From Verrucomicrobiota bacterium (GTDB lineage: Bacteria; Auribacterota; JABMQX01; JAFGEW01), in the NCBI GenBank assembly GCA_016931415.1, contig JAFGEW010000031.1, forward strand, positions 62,001-126,000: a stretch of 64,000 nt of DNA, in the 5' to 3' direction. Below, in pieces: positions 1 to 64,000 of this stretch. The translations under genes were made by a program, and so were the position numbers. Under the pieces are notes generated by a model. It was not told the origin of the DNA. It searched no databases and saw nothing but the letters and a program-made list of their open reading frames with translations. Each line of letters opens with the position of its first letter. The first letter of the stretch is position 1.

Positions 1-672
1 AAGCTCGCGCGCGGCTACGGCATCGTCACGCCGTACACGTCGTACCTCATTGTCGAGGACAGCGAGCTCGAACGCGCCGGCATCCGGAGAAGCTACGCCG
101 ATGGGAGTGTCCGTAGGGAGACAAACCGCGTGTGGGGGAGTCGCACACGCGAGGAGGCGCCGCGGGGCGACCTCGGCATGAGCGACGCGGCGGACGAAGC
201 GCCCACCTTCGACTACGACGAGAAGGCCGGCGCGGGCGGCCCTGCGGACGGCCACAGTATGGAGACGGTTGTCGACGCCGAGATCGATGCGACGGTCCGT
301 GACGTGGGCGCTCACGCCACGGGCAAGGAGGCCGTTGACATCTCGCGCGCACTCGACACGTGGCGGAAGGCCGACGTGGACGGCGCCGGCTGGGCCGTGC
401 GCAACATCGAGCAGCGCAATTTCTACAACGTCGACGGGACGTGGATCGACGGCGGGTTACGCGGCGGGCTGCCGTCGCTCAAGATCAAGTTCGGTTCCGA
501 CGCCTACTTCGCGCTGCTCACGTGGCGCCCTGGACTCAAGCCGTTCCTGGCGCTGGGCGACCGCCTTGTTCTCGTCGTCGAGGACCACGTCCTCCTGATC
601 GGGAACGAGGGCGAGGAGACGCTGACCAAGGAGGCGTTTGAGGCTTTCCTGACTTCCACCGATTCTGACTGA
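1..672 (+). CDS. VIT/vWA-type protein, C-terminal 223 residues (5' truncated)
   Basis: The reading frame is open from base 1 and ends at TGA 670-672, so this is the C-terminal part of a longer protein. It opens with LARGYGIVTPYTSYLIVED, the stretch typically found after the von Willebrand A domain of bacterial VIT/vWA proteins (inter-alpha-trypsin inhibitor-like). The tail holds a charged low-complexity linker and a region with WAVRNIEQRNFYNVDGTW and LALGDRLVLVVEDHVLLIG, as in the C-termini of these proteins. Such proteins are usually exported or membrane-anchored; their function is generally unknown. The vWA domain itself lies outside the window, so the family call rests on the C-terminal motif. 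A strong terminator follows directly. Confidence 0.7.
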   Translation, partial: KLARGYGIVTPYTSYLIVEDSELERAGIRRSYADGSVRRETNRVWGSRTREEAPRGDLGMSDAADEAPTFDYDEKAGAGGPADGHSMETVVDAEIDATVRDVGAHATGKEAVDISRALDTWRKADVDGAGWAVRNIEQRNFYNVDGTWIDGGLRGGLPSLKIKFGSDAYFALLTWRPGLKPFLALGDRLVLVVEDHVLLIGNEGEETLTKEAFEAFLTSTDSD

Positions 673-695
673 CTCTCTCTCCCCTGGCGGGCACC

Positions 696-731
696 GCGCC
701 GCTGCGTTCCCCACGCAGCGGCGCCTTTTTT
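696..731 (+). terminator. Rho-independent terminator
   Basis: An 11-bp perfect GC stem (696-706 with 714-724) with a 7-base loop is followed by C and six T residues (726-731). It sits 24 bases after the stop of the vWA-type gene and ends that transcript before the next gene. Confidence 0.9.
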
Positions 732-791
732 GTGGTCGCGCCGGTGCGGCAGGTGCTATCGTCCGGCCGGCAATTGATCGGAGGGTGTTTG

Positions 792-1049
792 ATGGTCAAG
801 TATGAGGAGAAGTGGGGCGCCAAAACTGAGCCGATAAGCGTCGTCGTCTACACCGACCGCTACCGGATCGAGGGCACGATGTTCCGCTTGCCCAAGCTGC
901 GCGTAACCGACGCGATCAACCAAGCAGCCGCTTTCCTGGCGCTCAAAGACGCGACGGTCTACCCGCTCGACGGTGATGCACCGCTCATGACGCGGCCGTT
1001 TGTGGCGATCCACAAACACCAGATCGTCTTCATGACCGAGCTGGAGTGA
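792..1049 (+). CDS. Small conserved hypothetical protein (85 aa)
   Basis: I chose the ATG at 792 because GGAGGG lies 6 bases upstream; an in-frame start at 732 lies too close to the preceding terminator and has no ribosome binding site. The product is a compact, soluble-looking 85-residue protein without signal peptide or membrane segment. Alternating beta-type stretches (VVVYTDRYRIEGTMF, VAIHKHQIVFMTEL) suggest a small beta-barrel-like fold similar to short uncharacterised proteins in environmental bacteria. No catalytic motif is visible. It lies alone between a terminator and a convergent lipoprotein gene. Function unknown. Confidence 0.7.
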   Translation: MVKYEEKWGAKTEPISVVVYTDRYRIEGTMFRLPKLRVTDAINQAAAFLALKDATVYPLDGDAPLMTRPFVAIHKHQIVFMTELE

Positions 1050-1061
1050 GGGAGGCGCGGA

Positions 1062-2021
1062 TCACTCGAGCTCAGGCCCTTCTTTGACCCCCGCGTCTTC
1101 GGGCACGTTGCCAGGCATGCGATCGCTCTCCGCCTCGAGGATCTGCTCCAGGAGTTTGGTGATGTCCTGCCTGATCTTCCGCAGTTCGCGCGCCTTCCGC
1201 ACCCGGTCGAGGTAGTCGACAGCGTTCGCATTCTCCGGATCGATCTCGAGCGCCTCCTGGAAGGCGCGCTCGGCAAGATCGAGGTGGCCGGAGCGGAAGT
1301 GGAGCTTGCCGACTTCGAGCCGCCCGACGAGCTTCTCGCGAGGATCCTGCTGTTGCCCCTCATCGTCGACACCGGGGATCTCGTGCGTGTCGCCGGTCAG
1401 GACCGGAATCTCGAGCGGATCCGTTTCAGTGGCGACTTCCCCGATGGGCGCCTCGTCGCCAAGGCGCAGCGCCACGAGGTCGTCGCTCACGAGGCGGGCG
1501 ACTTCCTCGCGCTGGTCATAGAGGTTGCGAAGCGAATCGCGTTTGAGTGCCGGCAGAAAGCGCACCGTCTGCGTCCGCGCGTCGTAGAACGGCTCGACGT
1601 ACCAGCGATCGTGCACGTTGACCACGTGGAGGCGGATGAGCCGGTAATGGCTGTAGCCCGCGCCGGCGTACGGGTAGCGCACCTGCTGAAGCGCGTAGAG
1701 GATGTGGTGACGCTCGTTGACCATGTAGTCGTTGAGCACGGCGGCCTCGACGCGCGAGACGCTCAGCTCGGTCGAGAGCCCAGGAACGGCGATCTCGCGC
1801 TGGCGCTGGAGCACAAAGTCGTCGTAGGTCAGCCGCGCGCGCGAGGCCGGGGCGAGCACCTGGTACAGCTCGCCCGCCATATGAGAGCGGTAGAAGTTGG
1901 CCAGGTAGTACTCGGCCGTCCCGACGTGGTCTCGAACGTGGCCCTCCGGCACGGGCGTCGTGCGACACCCGCCGACCGTCAGGACAACGAGAGAGATAGC
2001 GAGCGCGGTTCGAGCGATCAC
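1062..2021 (-). CDS. Lipoprotein with C-terminal TPR motif
   Basis: I chose GTG 2021 (GAGG 5 bases upstream); an in-frame TTG at 2054 overlaps the upstream gene and lacks a ribosome binding site. The N-terminus is a signal peptide ending in the lipobox LTVGGC, so the protein should be lipid-anchored. Residues of about 30-190 form an uncharacterised domain (AEYYLANFYRSHMAGELYQV). A single TPR-like unit near residues 235-275 (HFRSGHLDLAERAFQEALEI) and a charged coiled C-terminus follow. It is 19 bases downstream of a GspB-like membrane protein and probably shares its transcript. This may be part of an envelope or secretion complex, but that is inferred from context only. Confidence 0.7.
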   Translation of the reverse strand: MIARTALAISLVVLTVGGCRTTPVPEGHVRDHVGTAEYYLANFYRSHMAGELYQVLAPASRARLTYDDFVLQRQREIAVPGLSTELSVSRVEAAVLNDYMVNERHHILYALQQVRYPYAGAGYSHYRLIRLHVVNVHDRWYVEPFYDARTQTVRFLPALKRDSLRNLYDQREEVARLVSDDLVALRLGDEAPIGEVATETDPLEIPVLTGDTHEIPGVDDEGQQQDPREKLVGRLEVGKLHFRSGHLDLAERAFQEALEIDPENANAVDYLDRVRKARELRKIRQDITKLLEQILEAESDRMPGNVPEDAGVKEGPELE

Positions 2022-2040
2022 GGCCGCCTCACTTGAAGGG

Positions 2041-2523
2041 TCATTCAAGAACAAGCTCGTACTGCCGGCCGTCGCGTTCGAGCGTCACGCGGTTGTCGCC
2101 GATGGCCTTGAGCGTGTAGCCATCCACGAGGCCGCCGGGCCGTACGCGCCGGCCGTTGATCAAGGCGATCGGGTCGACCCGATCGGGGAAGATGCCCTGG
2201 AGCTTCGGCAGCCCTGATTCCGCAGTCGCGTCGCCGCTTGTCGGGCCGGTCTGTTCGTTGCCGCCAGACGGCTGCGTGACCGTGCCGGATGCCGGCTCGG
2301 TGGCGGGTCGCGGCTCGGAGGCGCGCATCCGGGCCAAGACGAAGTAGCCGCCGACGAACACCCCGGTTAGCACCACGGCCGCGACGAGCCCGGCGAGCAG
2401 CATGTTGCGCGCCGTGTGGTCCTTCGGCACCTCGACGTGCACGACACGGGGGCTGCGCGCCTCGCGCGGGGGTTCGTCCCCCTCGCTACGCTTCTTCGAC
2501 ACGGCATCGGAAATCGTGCTCAT
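2041..2523 (-). CDS. Single-pass membrane protein with GspB/PilP-like C-terminus
   Basis: A protein of 160 residues: charged N-terminus, one membrane segment at about residues 41-65, a Pro/Thr/Gly-rich linker, and a C-terminal domain of about 45 residues (DPIALINGRRVRPGGLVDGY, then a VTLERDG strand). This resembles the small periplasmic beta domain of GspB/PilP-type type II secretion or pilus accessory proteins. ATG 2523 has GGGGAG 4 bases upstream. No other secretion gene is nearby, so the link to a secretion system is weak. The lipoprotein downstream may be its partner. Confidence 0.65.
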   Translation of the reverse strand: MSTISDAVSKKRSEGDEPPREARSPRVVHVEVPKDHTARNMLLAGLVAAVVLTGVFVGGYFVLARMRASEPRPATEPASGTVTQPSGGNEQTGPTSGDATAESGLPKLQGIFPDRVDPIALINGRRVRPGGLVDGYTLKAIGDNRVTLERDGRQYELVLE

Positions 2524-2620
2524 CGCGCGCTCCCCGCGGCGCTGCCGGCGCCGCGTTCCGTAGATGGTGACGCTGATCGGGCGCGTTCCGTTCCCCGGCG
2601 CGGCACGGGCCGGCCATGGC

Positions 2621-3142
2621 TCAAGAGGCCGAGACCTTCTCGCGCTCGAGGATGGCGGCCACCTGGCCGTGGATCTTCTCGAGCTCGGTCAGGCTGAGGC
2701 CGGGGTCTTCGATCACATAGCTCTCGCCCGAACGCGCATGCTCATAGACAACGAGCTTGGCGCCCCGGTGCTCGTCGTGCATGACCTGGCGCTGTCTGAG
2801 GATCCTCTTCCGCTCGAGGATCAGGCCTAGGATGAAGCAGAAGCTCTTCTCTTCGCTGCTTGTCGAGTGAAGGTACTTGGCCAACAGACTCTCGGCCGTT
2901 GTGCGCTTGATCGTCTCCTCGGGCGGCACGAGCTTGGGCGGCACCGTGCCGTGCCAGGTTGAGATCGCCGCCGGCGCCTTGAGCAACTCGGGGCCGGTCT
3001 TGTCCCAGCAGGCGGTGCAGTAGTCGCTCCGGGCCAGGCCGTCGGCCGCCTCGGCCAGGAGACAGTGATACGCGTCGCCCTCGCGGAACAGCGTGCCGCA
3101 CGTCGCGCAGGCTTTCGCGCGGGTCTGGATCTGCCAATCCAT
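2621..3142 (-). CDS. Zinc-ribbon-containing conserved hypothetical protein
   Basis: A cytoplasmic-looking protein of 173 residues. Near the N-terminus are two putative metal-binding pairs: ACATCG (Cys12, Cys15), then His26-Cys27, and YCTAC. Together these suggest a small zinc ribbon. The C-terminal half is helical and basic (GLILERKRILRQRQVM) and ends in a TELEKIHGQVAAILE helix. I recognise this arrangement from uncharacterised proteins of PVC-like bacteria but know no function. I chose ATG 3142; GTG 3196 is possible but overlaps the end of the upstream gene by 22 bases. It lies just downstream of a TPR/peptidase lipoprotein gene. Confidence 0.65.
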   Translation of the reverse strand: MDWQIQTRAKACATCGTLFREGDAYHCLLAEAADGLARSDYCTACWDKTGPELLKAPAAISTWHGTVPPKLVPPEETIKRTTAESLLAKYLHSTSSEEKSFCFILGLILERKRILRQRQVMHDEHRGAKLVVYEHARSGESYVIEDPGLSLTELEKIHGQVAAILEREKVSAS

Positions 3143-3174
3143 CGAGTCGGGATGTCCCGTAACGTCCGTCGTGG

Positions 3175-4722
3175 TTACCGGACGTATTTCTCCCACTTCT
3201 TCTCGAAGGTGTCAAGGGAGACGCCGTAGACGGACTGGATGACCTTCTTGACGTCGCGCTCGCGGGCGAAGGCGAACATGAACTGCTTGAACTTGTCGAT
3301 GCCCCACTCGTCGAGCAGAAAGCCGACGACGGTGGTCGATTGCGCATAGAATAATCCAATCGCCTGTGACGGGTAGGTCTCGAGGCGAAAGAGCGCCTCG
3401 AGTGGAAATGCTCTATTCGCCTTGACGATGTCCTTGACCGCCCGGCGCGATTCTTTGACCCCGCCTTTCTCCTGCGAGACGGCCAGGCCTTCCTTGAGCC
3501 AGAGCGGCTGGTTGACACCGCCAACGTAGCGGTGGTGAAGCACGTGCGCCAACTCGTGCGGCAGCACGCCTTTGTAGAGGTCCGTCTTGTCATCGGTGAC
3601 GTAGAGGTAGATCTCGTTGGCCGAGGGAATCGCGAAGCCACCCGCCCACTCCATGGTGCGGCCGCGGTTCATGGAGAGGAAGTCGCGCCACGATCCGTCG
3701 TCGCCGAACACGTAGATCGTCACGCGCGTCTTCCAGTCGGCGTCATTCATGGCGAAGTCGCTGACCATGCGCTCGTAGCTCTGCTCAGCGTGACGCATGG
3801 TGCCCGTGAGGCCCGAGTTTTTCTCGTAGTAGATGACGAAGTGGTCGGTGCTCTTGCGGCGCCAGTGCGGCGGGAGCGCGTAACCGGTGGCGGTCTCTCC
3901 AAGGACGATCTTCTGGCCGTTTTCTTCGAGTAACCGGTTGGCCTCCTGCCCGAAGTAGCTGTGCGGGTACTTCGCGGCGACCTCGCGCAGCTTGGCGTAC
4001 GCCTTTTCCTTTCGGAACCGCACCAGATCCCCCAGCGCGGCGTTCAGCGCATTCTCCGCTTCGAGCAGGGGGGCGATCTTGGCCAAGCGCGTGCGTGCCT
4101 CGTTGCCGCCCACATCGTTGAGGTATGCCTGGACGAAATCGAGCACCTCTTTAGTACCGGCAATCCAAGAGTCGTTCAGCCGCTGGTCAGCGATGGCGAG
4201 CACGGTGTCACACAGAGATTGGCGGCGCTTGGTCGTCGTGTGGCGCAGTGTGTGGTCGAACTCGCCAGCGCGCTGGTAAGCCTCCGCGGCGGCCTTGAAC
4301 TGGCGGCGCGCAGTGTAGATGTCGCCCAAGCTCAGGACGGCCCGCCCATGGTTGGGCAGTAACCGGAGCGTCTGGAGGAAGTAGCGCTCGGCGTCCGAGT
4401 ACCGGCCCCGGCGGGCCAGCGTGACGCCCGAGGTGTAGTAGGCTTCGGCGTACTGCTTGCGCCGGGCCTCGGCCGGCTGCTGACCGCTCGCCACCTGTTC
4501 TTCGTGCTGGCGGGCGACTTCCGCCGCCTCGGCCACCACGAGTCTGCCATGCGGCTCGTCGCGATCGGCGTTCTTCGATGACGTCTTGCTCTTGGTGCAC
4601 GCGCCGAGGCACGTGAGCACGGCAACACCCGCGGCAAGCAGACGCAGCCCTGCGACAGCAGGACGAAGCAGACGCCGTGTTCCGTGCTCAAGCCTGGCAG
4701 GCGATCGGTCCGGGCGCATCAT
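3175..4722 (-). CDS. Lipoprotein with TPRs and gluzincin (peptidase MA-like) domain
   Basis: A protein of 515 residues. A signal peptide with lipobox LGAC predicts membrane anchoring outside the cytoplasm. Residues of about 80-180 contain TPR units (YYTSGVTLARRGRYSDAERY; AVLSLGDIYTARRQFKAAAE). The C-terminal third is a peptidase-MA-type metallopeptidase domain: HELAH at 389-393 provides the two zinc histidines and catalytic Glu390, and Glu411 in WLKEGLA fits the third zinc ligand. The active site looks complete. ATG 4722 is preceded by AGGGA. Likely role: envelope-associated proteolysis or scaffolding; the substrate is unknown. Confidence 0.8.
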   Translation of the reverse strand: MMRPDRSPARLEHGTRRLLRPAVAGLRLLAAGVAVLTCLGACTKSKTSSKNADRDEPHGRLVVAEAAEVARQHEEQVASGQQPAEARRKQYAEAYYTSGVTLARRGRYSDAERYFLQTLRLLPNHGRAVLSLGDIYTARRQFKAAAEAYQRAGEFDHTLRHTTTKRRQSLCDTVLAIADQRLNDSWIAGTKEVLDFVQAYLNDVGGNEARTRLAKIAPLLEAENALNAALGDLVRFRKEKAYAKLREVAAKYPHSYFGQEANRLLEENGQKIVLGETATGYALPPHWRRKSTDHFVIYYEKNSGLTGTMRHAEQSYERMVSDFAMNDADWKTRVTIYVFGDDGSWRDFLSMNRGRTMEWAGGFAIPSANEIYLYVTDDKTDLYKGVLPHELAHVLHHRYVGGVNQPLWLKEGLAVSQEKGGVKESRRAVKDIVKANRAFPLEALFRLETYPSQAIGLFYAQSTTVVGFLLDEWGIDKFKQFMFAFARERDVKKVIQSVYGVSLDTFEKKWEKYVR

Positions 4723-5207
4723 CAGAATCCCTGTGCGGTGAACGTTTGGGGCCGTTCTGGGGAAGTACCTACAAATGATGACAGCTCTATGTCGCGCCCT
4801 GTGCCGGTCCTGCCCGCCTTCCGTGAATCAGGTGTGTGCCGTGTTGACTGCCTCGTGTTTCGCGCGTGCCGGTGATCGCCCGTCCGGAACGCGCCCCAGC
4901 CCTGGTGCCCAGTGCATCCGCTGAACCACTCAGCGTGGTTTTCCAGATAGAACAGCGCCTGTCGCTTGACGGCCTTTTTACTCGCTCACAAGCGGGCCGC
5001 CGTCAAGGGGCTTTGTCGCATGTCACCTCGCTGTCCCTGTCCCTGCGCCCTGCAGCAGGCGCCTCTGTCCCGTACAGTCTCGTAGGACGAAAGGCCTCCC
5101 GATTTGTTCCATGGCTTCCGTCGCGGAAAAGCATGGCGGCCTGAAAACAGGCACCCCGCGCAGCGGTGAAGCAACGCGCACGGTGCCCGGAGGCGGGCCG
5201 GCAGGAG
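4723..5207. other. Gene-free stretch with an inverted repeat
   Basis: This 485-base region separates two minus-strand genes and has no convincing coding sequence. It contains a 9-bp inverted repeat (CTTGACGGC at 4965-4973 with GCCGTCAAG at 4999-5007; loop 25 bases, itself with a short CGCT/AGCG stem) and a small CGCTGA/TCAGCG hairpin near 4919-4935. No T-run follows, so these are not simple terminators. It must hold the promoter for the lipoprotein gene starting at 4722, but I see no strong -35/-10 pair. Confidence 0.4.
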
Positions 5208-5537
5208 CTACTTCTTCTCCTCGGGCGCACCGGTCTCCCCGTCGGTGCTTGTCGCGGCGTCCTTGCGATTGAGCTCATCGACATAGTTGAGCCGGAGATT
5301 GGCGAGGTTGGTGTCGATGACGCGCTGTTCCTCGGGCGAGAGGTTGCCCTTGGTCTTGGCCTTGAGCATGCTGATCATGTCGATGGTGGCCTTCGCGCCA
5401 TCGAGGTTGCGCTCGGTCTTGCCCGTGAACGGGTGTGCCAGCTTGCCGAGCTGCTGCATGGCCGAGTTGGCCATGAGCGAGACAAAGCCGATGAACTGGC
5501 GTTTGAGCAGGTCGTCTTCGCTCACACCTTCGGACAT
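5208..5537 (-). CDS. DUF1844 family protein
   Basis: A 109-residue protein matching DUF1844. It has the core FIGFVSLMANSAMQQLGKLA, a PFTGKTERNLDGAK segment, then MLKAKTKGNLSPEEQ and the LRLNYVDEL end. These small helical proteins occur in several phyla, and their role is unknown. ATG 5537 follows GGAGGG at good spacing; longer in-frame starts run into the upstream gene. It lies 19 bases behind the Minf_1886-like gene, which implies co-transcription. Confidence 0.88.
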   Translation of the reverse strand: MSEGVSEDDLLKRQFIGFVSLMANSAMQQLGKLAHPFTGKTERNLDGAKATIDMISMLKAKTKGNLSPEEQRVIDTNLANLRLNYVDELNRKDAATSTDGETGAPEEKK

Positions 5538-5556
5538 CGCACCCTCCTTGCTCCGG

Positions 5557-5955
5557 TCATGGGACGTACGGGGCCTCGAAGGCCTCGCTGAAGTCGTAGC
5601 CGGCGGCAAAATCCTCGATCGAGTCCGCGTCGGTCTTGCGCAGCAGGCGGTGCTCGACGAGGTTGAAGACGATGTGGCCGACGTCCTCGCACCGCTCGAT
5701 GCCCCACTCGCTCAGCGTGACGCGGGTCATCGGGCCGAACTCACGCAACACGTACTTGCGGAACCCCCGCAGCAGCTCTTGACCGCTCACGTGCCCCTCG
5801 CGCTCGAGGTCGTGACAGGTAAAGGCAAGCGCCTCCATGACCAGGGTGTAGGCTTCGCGTTCGTAGCGGGGATCGGCGCGCAAGATCTCGTCGACGCCTT
5901 CGGCAAACGTCCGGCGCTCCTCGCTTGTCGGTTCAGTCGGTGTTTCGTTCGACAT
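5557..5955 (-). CDS. Minf_1886-like conserved protein
   Basis: A 132-residue protein with the sequence pattern of the Minf_1886 family known mainly from Verrucomicrobia and Planctomycetes: YEREAYTLVMEALAFTCHDL, HVSGQELLRGFRKYVLREFG, LSEWGIERCEDVGHIVFNLV, and LLRKTDADSIEDF. It is cytoplasmic and helical, and its role is unknown. ATG 5955 has TGAGG 3-4 bases upstream. It is probably the first gene of a two-gene unit with the DUF1844 gene. The family's distribution is one reason to place this genome near the PVC group. Confidence 0.82.
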   Translation of the reverse strand: MSNETPTEPTSEERRTFAEGVDEILRADPRYEREAYTLVMEALAFTCHDLEREGHVSGQELLRGFRKYVLREFGPMTRVTLSEWGIERCEDVGHIVFNLVEHRLLRKTDADSIEDFAAGYDFSEAFEAPYVP

Positions 5956-6023
5956 GGTCCTCAGTCCGGTCTCGTGCGTCGCTATGCTACAGAACGCCGG
6001 CCGGGGTGGCAAGAGGTTCCCGA

Positions 6024-8153
6024 CTAGGCCAGTTCGATGCAGTTTCCGGCGAACTGCCGTTCGCGCACGTTGTGGGTCAGCACAAGGAACTGATGGAACG
6101 CGGCCAGCTCGTGGAGCACCTCGTAGGCGGCGGCGAGGCGGGTGTCGTCGAAGCTGGCGAACGGGTCATCGAGCACGAACGGGAGGCGTACCTGCCCCGC
6201 CAGTTCCTCGGCCACCGCGACGCGCATGGCGAAGTAGAGCTGGTCGCGCGCGCCCTGGCTGATTCGGTCGAGCGCCACCGCCTGCCGGCCGAGGCCGGTG
6301 AGCGACGGGGCGAACGTCTCGTCGAAGACGACCCGGTCGTACCGGCCCGCCGTGAGCCGCCCGTAGAGCAGGCCGATCTTCTCCGCCAGCTTCTCGCGAT
6401 GCACGGCGTGGTACTCGACGATTGCCTCGCCGAGCACGTCATGCGCGAGGCCGAGCGCCGCGCGGCGGCGTTCGAGCCGGTCACGCCACCGTCCAAGCTC
6501 CTCGATCTCGCCGGTGAGCAGACACTCGTTGGCCACCTGCCGGCGTTCAAGGGCACCGCGCTCGGCGGCTGCCCGCATGTGGTCGGCGCGGACCCGGTCG
6601 ATCTCCTTCGTGCGCCGCTCGATGGCGTTACGTAGCTGCTCGCGTTCACGCGACAGATCTTCGCCGTCCAGGAACCGCTTGAGCGTCGGATTGGCCACGG
6701 CGAGTTCCTTGAGCCGCTGCTCGACGCGGTCGAGCGCGGCATTACGGTCCTGGTACTCGCGCTTGACGAGATCGAAGTCGCGCGCGCCCTCGAGGGCACG
6801 GTCGACGCCCCCGAGCCTGGCACGCAGGTCGCGATAGGTCTCGTAGCGCGTCTGCTCGGCACCCACGTCGTCACCAACGATGAACGGGGCAAGCCGTGCG
6901 TCGAGTTTCTTCAGAGACGCTTGGTCGTTCTCATAGCCTTCCCCGGCAACGGTCAGCTCGCGCTCATGCTTCCTTCGGCGTCTGGCGCGGCCCGCGTACC
7001 CGACGAGCAAGACGATCAGGAGCACGGCGGCCACCGCGCCCCCGCCGATCACGAAGGGCATCAACTGGTCCAGGTACGTGCCTATCGTGTGGGACGCCGC
7101 GAAGACGGCCGGAGGCACAAGCATCCAGAGCCAGCCGCCGTGCCGACGCGTTGCGGCGACCTCGCGCTCGAGCCGCTCGACCTCGTCGCGCGAGCGGGCG
7201 AGGTCTTGCCGCCGGCGCGACAGGTCGTTGAGCATCGCGCCGTAGTCGCCGGGCAGCGCGTCCCAGCCGGTGTAGTCGCGCGCAATCTGCTCGGCGAGCC
7301 GCGCGCGCTCCTCGAGGTTGGCCGCCGTGCGGTCGCGCTCGGCCGCCAGTTCCGGCACCTCGCGGGCGAGCCGGTCGTGCAACGCGCGCGCCTCGGCGAG
7401 GGCATCGATCTCGCCGAAGAGCCTCCGATCGATCTGCTGCTCAGCTTCAAGCGCGTCGAAGCGCTCCTGGGCCGCCGCCTCACGCTCGCGCAACTCGCGC
7501 AGCTCGCGGAAGAAGCCTCTTGTGGCGTCGAGCAAGGCGGTCTTGTCCTTGATCTCCAACTCGACAGATTGGAGCTCGCGCGGCTTGGCCCCTTTGCGCA
7601 TCCGATCGTTCGAGACGGCTTCGTAGCGCTCCTGCATGCGGTTGCGCACGCCCTCGGCGTCGGCCTGCGCCGGCCCGGTCAGGCGCATCCGGATGTCGGA
7701 GTCGATCTCCGCTTCCAGGGCGAGCTGCTCGACGCAGAGTGTATGCCTGAACAGGTCCTCGGCCTCGAACCCGACCAGCCCCTTCAGGCGGGCGCGGTAC
7801 AGCTCGATGTCTGTGCCGCGGCCGAACGGGTTCGCCGTGCCGGTCCAGATGCGCGTCCCGTCGCCGCCGGTTTCGGTCAACTCGACCGTCTCGGTCTCGA
7901 ACTGCCGCCGGATGCGCGCCGTGCGTTCGCCATCGGCGAGCTCGAGCGTGGCCGCATACACGCCGCCGAACCACGGCACGTTCGCCTCGCGCGCCCCGGC
8001 CTGCTGGCCGAAGAGCACGGCGAGAATCGCGCGCACGAGCGTCGTTTTGCCCGACTCGTTCGGGCCGACGACAAGGGTAAGCTGCTCGTCGAGCTCGAAC
8101 GTGCGATCGACGAGACAACCGAAGCCCTCTATCTGGATGCGGCGCAGGCGCAC
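6024..8153 (-). CDS. AAA ATPase, SbcC/YhaN-like
   Basis: A 709-residue ATPase of the RecF/SMC/SbcC class, closest in build to B. subtilis YhaN. The N-terminal ATPase half has Walker A GPNESGKTT (30-38). Long coiled coils carry two hydrophobic segments in the middle (WLWMLVPPAVFAAS and GGGAVAAVLLIVLLVGY). The C-terminal half has the ABC signature ISQGARDQLYFAMR and Walker B FVLDDPFASFDD. GTG 8153 starts one base after the stop of the phosphoesterase gene, so the pair is translationally coupled. The partners probably form a nuclease-ATPase complex acting on DNA ends; the membrane segments suggest anchoring, as noted for YhaN-type proteins. Confidence 0.88.
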   Translation of the reverse strand: MRLRRIQIEGFGCLVDRTFELDEQLTLVVGPNESGKTTLVRAILAVLFGQQAGAREANVPWFGGVYAATLELADGERTARIRRQFETETVELTETGGDGTRIWTGTANPFGRGTDIELYRARLKGLVGFEAEDLFRHTLCVEQLALEAEIDSDIRMRLTGPAQADAEGVRNRMQERYEAVSNDRMRKGAKPRELQSVELEIKDKTALLDATRGFFRELRELREREAAAQERFDALEAEQQIDRRLFGEIDALAEARALHDRLAREVPELAAERDRTAANLEERARLAEQIARDYTGWDALPGDYGAMLNDLSRRRQDLARSRDEVERLEREVAATRRHGGWLWMLVPPAVFAASHTIGTYLDQLMPFVIGGGAVAAVLLIVLLVGYAGRARRRRKHERELTVAGEGYENDQASLKKLDARLAPFIVGDDVGAEQTRYETYRDLRARLGGVDRALEGARDFDLVKREYQDRNAALDRVEQRLKELAVANPTLKRFLDGEDLSREREQLRNAIERRTKEIDRVRADHMRAAAERGALERRQVANECLLTGEIEELGRWRDRLERRRAALGLAHDVLGEAIVEYHAVHREKLAEKIGLLYGRLTAGRYDRVVFDETFAPSLTGLGRQAVALDRISQGARDQLYFAMRVAVAEELAGQVRLPFVLDDPFASFDDTRLAAAYEVLHELAAFHQFLVLTHNVRERQFAGNCIELA

Positions 8154-8154
8154 G

Positions 8155-9291
8155 TCAGTCCTCCTCCTCGCGCAGGAACTCGTCAAGGCCGAACTTGAGG
8201 CCGAGCTCAGCGGTCGCACGCTCGTCGCCGCTCGCCGACCGGGCCCGTTCGATCATCTTGCGCACAAAGAGGCCGCGGATCGTCGACTCGTCGCTCAGCC
8301 GCCGAACAAGCTCCCCGTCAACGAGGCGTGTCTCGTCGACGACCTCGACGTGGAAGAACGCGCTCTGGAGCCGGTCGGCGATGCGCTCGATGTTCGGCAC
8401 GAAGTCCGCGGGGCCCGTGAGCCGAACGCGGAGCAGGAGCGTGTCGCCGCGACGCTCAAGCAGACGCTCAGCGATCTCGGCATCGGATGCGGCGGGCTGC
8501 TCGCTGAGATCGAGGGCGACCTCGCGCAGCTCGCGCGTGTGACACTCGCGCTTCTCGATCTGGACACCGCCCTCGTCGACCTCGGCAATCACCGCGTAGC
8601 GCGGACCGCATTCGCCGAAGTCCTTGCCCTCGGTTGAGCCCGAATACACGGCGAGCACACCGCCCTCGCGGTGCTCGGCGTACTGGTGGTAATGGCCGAG
8701 CATGATGTAATGCATACCGCTGGCAGCGATCTGCTCCGGTCTGAGCGGCAACTCGTCGTCCTTGAGCTCCCAAGTCGGGTTGGCCCAGACGGCCGCATGC
8801 AGCATGGCGACGTGGAGGCCCGGCTCGTCAGTGTGCTGGAACGTCGCCAGCGTGTCGACGCCACGCGACAGGTCGAGGGCGGCGCTATAGATGTGCACGG
8901 TCTCGCCGCGCACGCTGAGCTGCACGACCTTGTCCACCTGGGGGGAGGTGACCAGCGTCACACCGGGGAACTTCTCGCGGCGATAGACCGAGTCGGTGTA
9001 GCCGATGCCGTCGTGGTTGCCGGGAACGAGAACCACGGGGATCGGCCGCTCGGCTAGACGGCGGAGCTGATCGCGCACGAAGCCGACTGCGCGCTCGGAT
9101 GGCGCGTGGTGCTCGAAGACGTCGCCTGGGATCGCTACGAGGTCGACGGCGTTGGCCGGTTCGAGCGCCATATCGACGATGCGGGCGAACGTCCTGCGAA
9201 AGTCTTCCGCGCGACGCTCGGCCAACTCGCCCAGCCAAGCCGGGTGGTAGCCAAGATGGCAGTCGGCGAAGTGAAGTATCCTGACAGCCAT
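8155..9291 (-). CDS. DNA repair exonuclease, SbcD/Mre11/YhaO-like
   Basis: A calcineurin-like phosphoesterase of 378 residues with the full metal-binding set: FADCHLGY, IPGDVFEHH, VPGNHDG, and LGHYHQYAEH. Mre11/SbcD enzymes use two Mn ions to cut DNA ends and hairpins with the ATP-driven SbcC/Rad50 partner, here encoded one base downstream. A capping domain and a C-terminal tail of about 60 residues (to LGLKFGLDEFLREEE) resemble YhaO more than E. coli SbcD. ATG 9291 follows a GGGG-containing ribosome binding site; the longer frame upstream has no family similarity. Confidence 0.9.
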   Translation of the reverse strand: MAVRILHFADCHLGYHPAWLGELAERRAEDFRRTFARIVDMALEPANAVDLVAIPGDVFEHHAPSERAVGFVRDQLRRLAERPIPVVLVPGNHDGIGYTDSVYRREKFPGVTLVTSPQVDKVVQLSVRGETVHIYSAALDLSRGVDTLATFQHTDEPGLHVAMLHAAVWANPTWELKDDELPLRPEQIAASGMHYIMLGHYHQYAEHREGGVLAVYSGSTEGKDFGECGPRYAVIAEVDEGGVQIEKRECHTRELREVALDLSEQPAASDAEIAERLLERRGDTLLLRVRLTGPADFVPNIERIADRLQSAFFHVEVVDETRLVDGELVRRLSDESTIRGLFVRKMIERARSASGDERATAELGLKFGLDEFLREEED

Positions 9292-9435
9292 GCCCCGCAA
9301 TCCTTGTTCACATCCAGGACAACATGATAGCCGCCCGAGATATCGCAACGCAACCGGGTTGTGGATTGACACGGGAACGAGACTGAGCGATGATGAGTAT
9401 CTGAGAACACGAGGCCTGAAGCAGCAGGTTCATCT

Positions 9436-10197
9436 TTGCGCCAGACGCCGCTGATCGGGATTACTTGCAGGACACGTATCGTCTCTCCAGGAGTGGAGGG
9501 TGCCAACTCCGCCACGGCGTTCCTCGGTCAGCGTGAGCTGGCGGAGTGCATTGTCCAAGCGGGCGGGAACCCGGTGCTGCTCCCTTCCGTCGAAGGCGAG
9601 AGGTACGCTCGGGAAATCGTCGCGGAACTGGACGGCGTGCTGGTCGGCGGCGGCGACGACGGCGATCCGGCGGGGTGCGGCGAGGAACCGCATCCGAAGT
9701 TGGGATTCGTAGATGACGTGAAGTCGCGGTTCGAGGCGGTGCTCCTTCGGGCGGCGCTCGAAGCGGGGGTGCCGGTATTCGGCATCTGCGGCGGGCATCA
9801 GATACTCAACGTGGCCTGCGGCGGCACACTGCACCAGGACATCGGCGCGTGCACAGGCTCGACGATGCTACATGCCGTGGCCCAGACCGAACCGCGGCCG
9901 TGCCACAGCGTCAAGGTTGTCGCAGGCAGCCGGCTGCACGCGATCGTGGGCGAGACGAAGCTGCGCGTCAACAGCACGCATCACCAAGCGGTAGACAAGG
10001 TCGGCGATGGGCTGGCCGTAACGGCCCGGGCGCCCGACGAGACCGTCGAGGCGCTCGAGCGGCCGGAGGCGCCCTTCGTGCTGAGCGTGCAGTGGCACCC
10101 GGAACGGCTCATCGAGCGCGACTCGGCGTCGCGGCGGCTTTTCGAGGCATTCGTCGCAGCATGTGTAGACAACGCGGGAGCGAGGAGGGAATCCTGA
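9436..10197 (+). CDS. Peptidase C26 family (gamma-glutamyl-GABA hydrolase-like) amidase
   Basis: A class I glutamine-amidotransferase-fold hydrolase of 253 residues. The nucleophile elbow is GICGGHQ. A VNSTHHQAV segment and the VQWHPE His-Glu pair complete the Cys-His-Glu triad. This is the pattern of PuuD-type hydrolases that cleave gamma-glutamyl amides. The likely start is TTG 9436, since no ATG or GTG fits the conserved PLIGITC beginning. It ends 3 bases before a large vWA protein that itself has a GATase-like domain, so the two may be co-transcribed. The substrate is not evident; no putrescine pathway genes are nearby. Confidence 0.85.
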   Translation: MRQTPLIGITCRTRIVSPGVEGANSATAFLGQRELAECIVQAGGNPVLLPSVEGERYAREIVAELDGVLVGGGDDGDPAGCGEEPHPKLGFVDDVKSRFEAVLLRAALEAGVPVFGICGGHQILNVACGGTLHQDIGACTGSTMLHAVAQTEPRPCHSVKVVAGSRLHAIVGETKLRVNSTHHQAVDKVGDGLAVTARAPDETVEALERPEAPFVLSVQWHPERLIERDSASRRLFEAFVAACVDNAGARRES

Positions 10198-10200
10198 CGC

Positions 10201-12465
10201 ATGCGCTTTGAGGCGGTTTTCCCGCTCTGGTCCATCCTTGCCGCGGTCGCGGCGTATTTGGTCGTCGTGTTGCTCGTGTCGCGCCACCCGGTACTGGGCA
10301 AGCGCCGGGGGCTGCGCATGCTGCTGCTCGCGCTTCGCTACGTCGTGATCGCCGTCGTAGCGCTCTGCCTGCTCAATCCAAACGTCGTGCTGCCGCGCGA
10401 ATCGGGCGCCGGCCGGCGCGTCGTGATCGTCGTGGACGATTCACGCAGCACAGCGCTGCCCGCCGAGGGCCGCGCATCGACGCGCGGCACCCGCCTTGAT
10501 GAGATGAAAGCAGCCATCGCGGACTCGAAGCTCCTCGACCAGTTCAGCGACGACGTGGACGTCCAGATCGTCGCCGTGGGCCGCGAGCCAAGGGCAGTCA
10601 AGTCGCTCGACGAGGTCGCCGGCCTCGAGCCGGCCACCCACCTGCTCGCCGCCATCGACAAAACCATCCGCGACGCGCCCCAGGCGCGGACCGAGGCCGT
10701 GGTCGTCTTCAGCGACGGCATCGATACCACGCAGGACAGCATCGAGAGGACCGTCCTGCTGCTCAACCGCTACGCGGTACCCGTCTACACCTACGGTCTC
10801 GGCAGCCCCGAGCCGCAGCGCGACGTCGCCGTCGAGAACATCGCCGTGAAGAAGAACGTCATCGCCCAGACCGAGGTCGAGGTTGACGTCTTTCTCCGGC
10901 AGAATCTGTGCGACGGCCGCACGGTGCCGATCACGATCACCCAGGACGAGCGCGTCGTGGCCACCTCGGGCGTCACCTTTACGCGCGACACCGAGAAGGT
11001 CAGCGTCCGTTTCACGCCCGACCAGGAAGGACTGCTCACCTACAACGTCAACGTGGGCGAGCAAGACGGCGAGCTGCTCATCGAGAACAACCATGTTCCG
11101 TTCACGGTCAACGCGGCCAAGAAGGTCATTCGCGTGCTCTACATGGAAGGCACGATGTACAAGCGCGACGACCGTGAGCTGTGGGAGTACCAGTACCTCG
11201 AACACGCACTCAAGGGCGACGGCGCGATCGAAGTCGAATCGATGTTCCGCGACAAGAACATCGACGCGTTCCGCGCGGGCGTTTCGTGGGTCCGCGATCC
11301 GATCAACGGCTTCCCGACAAGCAAGCGCGACCTGTTCGAGTATGACGTGATCATCTCGAGCGACATCGACATCGTCTACTTCAGCGATGAGCAGCTCGAG
11401 TGGCTCGTCGACTTCGTCGGCAAGCACGGCGGCGGCTACGTCATGGTGGGTGGCTGGACGAGCTTCGGCAGCGGCGGCTACGATGAGTCTATCATCGACA
11501 AGATGCTGCCCGTCGACATGCGCGGCCGCATGGACGGCTATATCGAGGGTGCGATGTTCAAGTGGTCCTACACGCCCGAGGGCCGCAGCCATCCGATCTT
11601 GCAGATCGACGGGAAACAGAACGCCGCCGCGCTGGATAGTGTCCCCTACTTCCGGGGCTGCAGCCGTGTGATCCGCGCCAAGCCGGCGGCAACAACGCTC
11701 GCCGAGCACCCGACCGCGCGCAGCGAGTTCGGCGCCATGCCGTTGCTCGCCGTGCAGGAGTTCGGCAAGGGGCGTTCAATGGCGTTCGTACCCGACACGA
11801 CGGCCGGCTGGGGCGCCGAGTTCGAGGACAACTGGGGCATCCAGGACAACCGCCACTTCCAGGCGTTCTGGATCAACGCCGTGCGCTGGCTCGCCGAGCA
11901 CCGGCTCCAGATGCCGGTCAAGAACCTTGTGGTCGAGACGCCGCGCGCCTCGTTTGGCGCCGGTGAGGACGTGCCGATCACGGCCACCGTGCTCGACGAG
12001 AATTACGAGCCGACCGCCGCGGCCGAGGTCGTTGCCGTCATCGCCAGGCCCGACGGTGAGACGACAATGCTGCGCCTCGCGCCCGACCACACCGAGACGG
12101 GCAAGTACAGCGCGCTCTACTCGCCCGCCGACGAAGGCGACTACACGGTCGCCGCATCGGCGACGCTCAACTCCGCCAAGCTCGACGAGGACGCGCTGAG
12201 GTTCCGGGCCACCTCACCCAACGTCGAGTTCAAGGAGTACCGCCGTAACGACGCTCTGCTCGAGCGGCTCGCCTCGCTCACCGGCGGCGCGGTGCTCGAC
12301 GACGCCGCGCTCAAAAGCCTCCCCGGGCGCATCACGGCGGCCGTCGCTTTGCACAAACAAGCCGCGCTCACCAAGCCGATCTGGGACCGCCTGTGGCTGC
12401 TCGGCGCACTGCTGCTCTGCCTCTTCGTCGAGTGGAGCGTGCGTCGCAGATCAGGTCTGGCGTAG
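10201..12465 (+). CDS. Membrane vWA protein with GATase-like domain (754 aa)
   Basis: Two N-terminal membrane segments (about 8-27 and 38-60) are followed by a vWA domain with an intact MIDAS (Asp79, Ser81, Ser83; later VVFSDGID). A beta-sandwich region comes next, then a class I glutamine-amidotransferase-like Rossmann region (DVIISSDID ... FVGKHGGGYVMVGGWTSFGS). A second beta domain and a C-terminal membrane helix (LWLLGALLLCLFVEW) end the protein. The bulk should face the periplasm. It is built like the products at 14892 and 17175, so the three look like diverged copies. Likely role: metal-dependent protein-protein contacts in an envelope complex; no enzyme activity can be assigned. Confidence 0.75.
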   Translation: MRFEAVFPLWSILAAVAAYLVVVLLVSRHPVLGKRRGLRMLLLALRYVVIAVVALCLLNPNVVLPRESGAGRRVVIVVDDSRSTALPAEGRASTRGTRLDEMKAAIADSKLLDQFSDDVDVQIVAVGREPRAVKSLDEVAGLEPATHLLAAIDKTIRDAPQARTEAVVVFSDGIDTTQDSIERTVLLLNRYAVPVYTYGLGSPEPQRDVAVENIAVKKNVIAQTEVEVDVFLRQNLCDGRTVPITITQDERVVATSGVTFTRDTEKVSVRFTPDQEGLLTYNVNVGEQDGELLIENNHVPFTVNAAKKVIRVLYMEGTMYKRDDRELWEYQYLEHALKGDGAIEVESMFRDKNIDAFRAGVSWVRDPINGFPTSKRDLFEYDVIISSDIDIVYFSDEQLEWLVDFVGKHGGGYVMVGGWTSFGSGGYDESIIDKMLPVDMRGRMDGYIEGAMFKWSYTPEGRSHPILQIDGKQNAAALDSVPYFRGCSRVIRAKPAATTLAEHPTARSEFGAMPLLAVQEFGKGRSMAFVPDTTAGWGAEFEDNWGIQDNRHFQAFWINAVRWLAEHRLQMPVKNLVVETPRASFGAGEDVPITATVLDENYEPTAAAEVVAVIARPDGETTMLRLAPDHTETGKYSALYSPADEGDYTVAASATLNSAKLDEDALRFRATSPNVEFKEYRRNDALLERLASLTGGAVLDDAALKSLPGRITAAVALHKQAALTKPIWDRLWLLGALLLCLFVEWSVRRRSGLA

Positions 12466-12467
12466 GG

Positions 12468-13529
12468 CTACTTCTTGGCCTCGGTCACGTCGAACTCGAT
12501 GGGGAACTCGAGCGTGCCGTCGTAAAGCGTCTTGATCTCGGGATCTCGGTAGGCGGTGTCGATGTCGGGCGTGAGAACCAGCGTCCCCTTATGCTTCCCA
12601 TCGGGCAGGTCGACCCGCGCAAATGAGGGGGCGGTTACCCATTCCGGACGAGAAGGGCCCCAAGTCCAACCTGCCCGCTGCAAGAGAAGGGAATTGGGAA
12701 GAGGGATCTCCAGGCCGGTCTCGTCCCGATAGGCAAACCTGGACGCGACGTTCTCCGGCAGTGGCGAGTAGAAGAGCTGGTGACACGACGGGCTCATCTC
12801 TATGCGCACGTCCCCGACGGGCCAGCTTGCCCTGGATGGAGAGCACGACTCGAACCGGAAGGCTGCTTTCATGCGCTTCTCGAGCGAGGGGTTTGACACG
12901 AGGCGGATAGGTTCGGCCTCGTCCGGATTGACAACGTGGATTGTGAGGGGGATCTCAGACTCGCATCGGTGCAAGGCATCCTTTCGGTCAGCGCTGTGCT
13001 CAGGCACCAGGACGTGCGAGTACCGGATCGAGGCCATGTGGACACCCGGCGTATTGGTCTGTCGCACCGAGCCATCGGCCAGGCAGCCGTGGCGGATCTC
13101 ATGGCACCGGGGCTGATAGTCCCTATAGGCGGCGTTCTCTGAACCTGTCAGCTCCTCGCCCCCGGCGTAGAAGTATTCGGTACCGAGGAGCCGCGTCCGC
13201 CGAAGCTCAAACGGGAGCGGGTAGCGAGTCGCGATGTAGACAGGGCGGTCGCTCCCGTACGCGTCCCGCACGGAGACCTCGGGCATCATGAGAACCTTGA
13301 GAATGCGGTTGCCGAGTTCGGGAGACACGGACTGCCGATCAAGAAGCCAGGCAAGTCTCTGCGCCACATGTTGATCGCGCCCCACTGCATACCGAGCCAT
13401 GAGCGATTGGGCACAGCGGACACGCCACCACGGGGGGAACGCGAGGGCACATGCGAGAACCACCGCGACGAGCAACAGCACAACCACCACCCCCGCGATC
13501 CGCCTGCGCATCGACATCCTCCGGTTCAT
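12468..13529 (-). CDS. Hypothetical membrane-anchored protein
   Basis: A 353-residue protein: a basic start, one membrane segment at about residues 12-32 (VVVVLLLVAVVLACALAF), then an extracytoplasmic part rich in beta-type stretches with several Cys (for example CHEIRHGC, RFESCSPS). ATG 13529 follows AAGGAACAG; the frame extends further but without a start signal. It is convergent with the vWA gene, 2 bases apart, and interrupts an otherwise plus-strand locus. I recognise no domain. Its strand and position suggest a later insertion into the locus. Confidence 0.6.
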   Translation of the reverse strand: MNRRMSMRRRIAGVVVVLLLVAVVLACALAFPPWWRVRCAQSLMARYAVGRDQHVAQRLAWLLDRQSVSPELGNRILKVLMMPEVSVRDAYGSDRPVYIATRYPLPFELRRTRLLGTEYFYAGGEELTGSENAAYRDYQPRCHEIRHGCLADGSVRQTNTPGVHMASIRYSHVLVPEHSADRKDALHRCESEIPLTIHVVNPDEAEPIRLVSNPSLEKRMKAAFRFESCSPSRASWPVGDVRIEMSPSCHQLFYSPLPENVASRFAYRDETGLEIPLPNSLLLQRAGWTWGPSRPEWVTAPSFARVDLPDGKHKGTLVLTPDIDTAYRDPEIKTLYDGTLEFPIEFDVTEAKK

Positions 13530-13974
13530 CGTCTGTTCCTTCCAGGGCGTGAGGTCAGCCCAACGACCCGCTGCGGCACCAGTCACTCCGACGCATTGAT
13601 GGTACTCGAGGGGACGGGCTGAGACAAGGGATATAGGTGAACGACTGGCGGTAGGTGGTTGGGAGGCAGGCGGTCACACCACCGGGGGTCGCACGGCCAT
13701 GAGGCCATCCCATCGGACAAAAACCGCGTCTTGCGACTGGACGGTGGGTGTGCCTCGTGGTATCCTAATTGTTCGGGCTCTGGCGGCCGTCCGGCCAGGG
13801 TCAAAGTGCCCGGAAACCGGGAACTTGAGGACGCTCGGGCAGTCTAACAACTAGGTGACAACCCTCGCCGCAGGCAACGGGCAGCGCGGCCGAGGCCGTT
13901 TCATGCTTCAGAGTGGTGTTTCCCCGGAACCTGTGGTGCCGGGGGCGAGTCATACGAGTTATCGGCGGGAGCGT
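13530..13974. other. Gene-free stretch upstream of the DUF58 operon
   Basis: This 445-base divergent region lies between the minus-strand hypothetical gene and the DUF58 gene. A frame open upstream of 13975 (from GTG 13855) encodes no conserved DUF58 sequence, so I treat it as non-coding. A TATCCT element near 13760 could be a -10 box, but no -35 at 16-18 bases supports it. No trace of a MoxR ATPase gene, the usual upstream neighbour of DUF58 genes, is present. Confidence 0.4.
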
Positions 13975-14895
13975 ATGGTCAAAGCATCGGATCGCACGGA
14001 CAAGACGAAGTTCCTTGACCCGGAAGTGCTGCAGACCATCTCAGGGATGGAGCTCAAGGCGCGGCTGGTGGTCGAGGGGTTTATCTCGGGTCTTCACAAG
14101 AGCCCGTACCAGGGCTTCAGCGTGGAGTTCGCCGAGCACCGCCAGTACACGCCCGGCGACGAGCTACGCCACATCGACTGGCGCGTGTTCGGCAAGTCGG
14201 ATCGGTTCTACATCAAGCTCTACGAGGAAGACACAAACCTCAAGTGCTACGTGCTGCTCGACGCGAGCGGCTCGATGGCCTACGGCTCGAACAGTCACAT
14301 CACGAAGCTCTGGTACGGGGCGAACCTCACGGCGGCGCTCACCCAACTCATGCTTCAGCAGCTCGACTCGGTGGGGCTGCTGCTGTTCGACGACGAGATT
14401 CGGCGCTACATCCCGCCGCGGTCGAACCCGAAGCACCGCAGGATCATCTTCGACGAGCTCGAGAAGCTCCAGCCGGGCAAGCGCACACGGGTCTCGCACA
14501 TCTTCCACGACTTCGCTGAGCGCATCCGGCGCCGCGGGCTCATCGTGGTCATTTCCGACCTCTTTGACGACCCGGACGCGGTGCTCACGAGCCTCCAGCA
14601 CTTCCGCCATAAGAAGCACGAGGTGATCGTGTTCCATACGCTCGATCCGTACGAGCTGACGTTCCCCTTTGAGCGGCTCACACTGTTCCGCGACCTGGAG
14701 GGCAACATCCCGCCGCTCATGACCGAGCCGCATGTGCTCAAGCGCCGCTACCTGGAGAAGATGGAGGCATTCCGCGCCCAACTCAAACGCGGCTGCCGCG
14801 AGAACTCGATCGACTACTTCGACATCAACACGGCCGAGAACTTCGGCCGCGCGCTCACCCGCTATCTAGCCATGCGCCAGAGGAGGCGGTCATGA
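13975..14895 (+). CDS. DUF58 domain protein (BatB-like partner)
   Basis: A 306-residue DUF58 protein. The signature HRQYTPGDELRHIDWRVFG (about 56-73) is followed by a vWA core with a MIDAS at DASGSM (Asp96) and VISDLFDD. DUF58 proteins normally work with MoxR AAA ATPases and the Bat proteins in cell-envelope assembly or stress functions. ATG 13975 has GGGAG 4 bases upstream. The stop overlaps the next start (ATGA at 14892), so the two are coupled. It leads a run of at least four tightly packed genes. Confidence 0.9.
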   Translation: MVKASDRTDKTKFLDPEVLQTISGMELKARLVVEGFISGLHKSPYQGFSVEFAEHRQYTPGDELRHIDWRVFGKSDRFYIKLYEEDTNLKCYVLLDASGSMAYGSNSHITKLWYGANLTAALTQLMLQQLDSVGLLLFDDEIRRYIPPRSNPKHRRIIFDELEKLQPGKRTRVSHIFHDFAERIRRRGLIVVISDLFDDPDAVLTSLQHFRHKKHEVIVFHTLDPYELTFPFERLTLFRDLEGNIPPLMTEPHVLKRRYLEKMEAFRAQLKRGCRENSIDYFDINTAENFGRALTRYLAMRQRRRS

Positions 14896-17168
14896 TCGCG
14901 CCACTGCAGATCGCGATCGCGTTCATCAATCCGCTGTTGCTGACGCTCCTGGCGCTCGGGTCGATCCCGATCATCATCCACCTGCTGTACCGGCGCCGTT
15001 TCCGCACGGTGTGGTGGGGAGCGATGGAGTTCCTCCTGTTGTCGGATAAGGAGACGGCGAAGCGGTTGCGGATCCTGCAGATCCTGCTCCTGATCACGCG
15101 GGTGGCCATTGTGCTGTTCATCGTCGGGGCGCTCGCGCGGCCGCTGCTTACGGGGGCGTTCTTCGGCGGGGTGCTCGGGCAGAACCGCTCGACGGCGGCC
15201 GTCGTGCTCGACAATTCCTACAGCATGGGCCAACAGCAAGCGAACACGACGCTGCTCGAGCGCGCCAAGGACGCGGGCGAAGGCATCGCCTCGACGTTCC
15301 GGAAAGGTGACTCGCTCACGCTGCTCACCGTGGGGCCGAAGCCGGCGCCTGTAAGCGAGGCGGTTGGCGATCCAGAGGTGCTCCGGCGGCAGGCGCGGGC
15401 CGTCCCGCTCTCGTCGGGCGGCACGGACATGATCGCGGCGATCAGCACGGCGTTGACCGAGATGAAGAAGACGGAAAGCACCCAGCGCGAGCTCTTCATT
15501 ATCACCGACTGTCGCCAGGAGGGGTGGCGCGTCGAGGACACGACTGGCTGGCAACGCATCAACCGGCTTATCGAGCAGTTCGAGCAGCGCCCGAAGATCT
15601 TCATTATCGACGTGTCGAACCCGGGGACATACGAGAACTCCTTCATCGAGTCGATCAGTCTGCCGAGCGCGCCGCCATCGGTCAACCGCGGCTATTCGGT
15701 CGAGTGCTCGATCCGCACCCACAGCACTGAGCCGCTCGCGCCGCCGTCGGTGACCCTCTACCTTGACAGCGACGAGCGGGCCGCAGGCCAGACTCAGGGC
15801 ACCCCGTTCGAGGACGGCGTCTCGACAGCCAAGTTCGTCTTCCGCCCGAGCGAGCCGGGGTGGCATTGGGGCAAGGTAGTCATCGGACCGGACTCGCTCG
15901 ATCCGGACAACGTGCGTTACTTCGTCTACGAGGTCCGAGACAACCTTGACGTGCTTGCGCTCTCGGGCTCGTCGTCCCCCGAGACAATGTCGGCCTCATG
16001 GTTTGCCCAGCTCGCCTTGGCGCCGGACAAGAACTTCGAGACGGGCGACGGCGATTCGCGGCCGTCGACTTCGAACATCGTCTCGCCGACCATAGCGTCG
16101 CTGTCGCGCATGCTCGAGTTCGACCTTGGCGGGTACCGCGCCGTGTTCCTGACCGACACGGACCAGTTGCCCGACCACGTCGCCGACGGGCTGCGCAGCT
16201 ACGTCTATAGCGGCGGGGCGCTCGTCGTCATGCTCGACGACGCGATCGACGTCGAGAGCTACGCACGGCTGGCCGATCCCGAGCGGGGCGAGCCGCTGCT
16301 GCCGGCCCGCGCCGAGCGCTTCGTGGGTAAGGCGATTGACTTTGCAGCCGAGGACGACTTGCCCGAAGGGATCCACCTCGGTCTGCTTGAGTATGCCCAC
16401 CCGGTCGTCGCGCCGTTCGAGGATGAGAAGGACGGCAACCTCCACGCGCCGGCGTTCTACGGCTACATCAAGACGACGGTCGATCCGGATGACCCGAACG
16501 TGCGCGTGCTCATTTGGTTCGATAACGGCGATCCGTTCCTCATCGAGCGCCGCCTCGGCCGCGGGGTCGTGCTCATGCTCACGGGCGGCGGCGACCTGCG
16601 CTACTCGGACCTGCCGCTCATGCCCGTCTACCTGCCGCTCATGCATCGCATCACCTACTGGCTGGCACGGCGTGGGACGGCGGCACACGAGCTCATCCCC
16701 GGCGAGCCGATCCGCTACCCCGTCTCGGCGCGCGACAGCGCCCGCGAGCTCGTGCTCGACCGGCCCAGCGGCGCCCAGGAGCGGGTCCGCCCCGTGCTTG
16801 CCGGTATTCCGGGTGACGAGGTTGGATCGAGGTTCCCTACAATCGTCTACGACAAGACCGATCCCGCTGGTATCTACCGGCTCACCGCCGAAGCCGCCGA
16901 TACGGCCAGCGTGCTCGAGCCCGCATTCGAGACCCGGTTCTGCGTGAACGTCGACACGCGCGAGAGCGACCTGACCCCCGTGTCGCCCAAGATGCTTCTG
17001 GCCTTGTTCAAGGCGACGAAGGCCGAGTACATCAGGGCCGACGAGGATGTCATCAACAAGATCAAGACGAGCCGGCGCGGCCGCGAGATCTGGCGCTTCC
17101 TGGCGGTGGCCGTGTGCCTGTTGCTCATGACGGAATCCGTGCTCGCGCACGAGATCGATAGGGCCTAG
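14892..17168 (+). CDS. BatA-type membrane vWA protein (758 aa)
   Basis: The N-terminus is a BatA-type domain: membrane helix 11-32, the LLYRRRFRTVWWGAMEFLLL motif region, and a second helix at about 62-85. A vWA domain has MIDAS residues Asp107, Ser109 and Ser111 (LDNSYSM). A CARDB-like beta region, a GATase-like segment (YRAVFLTDTDQLPDHVADGL) and a C-terminal membrane helix (about 733-752) follow. It overlaps the DUF58 gene by 4 bases and is followed 6 bases later by another vWA gene. Likely function: envelope complex together with its neighbours. Confidence 0.85.
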   Translation: MIAPLQIAIAFINPLLLTLLALGSIPIIIHLLYRRRFRTVWWGAMEFLLLSDKETAKRLRILQILLLITRVAIVLFIVGALARPLLTGAFFGGVLGQNRSTAAVVLDNSYSMGQQQANTTLLERAKDAGEGIASTFRKGDSLTLLTVGPKPAPVSEAVGDPEVLRRQARAVPLSSGGTDMIAAISTALTEMKKTESTQRELFIITDCRQEGWRVEDTTGWQRINRLIEQFEQRPKIFIIDVSNPGTYENSFIESISLPSAPPSVNRGYSVECSIRTHSTEPLAPPSVTLYLDSDERAAGQTQGTPFEDGVSTAKFVFRPSEPGWHWGKVVIGPDSLDPDNVRYFVYEVRDNLDVLALSGSSSPETMSASWFAQLALAPDKNFETGDGDSRPSTSNIVSPTIASLSRMLEFDLGGYRAVFLTDTDQLPDHVADGLRSYVYSGGALVVMLDDAIDVESYARLADPERGEPLLPARAERFVGKAIDFAAEDDLPEGIHLGLLEYAHPVVAPFEDEKDGNLHAPAFYGYIKTTVDPDDPNVRVLIWFDNGDPFLIERRLGRGVVLMLTGGGDLRYSDLPLMPVYLPLMHRITYWLARRGTAAHELIPGEPIRYPVSARDSARELVLDRPSGAQERVRPVLAGIPGDEVGSRFPTIVYDKTDPAGIYRLTAEAADTASVLEPAFETRFCVNVDTRESDLTPVSPKMLLALFKATKAEYIRADEDVINKIKTSRRGREIWRFLAVAVCLLLMTESVLAHEIDRA

Positions 17169-17174
17169 CGACCG

Positions 17175-19595
17175 ATGACGCCACTGCTTCTGAGCACCAT
17201 GATCGACGCCGAGCGCAAGCTCGTGTTCAGCACACGCCTGCCGCTCTGGCTCGTCGCAACGATCCTCGGCGGCACGGCGCTGTTCGTAACGTTTCTGTAC
17301 GTGCGCGACCTCCGCACCAAACGCACGCCGGGCCGGTGGGCGCTCATGGTCCTGCGCCTGCTCCTGGTGCTGTGCATGGCCTACATCTTACTCGAGCCGA
17401 CGCTGGTCGACACGCGCCGGTACCGCGAGGAATCGACCGTCGTCGTGCTCATCGACAGCTCGCAGAGCAGCAAGCTCGCCGACGTGCTGCGGCGGACCGA
17501 GCTGCGTCTTTCAATCGCCCGGCTCGCGGGCCTGCTCAACACGGAGCAGCTCGAGCAGCTCGACAAGGGGGCGTCATTCGAGGCCATCGTGACGCCCAAG
17601 CAGGAGGCGCAGATCGACAAGGTGACCCGCATCGAGCAGATCAAGTACCTGCTCGGGAGCGAGAACGGCCTGATCGAGGCGTTCCGCAACGAGGGGCTTG
17701 AGATCGATCTCCTGACGTTTTCGAGCGCCGTGAGCGCCGTCAAGATCGAGGCCGGCCGCTCGATCGAGGACCTCAATCTCGTCGACACAGGGGAGACAGG
17801 CCGAGCGACGGACCTGAGCCTCGCCCTCAGCATGGTGCGCAAGCTCGAACAGAAGAAACGCATCGCCGGCATCGTCTTGCTCAGCGACGGCGATGCGAAC
17901 ATCGGACGCGACCCGATCGAGGAGGCGCGTCTGATCAGTTCCAAGGATATCCCCGTCTACCCGGTCGGACTGGGCAATCCTGACGAGCCGTGTGACATCG
18001 TGCTCGAGACCGTCAAGTGCAAGAAGGCCGTCTACGTCAACGATACCGTCATCGTCAAAGCAGATCTTGCCTCGTCGGGCTACGAGAAGAAGGAGGTGCG
18101 CGTCGCCTTGCGAGCAGGCGACGAAACGCTTGCCGAGGAGACCGTGACGCTCCACGCCCAGCCGGGCAAGGCGCAGGTCGACCTCAAGTTCGAGCCCAAG
18201 CAAACGGGGCTGATGCAGTGCATCGTCGAGGTGGCGCCGCTCGACGACGAAGTGCGGGTCGACAACAACGGGAAGCGCTTCGAAGTCGAGGTCATCAAGG
18301 AGAAGCGCCGGGTGCTGCTCGTCGAGCAGTACCCGCGCTGGGAATGGCGTTTCATCAAGAATGCCGTCGGGCGCGATCCGGACTTCGATCTCACGATGGT
18401 GCTGTTCCACAGCAACGAGCGGCCGGCGCGCGGCGAGCAGTACCTGCCCGACTACCCGAAGCGTGAACGTGACCTGTACGAATACGACATCATCATGTTC
18501 GGCGACGTGGCGAGCGACGAGTTCAGCGCGCGCCAGCTCGAGATGACTCGAGATTTTGTCGAAAAGATGGGCCGGCCACTTGTCATGATCTCCGGCCCGA
18601 ACCACGCACCGTACGGGTTCGAGGGGACGCCGATCGAAGACCTCCTGCCCGTGGTGCTCAGGAGCGGTGATTCGCGCGCCGCCAAGGGCATCTATGATGA
18701 ACGCGGTTTCAGCCTCGAGATGACGGCCGCCGGATGGAAGCACCCGATCCTCACACTGGCCGACGGCGACGAGAACGACCGGGTCTGGGCCGAGATGCCG
18801 CCGTCGTACTGGTGTGCCGACGTCGAGCGTGCCAAGGCTGGGGCCACAGCACTCGCCGTGCACCCGCGCGAGCAGAACCAGTACGGCAAGCTGCCCCTCG
18901 TAGTGATCCAGCGCTACGGCGCGGGCAAGGTGCTCATGCTCAACATCGACAGCTCATGGCGGTGGCGCTACGAGCATGGCGACGTCTACCACTACCGGTT
19001 CTGGGGCAACATCCTGCGCTGGCTCATCGCCGCCCCGCTCGAGGGCGAGAGTAAGTACGTGCGTATCTCGACGGACAAGGAGGCCTATCGCCAGAGCGAA
19101 GTCGTCACCGTCACGGCGCGTGTACAGGATGCCGAGTTCGCTCCGTACACGGGCGGCAGCGTATTCGTCGAGGTGACGGATCCGTTCGCCGGCGTCGAGC
19201 GCGTCCAGCTCGAGTTGCGCGATCCGGGCCTCGGCCTCTACGAGGGCCGGTTCACCGTCGGGACGGGCGGCAGTTGGCGGCTTCGGTCGATCGTCTCCGA
19301 TCTCGGAGCCGATTGGAGCCAGTCCGAACTCAAGATCGAGGTGGCGTCCGAGGAGCTCGAAGCGCGCAGCCTGCGAATGCGCCGCGATGTGCTTGCCGAC
19401 ATGGCAAACATCACGGGCGGCCGGTTCCACATGCTCGATACGGCGTCGGACATCCCGGGCGAGATTCGCAAGCTCAATGCTGAAAACACGACGAAGACCG
19501 GCCACGAGCTCTGGGACACCTTCATCGTGATTCTCATCTTCTCGGCCTTCATCACCGGCGAGTGGCTGCTCCGGAAACGGAAGGGGTACGTCTAA
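17175..19595 (+). CDS. Membrane vWA protein with GATase-like domain (806 aa)
   Basis: Two N-terminal membrane segments (about 22-43 and 55-74) are followed by a vWA domain with MIDAS Asp94, Ser96 and Ser98 (IDSSQSS) and VLLSDGDANIG. A GATase-like region (EYDIIMFGDVASDEFSARQL; VMISGPNHAPYG) and beta domains come next, and a final membrane helix (TFIVILIFSAFITGEWLL) precedes a basic tail. Order and length match the product at 10201, so they are likely paralogues. The stop overlaps the next ATG (TAATG), showing coupling to the coiled-coil protein. Confidence 0.8.
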   Translation: MTPLLLSTMIDAERKLVFSTRLPLWLVATILGGTALFVTFLYVRDLRTKRTPGRWALMVLRLLLVLCMAYILLEPTLVDTRRYREESTVVVLIDSSQSSKLADVLRRTELRLSIARLAGLLNTEQLEQLDKGASFEAIVTPKQEAQIDKVTRIEQIKYLLGSENGLIEAFRNEGLEIDLLTFSSAVSAVKIEAGRSIEDLNLVDTGETGRATDLSLALSMVRKLEQKKRIAGIVLLSDGDANIGRDPIEEARLISSKDIPVYPVGLGNPDEPCDIVLETVKCKKAVYVNDTVIVKADLASSGYEKKEVRVALRAGDETLAEETVTLHAQPGKAQVDLKFEPKQTGLMQCIVEVAPLDDEVRVDNNGKRFEVEVIKEKRRVLLVEQYPRWEWRFIKNAVGRDPDFDLTMVLFHSNERPARGEQYLPDYPKRERDLYEYDIIMFGDVASDEFSARQLEMTRDFVEKMGRPLVMISGPNHAPYGFEGTPIEDLLPVVLRSGDSRAAKGIYDERGFSLEMTAAGWKHPILTLADGDENDRVWAEMPPSYWCADVERAKAGATALAVHPREQNQYGKLPLVVIQRYGAGKVLMLNIDSSWRWRYEHGDVYHYRFWGNILRWLIAAPLEGESKYVRISTDKEAYRQSEVVTVTARVQDAEFAPYTGGSVFVEVTDPFAGVERVQLELRDPGLGLYEGRFTVGTGGSWRLRSIVSDLGADWSQSELKIEVASEELEARSLRMRRDVLADMANITGGRFHMLDTASDIPGEIRKLNAENTTKTGHELWDTFIVILIFSAFITGEWLLRKRKGYV

Positions 19596-22500
19596 TGGAT
19601 ACGTCACTCGGGACATTGGGAAGCGGCGTCCCGCGCGAGCTCCAGCGCAAGTTCGCCCAAGCGCGGGTGCGCATCCGCACCATGAGCGTGCTCAAGGGCC
19701 TGGCGCTTGTCGTATTCATCACGCTTGCGGCGTTCGCCGTCATCGTCCCGATCGATTACCTGCTCTGGTTCGGCACACCGTTGCGCGTGCTCGTGTTTGC
19801 CGCCACGGTCTGTGCGCTCGTCGTGTGCCTGGTCCTCAAGCTCGTCTTGCCGTTGCTGCGCCGTTACACGGCGCGTCAGATCGCGCTGTCGGTCGAGGAC
19901 CGCCATCCGCAGCTTGGCGATATTGTCGTAAGCACTGTCGAGCTGACCGAGATGCGCGCCGAGGGCAACTCGGCTACGTCCGCCCAGCTCGTTGAGGCCT
20001 TGGCGCAGGAAACACTCGGCCGCACGCGCGACGTCGACTTTCGTTCCGTGGCGCCATTCGCCGCCGTGCGTTGGGCCCTGTTCCTCGCAATGACCTTCGT
20101 CATCATCGTCGGCGCCTACTGTGTCATCGACATGCCCGTCGTGCAGTCGGCATTCTCGCGGTTCCTCTATCCGACGGCCGACATTGCGCCGTACACGCAC
20201 ACGTCGATCGACGTCACGACGGGTTCGTGCACCGTGAAGCGCGGCGGCAGCCTCGATGTCCTTGCGGTCGTGTCGCGACGGGTGCCCTCTCGGGCGGTCA
20301 TTGTCTGGCGCACCGAGGGCCGCGACGGCAAGCGCGCCCGCGTCGGCCTTGACAAAGGGGAATTCCGCTACACATTCAAGAGCGTGCTCAGACCGACGAC
20401 CTACCGTATCGTCGCCGGCGACGCGCGGTCGCCCTGGTACACGATCACGCCGGTAGATCCGCCGTCCATCGTCGACACGGACGTTACCCTCGACTACCCC
20501 GACTACACGCACCGGAAGAGCGAGCTCGCGGTCTCAAGCGGCGACGTCCAGGTGCTCCGGGGGACGCGTGTGACCGTCACGGCCACGGCGAGCAAGCCTG
20601 TCGCGAGCGCTTGGGCGACCTTCGAGACCATGGCAACGACGGGCGGGGAAACCTCTGCGGAGCTGCTCGAATCACCTACCGAGACCATGGAGATACCCGT
20701 CAACGGCATCGCCGTCGGCCCACTCGTGTTCGACGTGACCGTGCCGATGACCTACCAGATCCACCTGCGCGATGGGCACGGTTTCGAAAACACGCCGACG
20801 AGACACCTCGTCAAGCCCGAGCCGGACACAACGCCGACGATCGACATCGTCTTGCCGACGGGTACGACCGAGCGCACCATCGAGGCTGCGGTCCCTGTGC
20901 GTTTCTTCGTACGTGACGACTACGGGTTGACCGAGCTTCGCATCGTCTACCACGCCGCATCCGCCATGCCCGCCGAAGAAAAAGACCGGGTCGCCTCCGA
21001 GGAAGTCGACGGTAAGATTCTCCTCGACCTTGACCCGCCGGGCACGGCCGAGTTCGGGGCAGACTACTGGCTCGATCTCGCCTTGCTCGAGCTGGAACCA
21101 GGCATGCGGCTCGATTTCACCATCGAGGCGACCGACAACGACACGATTGACGGGCCGAAGACCGGACGCTCGAGCATGCGCACGATCATCATCGTCTCCG
21201 ACGAGAGCTCGGTGGCCCTTATCGAACGCGAGCAGCGCGAGTTGCTCAACCGGCTCATCAGGCTCCTCTCCCGGCAGAAGGACAACCTCAAGCTGACCGA
21301 GACGCTCGAGCGCGAGCAGGCCGCCGGCCGCCTTAGTCCCGAGCAGGAGCGCGCGCTCGAACAGGCCAAGCGCGAACAAGACGAGATCGCCAGTTCCACC
21401 CGCAAACTTGCCACGGACTTCGACCCGACAATTGAGCGCATGCAGCAAAACTCGCTCATCCATCCGCAGTCGGTTGTGCAGATGGAGGCGATGAAAGGGG
21501 CCCTTGGACAGATCGCCCAGGGCGACATGCCAGACGCTACCCAGCAGCTTCAGGACGCCCGCGAGGCTGGAACCTCCGAGGCGCGCGCTGAGAGGCTCGC
21601 TCAAGCCGAACAGACCGAGGAGCGCATTGTCACCGATCTCGAACGGGTTCAGAGCCAGTTCGAGCAGCTCATGCGCCAGCAGAAGCTGCTCGAGCTCGCC
21701 ACGGCCATCGGCCAGACGGCCAAAGAGCAGGACCGCAACATCCAGAATACCAAGGACGCCCGGAGCGGTCTCATGGGCAAGCGGCTCGAGGACCTCTCTG
21801 AGGAGGACCGGCGGCGCCTCAAGCAGTTGGGTGAGAAGGAGAATCAACTCCGCAAGAAGGTCGAGGACCTGGAGAAGCAGCTCGAAGAGGCCCTGAGAGA
21901 CCTTGAGCGCAATCGCTCCGACGACGCCAAGGCCGTCGACGAAGCGCTAGACGACATGCGCAAGAGCGGCATCGGCGATTCCATGAAACAGGCCGAGGAG
22001 GACCTGCGGGCAAGCCAACTGAACAAGAGCCTCGGCCCTCAGAACAAGGCTTCCGAGGATCTCTGGCGGCTCTCTAAGCGCCTCGAGCAGGCACATAAAA
22101 AGAAGTTGGGCGGCGAGTTCCAGAACACCGAGCAGGAGATGAAGGACCAGATCTCGGAACTGGATCGGCTCATCGCATTCGAAGAGGCCATCATTGCCGC
22201 GACCGAGGCGCTTCCCACGGGCGAGGGTGCACTTGACGGTCGCGACGTGATTGCGGAAATGATCGTACGGTTCGGGCTGGTCGAGGATGAACAACGCCGC
22301 ACTTACGAACGCGCCCACGGATTCTCGAACAAGCTGGCCGACATGTTCTCGCAGCTCATCATCTTCGGCGTCGACCCGGTCACGCCGATGCGGGCGGCCG
22401 TCAACTCGATGGGCGACGCGAAAGAGCAGCTGTGCCAGATCCGGCGCGACGCGGCGCTCCATGACGAGAGACGCGCCCTCGAGGCGCTGAAGGTGGCCCG

Positions 22501-23137
22501 CGACCAGCTTGGCGAGGCGCTCGCCAAGATGGAGATGGACGCGCAGATGCAGCAGCTCATGGACCAGATCGACCGACTGAGCGAGATCATCGAGAAGCAG
22601 CGCAAGATTAACGAGGACACCAAGGCGACCGATATCCAGCGCCCGCCGACCGAGGACCTGAGTGCCGCGTTCCGGCGCCTCATCGAGCGGCTCGGCAACC
22701 GCCAGGGCCGACTCGGCGGCGAGGTGACTGCGCTCGGCGTCATGCTCCAGGAGTTGCTGGAGATCGGCCAGAAGATGACCGACGTCTCCAAGATGCTTCA
22801 GGGCATGCGCACCGGCGGGGATGTGCAGGAGGAGCAGGAGAAGATCCTCGCAGCGCTCGAGCAGCTGTCACTTGACCTCCAGAAGAAGCTTCAACAGATG
22901 ATGGACGCTGCGGGAGCCGGCGTCAAGGCCGGCTCGACGGGCAGCGGCAATAGGAGCGGTCTCAACCTGCCGGCGCGCTTGACGAAGATCGAGCCCGGAT
23001 CGGCCGCTGAACTCCGGCTCCCGCCGCGGCTCCAGGAACGGCTCAGGCAGGCGTGGACGGAGAAGTACCCGGAGAGCTTCCGCGAGTTGCTCAGCCTGTA
23101 TTACAGACGGCTTTCCGATGAGGACAATCCGTACTAG
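19595..23137 (+). CDS. Large DUF4175-like membrane/coiled-coil protein (1180 aa)
   Basis: Two membrane segments at about 27-90 and one near 150-175 precede a long extracytoplasmic part. Ig-like beta regions (about 190-490) come first. Residues of about 540-1080 are almost wholly helical and charged, with strong heptad character (for example QLGEKENQLRKKVEDLEKQL), as in DUF4175-type proteins that follow BatA/DUF58 genes. ATG 19595 overlaps the previous stop by one base, so I reject the longer frame from 19562. Probably a structural rod spanning from the inner membrane into the envelope, working with the vWA proteins. Confidence 0.75.
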   Translation: MDTSLGTLGSGVPRELQRKFAQARVRIRTMSVLKGLALVVFITLAAFAVIVPIDYLLWFGTPLRVLVFAATVCALVVCLVLKLVLPLLRRYTARQIALSVEDRHPQLGDIVVSTVELTEMRAEGNSATSAQLVEALAQETLGRTRDVDFRSVAPFAAVRWALFLAMTFVIIVGAYCVIDMPVVQSAFSRFLYPTADIAPYTHTSIDVTTGSCTVKRGGSLDVLAVVSRRVPSRAVIVWRTEGRDGKRARVGLDKGEFRYTFKSVLRPTTYRIVAGDARSPWYTITPVDPPSIVDTDVTLDYPDYTHRKSELAVSSGDVQVLRGTRVTVTATASKPVASAWATFETMATTGGETSAELLESPTETMEIPVNGIAVGPLVFDVTVPMTYQIHLRDGHGFENTPTRHLVKPEPDTTPTIDIVLPTGTTERTIEAAVPVRFFVRDDYGLTELRIVYHAASAMPAEEKDRVASEEVDGKILLDLDPPGTAEFGADYWLDLALLELEPGMRLDFTIEATDNDTIDGPKTGRSSMRTIIIVSDESSVALIEREQRELLNRLIRLLSRQKDNLKLTETLEREQAAGRLSPEQERALEQAKREQDEIASSTRKLATDFDPTIERMQQNSLIHPQSVVQMEAMKGALGQIAQGDMPDATQQLQDAREAGTSEARAERLAQAEQTEERIVTDLERVQSQFEQLMRQQKLLELATAIGQTAKEQDRNIQNTKDARSGLMGKRLEDLSEEDRRRLKQLGEKENQLRKKVEDLEKQLEEALRDLERNRSDDAKAVDEALDDMRKSGIGDSMKQAEEDLRASQLNKSLGPQNKASEDLWRLSKRLEQAHKKKLGGEFQNTEQEMKDQISELDRLIAFEEAIIAATEALPTGEGALDGRDVIAEMIVRFGLVEDEQRRTYERAHGFSNKLADMFSQLIIFGVDPVTPMRAAVNSMGDAKEQLCQIRRDAALHDERRALEALKVARDQLGEALAKMEMDAQMQQLMDQIDRLSEIIEKQRKINEDTKATDIQRPPTEDLSAAFRRLIERLGNRQGRLGGEVTALGVMLQELLEIGQKMTDVSKMLQGMRTGGDVQEEQEKILAALEQLSLDLQKKLQQMMDAAGAGVKAGSTGSGNRSGLNLPARLTKIEPGSAAELRLPPRLQERLRQAWTEKYPESFRELLSLYYRRLSDEDNPY

Positions 23138-23146
23138 GATAACACG

Positions 23147-24166
23147 ATGACCAAACGGCGTCCCCAAGTCAGAATGGCGTGCCTGCTTCTGGCGCTCGCG
23201 TGCGCGATCACGCCGCTGGCGCCGCGACCGGCCAAGGCCGAGATTCCCAATGACGTGGTTCAGGCCGCCAAGAACGGTCTCGACTACCTCGCCCGCTCAC
23301 AGCGCGAGGACGGCTCGTGGAGCGGCAGCTACGGCCAAAGCCCCGGTGTGGTCGGCCTGTGCCTGCTCGCGTTTCTTGCCCACGGCGAGGTGCCGGGCCG
23401 CGGCCCGTACAAGGACACGATCGACAAAGCGATCAAGTTCCTGCTCGAGAACGCCAACGCCGAGACGGGAGTCATCTCGCGGCAAGGCGCGCAGCCGATG
23501 TACAATCACGGCTTCGCTACGCTGGCGCTCGCCGAGGTCTACGGCATGTCGCCCGATCCCGCGATCGAGCGCGTGTTGCGCAAGGCCGTCGACCTCATCG
23601 TGCGCACACAGAACAAGCGCGGCGGCTGGCGCTACCAGCCGATGCCGTACGACGACGACATCACGGTATCGGGCTGCCAGATGATCGCCCTGCGTGCCGC
23701 CGACAACGCCGGCATCAGCGTGCCGCGCAAGACGATTGAGAAGGGCACCGAGTACATCGAGTCGTGCTACAGCCAGGGCGGATTTGGCTATCAGCCCGGC
23801 AGCTCGCCGGGCGCGGCGCGCACGGGCATCGGCGTGCTCGTGCTGTCGCTTACGGGCAAGGAGGGCAGCGAGCAAGCCGCCAGGGGTGCCGAGTACATCC
23901 GGAACAACTTCCCACGCCCTGGGAGCAGCTACTTCTACTACACGACCTACTACTGCTCGCAGGCCATGTATCAGGTCGGCGGCTCGGCATGGAAGGAGTG
24001 GGACGAGAAGATGACCAAGCAACTGCTGGACATTCAGGTCAGGAGCGGCGGCGAACGCGGGAGCTGGCCCGAGACCGGCTCGGCGGCTGGACGCGACTAT
24101 GCCACCGCTATGGCGCTGCTGGCGCTCGAAGTCAAGTGGCGCTATCTACCCATCTACCAGCGCTGA
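23147..24166 (+). CDS. Exported prenyltransferase/squalene-oxidase repeat protein
   Basis: A 339-residue protein with a signal peptide (cleavage probably after KAEA-like PAKA, near residue 31) and several alpha/alpha-toroid repeats of the terpene-cyclase/prenyltransferase type. Typical cores are NGLDYLARSQREDGSWSGSY, GFATLALAEVYGM, VRTQNKRGGWRYQP and TAMALLALEVKWRYLP. The acidic DDDITVSGCQMIAL stretch lies where cyclases carry other motifs, but no clear DXDD acid of squalene-hopene cyclases is present, and the protein is exported. It is therefore more likely a binding toroid than a terpene cyclase. It is 9 bases behind the coiled-coil gene. Confidence 0.85.
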   Translation: MTKRRPQVRMACLLLALACAITPLAPRPAKAEIPNDVVQAAKNGLDYLARSQREDGSWSGSYGQSPGVVGLCLLAFLAHGEVPGRGPYKDTIDKAIKFLLENANAETGVISRQGAQPMYNHGFATLALAEVYGMSPDPAIERVLRKAVDLIVRTQNKRGGWRYQPMPYDDDITVSGCQMIALRAADNAGISVPRKTIEKGTEYIESCYSQGGFGYQPGSSPGAARTGIGVLVLSLTGKEGSEQAARGAEYIRNNFPRPGSSYFYYTTYYCSQAMYQVGGSAWKEWDEKMTKQLLDIQVRSGGERGSWPETGSAAGRDYATAMALLALEVKWRYLPIYQR

Positions 24167-24201
24167 CCGGGATGCGGGCGAACAAGATGAGGGAGAGACC
24201 A

Positions 24202-25710
24202 ATGTGGTCACGCTATTGCGGCAAAGCGAGGTTCGCCGGAATCCTCGCCGTGGCCCTCTGGGTGTTGTCGGCCTCGGCGCAATGGGCCTCCGCCCAGAAG
24301 CACACCAGCGGCAACCTCGAGGAGATCCCCGAGTCGAAACCGCTGCCACACGATGTGATCCACCTGACCAATGGCGACAAGATCTCGGGCACCATCGCCG
24401 GACTCGACGGCGACACGCTCCTGGTCCAGGCCAATCTGGTCGACGGCCCGGTCCGCGTGCCGTTCGAGCATGTCCGGCTCGTGCTGTTCCGCAGCGCGGA
24501 GAAGATCCCCGAGGCCCCGCACGACCGCCTCGTGTTCCCGAACGGCGACCGGCTCAGCGTCACGCTCACGAGCCTGGCCGAAGGCTCGCTGAAGGCCGCG
24601 ACAAGCGCCGGCGAGAACGTCTCGGTCAAGACCGACTGGCTCACCGGCATCATCTTCGAGCGCAAGCCGTACGCCGTCTATGAGAACGACTTCGAGGACG
24701 GCAAGCTCAAGGGGCTCAAGCCCGGCAACGGCCAGTGGGTCGTCGAGAACGGCCTGCTCAAGCAGACCCAACGCAACGCCTCATTCTCCACCGCGTCGAT
24801 CGAGATCGTCCAGGACGGCCGGTTCCAGTTCGACTGGGTCGCCGACCTCGTCGGCGGCAACGCGTACGGCTTCTACTTCTTTGCAGGCCACGACGATGCG
24901 GTTCACGGCGGCACCTCCTATCTCATCATGGTACAGGGCCAGAGCGTCTATCTCTATAAGGTGCAGAACGACAACCAGCAGTACTACGCGAACTACACCC
25001 TGCCCAAACGTGACGAGCGCGCGAAGTTCCGCCTTGACTACGATCCCGCCAACGGCCACATCATCCTGACCGTCGACGGCAAGAACGTGTTCCGCTACCG
25101 CGACCCGGCCCCGATCACCAGCGGCCGCTACGTCACCTTGCGTACCGACAACGTCGGCAGCTTCGATAACATCGCGATCACCCGCCTCGGCGGCGGCCGC
25201 ATCCTGCCGGACGAGGCCAAGGCGCGGGGCCGCGACATCATCTGTCTCGCCAACAACGACGAGGTCTCGGGCGAGGTGATCTCCATCGACGACGCGACCC
25301 TGCTCATGAAGACCGACTACGATGAGGACCCCGTCGACATCCAGCGCGACTACGTCTCGTCGCTGACTTTCTACCGTCAGGCGGCGCGGTCAACCGAGCC
25401 GGGCACGACCCGCATCGCGCTCGTGAACGGCGACACCCTCACCGGCAAGCTTATCAGCCTCGACGATGAGACGATCGTCGTCGAATCGCCCGTCGTTGGA
25501 CGGATCAGTCTCGCACGCGCCCTCGCACGCGAGCTGAGCATCGAAGACCATGAGGGCCGGGACGTCGGCGCGCTCGATGACCACAACGGGGCGAACGTTG
25601 CGGGCGTCGAGTTTGTCAATACCGACGCTGCCCACGTCATCCGCGGAGACAAGGATGGCGGCGCGGTCATCCTGAAGGGGGACGGGAGCCGTGTTCTGGT
25701 CATCGACTGA
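24202..25710 (+). CDS. Exported DUF1080-like protein with SLA1-like repeats
   Basis: A 502-residue secreted protein. I chose ATG 24202 because GAGGGAGAG lies just upstream; ATG 24172 is a poorer site. The signal peptide ends near WASAQ. Three short beta modules of the type TNGDKISGTIAGLDGDTLLV (about 50, 110 and 350, with a fourth near 415) flank a concanavalin/DUF1080-like beta-sandwich (about 155-335: YENDFEDGKLKGL ... FDNIAITRLGGG). Such domains bind or act on glycans, but no active site is evident. It probably belongs to the same transcript as the preceding toroid gene. Confidence 0.72.
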   Translation: MWSRYCGKARFAGILAVALWVLSASAQWASAQKHTSGNLEEIPESKPLPHDVIHLTNGDKISGTIAGLDGDTLLVQANLVDGPVRVPFEHVRLVLFRSAEKIPEAPHDRLVFPNGDRLSVTLTSLAEGSLKAATSAGENVSVKTDWLTGIIFERKPYAVYENDFEDGKLKGLKPGNGQWVVENGLLKQTQRNASFSTASIEIVQDGRFQFDWVADLVGGNAYGFYFFAGHDDAVHGGTSYLIMVQGQSVYLYKVQNDNQQYYANYTLPKRDERAKFRLDYDPANGHIILTVDGKNVFRYRDPAPITSGRYVTLRTDNVGSFDNIAITRLGGGRILPDEAKARGRDIICLANNDEVSGEVISIDDATLLMKTDYDEDPVDIQRDYVSSLTFYRQAARSTEPGTTRIALVNGDTLTGKLISLDDETIVVESPVVGRISLARALARELSIEDHEGRDVGALDDHNGANVAGVEFVNTDAAHVIRGDKDGGAVILKGDGSRVLVID

Positions 25711-25753
25711 GGTACCCTGCAGTCAGACCGACGTCTCATGAGGGAGGCCGACC

Positions 25754-27856
25754 ATCGAGCTACGAGACCGGATCACTGAGATTGTCCGCGCCGAGGGCGG
25801 CAAGCCCGTTCGTCGACGCGCCATCATCTCGCGCCTGCGTATTGGTCGCTCGGAACATGCCGTGGCGCGGGCGGCGCTCAAAGAACTCGTCCGTACCGGC
25901 AAGCTCATTCACCTCAAAGGTGGCTTCTATACGCTGCCAAGGCGGCAGGAACTGGTCACAGGTGTGCTCCGCGCACACCCACAGGGATTCGGTTTCGTCA
26001 AGCCCGCCGACTCGTCGCTCGAAGACATCTACGTCCACCGCGAGAACATGTCGACGGCGCTCGACGGCGACACGGTGGCTGTGCATTGCCTGCCCCCATC
26101 GCCCTCCAAGCGCGAGAAGGGGCCCGAGGGCGTCATCATCGAGATCGTCCGGCGTCGCACGTCGCAGATCGTCGGCACGTTGCGTAAGAGCGGCCACTTC
26201 CACTACGTGCTACCCGACAACGCGGCCATCTTCCAGGACGTGCTCATCCCCGATGAGGTGCTGGGCAAGGCGCGCCTTGGCGACAAGGTGATTGCCCGGA
26301 TCACCGCGTGGGAATCGAAGCACCTCAATCCAGAGGGTGCCGTCGTCAAGGTCCTCGGCCCCAGCGGCAACATCAAGACCGACATCGCGTCGGTCATCGT
26401 GCGCTTTGGCCTCCCGGGCGGTTTCCCGAAGGCCGTCGGGACCGAGGTGCGCAAGCTCAGGGCAGCCATTGCACCCGACGAGATCGCCCGGCGGCGCGAC
26501 TTTCGCGATGCGCCCGTGTTCACAATCGATCCCAAGACAGCTAAGGACTTCGACGACGCCGTCGACCTGCACCGCGACGCCGGAGGAAACTGGGTCCTCG
26601 GCGTGCATATCGCCGACGTGGCGCACTACGTCGCCGAAGGTGGTGCGCTCGACGCGGAAGCCGCCGATCGCGGCACAAGCTGCTACCTGCTCAACACGGT
26701 CATCCCCATGCTCCCGCCGAAGCTGTCGAACAACCTGTGCAGCCTCCGGCCCAACACCGACCGCCTCACCCGCTCGGTCATCATGACGTTCAGTGACGAG
26801 GGAACACTGCAGCGCTACGACGTGTGCCGCAGCGTAATCAACTCGAAGCGCCGGTTCACCTACGAGGAGGTGCAGGAGATCCTCGACGGGAAACGGAAGT
26901 CGCGGTTCGCCTCGACGCTGCGAGAGATGGCGGCGCTCGCCGGCGTGCTGCGCCGCCGCCGGCGTGAGCGTGGCGCGATCGACTTTGACGTGCCCGAGCC
27001 GAAGCCCCTCATCGGCGCGAGCGGCGAGGTCGAGGCCTTCGACATCGAGCGGCGCGACGACTCGCATAGCCTCATCGAGGAGTTCATGCTCGCCGCCAAT
27101 GAGACGGTCGCCCGCCACCTCACGACGAAGCAACGCCCAACGATCTTCCGCATCCACGAAGAGCCCGATGAGGCCAAGCTGGCCGAGTTCGCCGAGATCG
27201 CCCACCACTTCGGCCACGATATCCCGCCGGCGCCGTCGCCCCACGATATCCAACACGTGCTCGACCAAGCTTCTGGCGCACCCGAGGCTTACGTGCTCGG
27301 TGTCGCCTACCTGCGCTCAATGAAGCTCGCCAAGTATTCGGCCGACAATGTCGGCCACTACGGCCTCGCTTCCGACGCCTACCTCCACTTCACCTCGCCC
27401 ATCCGGCGTTATCCCGACCTCGTCGTGCACCGCGCTCTCGACACGCCGCCGCCGCGCGGCGCCAAGGCGCGCACCGAACTCCTGGACGCGCTCGAGACGA
27501 CCGCGAAGCACAGCTCGGAACGCGAGCGGGCGGCTGATGAAGCGGAGACCGAGCTCAGAACCATCGCGACGTACCGCTACCTCGACACGCTCGCGAGACA
27601 GAAGCGGCCGCCCGTCCTCGACGGCATCGTGCGTGACGTGAAATCGTTCGGGTTGATCGTAAGCCTCACCGACTACCTCATCGAGGGCGTGGTGCGAGTG
27701 ACGTCGCTCGTCGATGACTACTACCGCTTCGACCGGCCTGCACGGCGGCTCGTCGGCCGCCGGCGGCGCAAGGTGTTCCGTGCGGGGATTTCGCTCAAGG
27801 TGCGGCTCAGGCGGGTAGATCTCTTCAGCCGTTCAATCGAGCTGCAGATCGTCTGA
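25754..27856 (+). CDS. rnr: Ribonuclease R, apparent AUC start codon
   Basis: A 3'-5' exoribonuclease of the RNB family, 700 residues. From the N-terminus: a winged-helix domain (VRAEGGKPVRRRAIISRLRI then KGGFYTLP), cold-shock domains, the RNB core with FTIDPKTAKDFDDAV and the SPIRRYPDLVVHR arginine motif, and a C-terminal S1 domain (LDGIVRDVKSFGLIV). The winged helix is encoded upstream of the first GTG (25862) in an open frame bounded by TGA at 25739. Within it the only site with a good ribosome binding site (GAGGGAGG, 6 bases away) is ATC 25754. No ATG, GTG or TTG exists there. A sequencing error at this codon is the alternative. Confidence 0.88.
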   Translation: MELRDRITEIVRAEGGKPVRRRAIISRLRIGRSEHAVARAALKELVRTGKLIHLKGGFYTLPRRQELVTGVLRAHPQGFGFVKPADSSLEDIYVHRENMSTALDGDTVAVHCLPPSPSKREKGPEGVIIEIVRRRTSQIVGTLRKSGHFHYVLPDNAAIFQDVLIPDEVLGKARLGDKVIARITAWESKHLNPEGAVVKVLGPSGNIKTDIASVIVRFGLPGGFPKAVGTEVRKLRAAIAPDEIARRRDFRDAPVFTIDPKTAKDFDDAVDLHRDAGGNWVLGVHIADVAHYVAEGGALDAEAADRGTSCYLLNTVIPMLPPKLSNNLCSLRPNTDRLTRSVIMTFSDEGTLQRYDVCRSVINSKRRFTYEEVQEILDGKRKSRFASTLREMAALAGVLRRRRRERGAIDFDVPEPKPLIGASGEVEAFDIERRDDSHSLIEEFMLAANETVARHLTTKQRPTIFRIHEEPDEAKLAEFAEIAHHFGHDIPPAPSPHDIQHVLDQASGAPEAYVLGVAYLRSMKLAKYSADNVGHYGLASDAYLHFTSPIRRYPDLVVHRALDTPPPRGAKARTELLDALETTAKHSSERERAADEAETELRTIATYRYLDTLARQKRPPVLDGIVRDVKSFGLIVSLTDYLIEGVVRVTSLVDDYYRFDRPARRLVGRRRRKVFRAGISLKVRLRRVDLFSRSIELQIV

Positions 27857-27879
27857 CCAACACAGACGCGATTCCCAGG

Positions 27880-28974
27880 CTACTCGTTCTGGTTGGCGGC
27901 TCCCGGCGTCTCGCCGGCGGCTCCCGGCGTCTCGCCGACGGTCTGCCTCTCGTCACCGCGGTCGAGCTCGACGCGCAAGCCGAGATCGAACTTCACGCCC
28001 TCCGGCAACTGCCCCTGCTTGCCGACGACGTTGAGGATGAAGGCCCAGCCGCCGTCGCCCTTCGAGCACTTGACGAGCAACCGGTTGGCGCCCTTGTGAA
28101 GCGTCATCTCGACGAGCGACTCTTCGGCGAGCGGCTCCGGTGCGTCAAGCATCTGACGTGTGTTGAGCCAGACCGTGCTCGGGCTATCGCACGCAAACGC
28201 GACGACGACCCCCACGGCGGCCTCGGCATACACGTTGAGGACGGCGTACGCGGTACCGTCCGCCTGCTCGTCGTAAATCTCGGCGAAGTCGATCATCCCG
28301 TCGGGATGGAGCGCATCGCGAGGCACCTCGCGCCATTCGTATTCCTGCCCGCGCCACTCGGCCCCGCGTTCGAGATCAACCTTCTTCTCGGGCGGGTACG
28401 GGGCGCTGGCGTCCGACGGTTCGTCCGGCGGGAACGGCCCGATAACGCGCACATCGAGCCACTTGACCACATCGAGCCTGAAGCGGCGGTATTCCTGCCC
28501 CAGCACCATGATCGTGACGGGCAGGGTCACCGTGCCGAGCGGCGCACCATCGGTGATCGAGACCTGTACGGGGATCTCGGCCGTGCGACTGGCGCGCAGG
28601 CGCCACCCGATGGTACGGCCTGGCACGAGCGAGACGCCCTGCGGCGCGTCGACAACAATCTGTCCGGTGAGCAGCCGGTCAAGCGTGTTCGTCAACGTGA
28701 AGCGCAGCGTGCGCGTGAGCCGGTCGTCGATGCGCTGCGGCGCGGCGTGGTTCGCTACAGCAACGTCGTATTCGATGAACTCGGTGTCCATCGGGAGCGG
28801 CTCAGATGCCTCGGTGCCCGCGTCGATATCAGTCAAGGCTTCGTCCGGCTTCTCATCGGGCGTCTCGACGGCGGTCGCATCCTGTCCCTCGATCGGCCTG
28901 CGCTCCTTGAGGCCGCAGCCGCCGACAAGCAGCACGACCAGCGCCAGCGCCACGATGTGGGATGCACACTTCAT
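27880..28974 (-). CDS. Lipoprotein, hypothetical (364 aa)
   Basis: A signal peptide with lipobox LVGGC at residues 17-21 (VVLLVGGCGL) precedes an acidic linker and an Ig-like beta region (about 70-170: LRFTLTNTLDRLLTGQIV). A C-terminal jelly-roll-like part follows (AYAVLNVYAEAAVGVVVAF ... LHKGANRLLVKCSKGDGGWAF), as in carbohydrate- or ligand-binding modules of surface proteins. The end carries a duplicated GETPGAA unit. It lies 9 bases after the CoA-binding gene on the same strand, so it may be the last gene of the dnaX operon. It converges with rnr. Confidence 0.72.
   Translation of the reverse strand: MKCASHIVALALVVLLVGGCGLKERRPIEGQDATAVETPDEKPDEALTDIDAGTEASEPLPMDTEFIEYDVAVANHAAPQRIDDRLTRTLRFTLTNTLDRLLTGQIVVDAPQGVSLVPGRTIGWRLRASRTAEIPVQVSITDGAPLGTVTLPVTIMVLGQEYRRFRLDVVKWLDVRVIGPFPPDEPSDASAPYPPEKKVDLERGAEWRGQEYEWREVPRDALHPDGMIDFAEIYDEQADGTAYAVLNVYAEAAVGVVVAFACDSPSTVWLNTRQMLDAPEPLAEESLVEMTLHKGANRLLVKCSKGDGGWAFILNVVGKQGQLPEGVKFDLGLRVELDRGDERQTVGETPGAAGETPGAANQNE
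27895..27936 (-). repeat. Perfect 21-bp tandem duplication in coding sequence
   Basis: Two identical 21-bp units (27895-27915 and 27916-27936) near the 3' end of the lipoprotein gene give the duplicated GETPGAA peptide. The length is a multiple of three, so the frame is kept. This is likely a slippage duplication. Confidence 0.9.
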
Positions 28975-28983
28975 TGTCCGTTG

Positions 28984-29361
28984 TCACAATTCGTCGGGGT
29001 GTTCGCCAACGCCGAGGATCGCGCACGCCACGATCGGCGTGAGCCCGAGTTCGGCGGCCCGCGCAAGCAGCTCGTCCGATTCGGCCCCGGGATTGAGCCA
29101 CATTTCCGTCGCACCTTTGGCGGCGATCTCGTCGAGCACTTTGATACCGACAGCCGGCGGGACGTACACCGTCACCCGGTCGAGTACGGCCGGCACATCG
29201 AGCACCGACCGGTAGCTCGGCAAGCCCTCAATCGTTTCGGCCCTTGGGTTGACCGGGTAGACGTCGTAGCCCTGCCGCAGGTACGCGCGCACGGCCTTGT
29301 TGCCGTACTTCGAGCGGTCGTTCGACGCGCCTATGACTGCAACGGTCGGCTTTCGCATCAT
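28984..29361 (-). CDS. CoA-binding domain protein (YccU-like)
   Basis: A 125-residue Rossmann protein of the CoA_binding_2 type: VAVIGASNDRSKYGNKAVR at the N-terminus, YDVYPVNPRAETIEGLPSY, and WLNPGAESDELLARAAELGL. These small proteins bind CoA or nucleotides; their cellular role is unclear. ATG 29361 (followed by a second ATG) is preceded by CGGGAA. It lies 25 bases downstream of recR on the same strand. Confidence 0.88.
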   Translation of the reverse strand: MMRKPTVAVIGASNDRSKYGNKAVRAYLRQGYDVYPVNPRAETIEGLPSYRSVLDVPAVLDRVTVYVPPAVGIKVLDEIAAKGATEMWLNPGAESDELLARAAELGLTPIVACAILGVGEHPDEL

Positions 29362-29386
29362 GGTTCCCGGGTACGGTGTGCCCCCT

Positions 29387-29986
29387 TTAGCGCAGGCGGC
29401 GGCGACCGTCGAGCGCGCGCAGCAGCGTGCTCGGATCGGCGTGCTCAATACCGGTGCCGACGGGCAGGCCGAAGGCGATGCGCGTCAGCTCGACGCCCGT
29501 GCCCTCGATCAGCTTCTCGATGTAGAGGCACGTCGCGTCGCCCGCCACGCTTGATCCCGTCGCGAGGATCACCTCGCGCACGCCGCCGTCCTTGACGCGG
29601 TGGACAAGTTCGTTCATCCGCAGGTCCTCGGGACCGACACCGTCGAGCGGCGAGATCGCCCCGCCCAGCACGTGGTAACGGCCCGTGTACCGGCCGACCG
29701 ACTCGATCGCGAGCACGTCGCGCACGTCCTCGACAACACAGAGCAGCGCCGCGTCGCGCTTCTCATCGGTGCAGATACGGCAGGGGTCCGTTTCATCGAT
29801 GGTGCCGCACACCGAGCACGTCCGGATGCCGTCGTGGAGGTCGGTCGCTGCGCGGCCGAGAGATGTCGCCTCGCGACGTCCAGCCTTCAGAAGATGCAGG
29901 GCGAAACGCTCGGCGCTCTTCCTGCCGACGCCGGGCAGCTTGGCGAACTCGGCGATCAGCCGCTGGATGGACTTTGGGTACTGCAT
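29387..29986 (-). CDS. recR: Recombination mediator RecR
   Basis: A 199-residue RecR of normal length. A helix-hairpin-helix (LPGVGRKSAERFALHLL) is followed by a four-cysteine zinc motif (CSVCGTIDETDPCRIC), a Toprim domain (LLCVVEDVRDVLAIES) and the C-terminal GTGIEHADPSTLLRAL region. RecR works with RecF and RecO to load RecA on gapped DNA. I chose ATG 29986 because the conserved YPKSIQRLIAEFAKLPG start follows it. The order dnaX-ybaB-recR is the classical one. Confidence 0.96.
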   Translation of the reverse strand: MQYPKSIQRLIAEFAKLPGVGRKSAERFALHLLKAGRREATSLGRAATDLHDGIRTCSVCGTIDETDPCRICTDEKRDAALLCVVEDVRDVLAIESVGRYTGRYHVLGGAISPLDGVGPEDLRMNELVHRVKDGGVREVILATGSSVAGDATCLYIEKLIEGTGVELTRIAFGLPVGTGIEHADPSTLLRALDGRRRLR

Positions 29987-30011
29987 CGGCGCATGCCGCT
30001 CCGCGCTCGGC

Positions 30012-30338
30012 CTACATGCCGGGCAGGCCACCCATCATGCCGCCGAGCCCGCCGGTGACCTTGGCCATCTCGGTCGTCGTGATGCGCGTCGCCTCGTCAA
30101 GGGCCTGGTTGACGCCGACGACGATGAGGTCCTGGAGCATCTCAACGTCGTCGGCGTCGATTGCCTCGGGTTTGATGGCGATCGCCTTGAGCCGGTTGTC
30201 GCAGGTAACCGTCACCTCGACGACGCCGCCGCCGACGCCTGTCTTGACCTCGCGCTGGGCCAGCTCAGCCTGGACGCGTTGCATGTCCTGCTGCATCTTC
30301 TGGGCCTGCTTGAGGATCTTGTTTATCCCGCCTGCCAT
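30012..30338 (-). CDS. ybaB: YbaB/EbfC nucleoid-associated protein
   Basis: A 108-residue YbaB/EbfC protein: a helical N-terminus (ILKQAQKMQQDMQRVQAEL), the VEVTVTCDNRLKAIAIKPEA core and a Gly/Met-rich tail (GLGGMMGGLPGM). The dimer binds DNA and is usually encoded between dnaX and recR, as here. ATG 30338 has GGGAG 6 bases upstream; the earlier ATG 30344 overlaps the dnaX stop but lies directly on the ribosome binding site. Confidence 0.94.
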   Translation of the reverse strand: MAGGINKILKQAQKMQQDMQRVQAELAQREVKTGVGGGVVEVTVTCDNRLKAIAIKPEAIDADDVEMLQDLIVVGVNQALDEATRITTTEMAKVTGGLGGMMGGLPGM

Positions 30339-30340
30339 AG

Positions 30341-32089
30341 TCATCTCCCTGGATGCATGAGTTTGCCGCCGAACAGCTCAATGCTCTTCTTCACGAGCGG
30401 GTCATCGGTGAGCCGCGGACGTGAAGGCACGCTACCGGGCGCCTGGGCCACATCGTTGTTGACGCGCGTGATCGTTACCCGCACCGGCGTACCGAGCGTC
30501 TGCGCGAGCGAGTCCTCGATGAGACCACGGGTCTCGCGCTTGGCCACTTGCTCGTAGTGGAACACATCGTTCTCGTCGAAGCCGATGACGAGCTCGCCGT
30601 CGTTGAACGAGACGATACGGCCCGAGGCGATGCTTGCCTCGAGCCTTGCGCCCCGCCCCTCGATCGCCTGGAGCACGCGGCCCCACAGTGCGCCGAACTC
30701 GGATGCCTCCTCGCGCGACAGCGGTTCGAGCACCATCGGGCCTGTCGCCTTGGCCTGTGCATTTGCCGCCGGCTGCGGCGGCTGATCGCGAGACGGCAAC
30801 GGCCGTTCGGCCGAACCCGGCCCGGTCCTTATTGGGTGGGGGGCGCTAGGCTTTTTTTTTCCGCCGGAGAAGAGATCGCGCTGTGGCTCCTCGCGCACCT
30901 GACTTCCGGTGAACGTGCCGGGGCCCAAGGCGCGCAGCGTCTCGATCCGCTCGACGATCGACTCGAGCGAAACGCGGTCACGCGAGCGCACGAGCTTGAT
31001 GAGTGCCACCTCGAGGGTCACCTGCGGGCTCATCGCGTAGCGCAGCTGCTCCTCGGCGGCGGCGAGCAGTTCGATGATGTGCAGGAGTTGGTCGCGGTTG
31101 AAGCGCGGCGCGAGCTCGATGACCTTCTGCATTGCGTCCTGCGGCAGATCGAGCACCTTCTCGGGGTGCTGCGATGAGAGCGCCACGAGCAGGTCGCGGT
31201 AATGGGCGATGAGCTCCTCGATGAAACGCCGCACGTCGCGCCCCTCGTCGACGACGCGGTCGGCGATCGTGATCGCCGCCTCGACGTGGCCGTCGATAAC
31301 CGCACGGTCGAGATCCCAGAACACCTCGCCGCCGACGAGCCCGAGGATCTCGGTCACCTCCTTGACACCGACCGTCTTGCCGGCGAACGCCACAACCTGG
31401 TCGAAGATCGACTGCGCGTCGCGCATGCTGCCCTCGCCGCAGCGGGCGACGAGGCTGAGCGCGCCCGGCTCGGCGGCGATTCCCTCGGCCTCGGCCATCG
31501 CCTGGAGCCGCTCAGCGATCGTCGCCGTCGGGATACGCCGTAGGTCGAAGCGCAAACAGCGCGAGGTGATCGTGGCGATCACCTTGTGCGGCTCGGTGGT
31601 GGCAAAGAGAAACTTCACATGCGGCGGCGGCTCCTCGAGCGTCTTGAGCAGCGCGTTGAACGCTTCCGTGGTGAGCATGTGGACTTCGTCGATGTAATAG
31701 ACCTTGAACCGGCAGCTTGTCGGCGCGTAGCGCACGCGCTCGCGCAGCTCACGGATGTCGTCAATGCCGCGGTTGGACGCCCCGTCGATCTCAATCACGT
31801 CAGGGCTGATACCGGCGGCGATCTCTTTGCACGGTGTGCAGGTGCCGCACGGCTCGGGCGTGGGCGCATCGACACTGGCGCAATTGAGCGCCTTGGCGAA
31901 GATGCGCGCGATGGTCGTCTTGCCCACACCGCGCGGACCGGTGAAGAGATAGGCGTGGTGGATGCGGCCCGCCTTGATCGCGTTCTGCAGCGTGCGTGTC
32001 GTGCCTTCCTGGCCGACGACGTCCTCGAAACGCTGTGGCCGCCATTTGCGGGCGGAGGCCTGATAGGCGTTGTTCGACTCAGCCGTCAT
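30341..32089 (-). CDS. dnaX: DNA polymerase III subunit tau (and probable gamma)
   Basis: A clamp-loader subunit of 582 residues: Walker A GPRGVGKTT, a four-Cys zinc module (CASV...EPCGTCTPC), Walker B DEVHML, sensor ATTEPHK, collar domain, then a Pro-rich linker and the tau C-terminal domain. ATG 32089 fits the conserved ARKWRPQRFEDVVGQ start; the frame upstream is antisense-free but is SRP RNA sequence. A run of nine A in the linker is a likely slippage site giving a shorter gamma form of about 414 residues (see separate entry). First gene of dnaX-ybaB-recR. Confidence 0.96.
   Translation of the reverse strand: MTAESNNAYQASARKWRPQRFEDVVGQEGTTRTLQNAIKAGRIHHAYLFTGPRGVGKTTIARIFAKALNCASVDAPTPEPCGTCTPCKEIAAGISPDVIEIDGASNRGIDDIRELRERVRYAPTSCRFKVYYIDEVHMLTTEAFNALLKTLEEPPPHVKFLFATTEPHKVIATITSRCLRFDLRRIPTATIAERLQAMAEAEGIAAEPGALSLVARCGEGSMRDAQSIFDQVVAFAGKTVGVKEVTEILGLVGGEVFWDLDRAVIDGHVEAAITIADRVVDEGRDVRRFIEELIAHYRDLLVALSSQHPEKVLDLPQDAMQKVIELAPRFNRDQLLHIIELLAAAEEQLRYAMSPQVTLEVALIKLVRSRDRVSLESIVERIETLRALGPGTFTGSQVREEPQRDLFSGGKKKPSAPHPIRTGPGSAERPLPSRDQPPQPAANAQAKATGPMVLEPLSREEASEFGALWGRVLQAIEGRGARLEASIASGRIVSFNDGELVIGFDENDVFHYEQVAKRETRGLIEDSLAQTLGTPVRVTITRVNNDVAQAPGSVPSRPRLTDDPLVKKSIELFGGKLMHPGR
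30846..30860 (-). promoter_or_regulatory. A9 slippage/frameshift site in dnaX
   Basis: The sense strand reads GGCGG, nine A (30860-30852), then GCCTAG. In frame 0 this is Gly-Gly-Lys-Lys-Lys-Pro. With one extra A or a -1 shift, the next codons are AAA GCC TAG, ending after codon 414. With one A fewer, a TAA follows within eight codons. A GGCCG/CGGCC stem can form downstream. The layout matches known dnaX sites, with the A9 run of Thermus thermophilus (transcriptional slippage) closest. Confidence 0.7.
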
Positions 32090-32135
32090 GGAGGAAGAAC
32101 ACCTCACGCAAAGACGAAAAGACCGCAAAAAAAGA

Positions 32136-32407
32136 CAAGTCGCGCACCCTCGATCGATCCCCTCGGAAGCCGCTTTGCAGGGACGCTTGGCTCCACCCAG
32201 GTAGCCCCACGGCACATGATAACGATCCTTAGGGCTGCTACCTCCCGGTCCTGACCCGATTCGGAGGCCACCATTGCATGGGACCCAGGCTTCAACACCT
32301 CACGCCCAAGGTCCACGACGACCTCGGAAGACCTCTCTCGGGAATTCAGCCCCGCATAAGCGGATTTCGGGTTACAGGGCACCGCTGACGCCCCGCCTAG
32401 CGCGACA
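32136..32407 (-). ncRNA. ffs: Signal recognition particle RNA, long (Bacillus) type
   Basis: About 272 nt. The SRP54-binding apical loop GGTCAGGACCGGGAGGTAGC is read on the minus strand near 32256-32236. The Alu part GCGGTGCCCTGTAACCCG and the following TCCGC/GCGGGG hairpin lie near the 5' end. The ends pair perfectly: GTCGCGC at 32406-32400 with GCGCGAC at 32145-32139. Size and motifs closely match B. subtilis scRNA (271 nt). A run of seven T on the minus strand (32133-32127) just after the 3' end fits termination or read-through toward dnaX. Confidence 0.93.
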
Positions 32408-32460
32408 CTATTCCCACAAGGACAATCGGCTCGCGCCTCTGGCGAGCCTCCTGCCGGATA

Positions 32461-32489
32461 ACTATACCGCCCGCCGCCGGCTGCCGCAA
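32461..32489 (-). promoter_or_regulatory. Sigma70-type promoter of SRP RNA
   Basis: Minus-strand -35 TTGCGG (32489-32484), spacer of exactly 17 bases, -10 TATAGT (32466-32461). The expected start is near 32454, leaving a leader of about 47 nt before the mature RNA. This leader holds a GGCTCGC/GCGAGCC hairpin that could guide 5' processing, as the B. subtilis precursor is processed. It probably also drives dnaX. Confidence 0.65.
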
Positions 32490-32585
32490 GCAGTTTCCCC
32501 GCCGCAGAACAGGTTGAAGGTGGAGCACCTCGACCTGAAACACAGTGATGACTCGTCGGAAAGCTCGGCGTCAAGGCGAAGGAAA

Positions 32586-32661
32586 TGGCAGCCCCTAGGG
32601 GAATCGAACCCCTGTTTGATGGCTGAGAACCACCCGTCCTAGTCCACTAGACGAAGGGGCC
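32586..32661 (-). tRNA. tRNA-Glu (anticodon CTC)
   Basis: A 76-nt cloverleaf on the minus strand with encoded CCA. Acceptor arms are GGCCCCT and AGGGGCT, discriminator G. The anticodon stem GGTGG/CCATC encloses the loop TTCTCAG, giving anticodon CTC for GAG codons. The T arm is CAGGGGTTCGATTCCCCTA. It lies about 100 bases upstream of the SRP RNA promoter on the same strand. Confidence 0.97.
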
Positions 32662-32790
32662 GCCGAGTGAGGCAGTCTTATGCCACGGCCCAGGTAAGCT
32701 GTCAACCCGTTTCGCGCGGAATTGCGCCTTTCTGTGCCGTCAACGTGTCCACGGGCCGGTTCCCCAGCCACCATCCAACGCTCCTATGGC

Positions 32791-34044
32791 TCAGGCAAAC
32801 ACCATCGACGCGAAGGAAACCATCGACTGGATCTCCGGCGTGAAGGCCTGCTCGTAGTGCAGGAGGCGGCCCTTGGCACCCTCGATCGCCCGGGCCATGG
32901 TGTAAAGCGCCGGCGTGCCGCAGACCTTGCGCTCCTCGGCGTCCTTCTGCACAGAAGCGAAGAAGGCGCTGGCATCGCCGCGTTCGAGCGCGGCGACCGA
33001 CTCGCGGTCGGCGGTCTCGATCTGCTCGCGGGCGGCGGCCGTCAGCTCGCCGGGATCGCCGAACTGGTTGCCAACGTGGGCCAAGTCCACGGCGGCGATG
33101 AGGCAGATGCGTCCAGCCTTGTCCTGGGCGGCCCGCCGCAACGTCCGCACCATCGCCTCGACCTGTGGCAGGTCGGCAGGGGAACCGCCGTCCTCGAGGA
33201 ACGGCTCGAACGACGACGCGAGCAGCGGCACGATGCGGAACGGCTTGCCGCCGAGCAATGCGCCGAGCATGACAAGCTGGAACTCGATCGAGTGCTCGCT
33301 CACGTGAAGCAGTTCGTCGGCGTAGAGGTCGCCGGGGTAGTCGGCTTCGATCCGGCCAAGGAGCTCAGCGTCGATCTCGACGCGGCCGAACGGCGTCTCG
33401 AACGGGTTGCGTGTGGCCATGAACGGCGTGCCCGACGGCTGGTGGGCAATGCCAATGACAACGTACGTGTCAGCCGCTGCGCTCTCGGCAAGCGCCTTGT
33501 AGGTGAACGCGTAGCCGCGCGCGCCGCGCGCGAAATCGATGTGCGGCGCCACAAGCGCCCTGATCGGCTTGCGCTTCCTGGGCGGCTCGGGCAGGCCGGG
33601 CCCTCCGTCCATCGTGAAGAACGACTGCACAAGCCCGCGCAGCTCTTCCGCATCATCGGGATAGCTGTTGCCGGTATGGACGGCACGGCGCACGCCGGCG
33701 CGGCGGTACGCGTCGAGCTGCACGGCGAGGTAGCGTCTCAGCCGGTCGCTCTCGAGCAGGAGTGCCTCGTCGAGCTGCTCGATAATGTGCTGGACGCGCT
33801 CGCCGAGCAGCAGTTCGCCGAACTGGCGCGTGTAGGCGAGCTTGATCTCGTCAACCGTGTGCTCGCCGTCGAACCGGCTCAGGATAAAGAACGTCTGCGC
33901 GCTGACAAGCACCTGTCTCCCCGACACACCGGTCGTGTCGTAGACACAGATGAGCTCGCGCCCATCCTGCACGACGGGGACGGCGTTGACAGGCCGAAGC
34001 CTCGGTTTGTACGCCTGCCGGTCGCTGTCGTCCGCGTCTGTCAT
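32791..34044 (-). CDS. MEMO-family protein (AmmeMemoRadiSam system B-like)
   Basis: A 417-residue protein. The N-terminal 110 residues form a PqqD-like/wing region (VLVSAQTFFILSRFDGEHTV). The rest is a MEMO domain with the expected metal-site motifs: VAPHIDFARGARGYAFTYKA, VVIGIAHQPSG, SEHSIEFQLVML and IAAVDLAHVG. MEMO proteins resemble class III nonhaem-iron dioxygenases; in bacteria they occur in AmmeMemoRadiSam loci of unknown function. The AMMECR1 and radical SAM partners are not in this window. ATG 34044 follows GTGAGATG. It lies 69 bases downstream of hslU, after a hairpin. Confidence 0.85.
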   Translation of the reverse strand: MTDADDSDRQAYKPRLRPVNAVPVVQDGRELICVYDTTGVSGRQVLVSAQTFFILSRFDGEHTVDEIKLAYTRQFGELLLGERVQHIIEQLDEALLLESDRLRRYLAVQLDAYRRAGVRRAVHTGNSYPDDAEELRGLVQSFFTMDGGPGLPEPPRKRKPIRALVAPHIDFARGARGYAFTYKALAESAAADTYVVIGIAHQPSGTPFMATRNPFETPFGRVEIDAELLGRIEADYPGDLYADELLHVSEHSIEFQLVMLGALLGGKPFRIVPLLASSFEPFLEDGGSPADLPQVEAMVRTLRRAAQDKAGRICLIAAVDLAHVGNQFGDPGELTAAAREQIETADRESVAALERGDASAFFASVQKDAEERKVCGTPALYTMARAIEGAKGRLLHYEQAFTPEIQSMVSFASMVFA

Positions 34045-34058
34045 CGTGGATCATCTCA

Positions 34059-34101
34059 CCGCGGAGCGCAGATCCCGCTGCGTTCTCTGCGCGCTCCGCG
34101 G
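34059..34101 (-). repeat. 11-bp inverted repeat between hslU and the MEMO gene
   Basis: CCGCGGAGCGC (34059-34069) and GCGCTCCGCGG (34091-34101) form a perfect 11-bp stem with a 21-base loop. No T-run follows, so it is not a classical terminator. It may limit read-through from hslVU or stabilise the upstream mRNA. Confidence 0.6.
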
Positions 34102-34113
34102 CGAGTTCCCGTC

Positions 34114-35535
34114 TCATAGAATATACTTGGTCAGGTTCTCGTCCTTGACGATGCTCGCGATCTTCTCGCGCACGAGCGCGCGGGTGACCGCCACCGTCGT
34201 GCCGGGCTGCTCAGGCGCGGTGAACGAGATGTCCTCGAGCACTTTCTCCATGATCGTGTGGAGACGGCGCGCGCCGATGTTCTGGTCCTTCTGGTTGACA
34301 CGCTCGGCGACCTCGGCAATCTCGTCGATGGCCTCGTCCTCGAATGCAAGCGTGACCCCCTCGGTCGCGAGCAACGCCTCGTACTGGCGCGTAAGCGAGT
34401 TCTTCGGCAGCCGCAGGATTTGGACGAACTCGGCCCGGCCGAGTGAGTTGAGCTCGACGCGGATCGGGAACCGGCCCTGGAGCTCGGGGATGAGCTCCGA
34501 AGGCTTTGTGATGTGGAACGCGCCCGCGGCGATGAACAGAATGTGGTCGGTGCGCACCATGCCGAACGGGGTGTTGACCATCGTGCCCTCGACGATGGGC
34601 AGCAGGTCGCGCTGCACGCCCTCGCGCGAGACGTCCGGTCCGCTGCTCGTCTGCGCGTACGAGCCGCAGACCTTGTCGATCTCGTCGATGAAGATGATGC
34701 CGAGGTCCTGCGTGCGGAACAGCGCCTCGCGCACGATAGCCTCGCGGTCGATCAACTTCTCGGTCTCCTGCTTGATGAGCATCTCACGCGCGGCGCGCAC
34801 GGTCATCTTCTTGGTCGTGTGGCGGCCCTCGCCGCCCATGCGCTGCTGCATGCCCGAACTGAGGCTCGACATGATCTCGCCCAAGTCGATACCGAGGTCG
34901 TCGAGGTTCGCGTTCGAGATCACCCCGATGGGCGGCACGATCGGCTCGTTCACCTCGACCTCGACGGTCTGGTCGTCCAGCTTGCCCTCGTGCAACTGGC
35001 GCTTCACGCGGTCCTTGGCCGAGCGGTAGCTTTCCTCGGTACCGGTCACTTCGACCGTGGTCGACTCGCCGAGCGGGTTCGACTTCATGTAGGCGCGGAA
35101 CAGCTCTTTCTCCGCGTTGAGAGCCGCAACGTCCTCGACCTGCTGCGAGACCTCCTTCTCGATCATGCTCACGGCTGTCTTTGCCAGGTCGCGCACCATG
35201 GTCTCGACGCTGCGGCCGACGTAGCCCACCTCGGTGTACTTCGACGCCTCGACCTTGAGAAACGGCGCGCCGGCCAGCGCCGCCATGCGCCGCGCGATCT
35301 CAGTCTTGCCCACACCCGTCGGGCCGATCATGATGATGTTCTTCGGGATGACCTCCTCCCGCAGCTCGCCGGTCAGCCGCAGGCGCCGCCAGCGGTTGCG
35401 CACGGCGAGAGCCACAGCCTTCTTCGCCTCGTCCTGGCCGATGATGTACTTGTCGAGTTCGGCGACGATCTGCCGCGGCGTCATCGAGTCCATTGCCTGC
35501 GGCGCGCCGATTGCGATTGCCTGCTGATCGTCCAT
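34114..35535 (-). CDS. hslU: ATP-dependent protease ATPase HslU (ClpY)
   Basis: A 473-residue AAA+ unfoldase: MTPRQIVAELDKYIIGQDEAKKAVALAVRN start region, Walker A GPTGVGKTE, the GYVGRSVE pore loop, an inserted I-domain (about 120-260), Walker B IIFIDEIDKVC, sensor and C-terminal LHTIMEKVLEDISF. The extreme C-terminus (NLTKYIL) is the tail that docks into HslV. It feeds unfolded substrates to the HslV peptidase encoded 64 bases upstream. ATG 35535 has a GGAA ribosome binding site. Confidence 0.97.
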   Translation of the reverse strand: MDDQQAIAIGAPQAMDSMTPRQIVAELDKYIIGQDEAKKAVALAVRNRWRRLRLTGELREEVIPKNIIMIGPTGVGKTEIARRMAALAGAPFLKVEASKYTEVGYVGRSVETMVRDLAKTAVSMIEKEVSQQVEDVAALNAEKELFRAYMKSNPLGESTTVEVTGTEESYRSAKDRVKRQLHEGKLDDQTVEVEVNEPIVPPIGVISNANLDDLGIDLGEIMSSLSSGMQQRMGGEGRHTTKKMTVRAAREMLIKQETEKLIDREAIVREALFRTQDLGIIFIDEIDKVCGSYAQTSSGPDVSREGVQRDLLPIVEGTMVNTPFGMVRTDHILFIAAGAFHITKPSELIPELQGRFPIRVELNSLGRAEFVQILRLPKNSLTRQYEALLATEGVTLAFEDEAIDEIAEVAERVNQKDQNIGARRLHTIMEKVLEDISFTAPEQPGTTVAVTRALVREKIASIVKDENLTKYIL

Positions 35536-35599
35536 GGGTTCCTTCTATACTCGTCGAGAAACGGGCGGTCGAGCCCTGGACGGGCCGCCCGCGGTGTCC

Positions 35600-36142
35600 T
35601 TAGTCAATAACCTCGATCTGCACCTGATCGTTGGTGAAAACGCAGAGCTTGGCGGCAATCTTCAGGCTCTCCTCGACGGTGCGCCGCGCGTCGAGGTCCG
35701 TGTGCGCCATCAGCGCCTTGGCCGCCGCGACCGCATACGTGCCGCCCGAGCCAATGCCGACCACACCCTCGTCGGGCTCGATCACCTCGCCCGTGCCGGA
35801 GATGAGCAACAGCTTCTCCTTGTCGGCGGCGATCATGAGCGCCTCGAGTTGACGCAGGTACTTGTCGGTGCGCCACATCTTGGCGAGCTCGACGGCCGCC
35901 TTCGCCATGTTGCCCTGATACTTCTCGAGCATGGCGTCGAACTTGTCCATGAGGTTGAACGCGTCGCCCACCGCACCCGCAAAACCGACGATGACGCGAT
36001 CCTTGTAGAGGCGCCGCAACTTGAGTGCGTTACCCTTGATGACCGTGTTGCCCATGCTGACCTGACCATCGCCGCCGATGGCCGTCCTGCCGTCGCGCTG
36101 TACGGCCAGCACCGTGGTCGAATGGAACTGCGGCGCCTGCAT
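35600..36142 (-). CDS. hslV: ATP-dependent protease subunit HslV (ClpQ)
   Basis: A 180-residue proteasome-type peptidase. After the short propeptide MQAPQFHS comes TTVLAV, with Thr9 as the likely catalytic N-terminal nucleophile after processing. GDGQVSMGNTVIKGNALKLR, GFAGAVGDAFNLMDKF and GIGSGGTYAVAAAKAL are family motifs. ATG 36142 has GGAGGG at good spacing; the longer upstream frame is not conserved. It heads the hslVU operon and is divergent from mraZ. Confidence 0.97.
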   Translation of the reverse strand: MQAPQFHSTTVLAVQRDGRTAIGGDGQVSMGNTVIKGNALKLRRLYKDRVIVGFAGAVGDAFNLMDKFDAMLEKYQGNMAKAAVELAKMWRTDKYLRQLEALMIAADKEKLLLISGTGEVIEPDEGVVGIGSGGTYAVAAAKALMAHTDLDARRTVEESLKIAAKLCVFTNDQVQIEVID

Positions 36143-36187
36143 ATCGAGTCCCTCCGTCGAGATCACATTCCGAGCCAGAGAACCTGT

Positions 36188-36216
36188 AGCGTAGACCACA
36201 CTCCCGGCCCCGTCAA
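36188..36216 (-). promoter_or_regulatory. Probable hslVU promoter
   Basis: On the minus strand, -35 TTGACG (36216-36211), 17-base spacer, -10 TACGCT (36193-36188). The start would be near 36181, about 40 bases before the hslV ATG. The -10 is weak, so confidence is moderate. The divergent mra promoter has the same TTGACG -35 and the same spacing. Confidence 0.45.
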
Positions 36217-36340
36217 CGCGCATCCCGCCTGAGGCGTCGGCGGACCGGCCGATTGCGCGTATGTAACTTCTTACAGGGATGCGGCCAAAGGCGAAAGTGT
36301 AGTGAAATCACACTTTTTCCACCTTACAAGGCTTTTTTTG

Positions 36341-36396
36341 TTGACGGATGTGGGACAAAGTGGTAGCTTCGCCCACGGTTGCCCATAAGAGTGGGG
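36341..36396 (+). promoter_or_regulatory. dcw cluster promoter with MraZ-type boxes
   Basis: -35 TTGACG (36341-36346), 17-base spacer, weak -10 TAGCTT (36364-36369). TGGGA (36351), TGGTA (36361), GCCCA (36371), GCCCA (36381) and TGGGG (36392) follow each other at steps of about 10 bases. They cover the spacer, the -10 and the start region. MraZ is known to bind TGGGN-type repeats with 10-base period at its own promoter, so this is a likely autoregulatory operator. Confidence 0.65.
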
Positions 36397-36436
36397 CATC
36401 GTGGTCCGGGCGCGCATCCGAAGGGGTCGACTCCAG

Positions 36437-36883
36437 GTGTTCTACAGCGAATACAGACACACCCTCGACGAGAAGAACCGGCTCAGCATACCGGCCAAGT
36501 ACCGGATGCTGCTCCAGGGTTCGGGCGACGATCCCTTCTTCATCGGGCGCGGCATCGACCGGTGCATCCTAATCTGCACCAAGGCCGTGTGGCAAGAGAT
36601 GGAGCGCCAGTTCTGCGACCATCCGATCACCAACCCGATCGCGCGGAGGTTCAATCGTTTGTTCTACTCCGGCGCCCAGGAAGTGACGCTCGACAAGCAG
36701 GGCCGCATTGCCCTGCCTCAGAACCTGATCGAGTGGTCTGGACTGAAGCGCGACGTGGTGCTGGCCGGCGTGAGCAACCGGATCGAGGTCTGGGATGCCC
36801 AGACCTGGGACGCGCAGCTTGCCGAGTCGCTCGAGGCATTCGAGGCGACCGCGAGCGAGCTATGGAAGCCGTCAGGGCAGTGA
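36437..36883 (+). CDS. mraZ: Transcriptional regulator MraZ
   Basis: A 148-residue protein with two SpoVT/AbrB-like DNA-binding halves: FYSEYRHTLDEKNRLSIPAK at the start and LDKQGRIALPQNLIEWSGL in the second. MraZ forms a ring and represses the dcw cluster by binding repeats in its promoter; matching boxes lie directly upstream. I chose GTG 36437 because family members start at the FYSEY motif and AAGGGG lies 10 bases upstream; GTG 36401 would add 12 arginine-rich residues. Confidence 0.95.
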   Translation: MFYSEYRHTLDEKNRLSIPAKYRMLLQGSGDDPFFIGRGIDRCILICTKAVWQEMERQFCDHPITNPIARRFNRLFYSGAQEVTLDKQGRIALPQNLIEWSGLKRDVVLAGVSNRIEVWDAQTWDAQLAESLEAFEATASELWKPSGQ

Positions 36884-36969
36884 CCGGGATGTGCTGCCGG
36901 ACTGGAGAAGAAGGCCTGCGCGGAGTGTGGCTTTCAACCTGAGGCGTGGAAAGGCGCTGGTGGTGGGCG

Positions 36970-37950
36970 ATGGGCCCCATGCCGGAGCCAAGACATAGAC
37001 CGGTTCTTTTACATAGGACGATCGAGCTGATCGGGTGCCGTCCGGGCGGCACCTACGTCGACGCCACAGTCGGGCTCGGGGGGCATGCCGAGGCACTGGC
37101 CGAGCGCATCGCCCCCGGTGGAAGGCTGATTGGGATTGATCGCGACGCCGACGCGCTGAGGCAATCCCGAGGGAGGCTGGCGCGGTTCGGGAATGCGGTC
37201 GCACTCGTGCAGGGGAATTTCGACCGGCTCGCCGCTGCTCTGGACGAGCAGGGCATTGACGTGGTCGACGGGGTGCTCTTCGACCTGGGCGTGAGCTCGA
37301 TGCAGCTCGATGAGGCGAGACGCGGGTTCAGCTACCAGCGCTCGGGCCGGCTCGATATGCGCATGGACGCCTCGCGGGGCCCGACAGCGCGCGAGCTGGT
37401 CAACCAAGCGCCGCTCAAGGAGCTCGAGCGCATCCTGCGCGACTACGGTGAGGAGCCAGCCTGGCGCCGCGTGGCCCGCACGATCGTCCGGACACGCGAG
37501 CAGCGCGAGATCGTCACGACAGACGAGCTGGCGGGGTTGATCGAGCGCGCCGTGCCGCGCGCGCCGCAGGGCCGCAAGGTGCATCCGGCAGCCCGGACAT
37601 TCCAGGCGCTGCGGATCGCCGTAAACGACGAGCTCGGCGCCATCGAGCGCGCGCTGCCGCAGGCGCTCGAACGGCTGAGGCCCGGCGGGCGGATCGTGAC
37701 GCTCGCCTACCACTCGCTTGAGGATCGCATCGTCAAGGAGGCGTTCCGGCGCTGGGCGAAGGGCTGCACGTGCCCACCGGAGTTCCCGGTGTGCTGTTGC
37801 GGCAAGTTGGCGTCCGTGCGAGTGCTCACGAAGAAGCCTATTGGGCCGGACGCGGCGGAGGTCGCGGCGAACCCGCGGGCTCGTAGCGCGCGGCTCAGGG
37901 CGTGCGAGAAGATCCAGCCCGTCGAGACGGGCCGGGGGATCGACCAATGA
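36970..37950 (+). CDS. rsmH: 16S rRNA (cytosine(1402)-N(4))-methyltransferase RsmH
   Basis: A SAM-dependent methyltransferase of about 326 residues, second gene of the dcw cluster. Motifs: HRPVLLHRTIELI at the N-terminus, the SAM-binding YVDATVGLGGHAEALAE, LFDLGVSSMQLDEARRGFSY, GRLDMRMD and VTLAYHSLEDRIVKEAF, plus a Cys-rich CTCPPEFPVCCCG near the end. It modifies C1402 in the ribosomal P site. Start choice is uncertain: ATG 36970 or 36979 fits the family, while GTG 36946 would extend it. The stop overlaps the ftsL start (ATGA). Confidence 0.95.
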   Translation: MGPMPEPRHRPVLLHRTIELIGCRPGGTYVDATVGLGGHAEALAERIAPGGRLIGIDRDADALRQSRGRLARFGNAVALVQGNFDRLAAALDEQGIDVVDGVLFDLGVSSMQLDEARRGFSYQRSGRLDMRMDASRGPTARELVNQAPLKELERILRDYGEEPAWRRVARTIVRTREQREIVTTDELAGLIERAVPRAPQGRKVHPAARTFQALRIAVNDELGAIERALPQALERLRPGGRIVTLAYHSLEDRIVKEAFRRWAKGCTCPPEFPVCCCGKLASVRVLTKKPIGPDAAEVAANPRARSARLRACEKIQPVETGRGIDQ

Positions 37951-38387
37951 GAAAGCGCAGACCCACACAGATTAAGAGCAAGGTTTTCAACTACCAGGTG
38001 GCCAACAGGCGCAGCCACGCGGGCTCGAACCGCTGGATCCACGGCGTGATCGTGCTCGTGCTGATCGCCGTCGCCGCCGGGATCGTGTACGTCTGGCTGC
38101 GCAATCGGGAGCTGAACTCGGGCTACACGGTGACCGAGCTCCGAAAAGAGATCAAGGAGATCAAAGAGGATCGGATCAAGGCCGAGGCCAAGGTCTACAA
38201 ACTCAGAGAGCCGGCGCGCATCCAGCGTGAGGTTAAGGAACGGCGGCTTGGACTGGTGCAGCCGCAGCCGGGGCAGGTGATCCATCTCGACGATCCGCCG
38301 CCCCTGGTACTGGCCGACGAAGGCAAGGCGCCTGAGCAGCCGGCCGGACGCCGGCTCTGGGATGCGATTGTACTAGGAGAGAGGTGA
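37947..38387 (+). CDS. ftsL: FtsL-like septum protein
   Basis: A 146-residue bitopic protein: basic cytoplasmic N-terminus, one membrane helix (about 33-54, VIVLVLIAVAAGIVYVWL), then a coiled-coil stretch (VTELRKEIKEIKEDRIKAEA) and a Pro-rich tail. Sequence similarity in this family is low; the call rests on topology and on the position between rsmH and ftsI. FtsL forms the FtsQLB complex that activates septal synthesis. ATG overlaps the rsmH stop by 4 bases. Confidence 0.82.
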   Translation: MRKRRPTQIKSKVFNYQVANRRSHAGSNRWIHGVIVLVLIAVAAGIVYVWLRNRELNSGYTVTELRKEIKEIKEDRIKAEAKVYKLREPARIQREVKERRLGLVQPQPGQVIHLDDPPPLVLADEGKAPEQPAGRRLWDAIVLGER

Positions 38388-38708
38388 GCACCGTTAGTCA
38401 GGACTCATTGCATTGTGTATCGCCCGGCGGGCCCGTCGCCTCCTCAACCTCCTCCTCCAATCCATACGGGCCCTCGGGAGACATATTGGGGGAACAAGAC
38501 CGGGACACTCTTGGACCCTCAAGCTTAAGGGCGAGGCAGAATGGGCGGGGTAAACCCCAAGACAAGCTTCAGGTCAAGACACTTCTTCACTCCTACCCCC
38601 CACCCCCCCATTCTGCCTCCCCTGCGTTTTCCCGGCACGCAAGCGCGGCGGGGGGGAATCGAGGGGTGCCGATGATGGCCGACCGGGCCGAGGGGAGAAC
38701 GGGGCGTC
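38388..38708 (+). other. Structured gene-free spacer between ftsL and ftsI
   Basis: 321 bases inside an otherwise gap-free operon. It has two perfect inverted repeats: GGGCCCGT 38429-38436 with ACGGGCCC 38466-38473, and a 13-bp pair at 38533-38545 (GAGGCAGAATGGG) and 38607-38619. A frame from 38384 exists but is low-complexity, runs through into ftsI in another frame and looks non-coding. No T-run follows either stem. The region could be an RNA control element or a small palindromic repeat. Confidence 0.55.
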
Positions 38709-40598
38709 ATGCCGAACAGCATCCACAAAATCCGCTGCGCGATCGTACTTGGTTTCCTCATCACCGCATTCGTCGGGCTTGGGGCCAAGCTCTTCTATAT
38801 TCAGGTCAGCAAGCATGACTTCTTCGTGCGCGAGGCGCTCGCCCAGCACGAGAAGAGACTGACGATCTTCCCCTCGCGCGGCCGGATCCTGGACTGCAAC
38901 GGCAAGACACTCGCCATGAGCGAGCCGACATATCTGGTCTGCCTCGATCCCGAAGTGATCGCCGATCCCAGGAAGACCAAGGATCCTGACGCCTTTGTCA
39001 CCCGCCTCGCCGAGATCATGGAGCGGCCTCAGACTGAGATCGCCCGCCTCGCCTACCAGACCGGAAAACGCGAGGTCTGGGTCCAGCGCAAGGTGCCTGA
39101 CCATGTCCTTGAGCAGATCGAGGCGTTGCGGCGAGACCGTGCGTTCTTTGAGGATGTGCTCCCCGGCGTCGCCGGCACTGACGATCGTTACAGCTACCAG
39201 GGCGTCGTACTCAAGGACCGCATGCGCCGTGTCTATCCCAACGGCACGATGCTCGCCCACGTGCTTGGCTATGTCCGAGATGAGCTGCCCGACGACAAGG
39301 AGCACGAGCCTGTCGTGCGCGACGACAAGTACCCGCTCGCCGGTATCGAGCTGTCGGCCAACAGCTGGCTCAAGGGCCAGAACGGGTCGAGGGTCAGGCA
39401 GGTTGACGGGAGACGCCGCGAGATTCTGCGCGGCGCCCCCGCGGACCGGCCGCCCGTGAACGGTCTGGACGTCGTCCTGACTATTGACCTGAACATCCAG
39501 TGCTTCGTCGAGCAAGCAGTCGCCCGCGCCGCCGAAGCGGTCACGTGCAGCGGGATAACGGCCCTCGTGCTCAGGCCGCAGACGGGCGAGATTCTCGCCT
39601 GGGCCAACTCGCCCGGATTCGACCCGAACGGGCTCACACCTGAGATGCAGGCACACACGACCAACGTCGGCATCGAGGCGTACTTCGAACCGGGCTCGAC
39701 GCTCAAGCCGTTCACAGCGGCCATCGCGCTCCAGCACCGTGCCGTAACGCTCGATACCGAATTCGACTGCGAGCATGGCTTCTGGCGGGCCCCGAGCGGT
39801 CACCGCCTGCACGACTCGCATTCCTACGACATCCTGAGCGTCTTCGAGATCATCGAGAAATCGAGCAACATCGGCATCGCCAAGGTCGCCATGTCCCTTG
39901 GGGGGCCAGCCGAGAGTCCCGACATGGAGCTGGCCAAGCGGCGCCTGCACGATGGCTTGCGTGCCTTCGGGTTCGGGCAAAGAACAGGGATCAGACTGCC
40001 AGGGGAGATCGTCGGGCGCTTCAGCCCGGTGCGCGACTGGTCGGGTTACTCGATCACCTCGCTGCCGATGGGCCAGGAGATCGGCGTCACCCCGCTCCAA
40101 CTCGCGCTGGCTTACGCTGCGATCGCCAATGGCGGCACGCGCATGGAACCGCGGCTGGTGGCACGCACGATGGACGCGGACGACAACATCGTCGAGGACT
40201 TCCCGCCCCGGGCCGTTGGCCGGGTGATCGGCGAGAACGTGGCTCGCGACATCACGGCGGCCATGAAGGCGGTCGTCGGCGAGGAAGGCACAGGCCGCCG
40301 CGCCGACATTCCCGGCTACACCGAGGCCGGCAAGACGGGCACCGCTCAGAAATTCCTCAACGGCGAGTACTCGAAGACCGTCTTCTTCTCGTCGTTCGCC
40401 GGCTTCGCTCCGGCCGACAATCCGCAGATCGTCATTGTCGTGGCCCTGTACGACACCGTGAAGCCCCAGCACTTCGGCGGCACCGTGGCGGCGCCGGTGT
40501 TTGCGGAGATCGGCACGAATGTGCTACAGTACATGGAGGTAGCTCCCGACGACGTGACCGGCCCGGAGGCCGGGTCCCCACATGCGGGGGCGCACTGA
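38709..40598 (+). CDS. ftsI: Penicillin-binding protein FtsI (PBP3-like transpeptidase)
   Basis: A class B PBP of 629 residues: N-terminal membrane helix (about 8-28), dimerisation domain beginning FPSRGRILDCNGKTLAMSEP, then the transpeptidase domain with Ser330 in STLK, SSN (KSSNIGIAK) and Lys542 in KTGTA. All three catalytic boxes are intact. It cross-links septal peptidoglycan together with FtsW. ATG 38709 has a G-rich site upstream. One base separates its stop from the murE ATG. The C-terminus has a short Gly/Pro/His-rich tail instead of a PASTA domain. Confidence 0.95.
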   Translation: MPNSIHKIRCAIVLGFLITAFVGLGAKLFYIQVSKHDFFVREALAQHEKRLTIFPSRGRILDCNGKTLAMSEPTYLVCLDPEVIADPRKTKDPDAFVTRLAEIMERPQTEIARLAYQTGKREVWVQRKVPDHVLEQIEALRRDRAFFEDVLPGVAGTDDRYSYQGVVLKDRMRRVYPNGTMLAHVLGYVRDELPDDKEHEPVVRDDKYPLAGIELSANSWLKGQNGSRVRQVDGRRREILRGAPADRPPVNGLDVVLTIDLNIQCFVEQAVARAAEAVTCSGITALVLRPQTGEILAWANSPGFDPNGLTPEMQAHTTNVGIEAYFEPGSTLKPFTAAIALQHRAVTLDTEFDCEHGFWRAPSGHRLHDSHSYDILSVFEIIEKSSNIGIAKVAMSLGGPAESPDMELAKRRLHDGLRAFGFGQRTGIRLPGEIVGRFSPVRDWSGYSITSLPMGQEIGVTPLQLALAYAAIANGGTRMEPRLVARTMDADDNIVEDFPPRAVGRVIGENVARDITAAMKAVVGEEGTGRRADIPGYTEAGKTGTAQKFLNGEYSKTVFFSSFAGFAPADNPQIVIVVALYDTVKPQHFGGTVAAPVFAEIGTNVLQYMEVAPDDVTGPEAGSPHAGAH

Positions 40599-40599
40599 C

Positions 40600-42090
40600 A
40601 TGACGCGTCCAGGCGTTGCAGCCATGAAGCTCAGCGAGCTGCTCACGGTGCTCGAGACGCACCGGACCAGCGGCGATGTGCATACAGAGATCGCGGGGCT
40701 GACCCAGAACTCGCGACAGGTCCTGCGCGACCACCTTTTCGTCGCTGTCCGCGGTGAGAAGACCGACGGACATCTCTACATCGACGACGCGGTGAGTGCC
40801 GGCGCGGTGGCCGTCGTGTGCGAGGAAGCCGACTTCCCCGTCCACGGCGCCGCCAAGATCGTCGTGCCCGACAGCCGTGTCGCGCTCGCGCGGCTCGCCG
40901 ATGCGTTCTATGGCCACCCTTCGGCGAGGCTGCGCGTCGTCGGCGTCACCGGCACGAACGGCAAGACGACGATCACCTACCTCGTCCGCAACGCGCTCGC
41001 GCGCGCCGGGATCGACTCGGGCCTGATGGGCACGATCGAGTACCGCGTCGACGGGCGCACGATCCCGGCCGACCGCACGACGCCTGACCCGGTGCTCATT
41101 CACTCGCTGCTGGCCGAGATGGTTGCCCGCGGCTGCGGGGCTGCGGTGATGGAGGTGTCGTCGCACGCGCTCGATCAGAGACGCGTCGACGCTGTCCACT
41201 TCAACGTCGGCGTGTTCACGAACTTGACGCAGGACCACCTTGACTACCACCGCGACCTCGACGAGTACCTTGACGCCAAGGCGCGCTTGTTCGAGATGCT
41301 CGGCGATTACCCCGACGATCCGTGGCCCAAGCATGCCGTTGTCAACGTCGCCGATCCGCGCGCCGGGCGTATCATCGAGGCCTCGCGCGCTCCCGTGATC
41401 ACCTACGGGCTGAGCGAGGCGGCCGACGTGCGCGCCGTCGACATCCGCCTGGGTGCTGATGGCAGCCTGTTCACGGCCGTGATGCCGCGCGGCAAGGTGC
41501 CCGTGCGGCTCAGCCTCATCGGGCGGCACAATATCTCTAACGCGCTCGCCGCCCTCGCCGTGGGCGAGGCGCTCGGGCTCGACGTGAACGCCGTCGTCTC
41601 GGGTATCGCCGACACAACGCACGTGCCCGGCCGGCTCGAGTTCATTGAGAACGATCGCGGCTTTACCGTCGTCGTCGATTACGCGCACACCGACGATGCG
41701 CTGCGGAACGTGCTTGCGTCGCTACGCGAGATCACGCTGGGGCGGCTCATCACGGTGTTCGGCTGCGGCGGCGATCGTGACCCGGGCAAACGGCCCAAGA
41801 TGGGCGCCGCCGTGCGCGAGCTCGCCGACTTCTCGATCATCACGTCGGACAACCCGCGCAGCGAGGATCCCGGCGCAATCATCGAGCAGATCCTGACGGC
41901 CTATACCGACGCAGACAGGTATCTCGTCGAGACCGATCGGCGTGCGGCCATCGAGACAGCTATCGCCATGGCCCGCGCCGGCGATACAGTGCTCATTGCC
42001 GGCAAGGGGCACGAGACGTACCAGCAGTTCCGAAACCAGACGATCGTGTTCGACGACCGCGCAGTCGCCCGCGCGGCGCTTGCGCGATAG
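40600..42090 (+). CDS. murE: UDP-MurNAc-tripeptide synthetase MurE
   Basis: A Mur ligase of 496 residues: P-loop TGTNGKTT, the EVSSHALDQ motif, a carbamoylated-Lys region (YLDAKARLFE) and GHETYQ near the end. The DNPR sequence (SDNPRSEDP) is the signature of enzymes that add meso-diaminopimelate, so the peptidoglycan should be of the DAP type. ATG 40600 lies one base after the ftsI stop; an alternative ATG is at 40624. Cytoplasmic. Confidence 0.95.
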   Translation: MTRPGVAAMKLSELLTVLETHRTSGDVHTEIAGLTQNSRQVLRDHLFVAVRGEKTDGHLYIDDAVSAGAVAVVCEEADFPVHGAAKIVVPDSRVALARLADAFYGHPSARLRVVGVTGTNGKTTITYLVRNALARAGIDSGLMGTIEYRVDGRTIPADRTTPDPVLIHSLLAEMVARGCGAAVMEVSSHALDQRRVDAVHFNVGVFTNLTQDHLDYHRDLDEYLDAKARLFEMLGDYPDDPWPKHAVVNVADPRAGRIIEASRAPVITYGLSEAADVRAVDIRLGADGSLFTAVMPRGKVPVRLSLIGRHNISNALAALAVGEALGLDVNAVVSGIADTTHVPGRLEFIENDRGFTVVVDYAHTDDALRNVLASLREITLGRLITVFGCGGDRDPGKRPKMGAAVRELADFSIITSDNPRSEDPGAIIEQILTAYTDADRYLVETDRRAAIETAIAMARAGDTVLIAGKGHETYQQFRNQTIVFDDRAVARAALAR

Positions 42091-42109
42091 AGACCCGGGC
42101 AGATTGACC

Positions 42110-43525
42110 ATGGACCCGATGAAACTGGCTGAAATAGCCGCTGTAACCCGTGGTTGCCTCGTCGGTGGGTCGCCACAGGCAACCGTGTGCTCGGTCTCGA
42201 CCGACACCCGCACTTTGCGGCCCGGCGATCTGTTCGTCGCCCTCGTCGGCGAGCATTTCGATGGACACGGCTTTGCCGCTCAAGCGCTGGCCAAACGCGC
42301 CACGGCTGTCGTCGTCAATGAGGCCCGCGTTCCTCATGGCACCGCGTACAAGCCGGCTATCCTCGTCGAGGACACAACACAAGCGCTCCAGGGCATCGCA
42401 CGCGCCAACCGCGAACGCAGCCGCTGCACGGTCGTTGCCATCACGGGCAGCAACGGCAAAACGACGACGAAAGACTTCATCGCAACGCTCGCCGGGCGGC
42501 ATGTCAAGACGGTCTCGAGCGAAGGCTCGTTCAACAACCACGTCGGCGTGCCGGTCACGCTCCTGCGCATCGAGGCGGGCACACGGCTCGCCGTGGTCGA
42601 GATCGGCATGAGCGCCGCGGGCGAGATCCGCGCGCTCGCTGGGGTGGCCCGGCCCGAGGTCGGGGTCGTCACGAACGTCAATCCTGCGCACCTCGAGTTC
42701 TTCGACTCGGTCGCAGCGATTGCCGACGCCAAGGCGGAGCTCGTCGAATCGCTACCGGACGACGGCACGGCCGTGCTCAACATCGACGACGCGTGGGTGC
42801 GCCAGATCGGCGAGCGCTGGACAGGTCGCCGCGTCACATTTGGAACGAACCCAGAGGCCGACGTGCAGCTCTCGATCCTCGATGAGACGACGCGCGGGTC
42901 CGAGGTGCGGTTGAGATGCTTCAGCGACGAACTCGACGCACTCGTCCCGGCTCCGGGCCGCCACAACGCGCTCAACGCGACGGCGGCGCTCGCCGCCTGC
43001 TGCGCCGTCGGGCTCGATCCGAAAATCGTCGTCGACGGATTTGCCGCGCTCCAGTTGCCCAAGATGCGCTTCGAGCGACGCGAGGTCCGCGGCATGCTCG
43101 TCATCAACGACGCGTACAATGCCAATCCGGAATCGGTGCGGGCGGCGCTCGAGACGTTCGCCGCCATGCCCGTCGAAGGCCGGCGTGTCGTCGTGCTCGG
43201 CGAGATGCGTGAGCTCGGTGACCACAGCCTCGACGCGCACCGCGAGGTCGGCCGGCTTGTGGCCACGCACGGCTTCGCGCGGCTCGTCACTACCGGCGGC
43301 TACGCGGGCCGCATTGCCGAGGCCGCCGTCGAATACGGGATGGCTGCGCGCTGCGTGATGCCGTGCAGCGGAACCGAGGAGGCGACAAAGCGGCTCCGCG
43401 GCGAGCTGCGGCCCGGCGACGCCGTGCTCATCAAGGGTTCTCGGGCCATCGGAATGGAACGCATCGCAGAGGGACTCGCGACACTCGACGAGCGCACCAC
43501 GCGGCGCTCGACGAGCCGCACATAA
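42110..43525 (+). CDS. murF: UDP-MurNAc-pentapeptide synthetase MurF
   Basis: A Mur ligase of 471 residues that adds D-Ala-D-Ala to the UDP-MurNAc-tripeptide. It has the STDTRTLRPGDLFVALVG N-domain, P-loop TGSNGKTTTK, GSFNNHVGVPVTLL, a carbamoyl-Lys segment (ADAKAELVE) and DAYNANPESVRAAL. ATG 42110, with a second ATG 9 bases later, begins 19 bases after murE. The substrate dipeptide comes from Ddl in the same cluster. Confidence 0.95.
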   Translation: MDPMKLAEIAAVTRGCLVGGSPQATVCSVSTDTRTLRPGDLFVALVGEHFDGHGFAAQALAKRATAVVVNEARVPHGTAYKPAILVEDTTQALQGIARANRERSRCTVVAITGSNGKTTTKDFIATLAGRHVKTVSSEGSFNNHVGVPVTLLRIEAGTRLAVVEIGMSAAGEIRALAGVARPEVGVVTNVNPAHLEFFDSVAAIADAKAELVESLPDDGTAVLNIDDAWVRQIGERWTGRRVTFGTNPEADVQLSILDETTRGSEVRLRCFSDELDALVPAPGRHNALNATAALAACCAVGLDPKIVVDGFAALQLPKMRFERREVRGMLVINDAYNANPESVRAALETFAAMPVEGRRVVVLGEMRELGDHSLDAHREVGRLVATHGFARLVTTGGYAGRIAEAAVEYGMAARCVMPCSGTEEATKRLRGELRPGDAVLIKGSRAIGMERIAEGLATLDERTTRRSTSRT

Positions 43526-43528
43526 GCT

Positions 43529-44764
43529 ATGCTCTACTACCTCTTCACATGGCTCCAACAATACATGTCGCCGTTGCGCGTCTTCCAGTACCTCTCGGTG
43601 CGCGCCACGCTTGCGGCGATTACGGCCATGGCGCTCAGCATCATGCTCGGACCGTGGCTGATCCGGAAGCTCTATGCGCTCAAGATCGGCCAGCCCATCC
43701 GCAAGGACGAATGCCCGCCACTCCATGCTCTGCACCGAAGCAAGGAGGGCACCCCGACCATGGGCGGCGTGCTCATCGTGGCCGCTATGGTATTGCCGAC
43801 ACTGCTGTGGGCCGACATGCTTAGCGTCTTCGTGCTGCTCGTGGTGGGCGCGACGTTGTGGCTCGGTGTGCTCGGCGGCATCGACGACTACCTCAAGATC
43901 AAGCAGCGCAACAGCAAGGGCCTCCGGGCGCGCACGAAGCTCGCCTGGCAGGTGCTGCTCGGGGCACTCGTGGGCTGCGTGCTCGTCGCCATGCCCGAGC
44001 CGGGGCGCCTGCTTTCCACGACCCAGCCGAACCTGCTTAAGAGCCTGTCTGGCGAATCGGCCGAGGAGGCCGTGAATGGCACGGTCAACGGCACCCACCC
44101 GGCCCCCGACGTACGGAATGTTATCCGCGATTACGGCATCCGCGGCTATCCCAAGACGCTGTTCCTGCCGTTCTACCGCTATCCGCTGGTCTGGCTCGGC
44201 GCGTTCTATGCGCTACTCGCCGTCTTCGTCATCGCCGGCTCGTCGAACGCCGTCAACCTCACCGATGGGCTCGACGGGTTGGCGATCGGCTGCTCGACGA
44301 CTGTCGCGTTCGTCTACGTCGTCATCAGCTACCTCACGGGCAACTTCCTGCTCGCCGACTACCTCAACATCGAATTCATCAACGGCAGCGGTGAGCTTGT
44401 GATCTTCCTCGCGAGCATGATCGGCGCGGGGCTCGGATTCTTGTGGTTCAACGCGCACCCGGCGCAGATCTTCATGGGCGACACGGGAAGCCTCGCGCTC
44501 GGCGGGGCACTTGGGACGGTCGCCTTGATCGTCAAGAAGGAGTTCCTCCTGCTGATCGCCGGCGGCATCTTCGTTATCGAAGCGCTGTCAGTCATCCTGC
44601 AGGTGGCGTTTTTTAAGTGGAAGCGGCGTCGCATCTTCCGTATGTCGCCGCTGCATCACCATTTCGAGATGTGTGGATGGAGCGAGACGAAAGTCACCGT
44701 GCGGTTCTGGATCATCGCGATCACGTTCGCGCTCCTGAGCCTCGCCTCGCTCAAGTTGCAGTAG
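43529..44764 (+). CDS. mraY: Phospho-MurNAc-pentapeptide transferase MraY
   Basis: A polytopic membrane enzyme of 411 residues that makes lipid I. Conserved elements are GTPTMGG, DDYLKIKQRNSKGL (Mg-binding Asp pair), NLTDGLDGLA, FMGDTGSLALGG and SPLHHHFE. It is longer than the usual 320-365 residues because of about 40 extra polar residues near 165-205 (PNLLKSLSGESAEEAVNG...). It is 3 bases from both neighbours, murF and murD. Confidence 0.95.
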   Translation: MLYYLFTWLQQYMSPLRVFQYLSVRATLAAITAMALSIMLGPWLIRKLYALKIGQPIRKDECPPLHALHRSKEGTPTMGGVLIVAAMVLPTLLWADMLSVFVLLVVGATLWLGVLGGIDDYLKIKQRNSKGLRARTKLAWQVLLGALVGCVLVAMPEPGRLLSTTQPNLLKSLSGESAEEAVNGTVNGTHPAPDVRNVIRDYGIRGYPKTLFLPFYRYPLVWLGAFYALLAVFVIAGSSNAVNLTDGLDGLAIGCSTTVAFVYVVISYLTGNFLLADYLNIEFINGSGELVIFLASMIGAGLGFLWFNAHPAQIFMGDTGSLALGGALGTVALIVKKEFLLLIAGGIFVIEALSVILQVAFFKWKRRRIFRMSPLHHHFEMCGWSETKVTVRFWIIAITFALLSLASLKLQ

Positions 44765-44767
44765 CCC

Positions 44768-46126
44768 ATGAGAGAGTGGCGGGATAGACAGGTGCTCGTC
44801 GTCGGGCTCGGGGTGAGCGGCGAGGCTGCGGCGCGCTTCCTCGTCGAGCAAGGCGCACGCGTTGCCGCAACCGATGCCGGTGCCAGCGACCGCCTCCGCG
44901 CGCTCAAGACTGAGCTTGAGCGCCTCGGGGCACGCGTCGAGATCGGCGGCCACACCGCCTCGTGCCTCGACGGCATCGGGCTTGTTGTGCTCAGCCCGGG
45001 CGTGCCGCCATCGGCGCTGCCCGTGCGGCTCGCCGACGAACGCGGCGTGCCGGTAATCAGCGAGATCGAGCTCGCCTACCGCCAATGCGCTGCCCGCATC
45101 GCCGCCATCACCGGCACGAACGGCAAGACGACAGTGACGCGCCTCGTCGAGCGCCTTCTCACGGCCGGCGGGATCGGAAGCATCACCGCGGGCAACATCG
45201 GTGATCCGCTCATCGAGCAGGCGCGGGCTGTCGGGCCGAACGGCGTGCTCGCCATCGAGCTGAGTTCCTTCCAACTCGAGCGCATCGAGCGGTTCCGGCC
45301 GCAGGTCGGCGTGCTGCTGAACGTGACGCCCGACCACATGGACCGCTACGCGACGCTCGACGACTACGCGCGTGCCAAAATGCGCCTCTTCGAGAACCAG
45401 ACGCCCGATGACACAGCCGTCGTGCATGAATCCGTCATCGCGCTGGGCTACCGGCCCGAGGGCATGCGCGTCGTCGTCTACGGCGACGGGCCGGAATGCG
45501 ATCTGCGCCTCGACGGGGAGACGGTTGTGAGCCGGCCCACCGGCCGGCGCTACGAGTTGCGAGGCCTCTGGCACCTGCCCGGCCGGTTCAACACGCACAA
45601 CGCGATGGGGGCGCTGGCTGTCGCCGAGGCGTTCGGGGTCGGGCGGGAGCCGATCCTCGAGGCGCTTGGCGCCTTCCGCGGCCTGCCGCACCGGCTCGAA
45701 CTCGTCGCCGAACAATGCGGCGTCCGCTATGTCAACGATTCGAAGGGCACGAACGTCGACGCGGTCGAGAAGGCGCTCGACGCGATCCAGGCTCCCGTCG
45801 TGCTCATCGCGGGAGGGCTCGACAAGGACCTGGACTTCGAGTCGCTGCGCCCCAAGGTTCGCGCCTGGGTGAAGAAGCTTGTGCTCATCGGCACGGCGGC
45901 GCCGAAGCTCGCGCGCACATTCGCCGACTCAACGGACTGCGTGCTCGCCGGATCGCTTGACGAGGCGGTGGAAATCGCCCGCAGGAGCGCGCGGCCCGGC
46001 GACACCGTGCTGCTCTCGCCCGGATGCGCGAGCTTCGACATGTTCCGCGACTACGCCGACCGCGGCAACCAGTTCAAGGCATGCGTTCGAACCAAAGCGG
46101 CCTGCACGAAAGCCGCCGAAACCTGA
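44768..46126 (+). CDS. murD: UDP-MurNAc-L-alanine:D-glutamate ligase MurD
   Basis: A 452-residue cytoplasmic Mur ligase. The N-terminal Rossmann region (VLVVGLGVSGEAAARFLVEQ) binds the UDP sugar. The P-loop is TGTNGKTTVTR. ELSSFQLERI, TPDHMDRYATLDDYARAKMR and NDSKGTNVDAVEKAL follow, all typical of MurD. It starts 3 bases after mraY. It adds D-Glu as the second peptide residue. Confidence 0.95.
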   Translation: MREWRDRQVLVVGLGVSGEAAARFLVEQGARVAATDAGASDRLRALKTELERLGARVEIGGHTASCLDGIGLVVLSPGVPPSALPVRLADERGVPVISEIELAYRQCAARIAAITGTNGKTTVTRLVERLLTAGGIGSITAGNIGDPLIEQARAVGPNGVLAIELSSFQLERIERFRPQVGVLLNVTPDHMDRYATLDDYARAKMRLFENQTPDDTAVVHESVIALGYRPEGMRVVVYGDGPECDLRLDGETVVSRPTGRRYELRGLWHLPGRFNTHNAMGALAVAEAFGVGREPILEALGAFRGLPHRLELVAEQCGVRYVNDSKGTNVDAVEKALDAIQAPVVLIAGGLDKDLDFESLRPKVRAWVKKLVLIGTAAPKLARTFADSTDCVLAGSLDEAVEIARRSARPGDTVLLSPGCASFDMFRDYADRGNQFKACVRTKAACTKAAET

Positions 46127-46159
46127 GAGAACACGATCCCGAAGAAAAGGAGACAAACG

Positions 46160-46984
46160 ATGGAACGGCGAGCACGTCGGAGACTTGATGCCTGGATTGT
46201 TGTGGCCATTGTGCACGTGGGCATCGCCCTGCTGCTCATCTCGTCAACGGGCGGCTGCGGCCACTCGACCAAGGAAACCGGCGACACGACGATGGCGCCG
46301 ACGCCCGAGGACATCGATATCAGGAACGTCGACACCGTCTATGAGGTTGACGACGCGCCCGTGGTCGTCAGTGATCGGGACGACACGGTCACTCACTCGG
46401 TGAGAAGCACCACGAGCGTCACGCCAGGCAACGAGGTTCGCTACGTTGTGCAGGCCGGCGACAGCCTCTGGAAAATCTCACGCAAGTTCGGCGTCAGTGT
46501 CGAGGCGATCGCTGACCGCAACGACATCAGCGACACGAGCCTGATCCGCGAGGGCCGTGAGCTGTGGATCCCAAACCCGACCAAGACGGTCGGCCAGACA
46601 CCGACCAGTCCAGCCACAGGCACAACGACCACCCCGACGGTGACAGAGACCACTGTGACGGATCCAGCGGGAACGGACCCAGCGGGAACGGACCCAACGA
46701 CGACGGAAACGATGCTCATCGACACGACGACCGACACGACTGTGATCGATCCGGTAACCGGTGAGGCCACGACGCCCGTCGAGACTACGCCGCCGGTCGA
46801 GCCGGTCAACACCGGCACGGTTGAGACGATCGAGTACGTCGTACAGCCGGGCGACACCCTCTGGAAGCTTGCCCGCGAGTACCACACGACGACGAAGATC
46901 ATCATGGACCTCAACGGGATCACGGATCCTCGCAAGATGCGTGCGGGCGACACGATCCTCGTGCCGAGACCCGTCGGGCAGTAA
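46160..46984 (+). CDS. Membrane-anchored protein with two LysM domains
   Basis: A 274-residue protein. One N-terminal membrane segment (about 11-29, ending in a GGCG that could also be a lipobox) is followed by an acidic linker. LysM 1 (about 93-140, YVVQAGDSLWKISRKFGVSV) and LysM 2 (about 224-272, YVVQPGDTLWKLAREYHTTT) are separated by 80 Thr/Pro-rich residues with TDPAG repeats. LysM binds N-acetylglucosamine chains, so it probably tethers to peptidoglycan. No catalytic domain is present. Its place between murD and ftsW suggests a divisome or wall-attachment role. A GGAGA site precedes ATG 46160. Confidence 0.88.
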   Translation: MERRARRRLDAWIVVAIVHVGIALLLISSTGGCGHSTKETGDTTMAPTPEDIDIRNVDTVYEVDDAPVVVSDRDDTVTHSVRSTTSVTPGNEVRYVVQAGDSLWKISRKFGVSVEAIADRNDISDTSLIREGRELWIPNPTKTVGQTPTSPATGTTTTPTVTETTVTDPAGTDPAGTDPTTTETMLIDTTTDTTVIDPVTGEATTPVETTPPVEPVNTGTVETIEYVVQPGDTLWKLAREYHTTTKIIMDLNGITDPRKMRAGDTILVPRPVGQ

Positions 46985-46986
46985 CC

Positions 46987-48129
46987 ATGGAACGCGAACG
47001 CCTGCTCATCCTGCTCATCGTTACGCTCCTGATGGGCATCGGGTTCATCATGATCCTCAACTTAGGCGCCTACCATCGTGCGCCCGGCGAGGAATCGGAT
47101 GGGCGCGATCTGCTCCGGCAGCAGGCGTTGTGGGCCGCGCTCGGCCTCATCGCGTTCGCCGTCGCCTCCCGCCTTCCCTACGCTGTGGTGGTTCGGTTCA
47201 GTCCGTTTGTTCTTGTCGGTGTGCTTGGGCTGCTCGTGCTCACGCACGTTGGGGGAATCGGCGTCACGCGCAACGGCGCATCGCGCTGGGTACGCTTCGG
47301 GCCGCTTGAGGTTCAGCCGGCCGAGATGGCCAAGTACGCGCTCATCATCTACTTCGCCGGCGCGCTCGCTCGCCGGCAGCGGCGTATCGACCGGCCCGGC
47401 TCGTTCGTCCTGCTGAGTCTGCCGCTCGCCGCCGTCGGGCTGCTTATCATCAAGCAGCCCGACCTGAGCACGACGCTGCTCATCGCCTGCACGACGGGGC
47501 TGGTGTTCTTCTGCGCGGGCGTGCCCGTGCGGTACCTGGCCGGATCGGCGATGCTCGGCGTGCCGTTCGTCGTGGTCAAAGTGCTCCAGTCGAAGTACCA
47601 GCTCATGCGGATTCTGGCGCTCATCGATCCGCTCAAGTACCGCTTCGACTATGGTTACCAGCAGTACCAGTCGCTCATCGCGCTCGGCTCAGGCGGCCCA
47701 TTCGGTGTCGGCTTGGCGGCAAGTCACCAGAAGCTGGGCTACCTGACCTATGCCTACAACGACTTCATCGCCGCGATCATCGGCGAGGAGTTCGGCTTCC
47801 TCGGGATCTGCGCCGTGCTGCTGCTCTACACGGCGTTGGTCCTCGTCGGGTTCCGGATCGCGTTTCGCACGCAGGATCTGCGCGGCACGCTGCTCGCCGC
47901 CGGAATCAGCTCGCTCATCGGCTTGCAGGCCATCATCCATATCGGCGTCGTCAGCTCGACGCTGCCGGCGACGGGTCTCAACCTGCCGTTTGTGAGCTTC
48001 GGTGGATCGAATCTATTCATGAACTTCATCGGTCTGGGCATCCTGCTCAACGTGAGCCGCGCCACCGAGCGCGTGCCGCGCCACCAGCACGGGCTCCGGA
48101 TCGGTCAACGACGTCTCGCGCGCGCCTAG
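46987..48129 (+). CDS. ftsW: Septal peptidoglycan polymerase FtsW
   Basis: A SEDS-family membrane protein of 380 residues with about ten membrane helices. Diagnostic parts: GASRWVRFGPLEVQPAEMAK, KQPDLSTTLLI, the DP...YGYQQYQSLIALGSGG loop, NDFIAAIIGEEFGFLG and LPFVSFGGSNLF. SEDS proteins polymerise lipid II with a class B PBP; the partner FtsI is in the same cluster. It starts 2 bases after the LysM gene. Confidence 0.93.
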   Translation: MERERLLILLIVTLLMGIGFIMILNLGAYHRAPGEESDGRDLLRQQALWAALGLIAFAVASRLPYAVVVRFSPFVLVGVLGLLVLTHVGGIGVTRNGASRWVRFGPLEVQPAEMAKYALIIYFAGALARRQRRIDRPGSFVLLSLPLAAVGLLIIKQPDLSTTLLIACTTGLVFFCAGVPVRYLAGSAMLGVPFVVVKVLQSKYQLMRILALIDPLKYRFDYGYQQYQSLIALGSGGPFGVGLAASHQKLGYLTYAYNDFIAAIIGEEFGFLGICAVLLLYTALVLVGFRIAFRTQDLRGTLLAAGISSLIGLQAIIHIGVVSSTLPATGLNLPFVSFGGSNLFMNFIGLGILLNVSRATERVPRHQHGLRIGQRRLARA

Positions 48130-48181
48130 GAGACCGTCTCGCGCGCGCCGTGCTCTTTGAAGGAAACGGAGGGATGCGCCG

Positions 48182-49300
48182 ATGGCCACGGTGCTAGTAG
48201 CGAGCGGCGGCACGGGCGGGCACCTCTTTCCCGCACTCGCACTCGCCGCCGAGCTTGTCCGGCGCAGCGCCTCGACAAGGGTCGCCTTCGTCGGCGCGGG
48301 CCGCACGCGGACCGCAGGTCCGGCCTCGGGCGACGCGGTCACGAGCGCAGGATTTGAGTGGCACGCCGTGCCGGGGCGCGGCTTGCAGCGCCGCAACGTG
48401 CTTGGCCTGGTCCCATTCGCGTGGGACCTGACCCGTGGCTACGTGGCCGCACGTCGGCTCGTCCGGCGTCTGCGGCCCGACGTCGCCGTCGGGTTCGGCA
48501 ACTTCGGTAGCGTGGCCCCGCTCGTAGCGGCGCACCGTCGTGGCGTCCCCGTCGTTATCCACGAGGCGAACGCTCTTGCCGGTAAGGCGAACCGCTGGCT
48601 TGCCCGCTACGCCCGGACGGTGGCCGTGCAGTTCGAGCGCGCAGCCGACGGGCTGACGCTCGCACCGGGGGGCCGCGTCGAGACGGTCGGCATGCCCGTG
48701 CGCGAGGCCTTGTTCGGCCTGCCGGCGAAAGCCGAGGCACGCCGCGTCTACGGGCTCGACGAGAGCGCATTCACGCTGCTGGTCATGGGCGGTAGCCAGG
48801 GCGCGCGACGGCTTAACGAGGTGGTCTGCGCCATGCTGCCGCAACTCGCGGCGATGACGCCGCACGTGCAGGTCGTCCACCTGTGCGGCCGGCCCGACGA
48901 GGAAGCGGTGCGGACCGCGTACGCCCCAGGCAGCGTACGGCATGCGGTGCGTGCGTTTGAACCGCAGATGGAACGCGCGTACGCCGCCGCCGATTGCGCG
49001 CTGTGCCGTGCGGGTGCCGCGACGCTCGCCGAACTGGCCGTGACCGGCACACCGGCGTTGCTCGTGCCGTATCCGTACGCGACCGAGGCGCATCAGGCGC
49101 GAAACGCTGACGTGCTCGCGCAGGGCGGGGCCGCATACGTCGCGGCTCAGGCGGACTTCGGGTCCGACGCAGTACTCGACTTTCTGCGACAGATGAAGGA
49201 CGCGCAGACGCGGGAGGCGATGGCTGCCAGCGTCCGGCGCTTCGCCAGACCGGACGCAACAAGGCGACTCGCCGACCTCGTTGAGGAAGAGATGGCATGA
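48182..49300 (+). CDS. murG: UDP-GlcNAc transferase MurG
   Basis: A 372-residue GT-B glycosyltransferase that turns lipid I into lipid II on the inner face of the membrane. It has the N-terminal ASGGTGGHLFPALALA loop, GFGNFGSVAPLVAA, VIHEANALAGKANRWLA, the second-domain MGGSQGARRLNE and the donor-site stretch CRAGAATLAELAVTGTPALL, then PYATEAHQARNA. The GATLAEL-type motif and the QxxNA end are intact. GGAGG lies upstream of ATG 48182. The stop overlaps the next start (ATGA). Confidence 0.95.
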   Translation: MATVLVASGGTGGHLFPALALAAELVRRSASTRVAFVGAGRTRTAGPASGDAVTSAGFEWHAVPGRGLQRRNVLGLVPFAWDLTRGYVAARRLVRRLRPDVAVGFGNFGSVAPLVAAHRRGVPVVIHEANALAGKANRWLARYARTVAVQFERAADGLTLAPGGRVETVGMPVREALFGLPAKAEARRVYGLDESAFTLLVMGGSQGARRLNEVVCAMLPQLAAMTPHVQVVHLCGRPDEEAVRTAYAPGSVRHAVRAFEPQMERAYAAADCALCRAGAATLAELAVTGTPALLVPYPYATEAHQARNADVLAQGGAAYVAAQADFGSDAVLDFLRQMKDAQTREAMAASVRRFARPDATRRLADLVEEEMA

Positions 49301-50916
49301 GGATTGCATTGGATAGAGGTGGAGTGGTCTTATTCCTCTCCGTCGTCGTGCTCTGGGCGGGTGCAACGGCCGCCCCGGGCAATGGGGATCCGGCCGCGTT
49401 GCGCGCCGACGCCCTCGACACGCTCGCGGACCTGGTCCTGTCGGACGAACCGCTTGATCCGGCCGTCCGCAACGCTGCCGTGATGCTGCTGGGCGAGTAC
49501 GGTGGCGCGCAACACACCGCCGTGCTCCTGCAGCGCCTCGACGCCTCGACGAGCAACGAGGAGAAGGTTGCCGTTGTGCGGGCGCTCGGCCGGCTTGGCG
49601 ACACAACCGCGTTCCCCACGCTGCACGCGCTATTCACCGCACCCGGTGTTCACCGGACCACCGAGGATCTCGCGTGGTCAGTGCCCGACGCGGCGGCCCA
49701 CGCGCTCGTCGAACTCGGCGACAAGGGTATCGACGACGTGCTCGAAGGCCTTGGCGGCATGGACGCCCAGGTCCGGCGCCGCGCCCTCCATGTCATCGCG
49801 CATTCGGGGGACCTTGCCACGGTTGAACGACTCGCGCCGCTCGCCAAAGATGCCGACCGCTGGGTGCGTCTTGACGTCGCCGAAATGCTTGGCACTCTCG
49901 GCGACGCAACCGCCGTGCCCGCACTCAAGCCGCTGCTCACCGACGGCGACGCCGACGTCCGTCTCGCGGCCGCGCGGTCGCTCGCCCGGCTTGGCGACGC
50001 CGGCGGCGCCAAACAGCTCGAGCGCGCCGCGCACATCGAGACCGAGCGTGCCCTCGCCCTCCGCCTCCTCGCGCGGCTCGAACCCCAGCAGCACCTCGAG
50101 GCCCTGCTCGACCACATGAAGGACGACGTGAGCGAAGCAGAGCTCGACGACGTCGCCGCGTTGCTGGCCGCATGCGAGCCCGACGATGTTGTCCCGCGTC
50201 TGCTCGCCGCGTGCAGCGACGATGACGCCGATCTACGCGCGCACGCCGCCGCCGTCTTGGGCCGCCTGCGCGCCCTCGATGCCGTCGAGACGCTTGTCAC
50301 GTTGCTCAAAGACCCGTCGTGGGACGTGCGCCGCGATGCCGCCGGCGCGCTGGGCCGGATCGGCTCGAAGGCGGCACGCCCAGGGCTCGAGTCGCTCGCG
50401 CAGCAACTCAAGCTCCGGGTACGCGACGCCTCGTCTGCGCCCGCGCGCGAGGCGTGTGCCGTCGCCTTAGTGCGCCTCGGCGATCCGGACAGCGCTGCGC
50501 CGATGTGCGTCTTCCATGTCGGTGAGCGACCGAGCCTCGCCGTGTCTCCCGAGGTCGCCGCGCTTGTCGACGGCGAGACAATCGAGCGCGCACTCCTCGG
50601 CGCGATCCGCCAGCCTGATCAAGGCCAGCCGATCGAGCGGTTGCTCAACGACCTGCACGCACTCGGGTTGACCGGCAGCCGCGCGGGGGGGCTTGCGATT
50701 GAGGACCTCCTGCACAGCCGGCCGTACGCGACGATGCTCGCGGTCAACGTGCCGGAGGTCTGGGCCGGGCTGCTCGACGCGCTTGGCGCGTGCGCCGGTC
50801 CGGCCGCGGCGAGGACAGCGGCCATCTACGCCGACGACGAGATTCCGCTTGTACGTATGGCCGCCTGTCGTGCGATACTCCGATTGACGAGCATCGAAGA
50901 ACAGAAGGGGGACTGA
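49297..50916 (+). CDS. Exported HEAT-repeat protein inside the dcw cluster
   Basis: A 539-residue protein with a probable signal peptide (GGVVLFLSVVVLWAGATAAPG) followed by about ten HEAT-like helical repeats, for example VAVVRALGRLGDTTAFPTL, LDVAEMLGTLGDATAVPAL, LAAARSLARLGDAGGAKQL and DVRRDAAGALGRIGSKAA. Such solenoids are binding scaffolds; no catalytic part is seen. It is translationally coupled to murG and followed 7 bases later by murC, so it is a real member of the operon. I know no standard dcw gene of this kind. A periplasmic scaffold for the divisome is an inference. Confidence 0.8.
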   Translation: MRIALDRGGVVLFLSVVVLWAGATAAPGNGDPAALRADALDTLADLVLSDEPLDPAVRNAAVMLLGEYGGAQHTAVLLQRLDASTSNEEKVAVVRALGRLGDTTAFPTLHALFTAPGVHRTTEDLAWSVPDAAAHALVELGDKGIDDVLEGLGGMDAQVRRRALHVIAHSGDLATVERLAPLAKDADRWVRLDVAEMLGTLGDATAVPALKPLLTDGDADVRLAAARSLARLGDAGGAKQLERAAHIETERALALRLLARLEPQQHLEALLDHMKDDVSEAELDDVAALLAACEPDDVVPRLLAACSDDDADLRAHAAAVLGRLRALDAVETLVTLLKDPSWDVRRDAAGALGRIGSKAARPGLESLAQQLKLRVRDASSAPAREACAVALVRLGDPDSAAPMCVFHVGERPSLAVSPEVAALVDGETIERALLGAIRQPDQGQPIERLLNDLHALGLTGSRAGGLAIEDLLHSRPYATMLAVNVPEVWAGLLDALGACAGPAAARTAAIYADDEIPLVRMAACRAILRLTSIEEQKGD

Positions 50917-50923
50917 CCACCGC

Positions 50924-52318
50924 ATGACTCAGCACGTTCGCGCGCACGCGCACTTCATCGGGATTGGCGGCATCGGCATGAGCGCCATCGCCCAAGTCCT
51001 CCTTCGGCGCGGCTGGCGCGTCTCCGGCACCGACGCGCGCGAAGGGGCCATGATCGACAAGCTCAAGCGCTTGGGTGCCGAGGTCGCCATCGGCCACCAC
51101 CCACGACATCTCGTCGGGCGCCCCGTCGTCGTCTACTCGTCGGCAATCAGCTACGACAATCCAGAGCGGCTCGCTGCGCGCTCCCGGGGGCTGACCCAAG
51201 TACGCCGCGCCACAATGCTCGCCCGCGCCATGGAGGGCAGCACGGGCATTGTCATCTCCGGCACGCACGGCAAGACGACAACGACGGCCATGGCCGCGCT
51301 CATCTTCACCGAGGCCGGCCTTGACCCGACCGTCGTCATCGGCGGAGAGCTCGAGGCGCTCGGCGGCAATGCCCGCGGCGGCGGCGGCCCGCACTTCATC
51401 GCCGAAGGCGACGAGAGCGACGGGTCGCTCGTCGAGCTCCAGACCAAATACGGCATTCTCACGAACATCGAGGAAGAGCACATCGGCTACTTCCAGGACC
51501 TCGACGAGATCGTCGAGGTGTTTCGGACCTTCGTCAGCCGGATCCCCACCGACGGTCTCCTCTACTACGCCGCCGAAGACCGCGTCCTGCCGCGCGCTGT
51601 CCAGGGCGCCGCGTGCCGCACGGTGGGCTACGGGTTCGGCGAGAATGCCGAGATCCGTGCCTCCGACGTCAGGCCGGAAGGCTTCGGTTCCTCGTTCGAG
51701 CTCGAGGTCGAGAAGCACAACCTCGGCACCATCCACCTGCGCGTGCCGGGCCGTCACAACGTGCTCAACTCGCTCGGCCCGATCGCACTCGCGCTCGAGT
51801 GCGGCGCGTCGCTCGACAAGATCCGCGCGGCGCTCCAGCAGTTCCGCGGCGTCGCACGGCGCTTCGAGGTCGTCGGCCAGATTGACGATATTCTCGTCGT
51901 GGACGACTACGCCCACCACCCGAGCGAGATCCGCGCCACGCTCGCGTGCGCGCGCGGCATCGACCCGTCGCGCCGCGTGCTCGGCGTATTCCAGCCGCAC
52001 CGCTACAGCCGCACGCTGCACCTGCACGAGCACTTCTCCGACGCCTTCGAGGACTGCGACGAGCTGCTGCTCACCGACATCTACAGCGCGTTCGAGGAGC
52101 CGCTTGCGGGCGTCGACGGCACGATGATCCGTGACGCCGTCGTGCGCCACGGCCGGCCGCCCGTGCGCTACTTCGACACGCTGCAGGCGCTCGGCGACGC
52201 CCTGCTCGATACGGTGCGGCCCGGCGATCTGGTGGTCACGATGGGCGCGGGCGATATCCACACGATCGCCACCGGTCTCGTCGAGAAACTGAGAGAGAAG
52301 CAGGCCCATGTCCAGTGA
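50924..52318 (+). CDS. murC: UDP-MurNAc:L-alanine ligase MurC
   Basis: A 464-residue Mur ligase: FIGIGGIGMSAIAQVLLRRG, P-loop SGTHGKTTTTAMAA, GDESDGSLVELQ, EEEHIGYFQDLDEI, DDYAHHPSEIRATL and FQPHRYSRT. These are the diagnostic MurC motifs. It attaches the first peptide residue, L-Ala. MurB, often next to murC, is not present in the cluster. It overlaps ddl by 11 bases. Confidence 0.95.
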   Translation: MTQHVRAHAHFIGIGGIGMSAIAQVLLRRGWRVSGTDAREGAMIDKLKRLGAEVAIGHHPRHLVGRPVVVYSSAISYDNPERLAARSRGLTQVRRATMLARAMEGSTGIVISGTHGKTTTTAMAALIFTEAGLDPTVVIGGELEALGGNARGGGGPHFIAEGDESDGSLVELQTKYGILTNIEEEHIGYFQDLDEIVEVFRTFVSRIPTDGLLYYAAEDRVLPRAVQGAACRTVGYGFGENAEIRASDVRPEGFGSSFELEVEKHNLGTIHLRVPGRHNVLNSLGPIALALECGASLDKIRAALQQFRGVARRFEVVGQIDDILVVDDYAHHPSEIRATLACARGIDPSRRVLGVFQPHRYSRTLHLHEHFSDAFEDCDELLLTDIYSAFEEPLAGVDGTMIRDAVVRHGRPPVRYFDTLQALGDALLDTVRPGDLVVTMGAGDIHTIATGLVEKLREKQAHVQ

Positions 52319-53381
52319 GCACACACTCCGGCAGAAGCGCCGCGTCTGCATCGTCTACGGCGGCCGCTCGGGGGAGCACGAGGTATCGATCCGTTCGGCG
52401 ATCTCCGTGAGCAGCGCGCTCGACCGGCGCCGCTACGAGGTCGGCACTATCGCTATCACCAAGGCAGGCGAGTGGGTACCCGGCGTAACGCCGCTCGATT
52501 TCTGCGCCACCGAACCGCCCGTGGCAACGGCCGAGGCGATCGGTTTCCTCGGCAAGTTCGATCTGATCTTCCCTGTGCTCCACGGGCCCTACGGCGAGGA
52601 CGGCACGATCCAGGGGCTCTTCGAGATGCTCGATCTGCCGTACGTTGGTGCGGGCGTGCTCGGCTCGGCGCTGGCCATGGACAAGGCCGTGGCCAAGCTG
52701 CTCTTCGCCTACCACGGGCTGCCCGTCGTACCGCACCTTGAGGTAAGCCGCCGCGAGTGGCGCGCCGACGGGATGGCCGTTGTCAACCGCGTCATCGAGC
52801 AGATCGGCTTCCCGTGCTTCACCAAGCCAGCCAACCTCGGTTCGAGCGTCGGGATCTCGAAGGTGCACGACGCTGACGAGCTCCGGCGTGGCCTCGATGC
52901 GGCGGCCGAACACGACCGCAAGCTCCTCGTCGAGAAAGCCATCAACGCGCGCGAGATCGAGTGCAGCGTGCTCGGCAACGACGCGCCCCAGGCATCGGTC
53001 TGCGGCGAGATCGTCCCGTGCCGCGGGTGGTACGACTACGAGGCGAAGTACATCGACGAGCGTTCCGAGCTCCTCATTCCGGCGCCTATCGAGCCTGAGC
53101 AGCAAGCCGCCATCCAGCAGCTCGCCGTCGAGGCATTCCGCTCGCTCGACTGCTCGGGCATGGCACGCGCCGACTTCTTCCTGTGCCGCGATACAGGCGC
53201 CATCTACCTCAACGAGCTCAACACGATCCCCGGCTTCACCACGATCAGCATGTATCCGAAGCTCTGGGAGGCAAGCGGTCTGCCCTATCCCGAGCTGCTC
53301 GACCAGCTCATCGAGCTTGGCTTCGAACGCTACGCCGACCGCGCCGTCGGCACGCGCGCCCGCATTGGGGAGGAACGCTGA
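52308..53381 (+). CDS. ddl: D-alanine:D-alanine ligase Ddl
   Basis: A 357-residue ATP-grasp ligase: VYGGRSGEHEVSIRSA, PVLHGPYGEDGTIQG, GVLGSALAMDKAVAK, TKPANLGSSVGISK, the EIVPCRGWYDYEAKY segment and ARADFFL...YLNELNTIPGFT. The WYDYEAKY stretch fits D-Ala-D-Ala-forming enzymes rather than D-lactate types. The product is the substrate of MurF. It overlaps murC upstream and ftsQ downstream (TGATG). Confidence 0.95.
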   Translation: MSSEHTLRQKRRVCIVYGGRSGEHEVSIRSAISVSSALDRRRYEVGTIAITKAGEWVPGVTPLDFCATEPPVATAEAIGFLGKFDLIFPVLHGPYGEDGTIQGLFEMLDLPYVGAGVLGSALAMDKAVAKLLFAYHGLPVVPHLEVSRREWRADGMAVVNRVIEQIGFPCFTKPANLGSSVGISKVHDADELRRGLDAAAEHDRKLLVEKAINAREIECSVLGNDAPQASVCGEIVPCRGWYDYEAKYIDERSELLIPAPIEPEQQAAIQQLAVEAFRSLDCSGMARADFFLCRDTGAIYLNELNTIPGFTTISMYPKLWEASGLPYPELLDQLIELGFERYADRAVGTRARIGEER

Positions 53382-54238
53382 TGCAGCGCCGGCAGCGCAC
53401 ACCTCGCTACACGCCACGACCGACAACGGTCACCATGCACGCGCGGGCTCCCCGGCGCGCGCGTCCGCGTACCAGGCGCCCGGCCGGCGGCGTGTTGCGC
53501 CTATTCTTCGTCGTAGCCGGTACGGTGGTGGGCCTCGTTCTCGCCGGCGGCGGTGCGTACGCCCTCGTTCGCCACCTCCACAACTCGGCCGAGTATGTCG
53601 TGCACCACATTGAGGTCGAGGGCGTCTCCTTGCTCACGGCAGACGAAGTGCTCAAGAGCGCCGCCCTTGAACCAGAGAAGCCGATCCTTTCGTACAACAT
53701 CCGGAAAGCCCGGCAGGTCTTGCTCGCCGAGCCGATGATCCGCGAAGCCACGGTGACGCGCCGGCTGCCAGACACGATCGTTGTCCGTGTCCTCGAGCGC
53801 ACGCCCGTCGCGCGGCTCGCGCTGAACAACTCGCAGTGTCTCGTTGACCGCGACGGCTTTCTCTTGACAGACACCGGAGCGCAGGCGACGCTTCCTGTTA
53901 TTGTCGGGGTTTACGTCGACATCAAGGATCCGGCGCCTGGCATGCAGATCAGGAGCGAGAAGCTGGAAGCCGGGTTGCTCGTGGTCGCCTTGTGCAAGGA
54001 GTCGCCCGTGCTGACCGAGATCGGCATCGTCTCGGTCAACGTGCTCAGCTTGGGCAACGTGAAGCTTCTTCCGGCGCCTGGGCCGCGTGTGTTGCCCGGC
54101 GCCGTCGTTGAACTGGGCGAGGGCGGTTTTGGCAAGAAGCTGGCACGGCTCGCCGTAGCGATCGCCCATAGCGAGGGCAAGCAGCTTAGGCGCGCGGACT
54201 TCACCCGCGACAGATTGCCCTCGTTCAAGTTCGAGTAA
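53381..54238 (+). CDS. ftsQ: Cell division protein FtsQ
   Basis: A 285-residue bitopic protein: a basic N-terminus of 40 residues (RRARPRTRRPAGG), a membrane helix at about 44-65, a POTRA domain (VHHIEVEGVSLLTADEVLKS; EPMIREATVTRRLPDTIVVRVLER) and an FtsQ beta domain. The position between ddl and ftsA supports the call. FtsQ links the cytoplasmic and periplasmic divisome through FtsL/FtsB. ATG 53381 overlaps the ddl stop; the longer frame from 53183 is not conserved. Confidence 0.92.
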   Translation: MQRRQRTPRYTPRPTTVTMHARAPRRARPRTRRPAGGVLRLFFVVAGTVVGLVLAGGGAYALVRHLHNSAEYVVHHIEVEGVSLLTADEVLKSAALEPEKPILSYNIRKARQVLLAEPMIREATVTRRLPDTIVVRVLERTPVARLALNNSQCLVDRDGFLLTDTGAQATLPVIVGVYVDIKDPAPGMQIRSEKLEAGLLVVALCKESPVLTEIGIVSVNVLSLGNVKLLPAPGPRVLPGAVVELGEGGFGKKLARLAVAIAHSEGKQLRRADFTRDRLPSFKFE

Positions 54239-54298
54239 CCGATCACGCAACGCGCTCCGGCTTTGAGCAGAGCGGCCGAGGCGGGGAGAAGGGATACG

Positions 54299-55561
54299 AT
54301 GCGTTGGCGTCGCAACATCGTCGTTGGGCTCGACGTGGGTACAACCAAGACGTGCACCGTCGTCGGTGAACCCACCGAGGACGGCCGCGTGCGCGTGCTC
54401 GGCGTCGGCACAGCACCCTCACGCGGGCTGCGCCGCGGCGAGATCGTGGACGTCGAGGAGACCGTCGCTTCGATCACGCAGTCGATCGACGAGGCCGAGC
54501 GCGTCTCTGACACGGAGATCCACTCGGTCTTCGCCGGCATCACAGGCGACCACGTGCAGACCAAGAACGCCCGCGGCGTCGCGCCCGTCGAGACCGATTC
54601 GAACGAGATCACCCAGGCCGACATCGACCGCGCCATCGAGTCGGCCCAGGCGATGGCGCGCTCGATCGACCGCGAGATCCTCCACGCCGTGCCGTCGGGC
54701 TTCATCGTCGACGGCGCCGCCGACATCCGCGACCCGCGCGGCCTGTGCGGACGGCGCATCGAGGTGCTCGTGCACCTTGTGACCGGTGCACTCCTCTCAG
54801 CCCAGAACCTCGTCAAGTGCATCAACAAGGCCGGCTTTGAGGTCGAGGACATCGTCTTCCAGCCCCTCGCCGCCGCCCGCGCCGCGCTCACGAGCACCGA
54901 CCGCCAGGTCGGCGTCATCCTTATCGACGTCGGCGGCGGCACAACCGACTACACCGTCTTCAGCGACGGGAGCCTGCGCTTCAGCGGCGTCATTGGTCTC
55001 GGCGGCGACGACATCAACCGCGACATTTCGAGAATCCTGCGGGTCCCGCCCTCAAAGGCCGAGGAGATCAAAATCAAGCACGGCCACGCCATGCCCAGCC
55101 ACGTCAAGGACGAGGAGATCTTCACGCTGCCGGGCACGCTCGACACCAAGCCGCACGATGAGTCGGCCCGGCTGCTGGCCGACATCATCGAGGCCCGCTA
55201 CCGCGAGATCCTCCAGATCGCCAAGGACGAGATCGAGCAGAGCGAGTGCGGCCACCTGATCGGCTCGGGCATCGTGCTCACCGGCGGCACCTGTCTGCTC
55301 AAGGGCAGCCGCGATTTGGCGCGCAGCGTCTTCAACAACATGAGCACGCGGCTGGGCAAGCCGCTCGACATCACGGGCAATGTCGAGGCGATCGACAGCC
55401 CGCTCTACGCCACGGCCGTCGGCTTGGCCCAATACGGCGTCGAGTTCCGCGACTCGAACGAGATCGTCGGACATACAGGCAACGCCTTCAACGCCGTGCG
55501 CGGCGCGATGAGGCGCATGGGAAGCTGGTTCAAGCAACGGTTCAAGGCCGCGGGCCTGTAA
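54299..55561 (+). CDS. ftsA: Cell division protein FtsA
   Basis: An actin-like ATPase of 420 residues: IVVGLDVGTTKTCTVVGE (phosphate 1), the FtsA-specific 1C domain (SVFAGITGDHVQTKN), LIDVGGGTTDYTVF (phosphate 2), GIVLTGGTCLLKG (adenosine) and a C-terminal amphipathic helix (MGSWFKQRFKAAGL) for membrane binding. It tethers FtsZ filaments to the membrane. I chose ATG 54299 because GGGGAGAAGGGA precedes it. It sits 16 bases before ftsZ. Confidence 0.95.
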   Translation: MRWRRNIVVGLDVGTTKTCTVVGEPTEDGRVRVLGVGTAPSRGLRRGEIVDVEETVASITQSIDEAERVSDTEIHSVFAGITGDHVQTKNARGVAPVETDSNEITQADIDRAIESAQAMARSIDREILHAVPSGFIVDGAADIRDPRGLCGRRIEVLVHLVTGALLSAQNLVKCINKAGFEVEDIVFQPLAAARAALTSTDRQVGVILIDVGGGTTDYTVFSDGSLRFSGVIGLGGDDINRDISRILRVPPSKAEEIKIKHGHAMPSHVKDEEIFTLPGTLDTKPHDESARLLADIIEARYREILQIAKDEIEQSECGHLIGSGIVLTGGTCLLKGSRDLARSVFNNMSTRLGKPLDITGNVEAIDSPLYATAVGLAQYGVEFRDSNEIVGHTGNAFNAVRGAMRRMGSWFKQRFKAAGL

Positions 55562-55577
55562 GAGGGGGACCGAAGCA

Positions 55578-56735
55578 ATGGCTCTCGAATTCGTCAACAC
55601 CCACGAGCGCGGCGCACGCATCAAGGTCATCGGCATCGGCGGCGCCGGCTGCAACGCGCTCAACAAGATGATCGCCTCCGATATCGAAGGCGTCGATTAC
55701 ATCGCCGTCAACACCGACATGCAGGCGCTCTCGACCTGCATGGCGCGCGAACGGCTCCAGATCGGCCGCAACGTCACCTTCGGCCTCGGCGCCGGGGGCG
55801 ATCCCGAGCTGGGCCGCAAGGCGGCCGAAGAAGACGAGGACGCCATCATCGAGATTCTCGAAGACGCCGAGATCGTCTTCCTTACCGCCGGCCTCGGCGG
55901 CGGCACCGGCACCGGCGCCACGCCCGTGATCGCCCGCATCGCGCGTGACCGTGGCATCCTCACCATCGCGATCGTCACCAAGCCGTTCCTGTTCGAGGGC
56001 AGCATCAAGCAGCGCTACGCCGACGACGGGCTGGCCACGCTGCGCTCGACGATCGAGACAGTGATGACCATCCCCAACCAGCGCCTGTTCGAAATCGCCG
56101 GCACAAACTTGACCATCGTCGAGGCGTTCCGTATCACCGATCAGGTGCTCTGCCGCAGTGTGAGCGCCATCTCGACACTCATCCTCAAGCCCGGCATGAT
56201 GAACCTCGACTTCGCCCACATCCGCACCGTGATGTCGATCAAAGGCGCCGCCGTGCTCGGCTTTGGCGAAGGCCATGGTCCCGACAAGGCCATGCAGGCC
56301 ATGCGCGAGGCGATCGCGAGCCCAATGATGGAGCAGACCGAGGTCGCCGGCGCCAAAGGCGTGCTCATCAGCCTCACCTGCAGCGCCGACCTCAAGCTTC
56401 ACGAGCTCAATGAAGCGACGCAGATCATCCGTGAAATCGCCGCGCCCGATGCCAACATCATCTTCGGCTACAATGTCGAGGAGGAGATGCAGGACAGCGC
56501 CGTGATCACACTCATCGCCACCGGCTTGGACGACAAGGCCGAGCCGTCAGCCGCCCGGGCCGCCGAGCGGGCGAAGAAGAAAGCCGAGCGCAACGTCCCC
56601 GACCTGTTCCAGGAACCGGCCGAACCAGGGTCAAAACCTATCGCTGCCGCGAAGACCGACCGTGTCCTCTACCGCGGGGAAGACCTCGAAGAGCCCGCCT
56701 TCCTGCGTAGAAAACGCCGCGAGCATCTCGGCTAG
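55578..56735 (+). CDS. ftsZ: Cell division protein FtsZ with altered T7 loop
   Basis: A tubulin-like GTPase of 385 residues: IKVIGIGGAGCNALNKM, NTDMQAL, the GGGTGTGATPV signature (108-117), VTKPFLFEG, and a C-terminal conserved peptide EEPAFLRRKRRE preceded by a linker of about 55 residues. The T7 loop reads NLDFAHIRTVM: Asn209 and Asp211 are kept, but the second catalytic Asp (E. coli Asp212) is His214 (codon CAC at 56217-56219). Other spots also deviate (NQRLFEIAGTNLTIVEAF; FGYNVEEEMQD). A GGGGGA site precedes ATG. Last gene of the cluster. Confidence 0.95.
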   Translation: MALEFVNTHERGARIKVIGIGGAGCNALNKMIASDIEGVDYIAVNTDMQALSTCMARERLQIGRNVTFGLGAGGDPELGRKAAEEDEDAIIEILEDAEIVFLTAGLGGGTGTGATPVIARIARDRGILTIAIVTKPFLFEGSIKQRYADDGLATLRSTIETVMTIPNQRLFEIAGTNLTIVEAFRITDQVLCRSVSAISTLILKPGMMNLDFAHIRTVMSIKGAAVLGFGEGHGPDKAMQAMREAIASPMMEQTEVAGAKGVLISLTCSADLKLHELNEATQIIREIAAPDANIIFGYNVEEEMQDSAVITLIATGLDDKAEPSAARAAERAKKKAERNVPDLFQEPAEPGSKPIAAAKTDRVLYRGEDLEEPAFLRRKRREHLG

Positions 56736-56783
56736 CCGAGGCACCCGCGGCGTGATCAGCTCGTTGCTGTCTGGCCGGCGCGA

Positions 56784-57497
56784 CTACTCGACGCCGAAGC
56801 CGCCCATCGACATCTCCGTGTAGTCGTCCGGGATCTCGAAGAGCTCCTCATCCAGGTCGCCCTCTTCGATCTTGGTGACCGTCATCGTAGCCGTCATCGC
56901 ACCGTTGGGGCCACCCATCTTGACCACGGTCCTAATCGGGAAAAGGCCTTTCTCGGCAAGCTGCCGGCCGGCATCCATGCTCGCCCGCTGCTGGGGGATG
57001 TCCTCGAACGCCTCGTACATGCTCTTGAGAAACGCCTCCACGTCGTCAATCCCCTTGACGTCCTTGGCCACCCAGTTCTCGGTGACCGTCTCGTCGCCGC
57101 CCTGCTGTGTGCGAACAACGACCTTGTGGCACGTGTAGCCGTTGATCTCCGCTTGCTCGTCGGTCTCCTCGATCGTGATCTTCGGCTCGGCCATCCGGAT
57201 CAGCGCCGCTTGCTCTTGGAGCGCGTCAAAGGTCTGGACAAGGAACATCTTCGAGGCGACGATGAGGGTGACCATCCGTTTCTCGTCCAGGTCGACGATC
57301 ATCACGTTCGCCTCACCGAAGTCGTTGCGCATCTTCGTGGGCGTGTAGTACTGGACCACCGTTGTGGTTTGCGTGCCCGCCTGGGTGGTCATCTCGTTTT
57401 CCATCGTGATCGTCACGTCGGCAACCGCGGCGGCAGCCGCGAACACCACGGCGACGAGCGCGATCAGGGACAGTAGCCTCTGGATTGTCCGAGCCAT
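56784..57497 (-). CDS. Exported DUF4412-like protein
   Basis: A 237-residue protein with a signal peptide (LSLIALVAVVFAAAAAVAD) and a beta-rich body resembling DUF4412-type periplasmic proteins: TPTKMRNDFGEANVMIVDLD, INGYTCHKVVVRT and ENWVAKDVKGIDDVEAFL. These resemble outer-membrane lipoprotein-sorting folds. It is convergent with ftsZ and divergent from the large surface protein. No operon partner. Function unknown. Confidence 0.7.
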   Translation of the reverse strand: MARTIQRLLSLIALVAVVFAAAAAVADVTITMENEMTTQAGTQTTTVVQYYTPTKMRNDFGEANVMIVDLDEKRMVTLIVASKMFLVQTFDALQEQAALIRMAEPKITIEETDEQAEINGYTCHKVVVRTQQGGDETVTENWVAKDVKGIDDVEAFLKSMYEAFEDIPQQRASMDAGRQLAEKGLFPIRTVVKMGGPNGAMTATMTVTKIEEGDLDEELFEIPDDYTEMSMGGFGVE

Positions 57498-57712
57498 CTG
57501 AGAACTCCTTTCGATCTCGCGCGATTCATGGACTGTGTCAAGTTCCCCAGGACATCAAGCATACACGCCGCGTGGCGCCCCGACAAGATTATGTCAGCGG
57601 CCCGCGCATGGCGCCGATGGGCCTTGAAACGGGTCCTCCTACGGGCTACATAGGAGCAAGGAGACGGCGAATTCTAACGCCACACAGACGCGCGGTTCGG
57701 ACGGCAGCACAC

Positions 57713-60667
57713 ATGGGTTGGCAGCGGTTGAGGAAAAAACTCCGACGCTGGTTCACGAACCTCGTCATTCTCGTCGTGCTCGGAGCCATTTTCGGCGGCC
57801 TGGGGTATCTCACCTACTGCCTCATCAGATATCCCAAGGAGACGAAGGCTACCATCGCCCGTCTTCTGGGCCGCGGCGAACCGGAGGGCAAACCAGCCAA
57901 GTCCACCCGCACGGTCGTCAAACCACCCCCGCCGCCCGACGAGATCGTCGAATCCGCCTGGATCGGCCCCGACGGTCGGCCCGTCCCCGGCGTCTTACAA
58001 GGCCGATTCGATCTGGCCCAGTTTCTTCACCGCGGCCTGTTCAGGATCGCGGGCAACATGGCGAACCAGGCCGAACCGTGGCGGCTCTTCGACAAGAACA
58101 CCGAGACCTACGTCCGCATCAACGAGCACGGCCCCGCCCAGCTCGTCTTCGAGTTTGACCGGCCGCAGGTCGTCACCGCGGTCCGGCTCGTGCTGCGCGG
58201 CAAGAACGAGGGCACGTTCACGCTCGACTGCATGGAGCAGCCCACCGTCCGCACGCGGCCCGACCTCGACGAGCGCATCCACCGCGTCCTTGTTGCCGGC
58301 CGGCCGTTCAAGGCCCGGCGCTCCGAGGTTGTCAAGTTCCCGCGCCCCGTCGCCACGGGCATGCTGCGGCTCACGCTCGACAAGGAGCGTGCCGACGAGC
58401 CCGCGTTCCTCGCCGAACTCGAGATCCACGGCCGGATCACAATCTCATCCGTGCGCGCCATACCTGACACGCGGCGCATCGTGTGCTACGAGGAGAGCCC
58501 CGTTGCACTCCGCGTGCGCGACGACAACGGGCTCGTTCTTGACCAGCTCAAGCAGGTCGCTTGGCGATCGAGCGATCCCAAGGTCGCCCGCCACGATGAT
58601 GAAACAGGACGTATCAAGGGCCTCAGCAACGGGGAGGCCGAGATCACCGCCGAGGCTTACAGCAAGTCGGCCGAGCCGTTCAAAGTGGTCGTTCATTCGC
58701 CCAAGCATGGCCCATCAGGCGTGCTTGCCGTGCCTTTCCGCCACTCGGTCTATCTCGAGTGGGATCCGCCGACGACCTCGAGCTGGGTCGCCCACTACCG
58801 CATCTACCGCCGTACGCCCAAGACCGTGTTCACACGCCGGGCCGTGGGCCGCTCCTATGGAGCCGCATTCACCGATACAACCTGCGGCGCCGGCGTCACC
58901 TACCACTACCGCGTCGAGGCGATCAACGCCGATGGCGACGTGATCGGCACGTCCGAGGAGACCGGCCCTGTCACCACGTCCAAGGACGCCGCGCGTTTCG
59001 CCGAGGTCCCGTCGCTCGATGTGCTCGTGCTCATGTACAGCGAAGGGATCCCCAAACGTGACCTCGCCACCAAGCGGCGCGGCATCGAGGAGGCGGTCCG
59101 CTTCTACTACCGCAACACGGGCGGGACGCTCTTGCTCAACTGCCAGTACTGGGACATCCCCACGTTGCCGCCCGAGACCGACGACCGCTTCGTGACAAAA
59201 CGGCGCGATATCCCCGACGAAGATCCCGGCGGTGAAGAAAGCCCGACCATGGCCTACATCGAAGAGGACATCGCCGCGCGCGGTGTCGAGCAAGACGAGT
59301 TCGACGTGATCTACGCCACCGGCCGCGGACTAAAGGGCAACTGGGGCGGCTTCGTTCTGCTCGGCGCCGGCGGCGCGTTCGGCGATCCCGGCACCGGCGG
59401 CGGCATGCCGATCACGATCAAGGAACCATGGAAGACGGCCGCCGGCCTCACCTGGATCTTCTGCCACGAGTTCCACCACGCCTTCGATTTCGTCGTCATC
59501 GGCGACGAGCCTTACGACATGTATATATGCCACTTCTACGACAACTACCCGCTGCGCACGAAGCTGCCGCTCGACTGCGGCACGCATTACGACGGCATCG
59601 CCCAGATCCTGCGCGGCTACCCGCGCGAGTACTACTACAACCTCAAAGAACCATACCGTGGCCGCATCGAGTTCCTCGACAGCGACAGTGACGGCCTGCC
59701 CGACTTCGACCCCCGCTTCCCCATAGACGAAGAACGCTTCGGCTCGGACCTGTACAACCCGGACACCGACGGCGACGGCCTCAACGACCTGAGCGAGTTC
59801 TGCGCCGGCAGCTTCTCCGGCACAGACCCGAACAACCCGGATACCGACGGCGACGGCCTGCCCGACGGCCAAGACAAGTACCCGCTCTACAACCGTGCCG
59901 AGATCATCCCCGTTCTTCCCGGCGGCCACGTGATCGACGGTATCATCGAGCTAACCTGGAGCCGTTACACTGAAGGGTTCCTCTTCACCCAAAGCGACGA
60001 GTCGATCCGCGCGCGCATCTACGCCAACTACGATAGCGATTACCTCTACTTCGCCATCGAGTCGAACCAGAAACGCTCTTGGTTTGTCGAACTCGACGCA
60101 AGCGGCGAAGACGGCCGGTGGGCTAGCCCCTACTACTTCTCAGGCGCCGATCCGTCCAAGCCGGACGAAGCCTTCGGCGACGTGTGGGTCGAGGACGCCG
60201 CCTTCGTCGTCGATTACGGGGCCACCTCAATCACCTCCAAGGGCAAGCCCGTCGAGGGCGCGAAAGTCGCCTGCGGCATTCGCACCGACAAGGAGCGCCG
60301 CGGCCTCGGCTACGTCATTGAAATCGCCCTGCCGCGTAGGCTCCCGCCCGGCACCGGTTCGTGCTTCTCCAGGAAGGGCTACCCGGTCACCGAGGGTCTG
60401 TTCCTCGAGCCGGGCAAGGTCTTCGGCATCAACATCTACGTCAACACGCTCAAAGCCCGGAGCCAGCACGACGGCGACTGGGGCTGCACTTTCGACTTGT
60501 TCCACCTCGTCGATGCCACCCTCTCCGGGCCCGAGGACCTGGACGGCGACGGCCTCAACGCCGCCCTCGAGGCCCAGCGCGGCACCGACCCCCTCGACGC
60601 CGACACCGATCACGACGGCCTCATCGACTCGCGCGACCCCACCCCGACCGGCGAACGCAAGCAGTAG
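57713..60667 (+). CDS. Multidomain surface metallopeptidase-like protein (984 aa)
   Basis: From the N-terminus: a membrane anchor (about 17-43), a Pro-rich linker, an F5/8-type-C-like beta domain (about 80-245), a Big-like domain, a fibronectin III domain (about 335-430), and a metallopeptidase-like region with HEFHH (585-589) in TWIFCHEFHHAFDFVV. Thrombospondin type 3 calcium repeats (660-722: DTDGDGLND, DTDGDGLPDGQD) follow, then a CBM9/DOMON-like domain (about 746-940) and two more calcium repeats at the end. It is oriented with most of the mass outside the cell. ATG 57713 directly precedes the anchor; upstream in-frame codons overlap the DUF4412-like gene. Likely a calcium-stabilised surface hydrolase or adhesin. 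Confidence 0.75.
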   Translation: MGWQRLRKKLRRWFTNLVILVVLGAIFGGLGYLTYCLIRYPKETKATIARLLGRGEPEGKPAKSTRTVVKPPPPPDEIVESAWIGPDGRPVPGVLQGRFDLAQFLHRGLFRIAGNMANQAEPWRLFDKNTETYVRINEHGPAQLVFEFDRPQVVTAVRLVLRGKNEGTFTLDCMEQPTVRTRPDLDERIHRVLVAGRPFKARRSEVVKFPRPVATGMLRLTLDKERADEPAFLAELEIHGRITISSVRAIPDTRRIVCYEESPVALRVRDDNGLVLDQLKQVAWRSSDPKVARHDDETGRIKGLSNGEAEITAEAYSKSAEPFKVVVHSPKHGPSGVLAVPFRHSVYLEWDPPTTSSWVAHYRIYRRTPKTVFTRRAVGRSYGAAFTDTTCGAGVTYHYRVEAINADGDVIGTSEETGPVTTSKDAARFAEVPSLDVLVLMYSEGIPKRDLATKRRGIEEAVRFYYRNTGGTLLLNCQYWDIPTLPPETDDRFVTKRRDIPDEDPGGEESPTMAYIEEDIAARGVEQDEFDVIYATGRGLKGNWGGFVLLGAGGAFGDPGTGGGMPITIKEPWKTAAGLTWIFCHEFHHAFDFVVIGDEPYDMYICHFYDNYPLRTKLPLDCGTHYDGIAQILRGYPREYYYNLKEPYRGRIEFLDSDSDGLPDFDPRFPIDEERFGSDLYNPDTDGDGLNDLSEFCAGSFSGTDPNNPDTDGDGLPDGQDKYPLYNRAEIIPVLPGGHVIDGIIELTWSRYTEGFLFTQSDESIRARIYANYDSDYLYFAIESNQKRSWFVELDASGEDGRWASPYYFSGADPSKPDEAFGDVWVEDAAFVVDYGATSITSKGKPVEGAKVACGIRTDKERRGLGYVIEIALPRRLPPGTGSCFSRKGYPVTEGLFLEPGKVFGINIYVNTLKARSQHDGDWGCTFDLFHLVDATLSGPEDLDGDGLNAALEAQRGTDPLDADTDHDGLIDSRDPTPTGERKQ

Positions 60668-60700
60668 CCCGCCGCATGCACGACCGCGCCAGCTTCGCGC

Positions 60701-60729
60701 TTGAATGCGCCGGCGCCGCCCGCTAGACT
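60701..60729 (+). promoter_or_regulatory. Sigma70-like promoter of the DUF2007 gene
   Basis: -35 TTGAAT (60701-60706), 17-base spacer, -10 TAGACT (60724-60729). The start would fall near 60736, just before the AGGAGG ribosome binding site at about 60744. Confidence 0.5.
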
Positions 60730-60756
60730 CTCCTCAACCGAACAGGAGGATTGCGC

Positions 60757-61017
60757 GTGAGCGAGCCCACAGACCTGGTGACCGCCAAGAAGGTGCTGGA
60801 GGAGACCGAGGCCATCCGCCTTCAGTCGTTCCTCGAAAGCGAGGGCATCAACTGCGAGATCGTCTCGTACCACGACAGCCTGTTCGACGGCATCAGCCAG
60901 GACCCCTCGGAGGAGCACTGGGGTGAGATCCGCGTCCTGGCACGCGATCTCGAGCGCGCCCAGCGCGTTATCGCCGACATCGAGTCCTCGACCGTCAAGG
61001 ACGAGCCGGAGGAGTAG
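60757..61017 (+). CDS. DUF2007-like small protein
   Basis: An 86-residue protein similar to DUF2007 (putative signal-transducing) proteins: the pattern LVTAKKVLEETEAIRLQSFL, ESEGINCEIVSYHD and EIRVLARDLERAQRVIADIE. It has a ferredoxin-like alpha/beta layout seen in PII-like small proteins. GTG 60757 follows AGGAGG at 7 bases; TTG 60751 is too close to it. It probably forms a single-gene unit. Confidence 0.8.
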   Translation: MSEPTDLVTAKKVLEETEAIRLQSFLESEGINCEIVSYHDSLFDGISQDPSEEHWGEIRVLARDLERAQRVIADIESSTVKDEPEE

Positions 61018-61064
61018 ACGCGCTCGTCACCACACACCCCGGCCCGCACGTCGTGGCCATCAAC

Positions 61065-61154
<90 letters not shown>

Positions 61155-61332
61155 GCGCTTCGCGGCCTTCGGCCCCGGTCAAGCTATGCCGCGCGTTCCC
61201 TCTTTATCGCAACACCCGCGACGTAGTCGTGTGCGATCACGATCTCGGCCCTGCCCGTAGAGCGCTCGTCGATGCTGCGGATGAACGAGGGAAGGTCTGC
61301 GCCCCAGCATCCGGGCGCCGCGCGTGGGATGC

Positions 61333-61671
61333 TCAGAGCGGCTCGTCACGTGGCGCATCGGCCGATGAAGCAGCCCCTAGCCGCCGCTCCCACTGGCGCA
61401 TGCGACGTGCGGTTCTGTAGCTGCGGACGCCGCCGAAGATGCCCGTCACCATGCCCACAGCAAGGAGCGTGCAGGCGAGCGCGGTCATCCCACCGCTATG
61501 CGTGTGGCCCTCGATCTCGAACAGCTTGATGATCGTGATGCCCGAAAGGATGAGCACGAGCGAGGTGCGCAGGTAGGCCAGCAGCGTCCGCTCGTTGGCC
61601 AACTTGGTTCGGTCCAGGGCGAGCCGGTCGCGCAGGATGGGATCTTCGGGCAACGTGGGCTTCGGGGTCAC
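61333..61671 (-). CDS. DUF202 membrane protein
   Basis: A 112-residue protein of the DUF202 (YidH-like) family: the core DRTKLANERTLLAYLRTSLVLI, then two membrane segments (TSLVLILSGITIIKLF and TALACTLLAVGMVTGIFGG) and a basic tail. GTG 61671 has GGAG 8 bases upstream; the longer frame is not conserved. Function of the family is unclear. Confidence 0.85.
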   Translation of the reverse strand: MTPKPTLPEDPILRDRLALDRTKLANERTLLAYLRTSLVLILSGITIIKLFEIEGHTHSGGMTALACTLLAVGMVTGIFGGVRSYRTARRMRQWERRLGAASSADAPRDEPL

Positions 61672-62439
61672 GTCTGGTCTCCATGCTTGGACGGGGTCAC
61701 ACGTTCCGCCTGCGGTCAGGGCTCCGCGGCGACCACTACCGACTAAGCATATCGCAGCGGGGCAGGATGGGCAAGGGTACGTGTGGAACCGACGAGCCCC
61801 ACTGGGTGTTCGGGTGGATGCTCTGGTCACCGAATGCCGTTCACGGCATGCACGAGGGACCGAGACACGCACGCCTTTTTCGTGAAATGCACCTTGACGT
61901 GCCTTTCATCCAGAGGTAAATAACACGCTGAGGTTGCGTGGAATAGGGCGGTTCATTCCCTCCAGGGCCAACTCGTGCGTTACACGCGCACGAGGCAGCG
62001 GTCTGGTCGGACCTGATGGTGCCGTTGTTGGTGCCATCGTGCTCCTGTTCCTCGTCATAGGTGACAGAAGCGGCGTATATTGCCCTCTGCCGTGTCGAGG
62101 ATCTGGAACCGCAGGGAGCCTGCTCTACTCCGTCGCCTGTTCCGTTCTGATTCGTCGGAGCGGCCAGCGGCAGTTTCGCTCCTCAGGGGCCTTACGAGGC
62201 GGACGATTCGGAGGCGTCCGATGGGCTCCATCAGCAGCATCGCGGGTGCGTCGTTCGGGGCGTGCTCATGATCGTCTTCATTGTGCATCGCCTTTCTGTG
62301 CTGCTGATAGGCTCGAGGGTGTCTCCCGTGACGCCGTAGCTTGGATGCTCGGTCGTATATCGTTGCGCCTTCAGCAAGGCCCCCGTGGTACGTATCCGCC
62401 GGCCTCGGAAGACTGGTGAAAGGGTTTGGACGGAGTCCG
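61672..62439. other. Long gene-free stretch before the Mpg gene
   Basis: Nearly 770 bases without a convincing gene; the open frames on both strands have no signal, membrane or family pattern and lack ribosome binding sites. An imperfect hairpin lies at about 61884-61907 (GAAATGCAC with GTGCCTTTC, one mismatch). Composition is similar to the rest. It could hold a decayed gene or an RNA gene, but I cannot support either. Confidence 0.4.
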
Positions 62440-62460
62440 GTGGCCATCATCGTTGACGCG

Positions 62461-63120
62461 ATGAAAAGCCCGAGACATGCGGCAAGCCGGCGCGGCTACG
62501 AGGTGCTCGACACGGCGTTCTACCTCGACCGTACCGACCGCGTCGCCCGGCGGCTGCTCGGGTGCGTGCTCGTGCGCGTGCTCGACGGCGAGATCATGGC
62601 CGGTCGAATCGTCGAGACCGAGGCGTACTTCCCGGTCAACGATCCGGCATGCCACGCGCACCGCGGCATGACCGAGCGCAACCGGATGATGTTTGAACAA
62701 GGCGGGGTGGCGTACGTCTACTTTACGTATGGGAACCACTACCTGCTCAACGCCGTGACGGGCCGCGCAGGCCGGCCGGCGGCCGTGCTTATACGGGCCA
62801 TCGAGCCTATCGAGGGGCTGGCGCTCATGCGGGCGAACCGCCCCAACCGAACCGATGTTGAACTGACAAGCGGCCCGGGCAAGCTGGCCCAGGCGCTGAA
62901 CATAACAAAGGAACTGAACGGCGCGGACCTGACCGATTCGCCGCTCATGATCGCCCGCGGCCCTGCCGCGGGCGAGCCGGACCCGCGTAACGCGGACCTC
63001 CGCATCGGCCGCAGCGGAAGAATTGGCATCCGCGAAGCACAGGATAGACTCGCGCGGTTCTACATCGCGGACAACGCGTACGTGTCCGTCAAGCCGCGTG
63101 GCCAAAGACAACCAGCATGA
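62461..63120 (+). CDS. 3-methyladenine DNA glycosylase, Mpg/AAG family
   Basis: A 219-residue base-excision enzyme of the Mpg (AAG) family: VARRLLGCVLVRVL, GRIVETEAYFPVNDPACHAH, GMTERNRMMFEQGGVAYVYF, YGNHYLLNAVTG, SGPGKLAQALNI and a C-terminal RIGIREAQD. The catalytic ETEAY glutamate is present. It removes alkylated purines. ATG 62461 lacks a good ribosome binding site; GTG 62440, 7 codons upstream, follows GGACGGAG and is an equal candidate. It overlaps the next gene by 4 bases. Confidence 0.92.
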   Translation: MKSPRHAASRRGYEVLDTAFYLDRTDRVARRLLGCVLVRVLDGEIMAGRIVETEAYFPVNDPACHAHRGMTERNRMMFEQGGVAYVYFTYGNHYLLNAVTGRAGRPAAVLIRAIEPIEGLALMRANRPNRTDVELTSGPGKLAQALNITKELNGADLTDSPLMIARGPAAGEPDPRNADLRIGRSGRIGIREAQDRLARFYIADNAYVSVKPRGQRQPA

Positions 63121-63329
63121 AGAACGGGTTCTGGCGACGGGCGAAGGATCGGATCCTGGAGATCGCCTGTTGGGCCCTGTTGATCCCCGGTCTCACCCTT
63201 GTGGTGTACGGGGTCGACAGCGACGGGAGGCTCATGGGTTATGTCGTCGCCGGCACGGTCCTGATGCTGACCGCGGTGGTCCTGGGCGTCGCGTCGGTCA
63301 TGCGCGAGCGGCGTGACAGGGAAGCATGA
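63117..63329 (+). CDS. Small two-helix membrane protein
   Basis: A 70-residue protein with two membrane segments (IACWALLIPGLTLVVYG and GYVVAGTVLMLTAVVLGVASVM) and charged ends. It is coupled to the Mpg gene (ATGA overlap), which supports it being real. No family recognised. Confidence 0.65.
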   Translation: MKNGFWRRAKDRILEIACWALLIPGLTLVVYGVDSDGRLMGYVVAGTVLMLTAVVLGVASVMRERRDREA

Positions 63330-63384
63330 CCGCCTTGCGGGCGCGGCAACGTAGCGCCGGGCAGTCTGAGATATGGAGTCCTGG

Positions 63385-64000
63385 ATGGGCGGACTGATTC
63401 CCAACGACATCATTGACAGGATCCTCGGGCAGGCGGACATCGTCGAGGTCGTCTCGTCGTATGTGCCGCTCAAGCGCTCGGGGCGGAACTTCAAGGCGCT
63501 CTGTCCGTTCCATGATGAGAAGACGCCGTCGTTCATGGTGCATCCCGAGAAGGGCATCTACAAGTGCTTCGGGTGCGGCAAGGGCGGCAACGCCATCCAC
63601 TTCGTCATGGAGCGCGAGCACCTGACTTACCCCGAGGCGATCCGCGCGCTCGGCGAACGCTACGGCATCGCCGTGCCGGAAGCGCACGGCGAGCGGCCCG
63701 AATCAGGCCTGAAGAAGGACGCGCTCAAGCAGGCAGTCGCCACGGCGGCGAGCTTCTACCACGGCTGCCTCGTTGACGGCAAACGCGGCGGCGACCGGGC
63801 GATGGAGTACCTCGCCGGGCGCGGCATCTCGAAGGCGACCATCGAGCGGTTCAGAATCGGCTGGGCGCCGGAGTCCTGGGATGGCGTGCTCAACGAGGGG
63901 CGGCGCAAGGGCTTCGCCGACGGCGTCCTGGCCGCGGCCGGCCTGGCGGCCCGCAGCGAGAAGACGGGCAACTTCTTCGACATGCTGCGCGCCCGCGTCG
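63385..64000 (+). CDS. dnaG: DNA primase DnaG, N-terminal part (3' truncated)
   Basis: The first 205 residues of DnaG; the gene continues past the window. Visible: IPNDIIDRILGQADIVEVVSSYV start, the CHC2 zinc finger (LCPFHDEKTPSF, then YKCFGCGKGG) that binds single-stranded DNA, LTYPEAIRALGERYGI and the beginning of the RNA polymerase domain (AMEYLAGRGISKATIERFRI). ATG 63385 has GGAG 6 bases upstream; ATG 63373 is less likely. rpoD often follows dnaG, but it is outside the window. Confidence 0.95.
   Translation, partial: MGGLIPNDIIDRILGQADIVEVVSSYVPLKRSGRNFKALCPFHDEKTPSFMVHPEKGIYKCFGCGKGGNAIHFVMEREHLTYPEAIRALGERYGIAVPEAHGERPESGLKKDALKQAVATAASFYHGCLVDGKRGGDRAMEYLAGRGISKATIERFRIGWAPESWDGVLNEGRRKGFADGVLAAAGLAARSEKTGNFFDMLRARV

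Follow-up and report, generated by a model that had tools for sequence, protein, structure and literature searches.

Genes of the operon and its flanks

The window, a stretch of 64,000 nucleotides (contig C31, positions 62001-126000), belongs to a draft genome of 4.06 Mb with 98.9% completeness and 4.5% contamination. Family assignment by Pfam and NCBIfam searches, combined with gene re-calling under a codon model, revealed one tight operon on the forward strand at 13975-25710. Its first gene encodes a soluble, vWA-like DUF58 protein of 306 aa (13975..14895; PF01882, 1.2e-42), which bears the motif DASGS and has no TM helix. The codon model most likely places the start of this gene at 13975 and not at 13855, a correction to the initial annotation, whose gene descriptions were otherwise almost all correct. 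The following gene encodes BatA2 (758 aa; 14892..17168), combining the BatA N-terminal double TM segment (PF07584, 6e-13), a vWA domain with a DNSYS MIDAS (PF13519, VWA_2, 5e-13) and a C-terminal TM segment. Downstream lie vWA3 (806 aa; 17175..19595), with two TM helices, a vWA domain, a GATase1_like domain (PF07090, 4.5e-7) and a C-terminal TM helix, and a rod of the DUF4175 family (1180 aa; 19595..23137; PF13779, 2.9e-10), in which three N-terminal TM helices precede a long, partly coiled-coil part. The operon closes with an exported alpha/alpha toroid of 339 aa (23147..24166; PF13243, squalene-hopene cyclase C-terminal domain, 1.1e-11) and a last exported protein, for which start codons are available at 24172 or 24202 and which ends at 25710. 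BatA2 starts 4 nt inside the DUF58 gene and the rod starts on the stop codon of vWA3; with 24172 as the start of the last gene, the spacing from DUF58 onwards ranges from -4 to +9 nt, with gaps of 5-9 nt where there is no overlap, so that a single transcript is likely.

The mostly coupled starts first described for the whole locus hold from DUF58 through the last gene but do not extend to vWA1 (754 aa; 10201..12465, forward strand; PF07090, 1.5e-13), a vWA/GATase1_like membrane protein that lies outside the operon. Between the two lies an opposing ORF of 372 codons with one N-terminal TM segment (12468..13586, reverse strand); 2 nt separate it from the stop of vWA1, and about 390 nt remain up to the DUF58 start. 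This ORF occupies the place of moxR in other genomes, and no homologues of it were found in 44 genomes of the same phylum. Its coding signal is weak; that of vWA1, BatA2, vWA3, rod and toroid is strong. Elsewhere in the window, two nuclease-like genes similar to SbcC/SbcD (Mre11/Rad50 type) are located on the reverse strand at 6024-9291, divergent from a Peptidase_C26 gene (9436-10197), and visual inspection of the translations at 36437-56735 identified a tightly ordered division and cell-wall (dcw) cluster that opens with an mraZ-like gene, continues with mur/fts-like genes and closes with ftsA- and ftsZ-like ones.

The DxSxS motif of the MIDAS is present in all four vWA-type proteins (vWA1, BatA2, vWA3 and DUF58), and an alignment with six rows, made up of relatives of vWA1 and vWA3, shows the MIDAS residues D, S, S, T and D to be invariant. 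The three large vWA proteins had been credited with a shared layout of vWA domain, GATase-like domain and C-terminal helix. The intact MIDAS is indeed found in all three, but a GATase1_like match was obtained for vWA1 and vWA3 and not for BatA2, and the C-terminal helix is supported in BatA2 and vWA3, whereas the corresponding segment of vWA1 falls below the Kyte-Doolittle cut. The expected nucleophile strand of the GATase-like part, as inspected by eye, appears to read VMISGPNHAP in vWA1 and VMVGGWTSFG in vWA3, without the Cys that an active class-I glutamine amidotransferase would carry in a GxCxG elbow. A sequence search of solved structures matched vWA3 to GATase1-like and vWA chains (3rht, 2gk3, 4cn8); its predicted structure was set aside (pTM 0.45, with whole-chain matches at query TM <0.2). 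Directly after its MIDAS, vWA3 carries a long helical insert (17472-17699, residues about 100-175) which its planctomycete relatives also have and vWA1 does not. NorD enters the MoxR pore with an extension of its own vWA domain. The vWA domain of vWA3, in contrast, is predicted to be periplasmic.

The toroid model (pLDDT 80, pTM 0.82) matches the folds of RabGGTase beta, squalene-hopene cyclase, GH76 mannanases and MmpH. The DxDD motif is absent from the toroid, and on this ground a squalene-hopene cyclase or class II terpene cyclase was rejected; Asp171 is the only invariant residue of the matching region across 35 toroids, and the N-terminus is signal-peptide-like. The last protein had been described as DUF1080-like; it produced no Pfam DUF1080 match and only weak Hfq/Sm-like ones, and contains several Sm/Hfq-like stretches flanking a lectin-like middle.

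MoxR genes and further copies in the genome

A tblastn search of window positions 9001-16000 with the genome's own seven MoxRs found neither a MoxR gene nor a relic (best E 0.13), which agrees with the earlier statement that no MoxR stands beside the operon and leaves no candidate relic in the gap before DUF58. Homology search across the genome yielded seven full MoxR genes and seven DUF58 genes, one of the latter matched in two pieces. The MoxR genes of contigs C27, C95, C112 and C123 adjoin a DUF58 gene and that of C83 has one several genes away; those of C35 and C74 have none. The C35 MoxR (5352-6440; PF07726, AAA_3, 214 bits) has an AAA_3 domain in which both Walker motifs, A and B, are present (the Walker A-type GVPGLAKT, and LLADEI), and lies in a neighborhood of riboflavin genes.

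The nearest relative, G001, belongs to the same class but to a different family, and is the sole other genome of the class compared (81% complete). On its contig C667 it encodes a DUF58 orthologue 70% identical to that of the window, and its relatives of the other window proteins include a vWA3 orthologue (47%), a rod (35%) and a last protein (33%). Upstream of the G001 DUF58 gene lies a divergent ORF, not moxR, and no MoxR relic was found before this gene. Elsewhere in G001, five genes are ordered as on C35 (riboflavin synthase-like, two unknowns, TPR/DUF1080-like and MoxR), with one extra gene between them on C35. As G001 shares this order and its DUF58 gene also has no adjacent moxR, the separation of moxR predates the split of the two families. 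This same match in gene order makes it unlikely that C35 is a contaminant contig.

In the trees, the C35 and G001 MoxRs form a clade (support 97) placed beside that of three Planctomycetota loci, L097, L122 and L127 (82, moderate), and the window vWA3 together with its G001 counterpart (99) stands beside this same clade (94). The proposal that the ATPase is encoded elsewhere is thus borne out by the seven MoxR genes and, among them, by the C35 copy, which has no DUF58 neighbor, groups beside the planctomycete operon MoxRs and conserves its neighborhood in G001. Counting against the pairing with C35, the DUF58 and BatA proteins of the window are placed without resolution and do not fall with the L097 clade. 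The pairing is also not forced, because the C35 and C74 MoxRs and the DUF58 proteins of the window and of the C83 contig end are all without partners.

This C83-end DUF58 gene (L025:7758-8642) is 48% identical to that of the window, has no moxR upstream and is cut off at the contig edge; it is possibly the start of a further split copy. Contig C27 bears a second copy in the order MoxR-DUF58-(231 aa)-BatA-rod, which shares 43% (DUF58), 26% (BatA) and 27% (rod) identity with the window operon and differs from it in having its own MoxR, in showing no toroid or vWA/GATase gene in the stretch read and in grouping with the operon of G018, a genome of the same phylum. A third, scattered set on contig C74 (L053:2389-6973, L023:8461-14142) comprises BatA-type and vWA genes and, several kb farther along, genes for a DUF4175 rod, a carbohydrate-binding protein and MoxR; no DUF58 was found on this contig.

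The three vWA genes had been taken as one conserved set, which does not hold: vWA1 represents another subfamily, is cut off by the opposing ORF and is probably the C27 copy's. The trees behind this placement are quick ones with long branches. They unite vWA1 with the vWA encoded in the G018 operon (95), and the MoxR, DUF58 and BatA encoded there with their C27 counterparts (94, 90 and 84). Because the stretch read on C27 contains no vWA/GATase gene, vWA1 is probably a displaced member of the C27 set, as far as these sequence relationships indicate. No vWA1-like second gene was found in the 81% complete G001.

Distribution of the operon in Planctomycetota and the phylum

Relatives of vWA3 (E<=1e-30) are present in 202 of 244 planctomycete-phylum genomes. 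We read 60 Planctomycetota loci drawn from the best-scoring vWA3 matches, so that the rates below describe loci of this kind and not all planctomycetes. A DUF58 gene was found in 42 of the 60; loci with a vWA-rod pair and no nearby DUF58 (L099, L107 and L110 among others) were excluded from the MoxR tally. In 41 of the 42, moxR lies directly upstream of DUF58; in the exception, L111, two genes intervene. BatA and vWA are the next genes after DUF58, likewise in 41 of 42. Further downstream, the rod is present in 32 and the toroid in 31 of the DUF58-bearing loci; in the other 11 no toroid was seen within the stretch read. The same families thus recur in the Planctomycetota operon (L050, L051, L073-L128) and in the window with little or no difference in order, moxR lying directly before DUF58 in the former and on another contig in the latter.

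Loci L097, L122 and L127 read MoxR-DUF58-BatA-vWA-rod-x-toroid-DUF1080-like and end like the window. Most planctomycete loci, unlike the window, include a TPR/PQQ gene and have the rod last, as in L050 and L051 (MoxR-DUF58-BatA-vWA-TPR/PQQ-toroid-rod, with the domains checked in L051). The MoxRs of these two loci have their best match in C35 (65-67%), and their DUF58 proteins in the window (52-53%). The window contains what defines the operon, namely DUF58, BatA-type vWA and vWA/GATase-like genes adjacent on the same strand with a DUF4175 rod and an exported toroid downstream, except for moxR directly upstream of DUF58, and was filed as a split variant instead of a standard member. Within the window's own phylum, MoxR stands in front in G006, G014, G018, G021 and G032. 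In G015, from another family of the phylum, a DUF58-BatA pair (L134:9849-10760) has no adjacent MoxR, which suggests that moxR was separated more than once.

The wide occurrence of this operon with moxR in front (41/42) speaks against the lineage-specific, undescribed machine proposed in the initial annotation. That proposal was to fall if the same gene order with moxR proved universal and characterized; we found it widespread, but found no characterization. Searches of the open-licence literature yielded no paper on the toroid operon, and the operon type is apparently uncharacterized, though widespread, as far as this literature shows.

Among known systems, the Bat operon (Bacteroides aerotolerance) encodes MoxR, DUF58, BatA, BatB and TPR proteins (PMC11834572). 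The window shares with it DUF58 and the BatA-type vWA with double-TM N-terminus, but its vWA proteins are twice as large and bear a GATase-like part, its DUF4175 rod and toroid are not found in Bat, and moxR is not adjacent. The window operon contains neither MoxR nor a TPR protein and is not assigned to Bat; a Bat-like set occurs on contig C123 of the same genome. NorQ/NorD and RavA/ViaA (PMC13036017, PMC10585395) likewise have a MoxR-type ATPase with a vWA-type partner in common with the window, but membrane vWA/GATase proteins, a rod and a toroid are not among their parts, and their clients are respiratory enzymes.

Proposed mechanism and rival explanations

We consider it likely that the window locus represents the planctomycete MoxR-DUF58-BatA-vWA/GATase-DUF4175-toroid operon in split form, its moxR now lying in the riboflavin-gene neighborhood on C35. 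Displacement of moxR is most likely, rather than its absence; loss was set aside as the main reading since a related MoxR is kept on C35 at a conserved position. From the sequence relationships, the C35 MoxR may still serve the window operon. In the translations of vWA1, BatA2 and vWA3, the loop joining the first TM helix to the second abounds in Arg and Lys. By the positive-inside rule these loops are cytosolic, which would leave the vWA domain and whatever follows it on the periplasmic side. With this predicted topology, the large domains of BatA2, vWA3 and the rod would be periplasmic, and the soluble DUF58 protein would be the vWA-type partner within reach of a cytosolic MoxR. MoxR hexamers and DUF58 might then remodel, in an ATP-driven manner, loops or tails on the cytosolic side of the membrane vWA/rod complex, and this could lead to assembly or reset of the exported toroid and last protein in envelope assembly or repair. 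Remodeling by MoxR/vWA pairs is established for NorQD, in which the MoxR-type NorQ acts on a linker in its vWA partner (PMC13036017). By analogy, a periplasmic assembly with the toroid and last protein may be the client to which remodeling is transmitted in the present system.

It is unlikely, though a real prospect, that the operon is served instead by the C27 or C74 MoxR, or by several shared ones, the C35 MoxR having its own client beside the TPR/DUF1080-like protein. The seven MoxR genes of the genome, the lack of an adjacent DUF58 at both C35 and C74 and the conserved TPR-protein neighbor of the C35 MoxR would fit such an arrangement. The C27 MoxR nevertheless looks taken, as it groups, together with its DUF58, with the G018 operon (94, 90), and G001 (81% complete) keeps the operon while no C27- or C74-type MoxR was found there. 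We deem it very improbable that the operon works without any MoxR, with DUF58 and the vWA proteins as a static scaffold and moxR lost as a partner: neither genome of the class has moxR beside the operon, but both keep a closely matching MoxR at a conserved position, and MoxR is adjacent in 41 of 42 planctomycete loci.

The toroid itself raises a further alternative, in which it would be a glycan- or lipid-acting enzyme; the operon would then chiefly serve to make the product of this enzyme, and the vWA proteins would be accessory. The fold matches (GH76 mannanases, MmpH, RabGGTase beta and squalene-hopene cyclases) and the invariance of Asp171 in 35 toroids are in line with an enzyme. The absence of DxDD, the lack of a toroid in the stretch read of 11 of 42 loci and the signal-peptide-like N-terminus, a feature unlike terpene cyclases and prenyltransferases, which are not known to be exported, make this improbable.

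Returning to the split operon with a displaced moxR, we tentatively envisage a periplasmic vWA/rod/toroid machine, unlike Bat in its parts and widespread in Planctomycetota, driven by cytosolic MoxR and DUF58. In the window's class the motor gene would have been uncoupled and moved to the riboflavin-gene neighborhood, and one motor could serve several machines. An apparent orphan system thereby becomes a testable case of a common, apparently uncharacterized operon, and the split in the window's class offers a natural test of how MoxRs pair with DUF58/vWA sets. Where a genome encodes seven MoxR paralogues, the absence of a neighboring partner gene says little. Given the 202 of 244 genomes with vWA3 relatives, understanding this machine would bear on the unusual envelope of planctomycetes.
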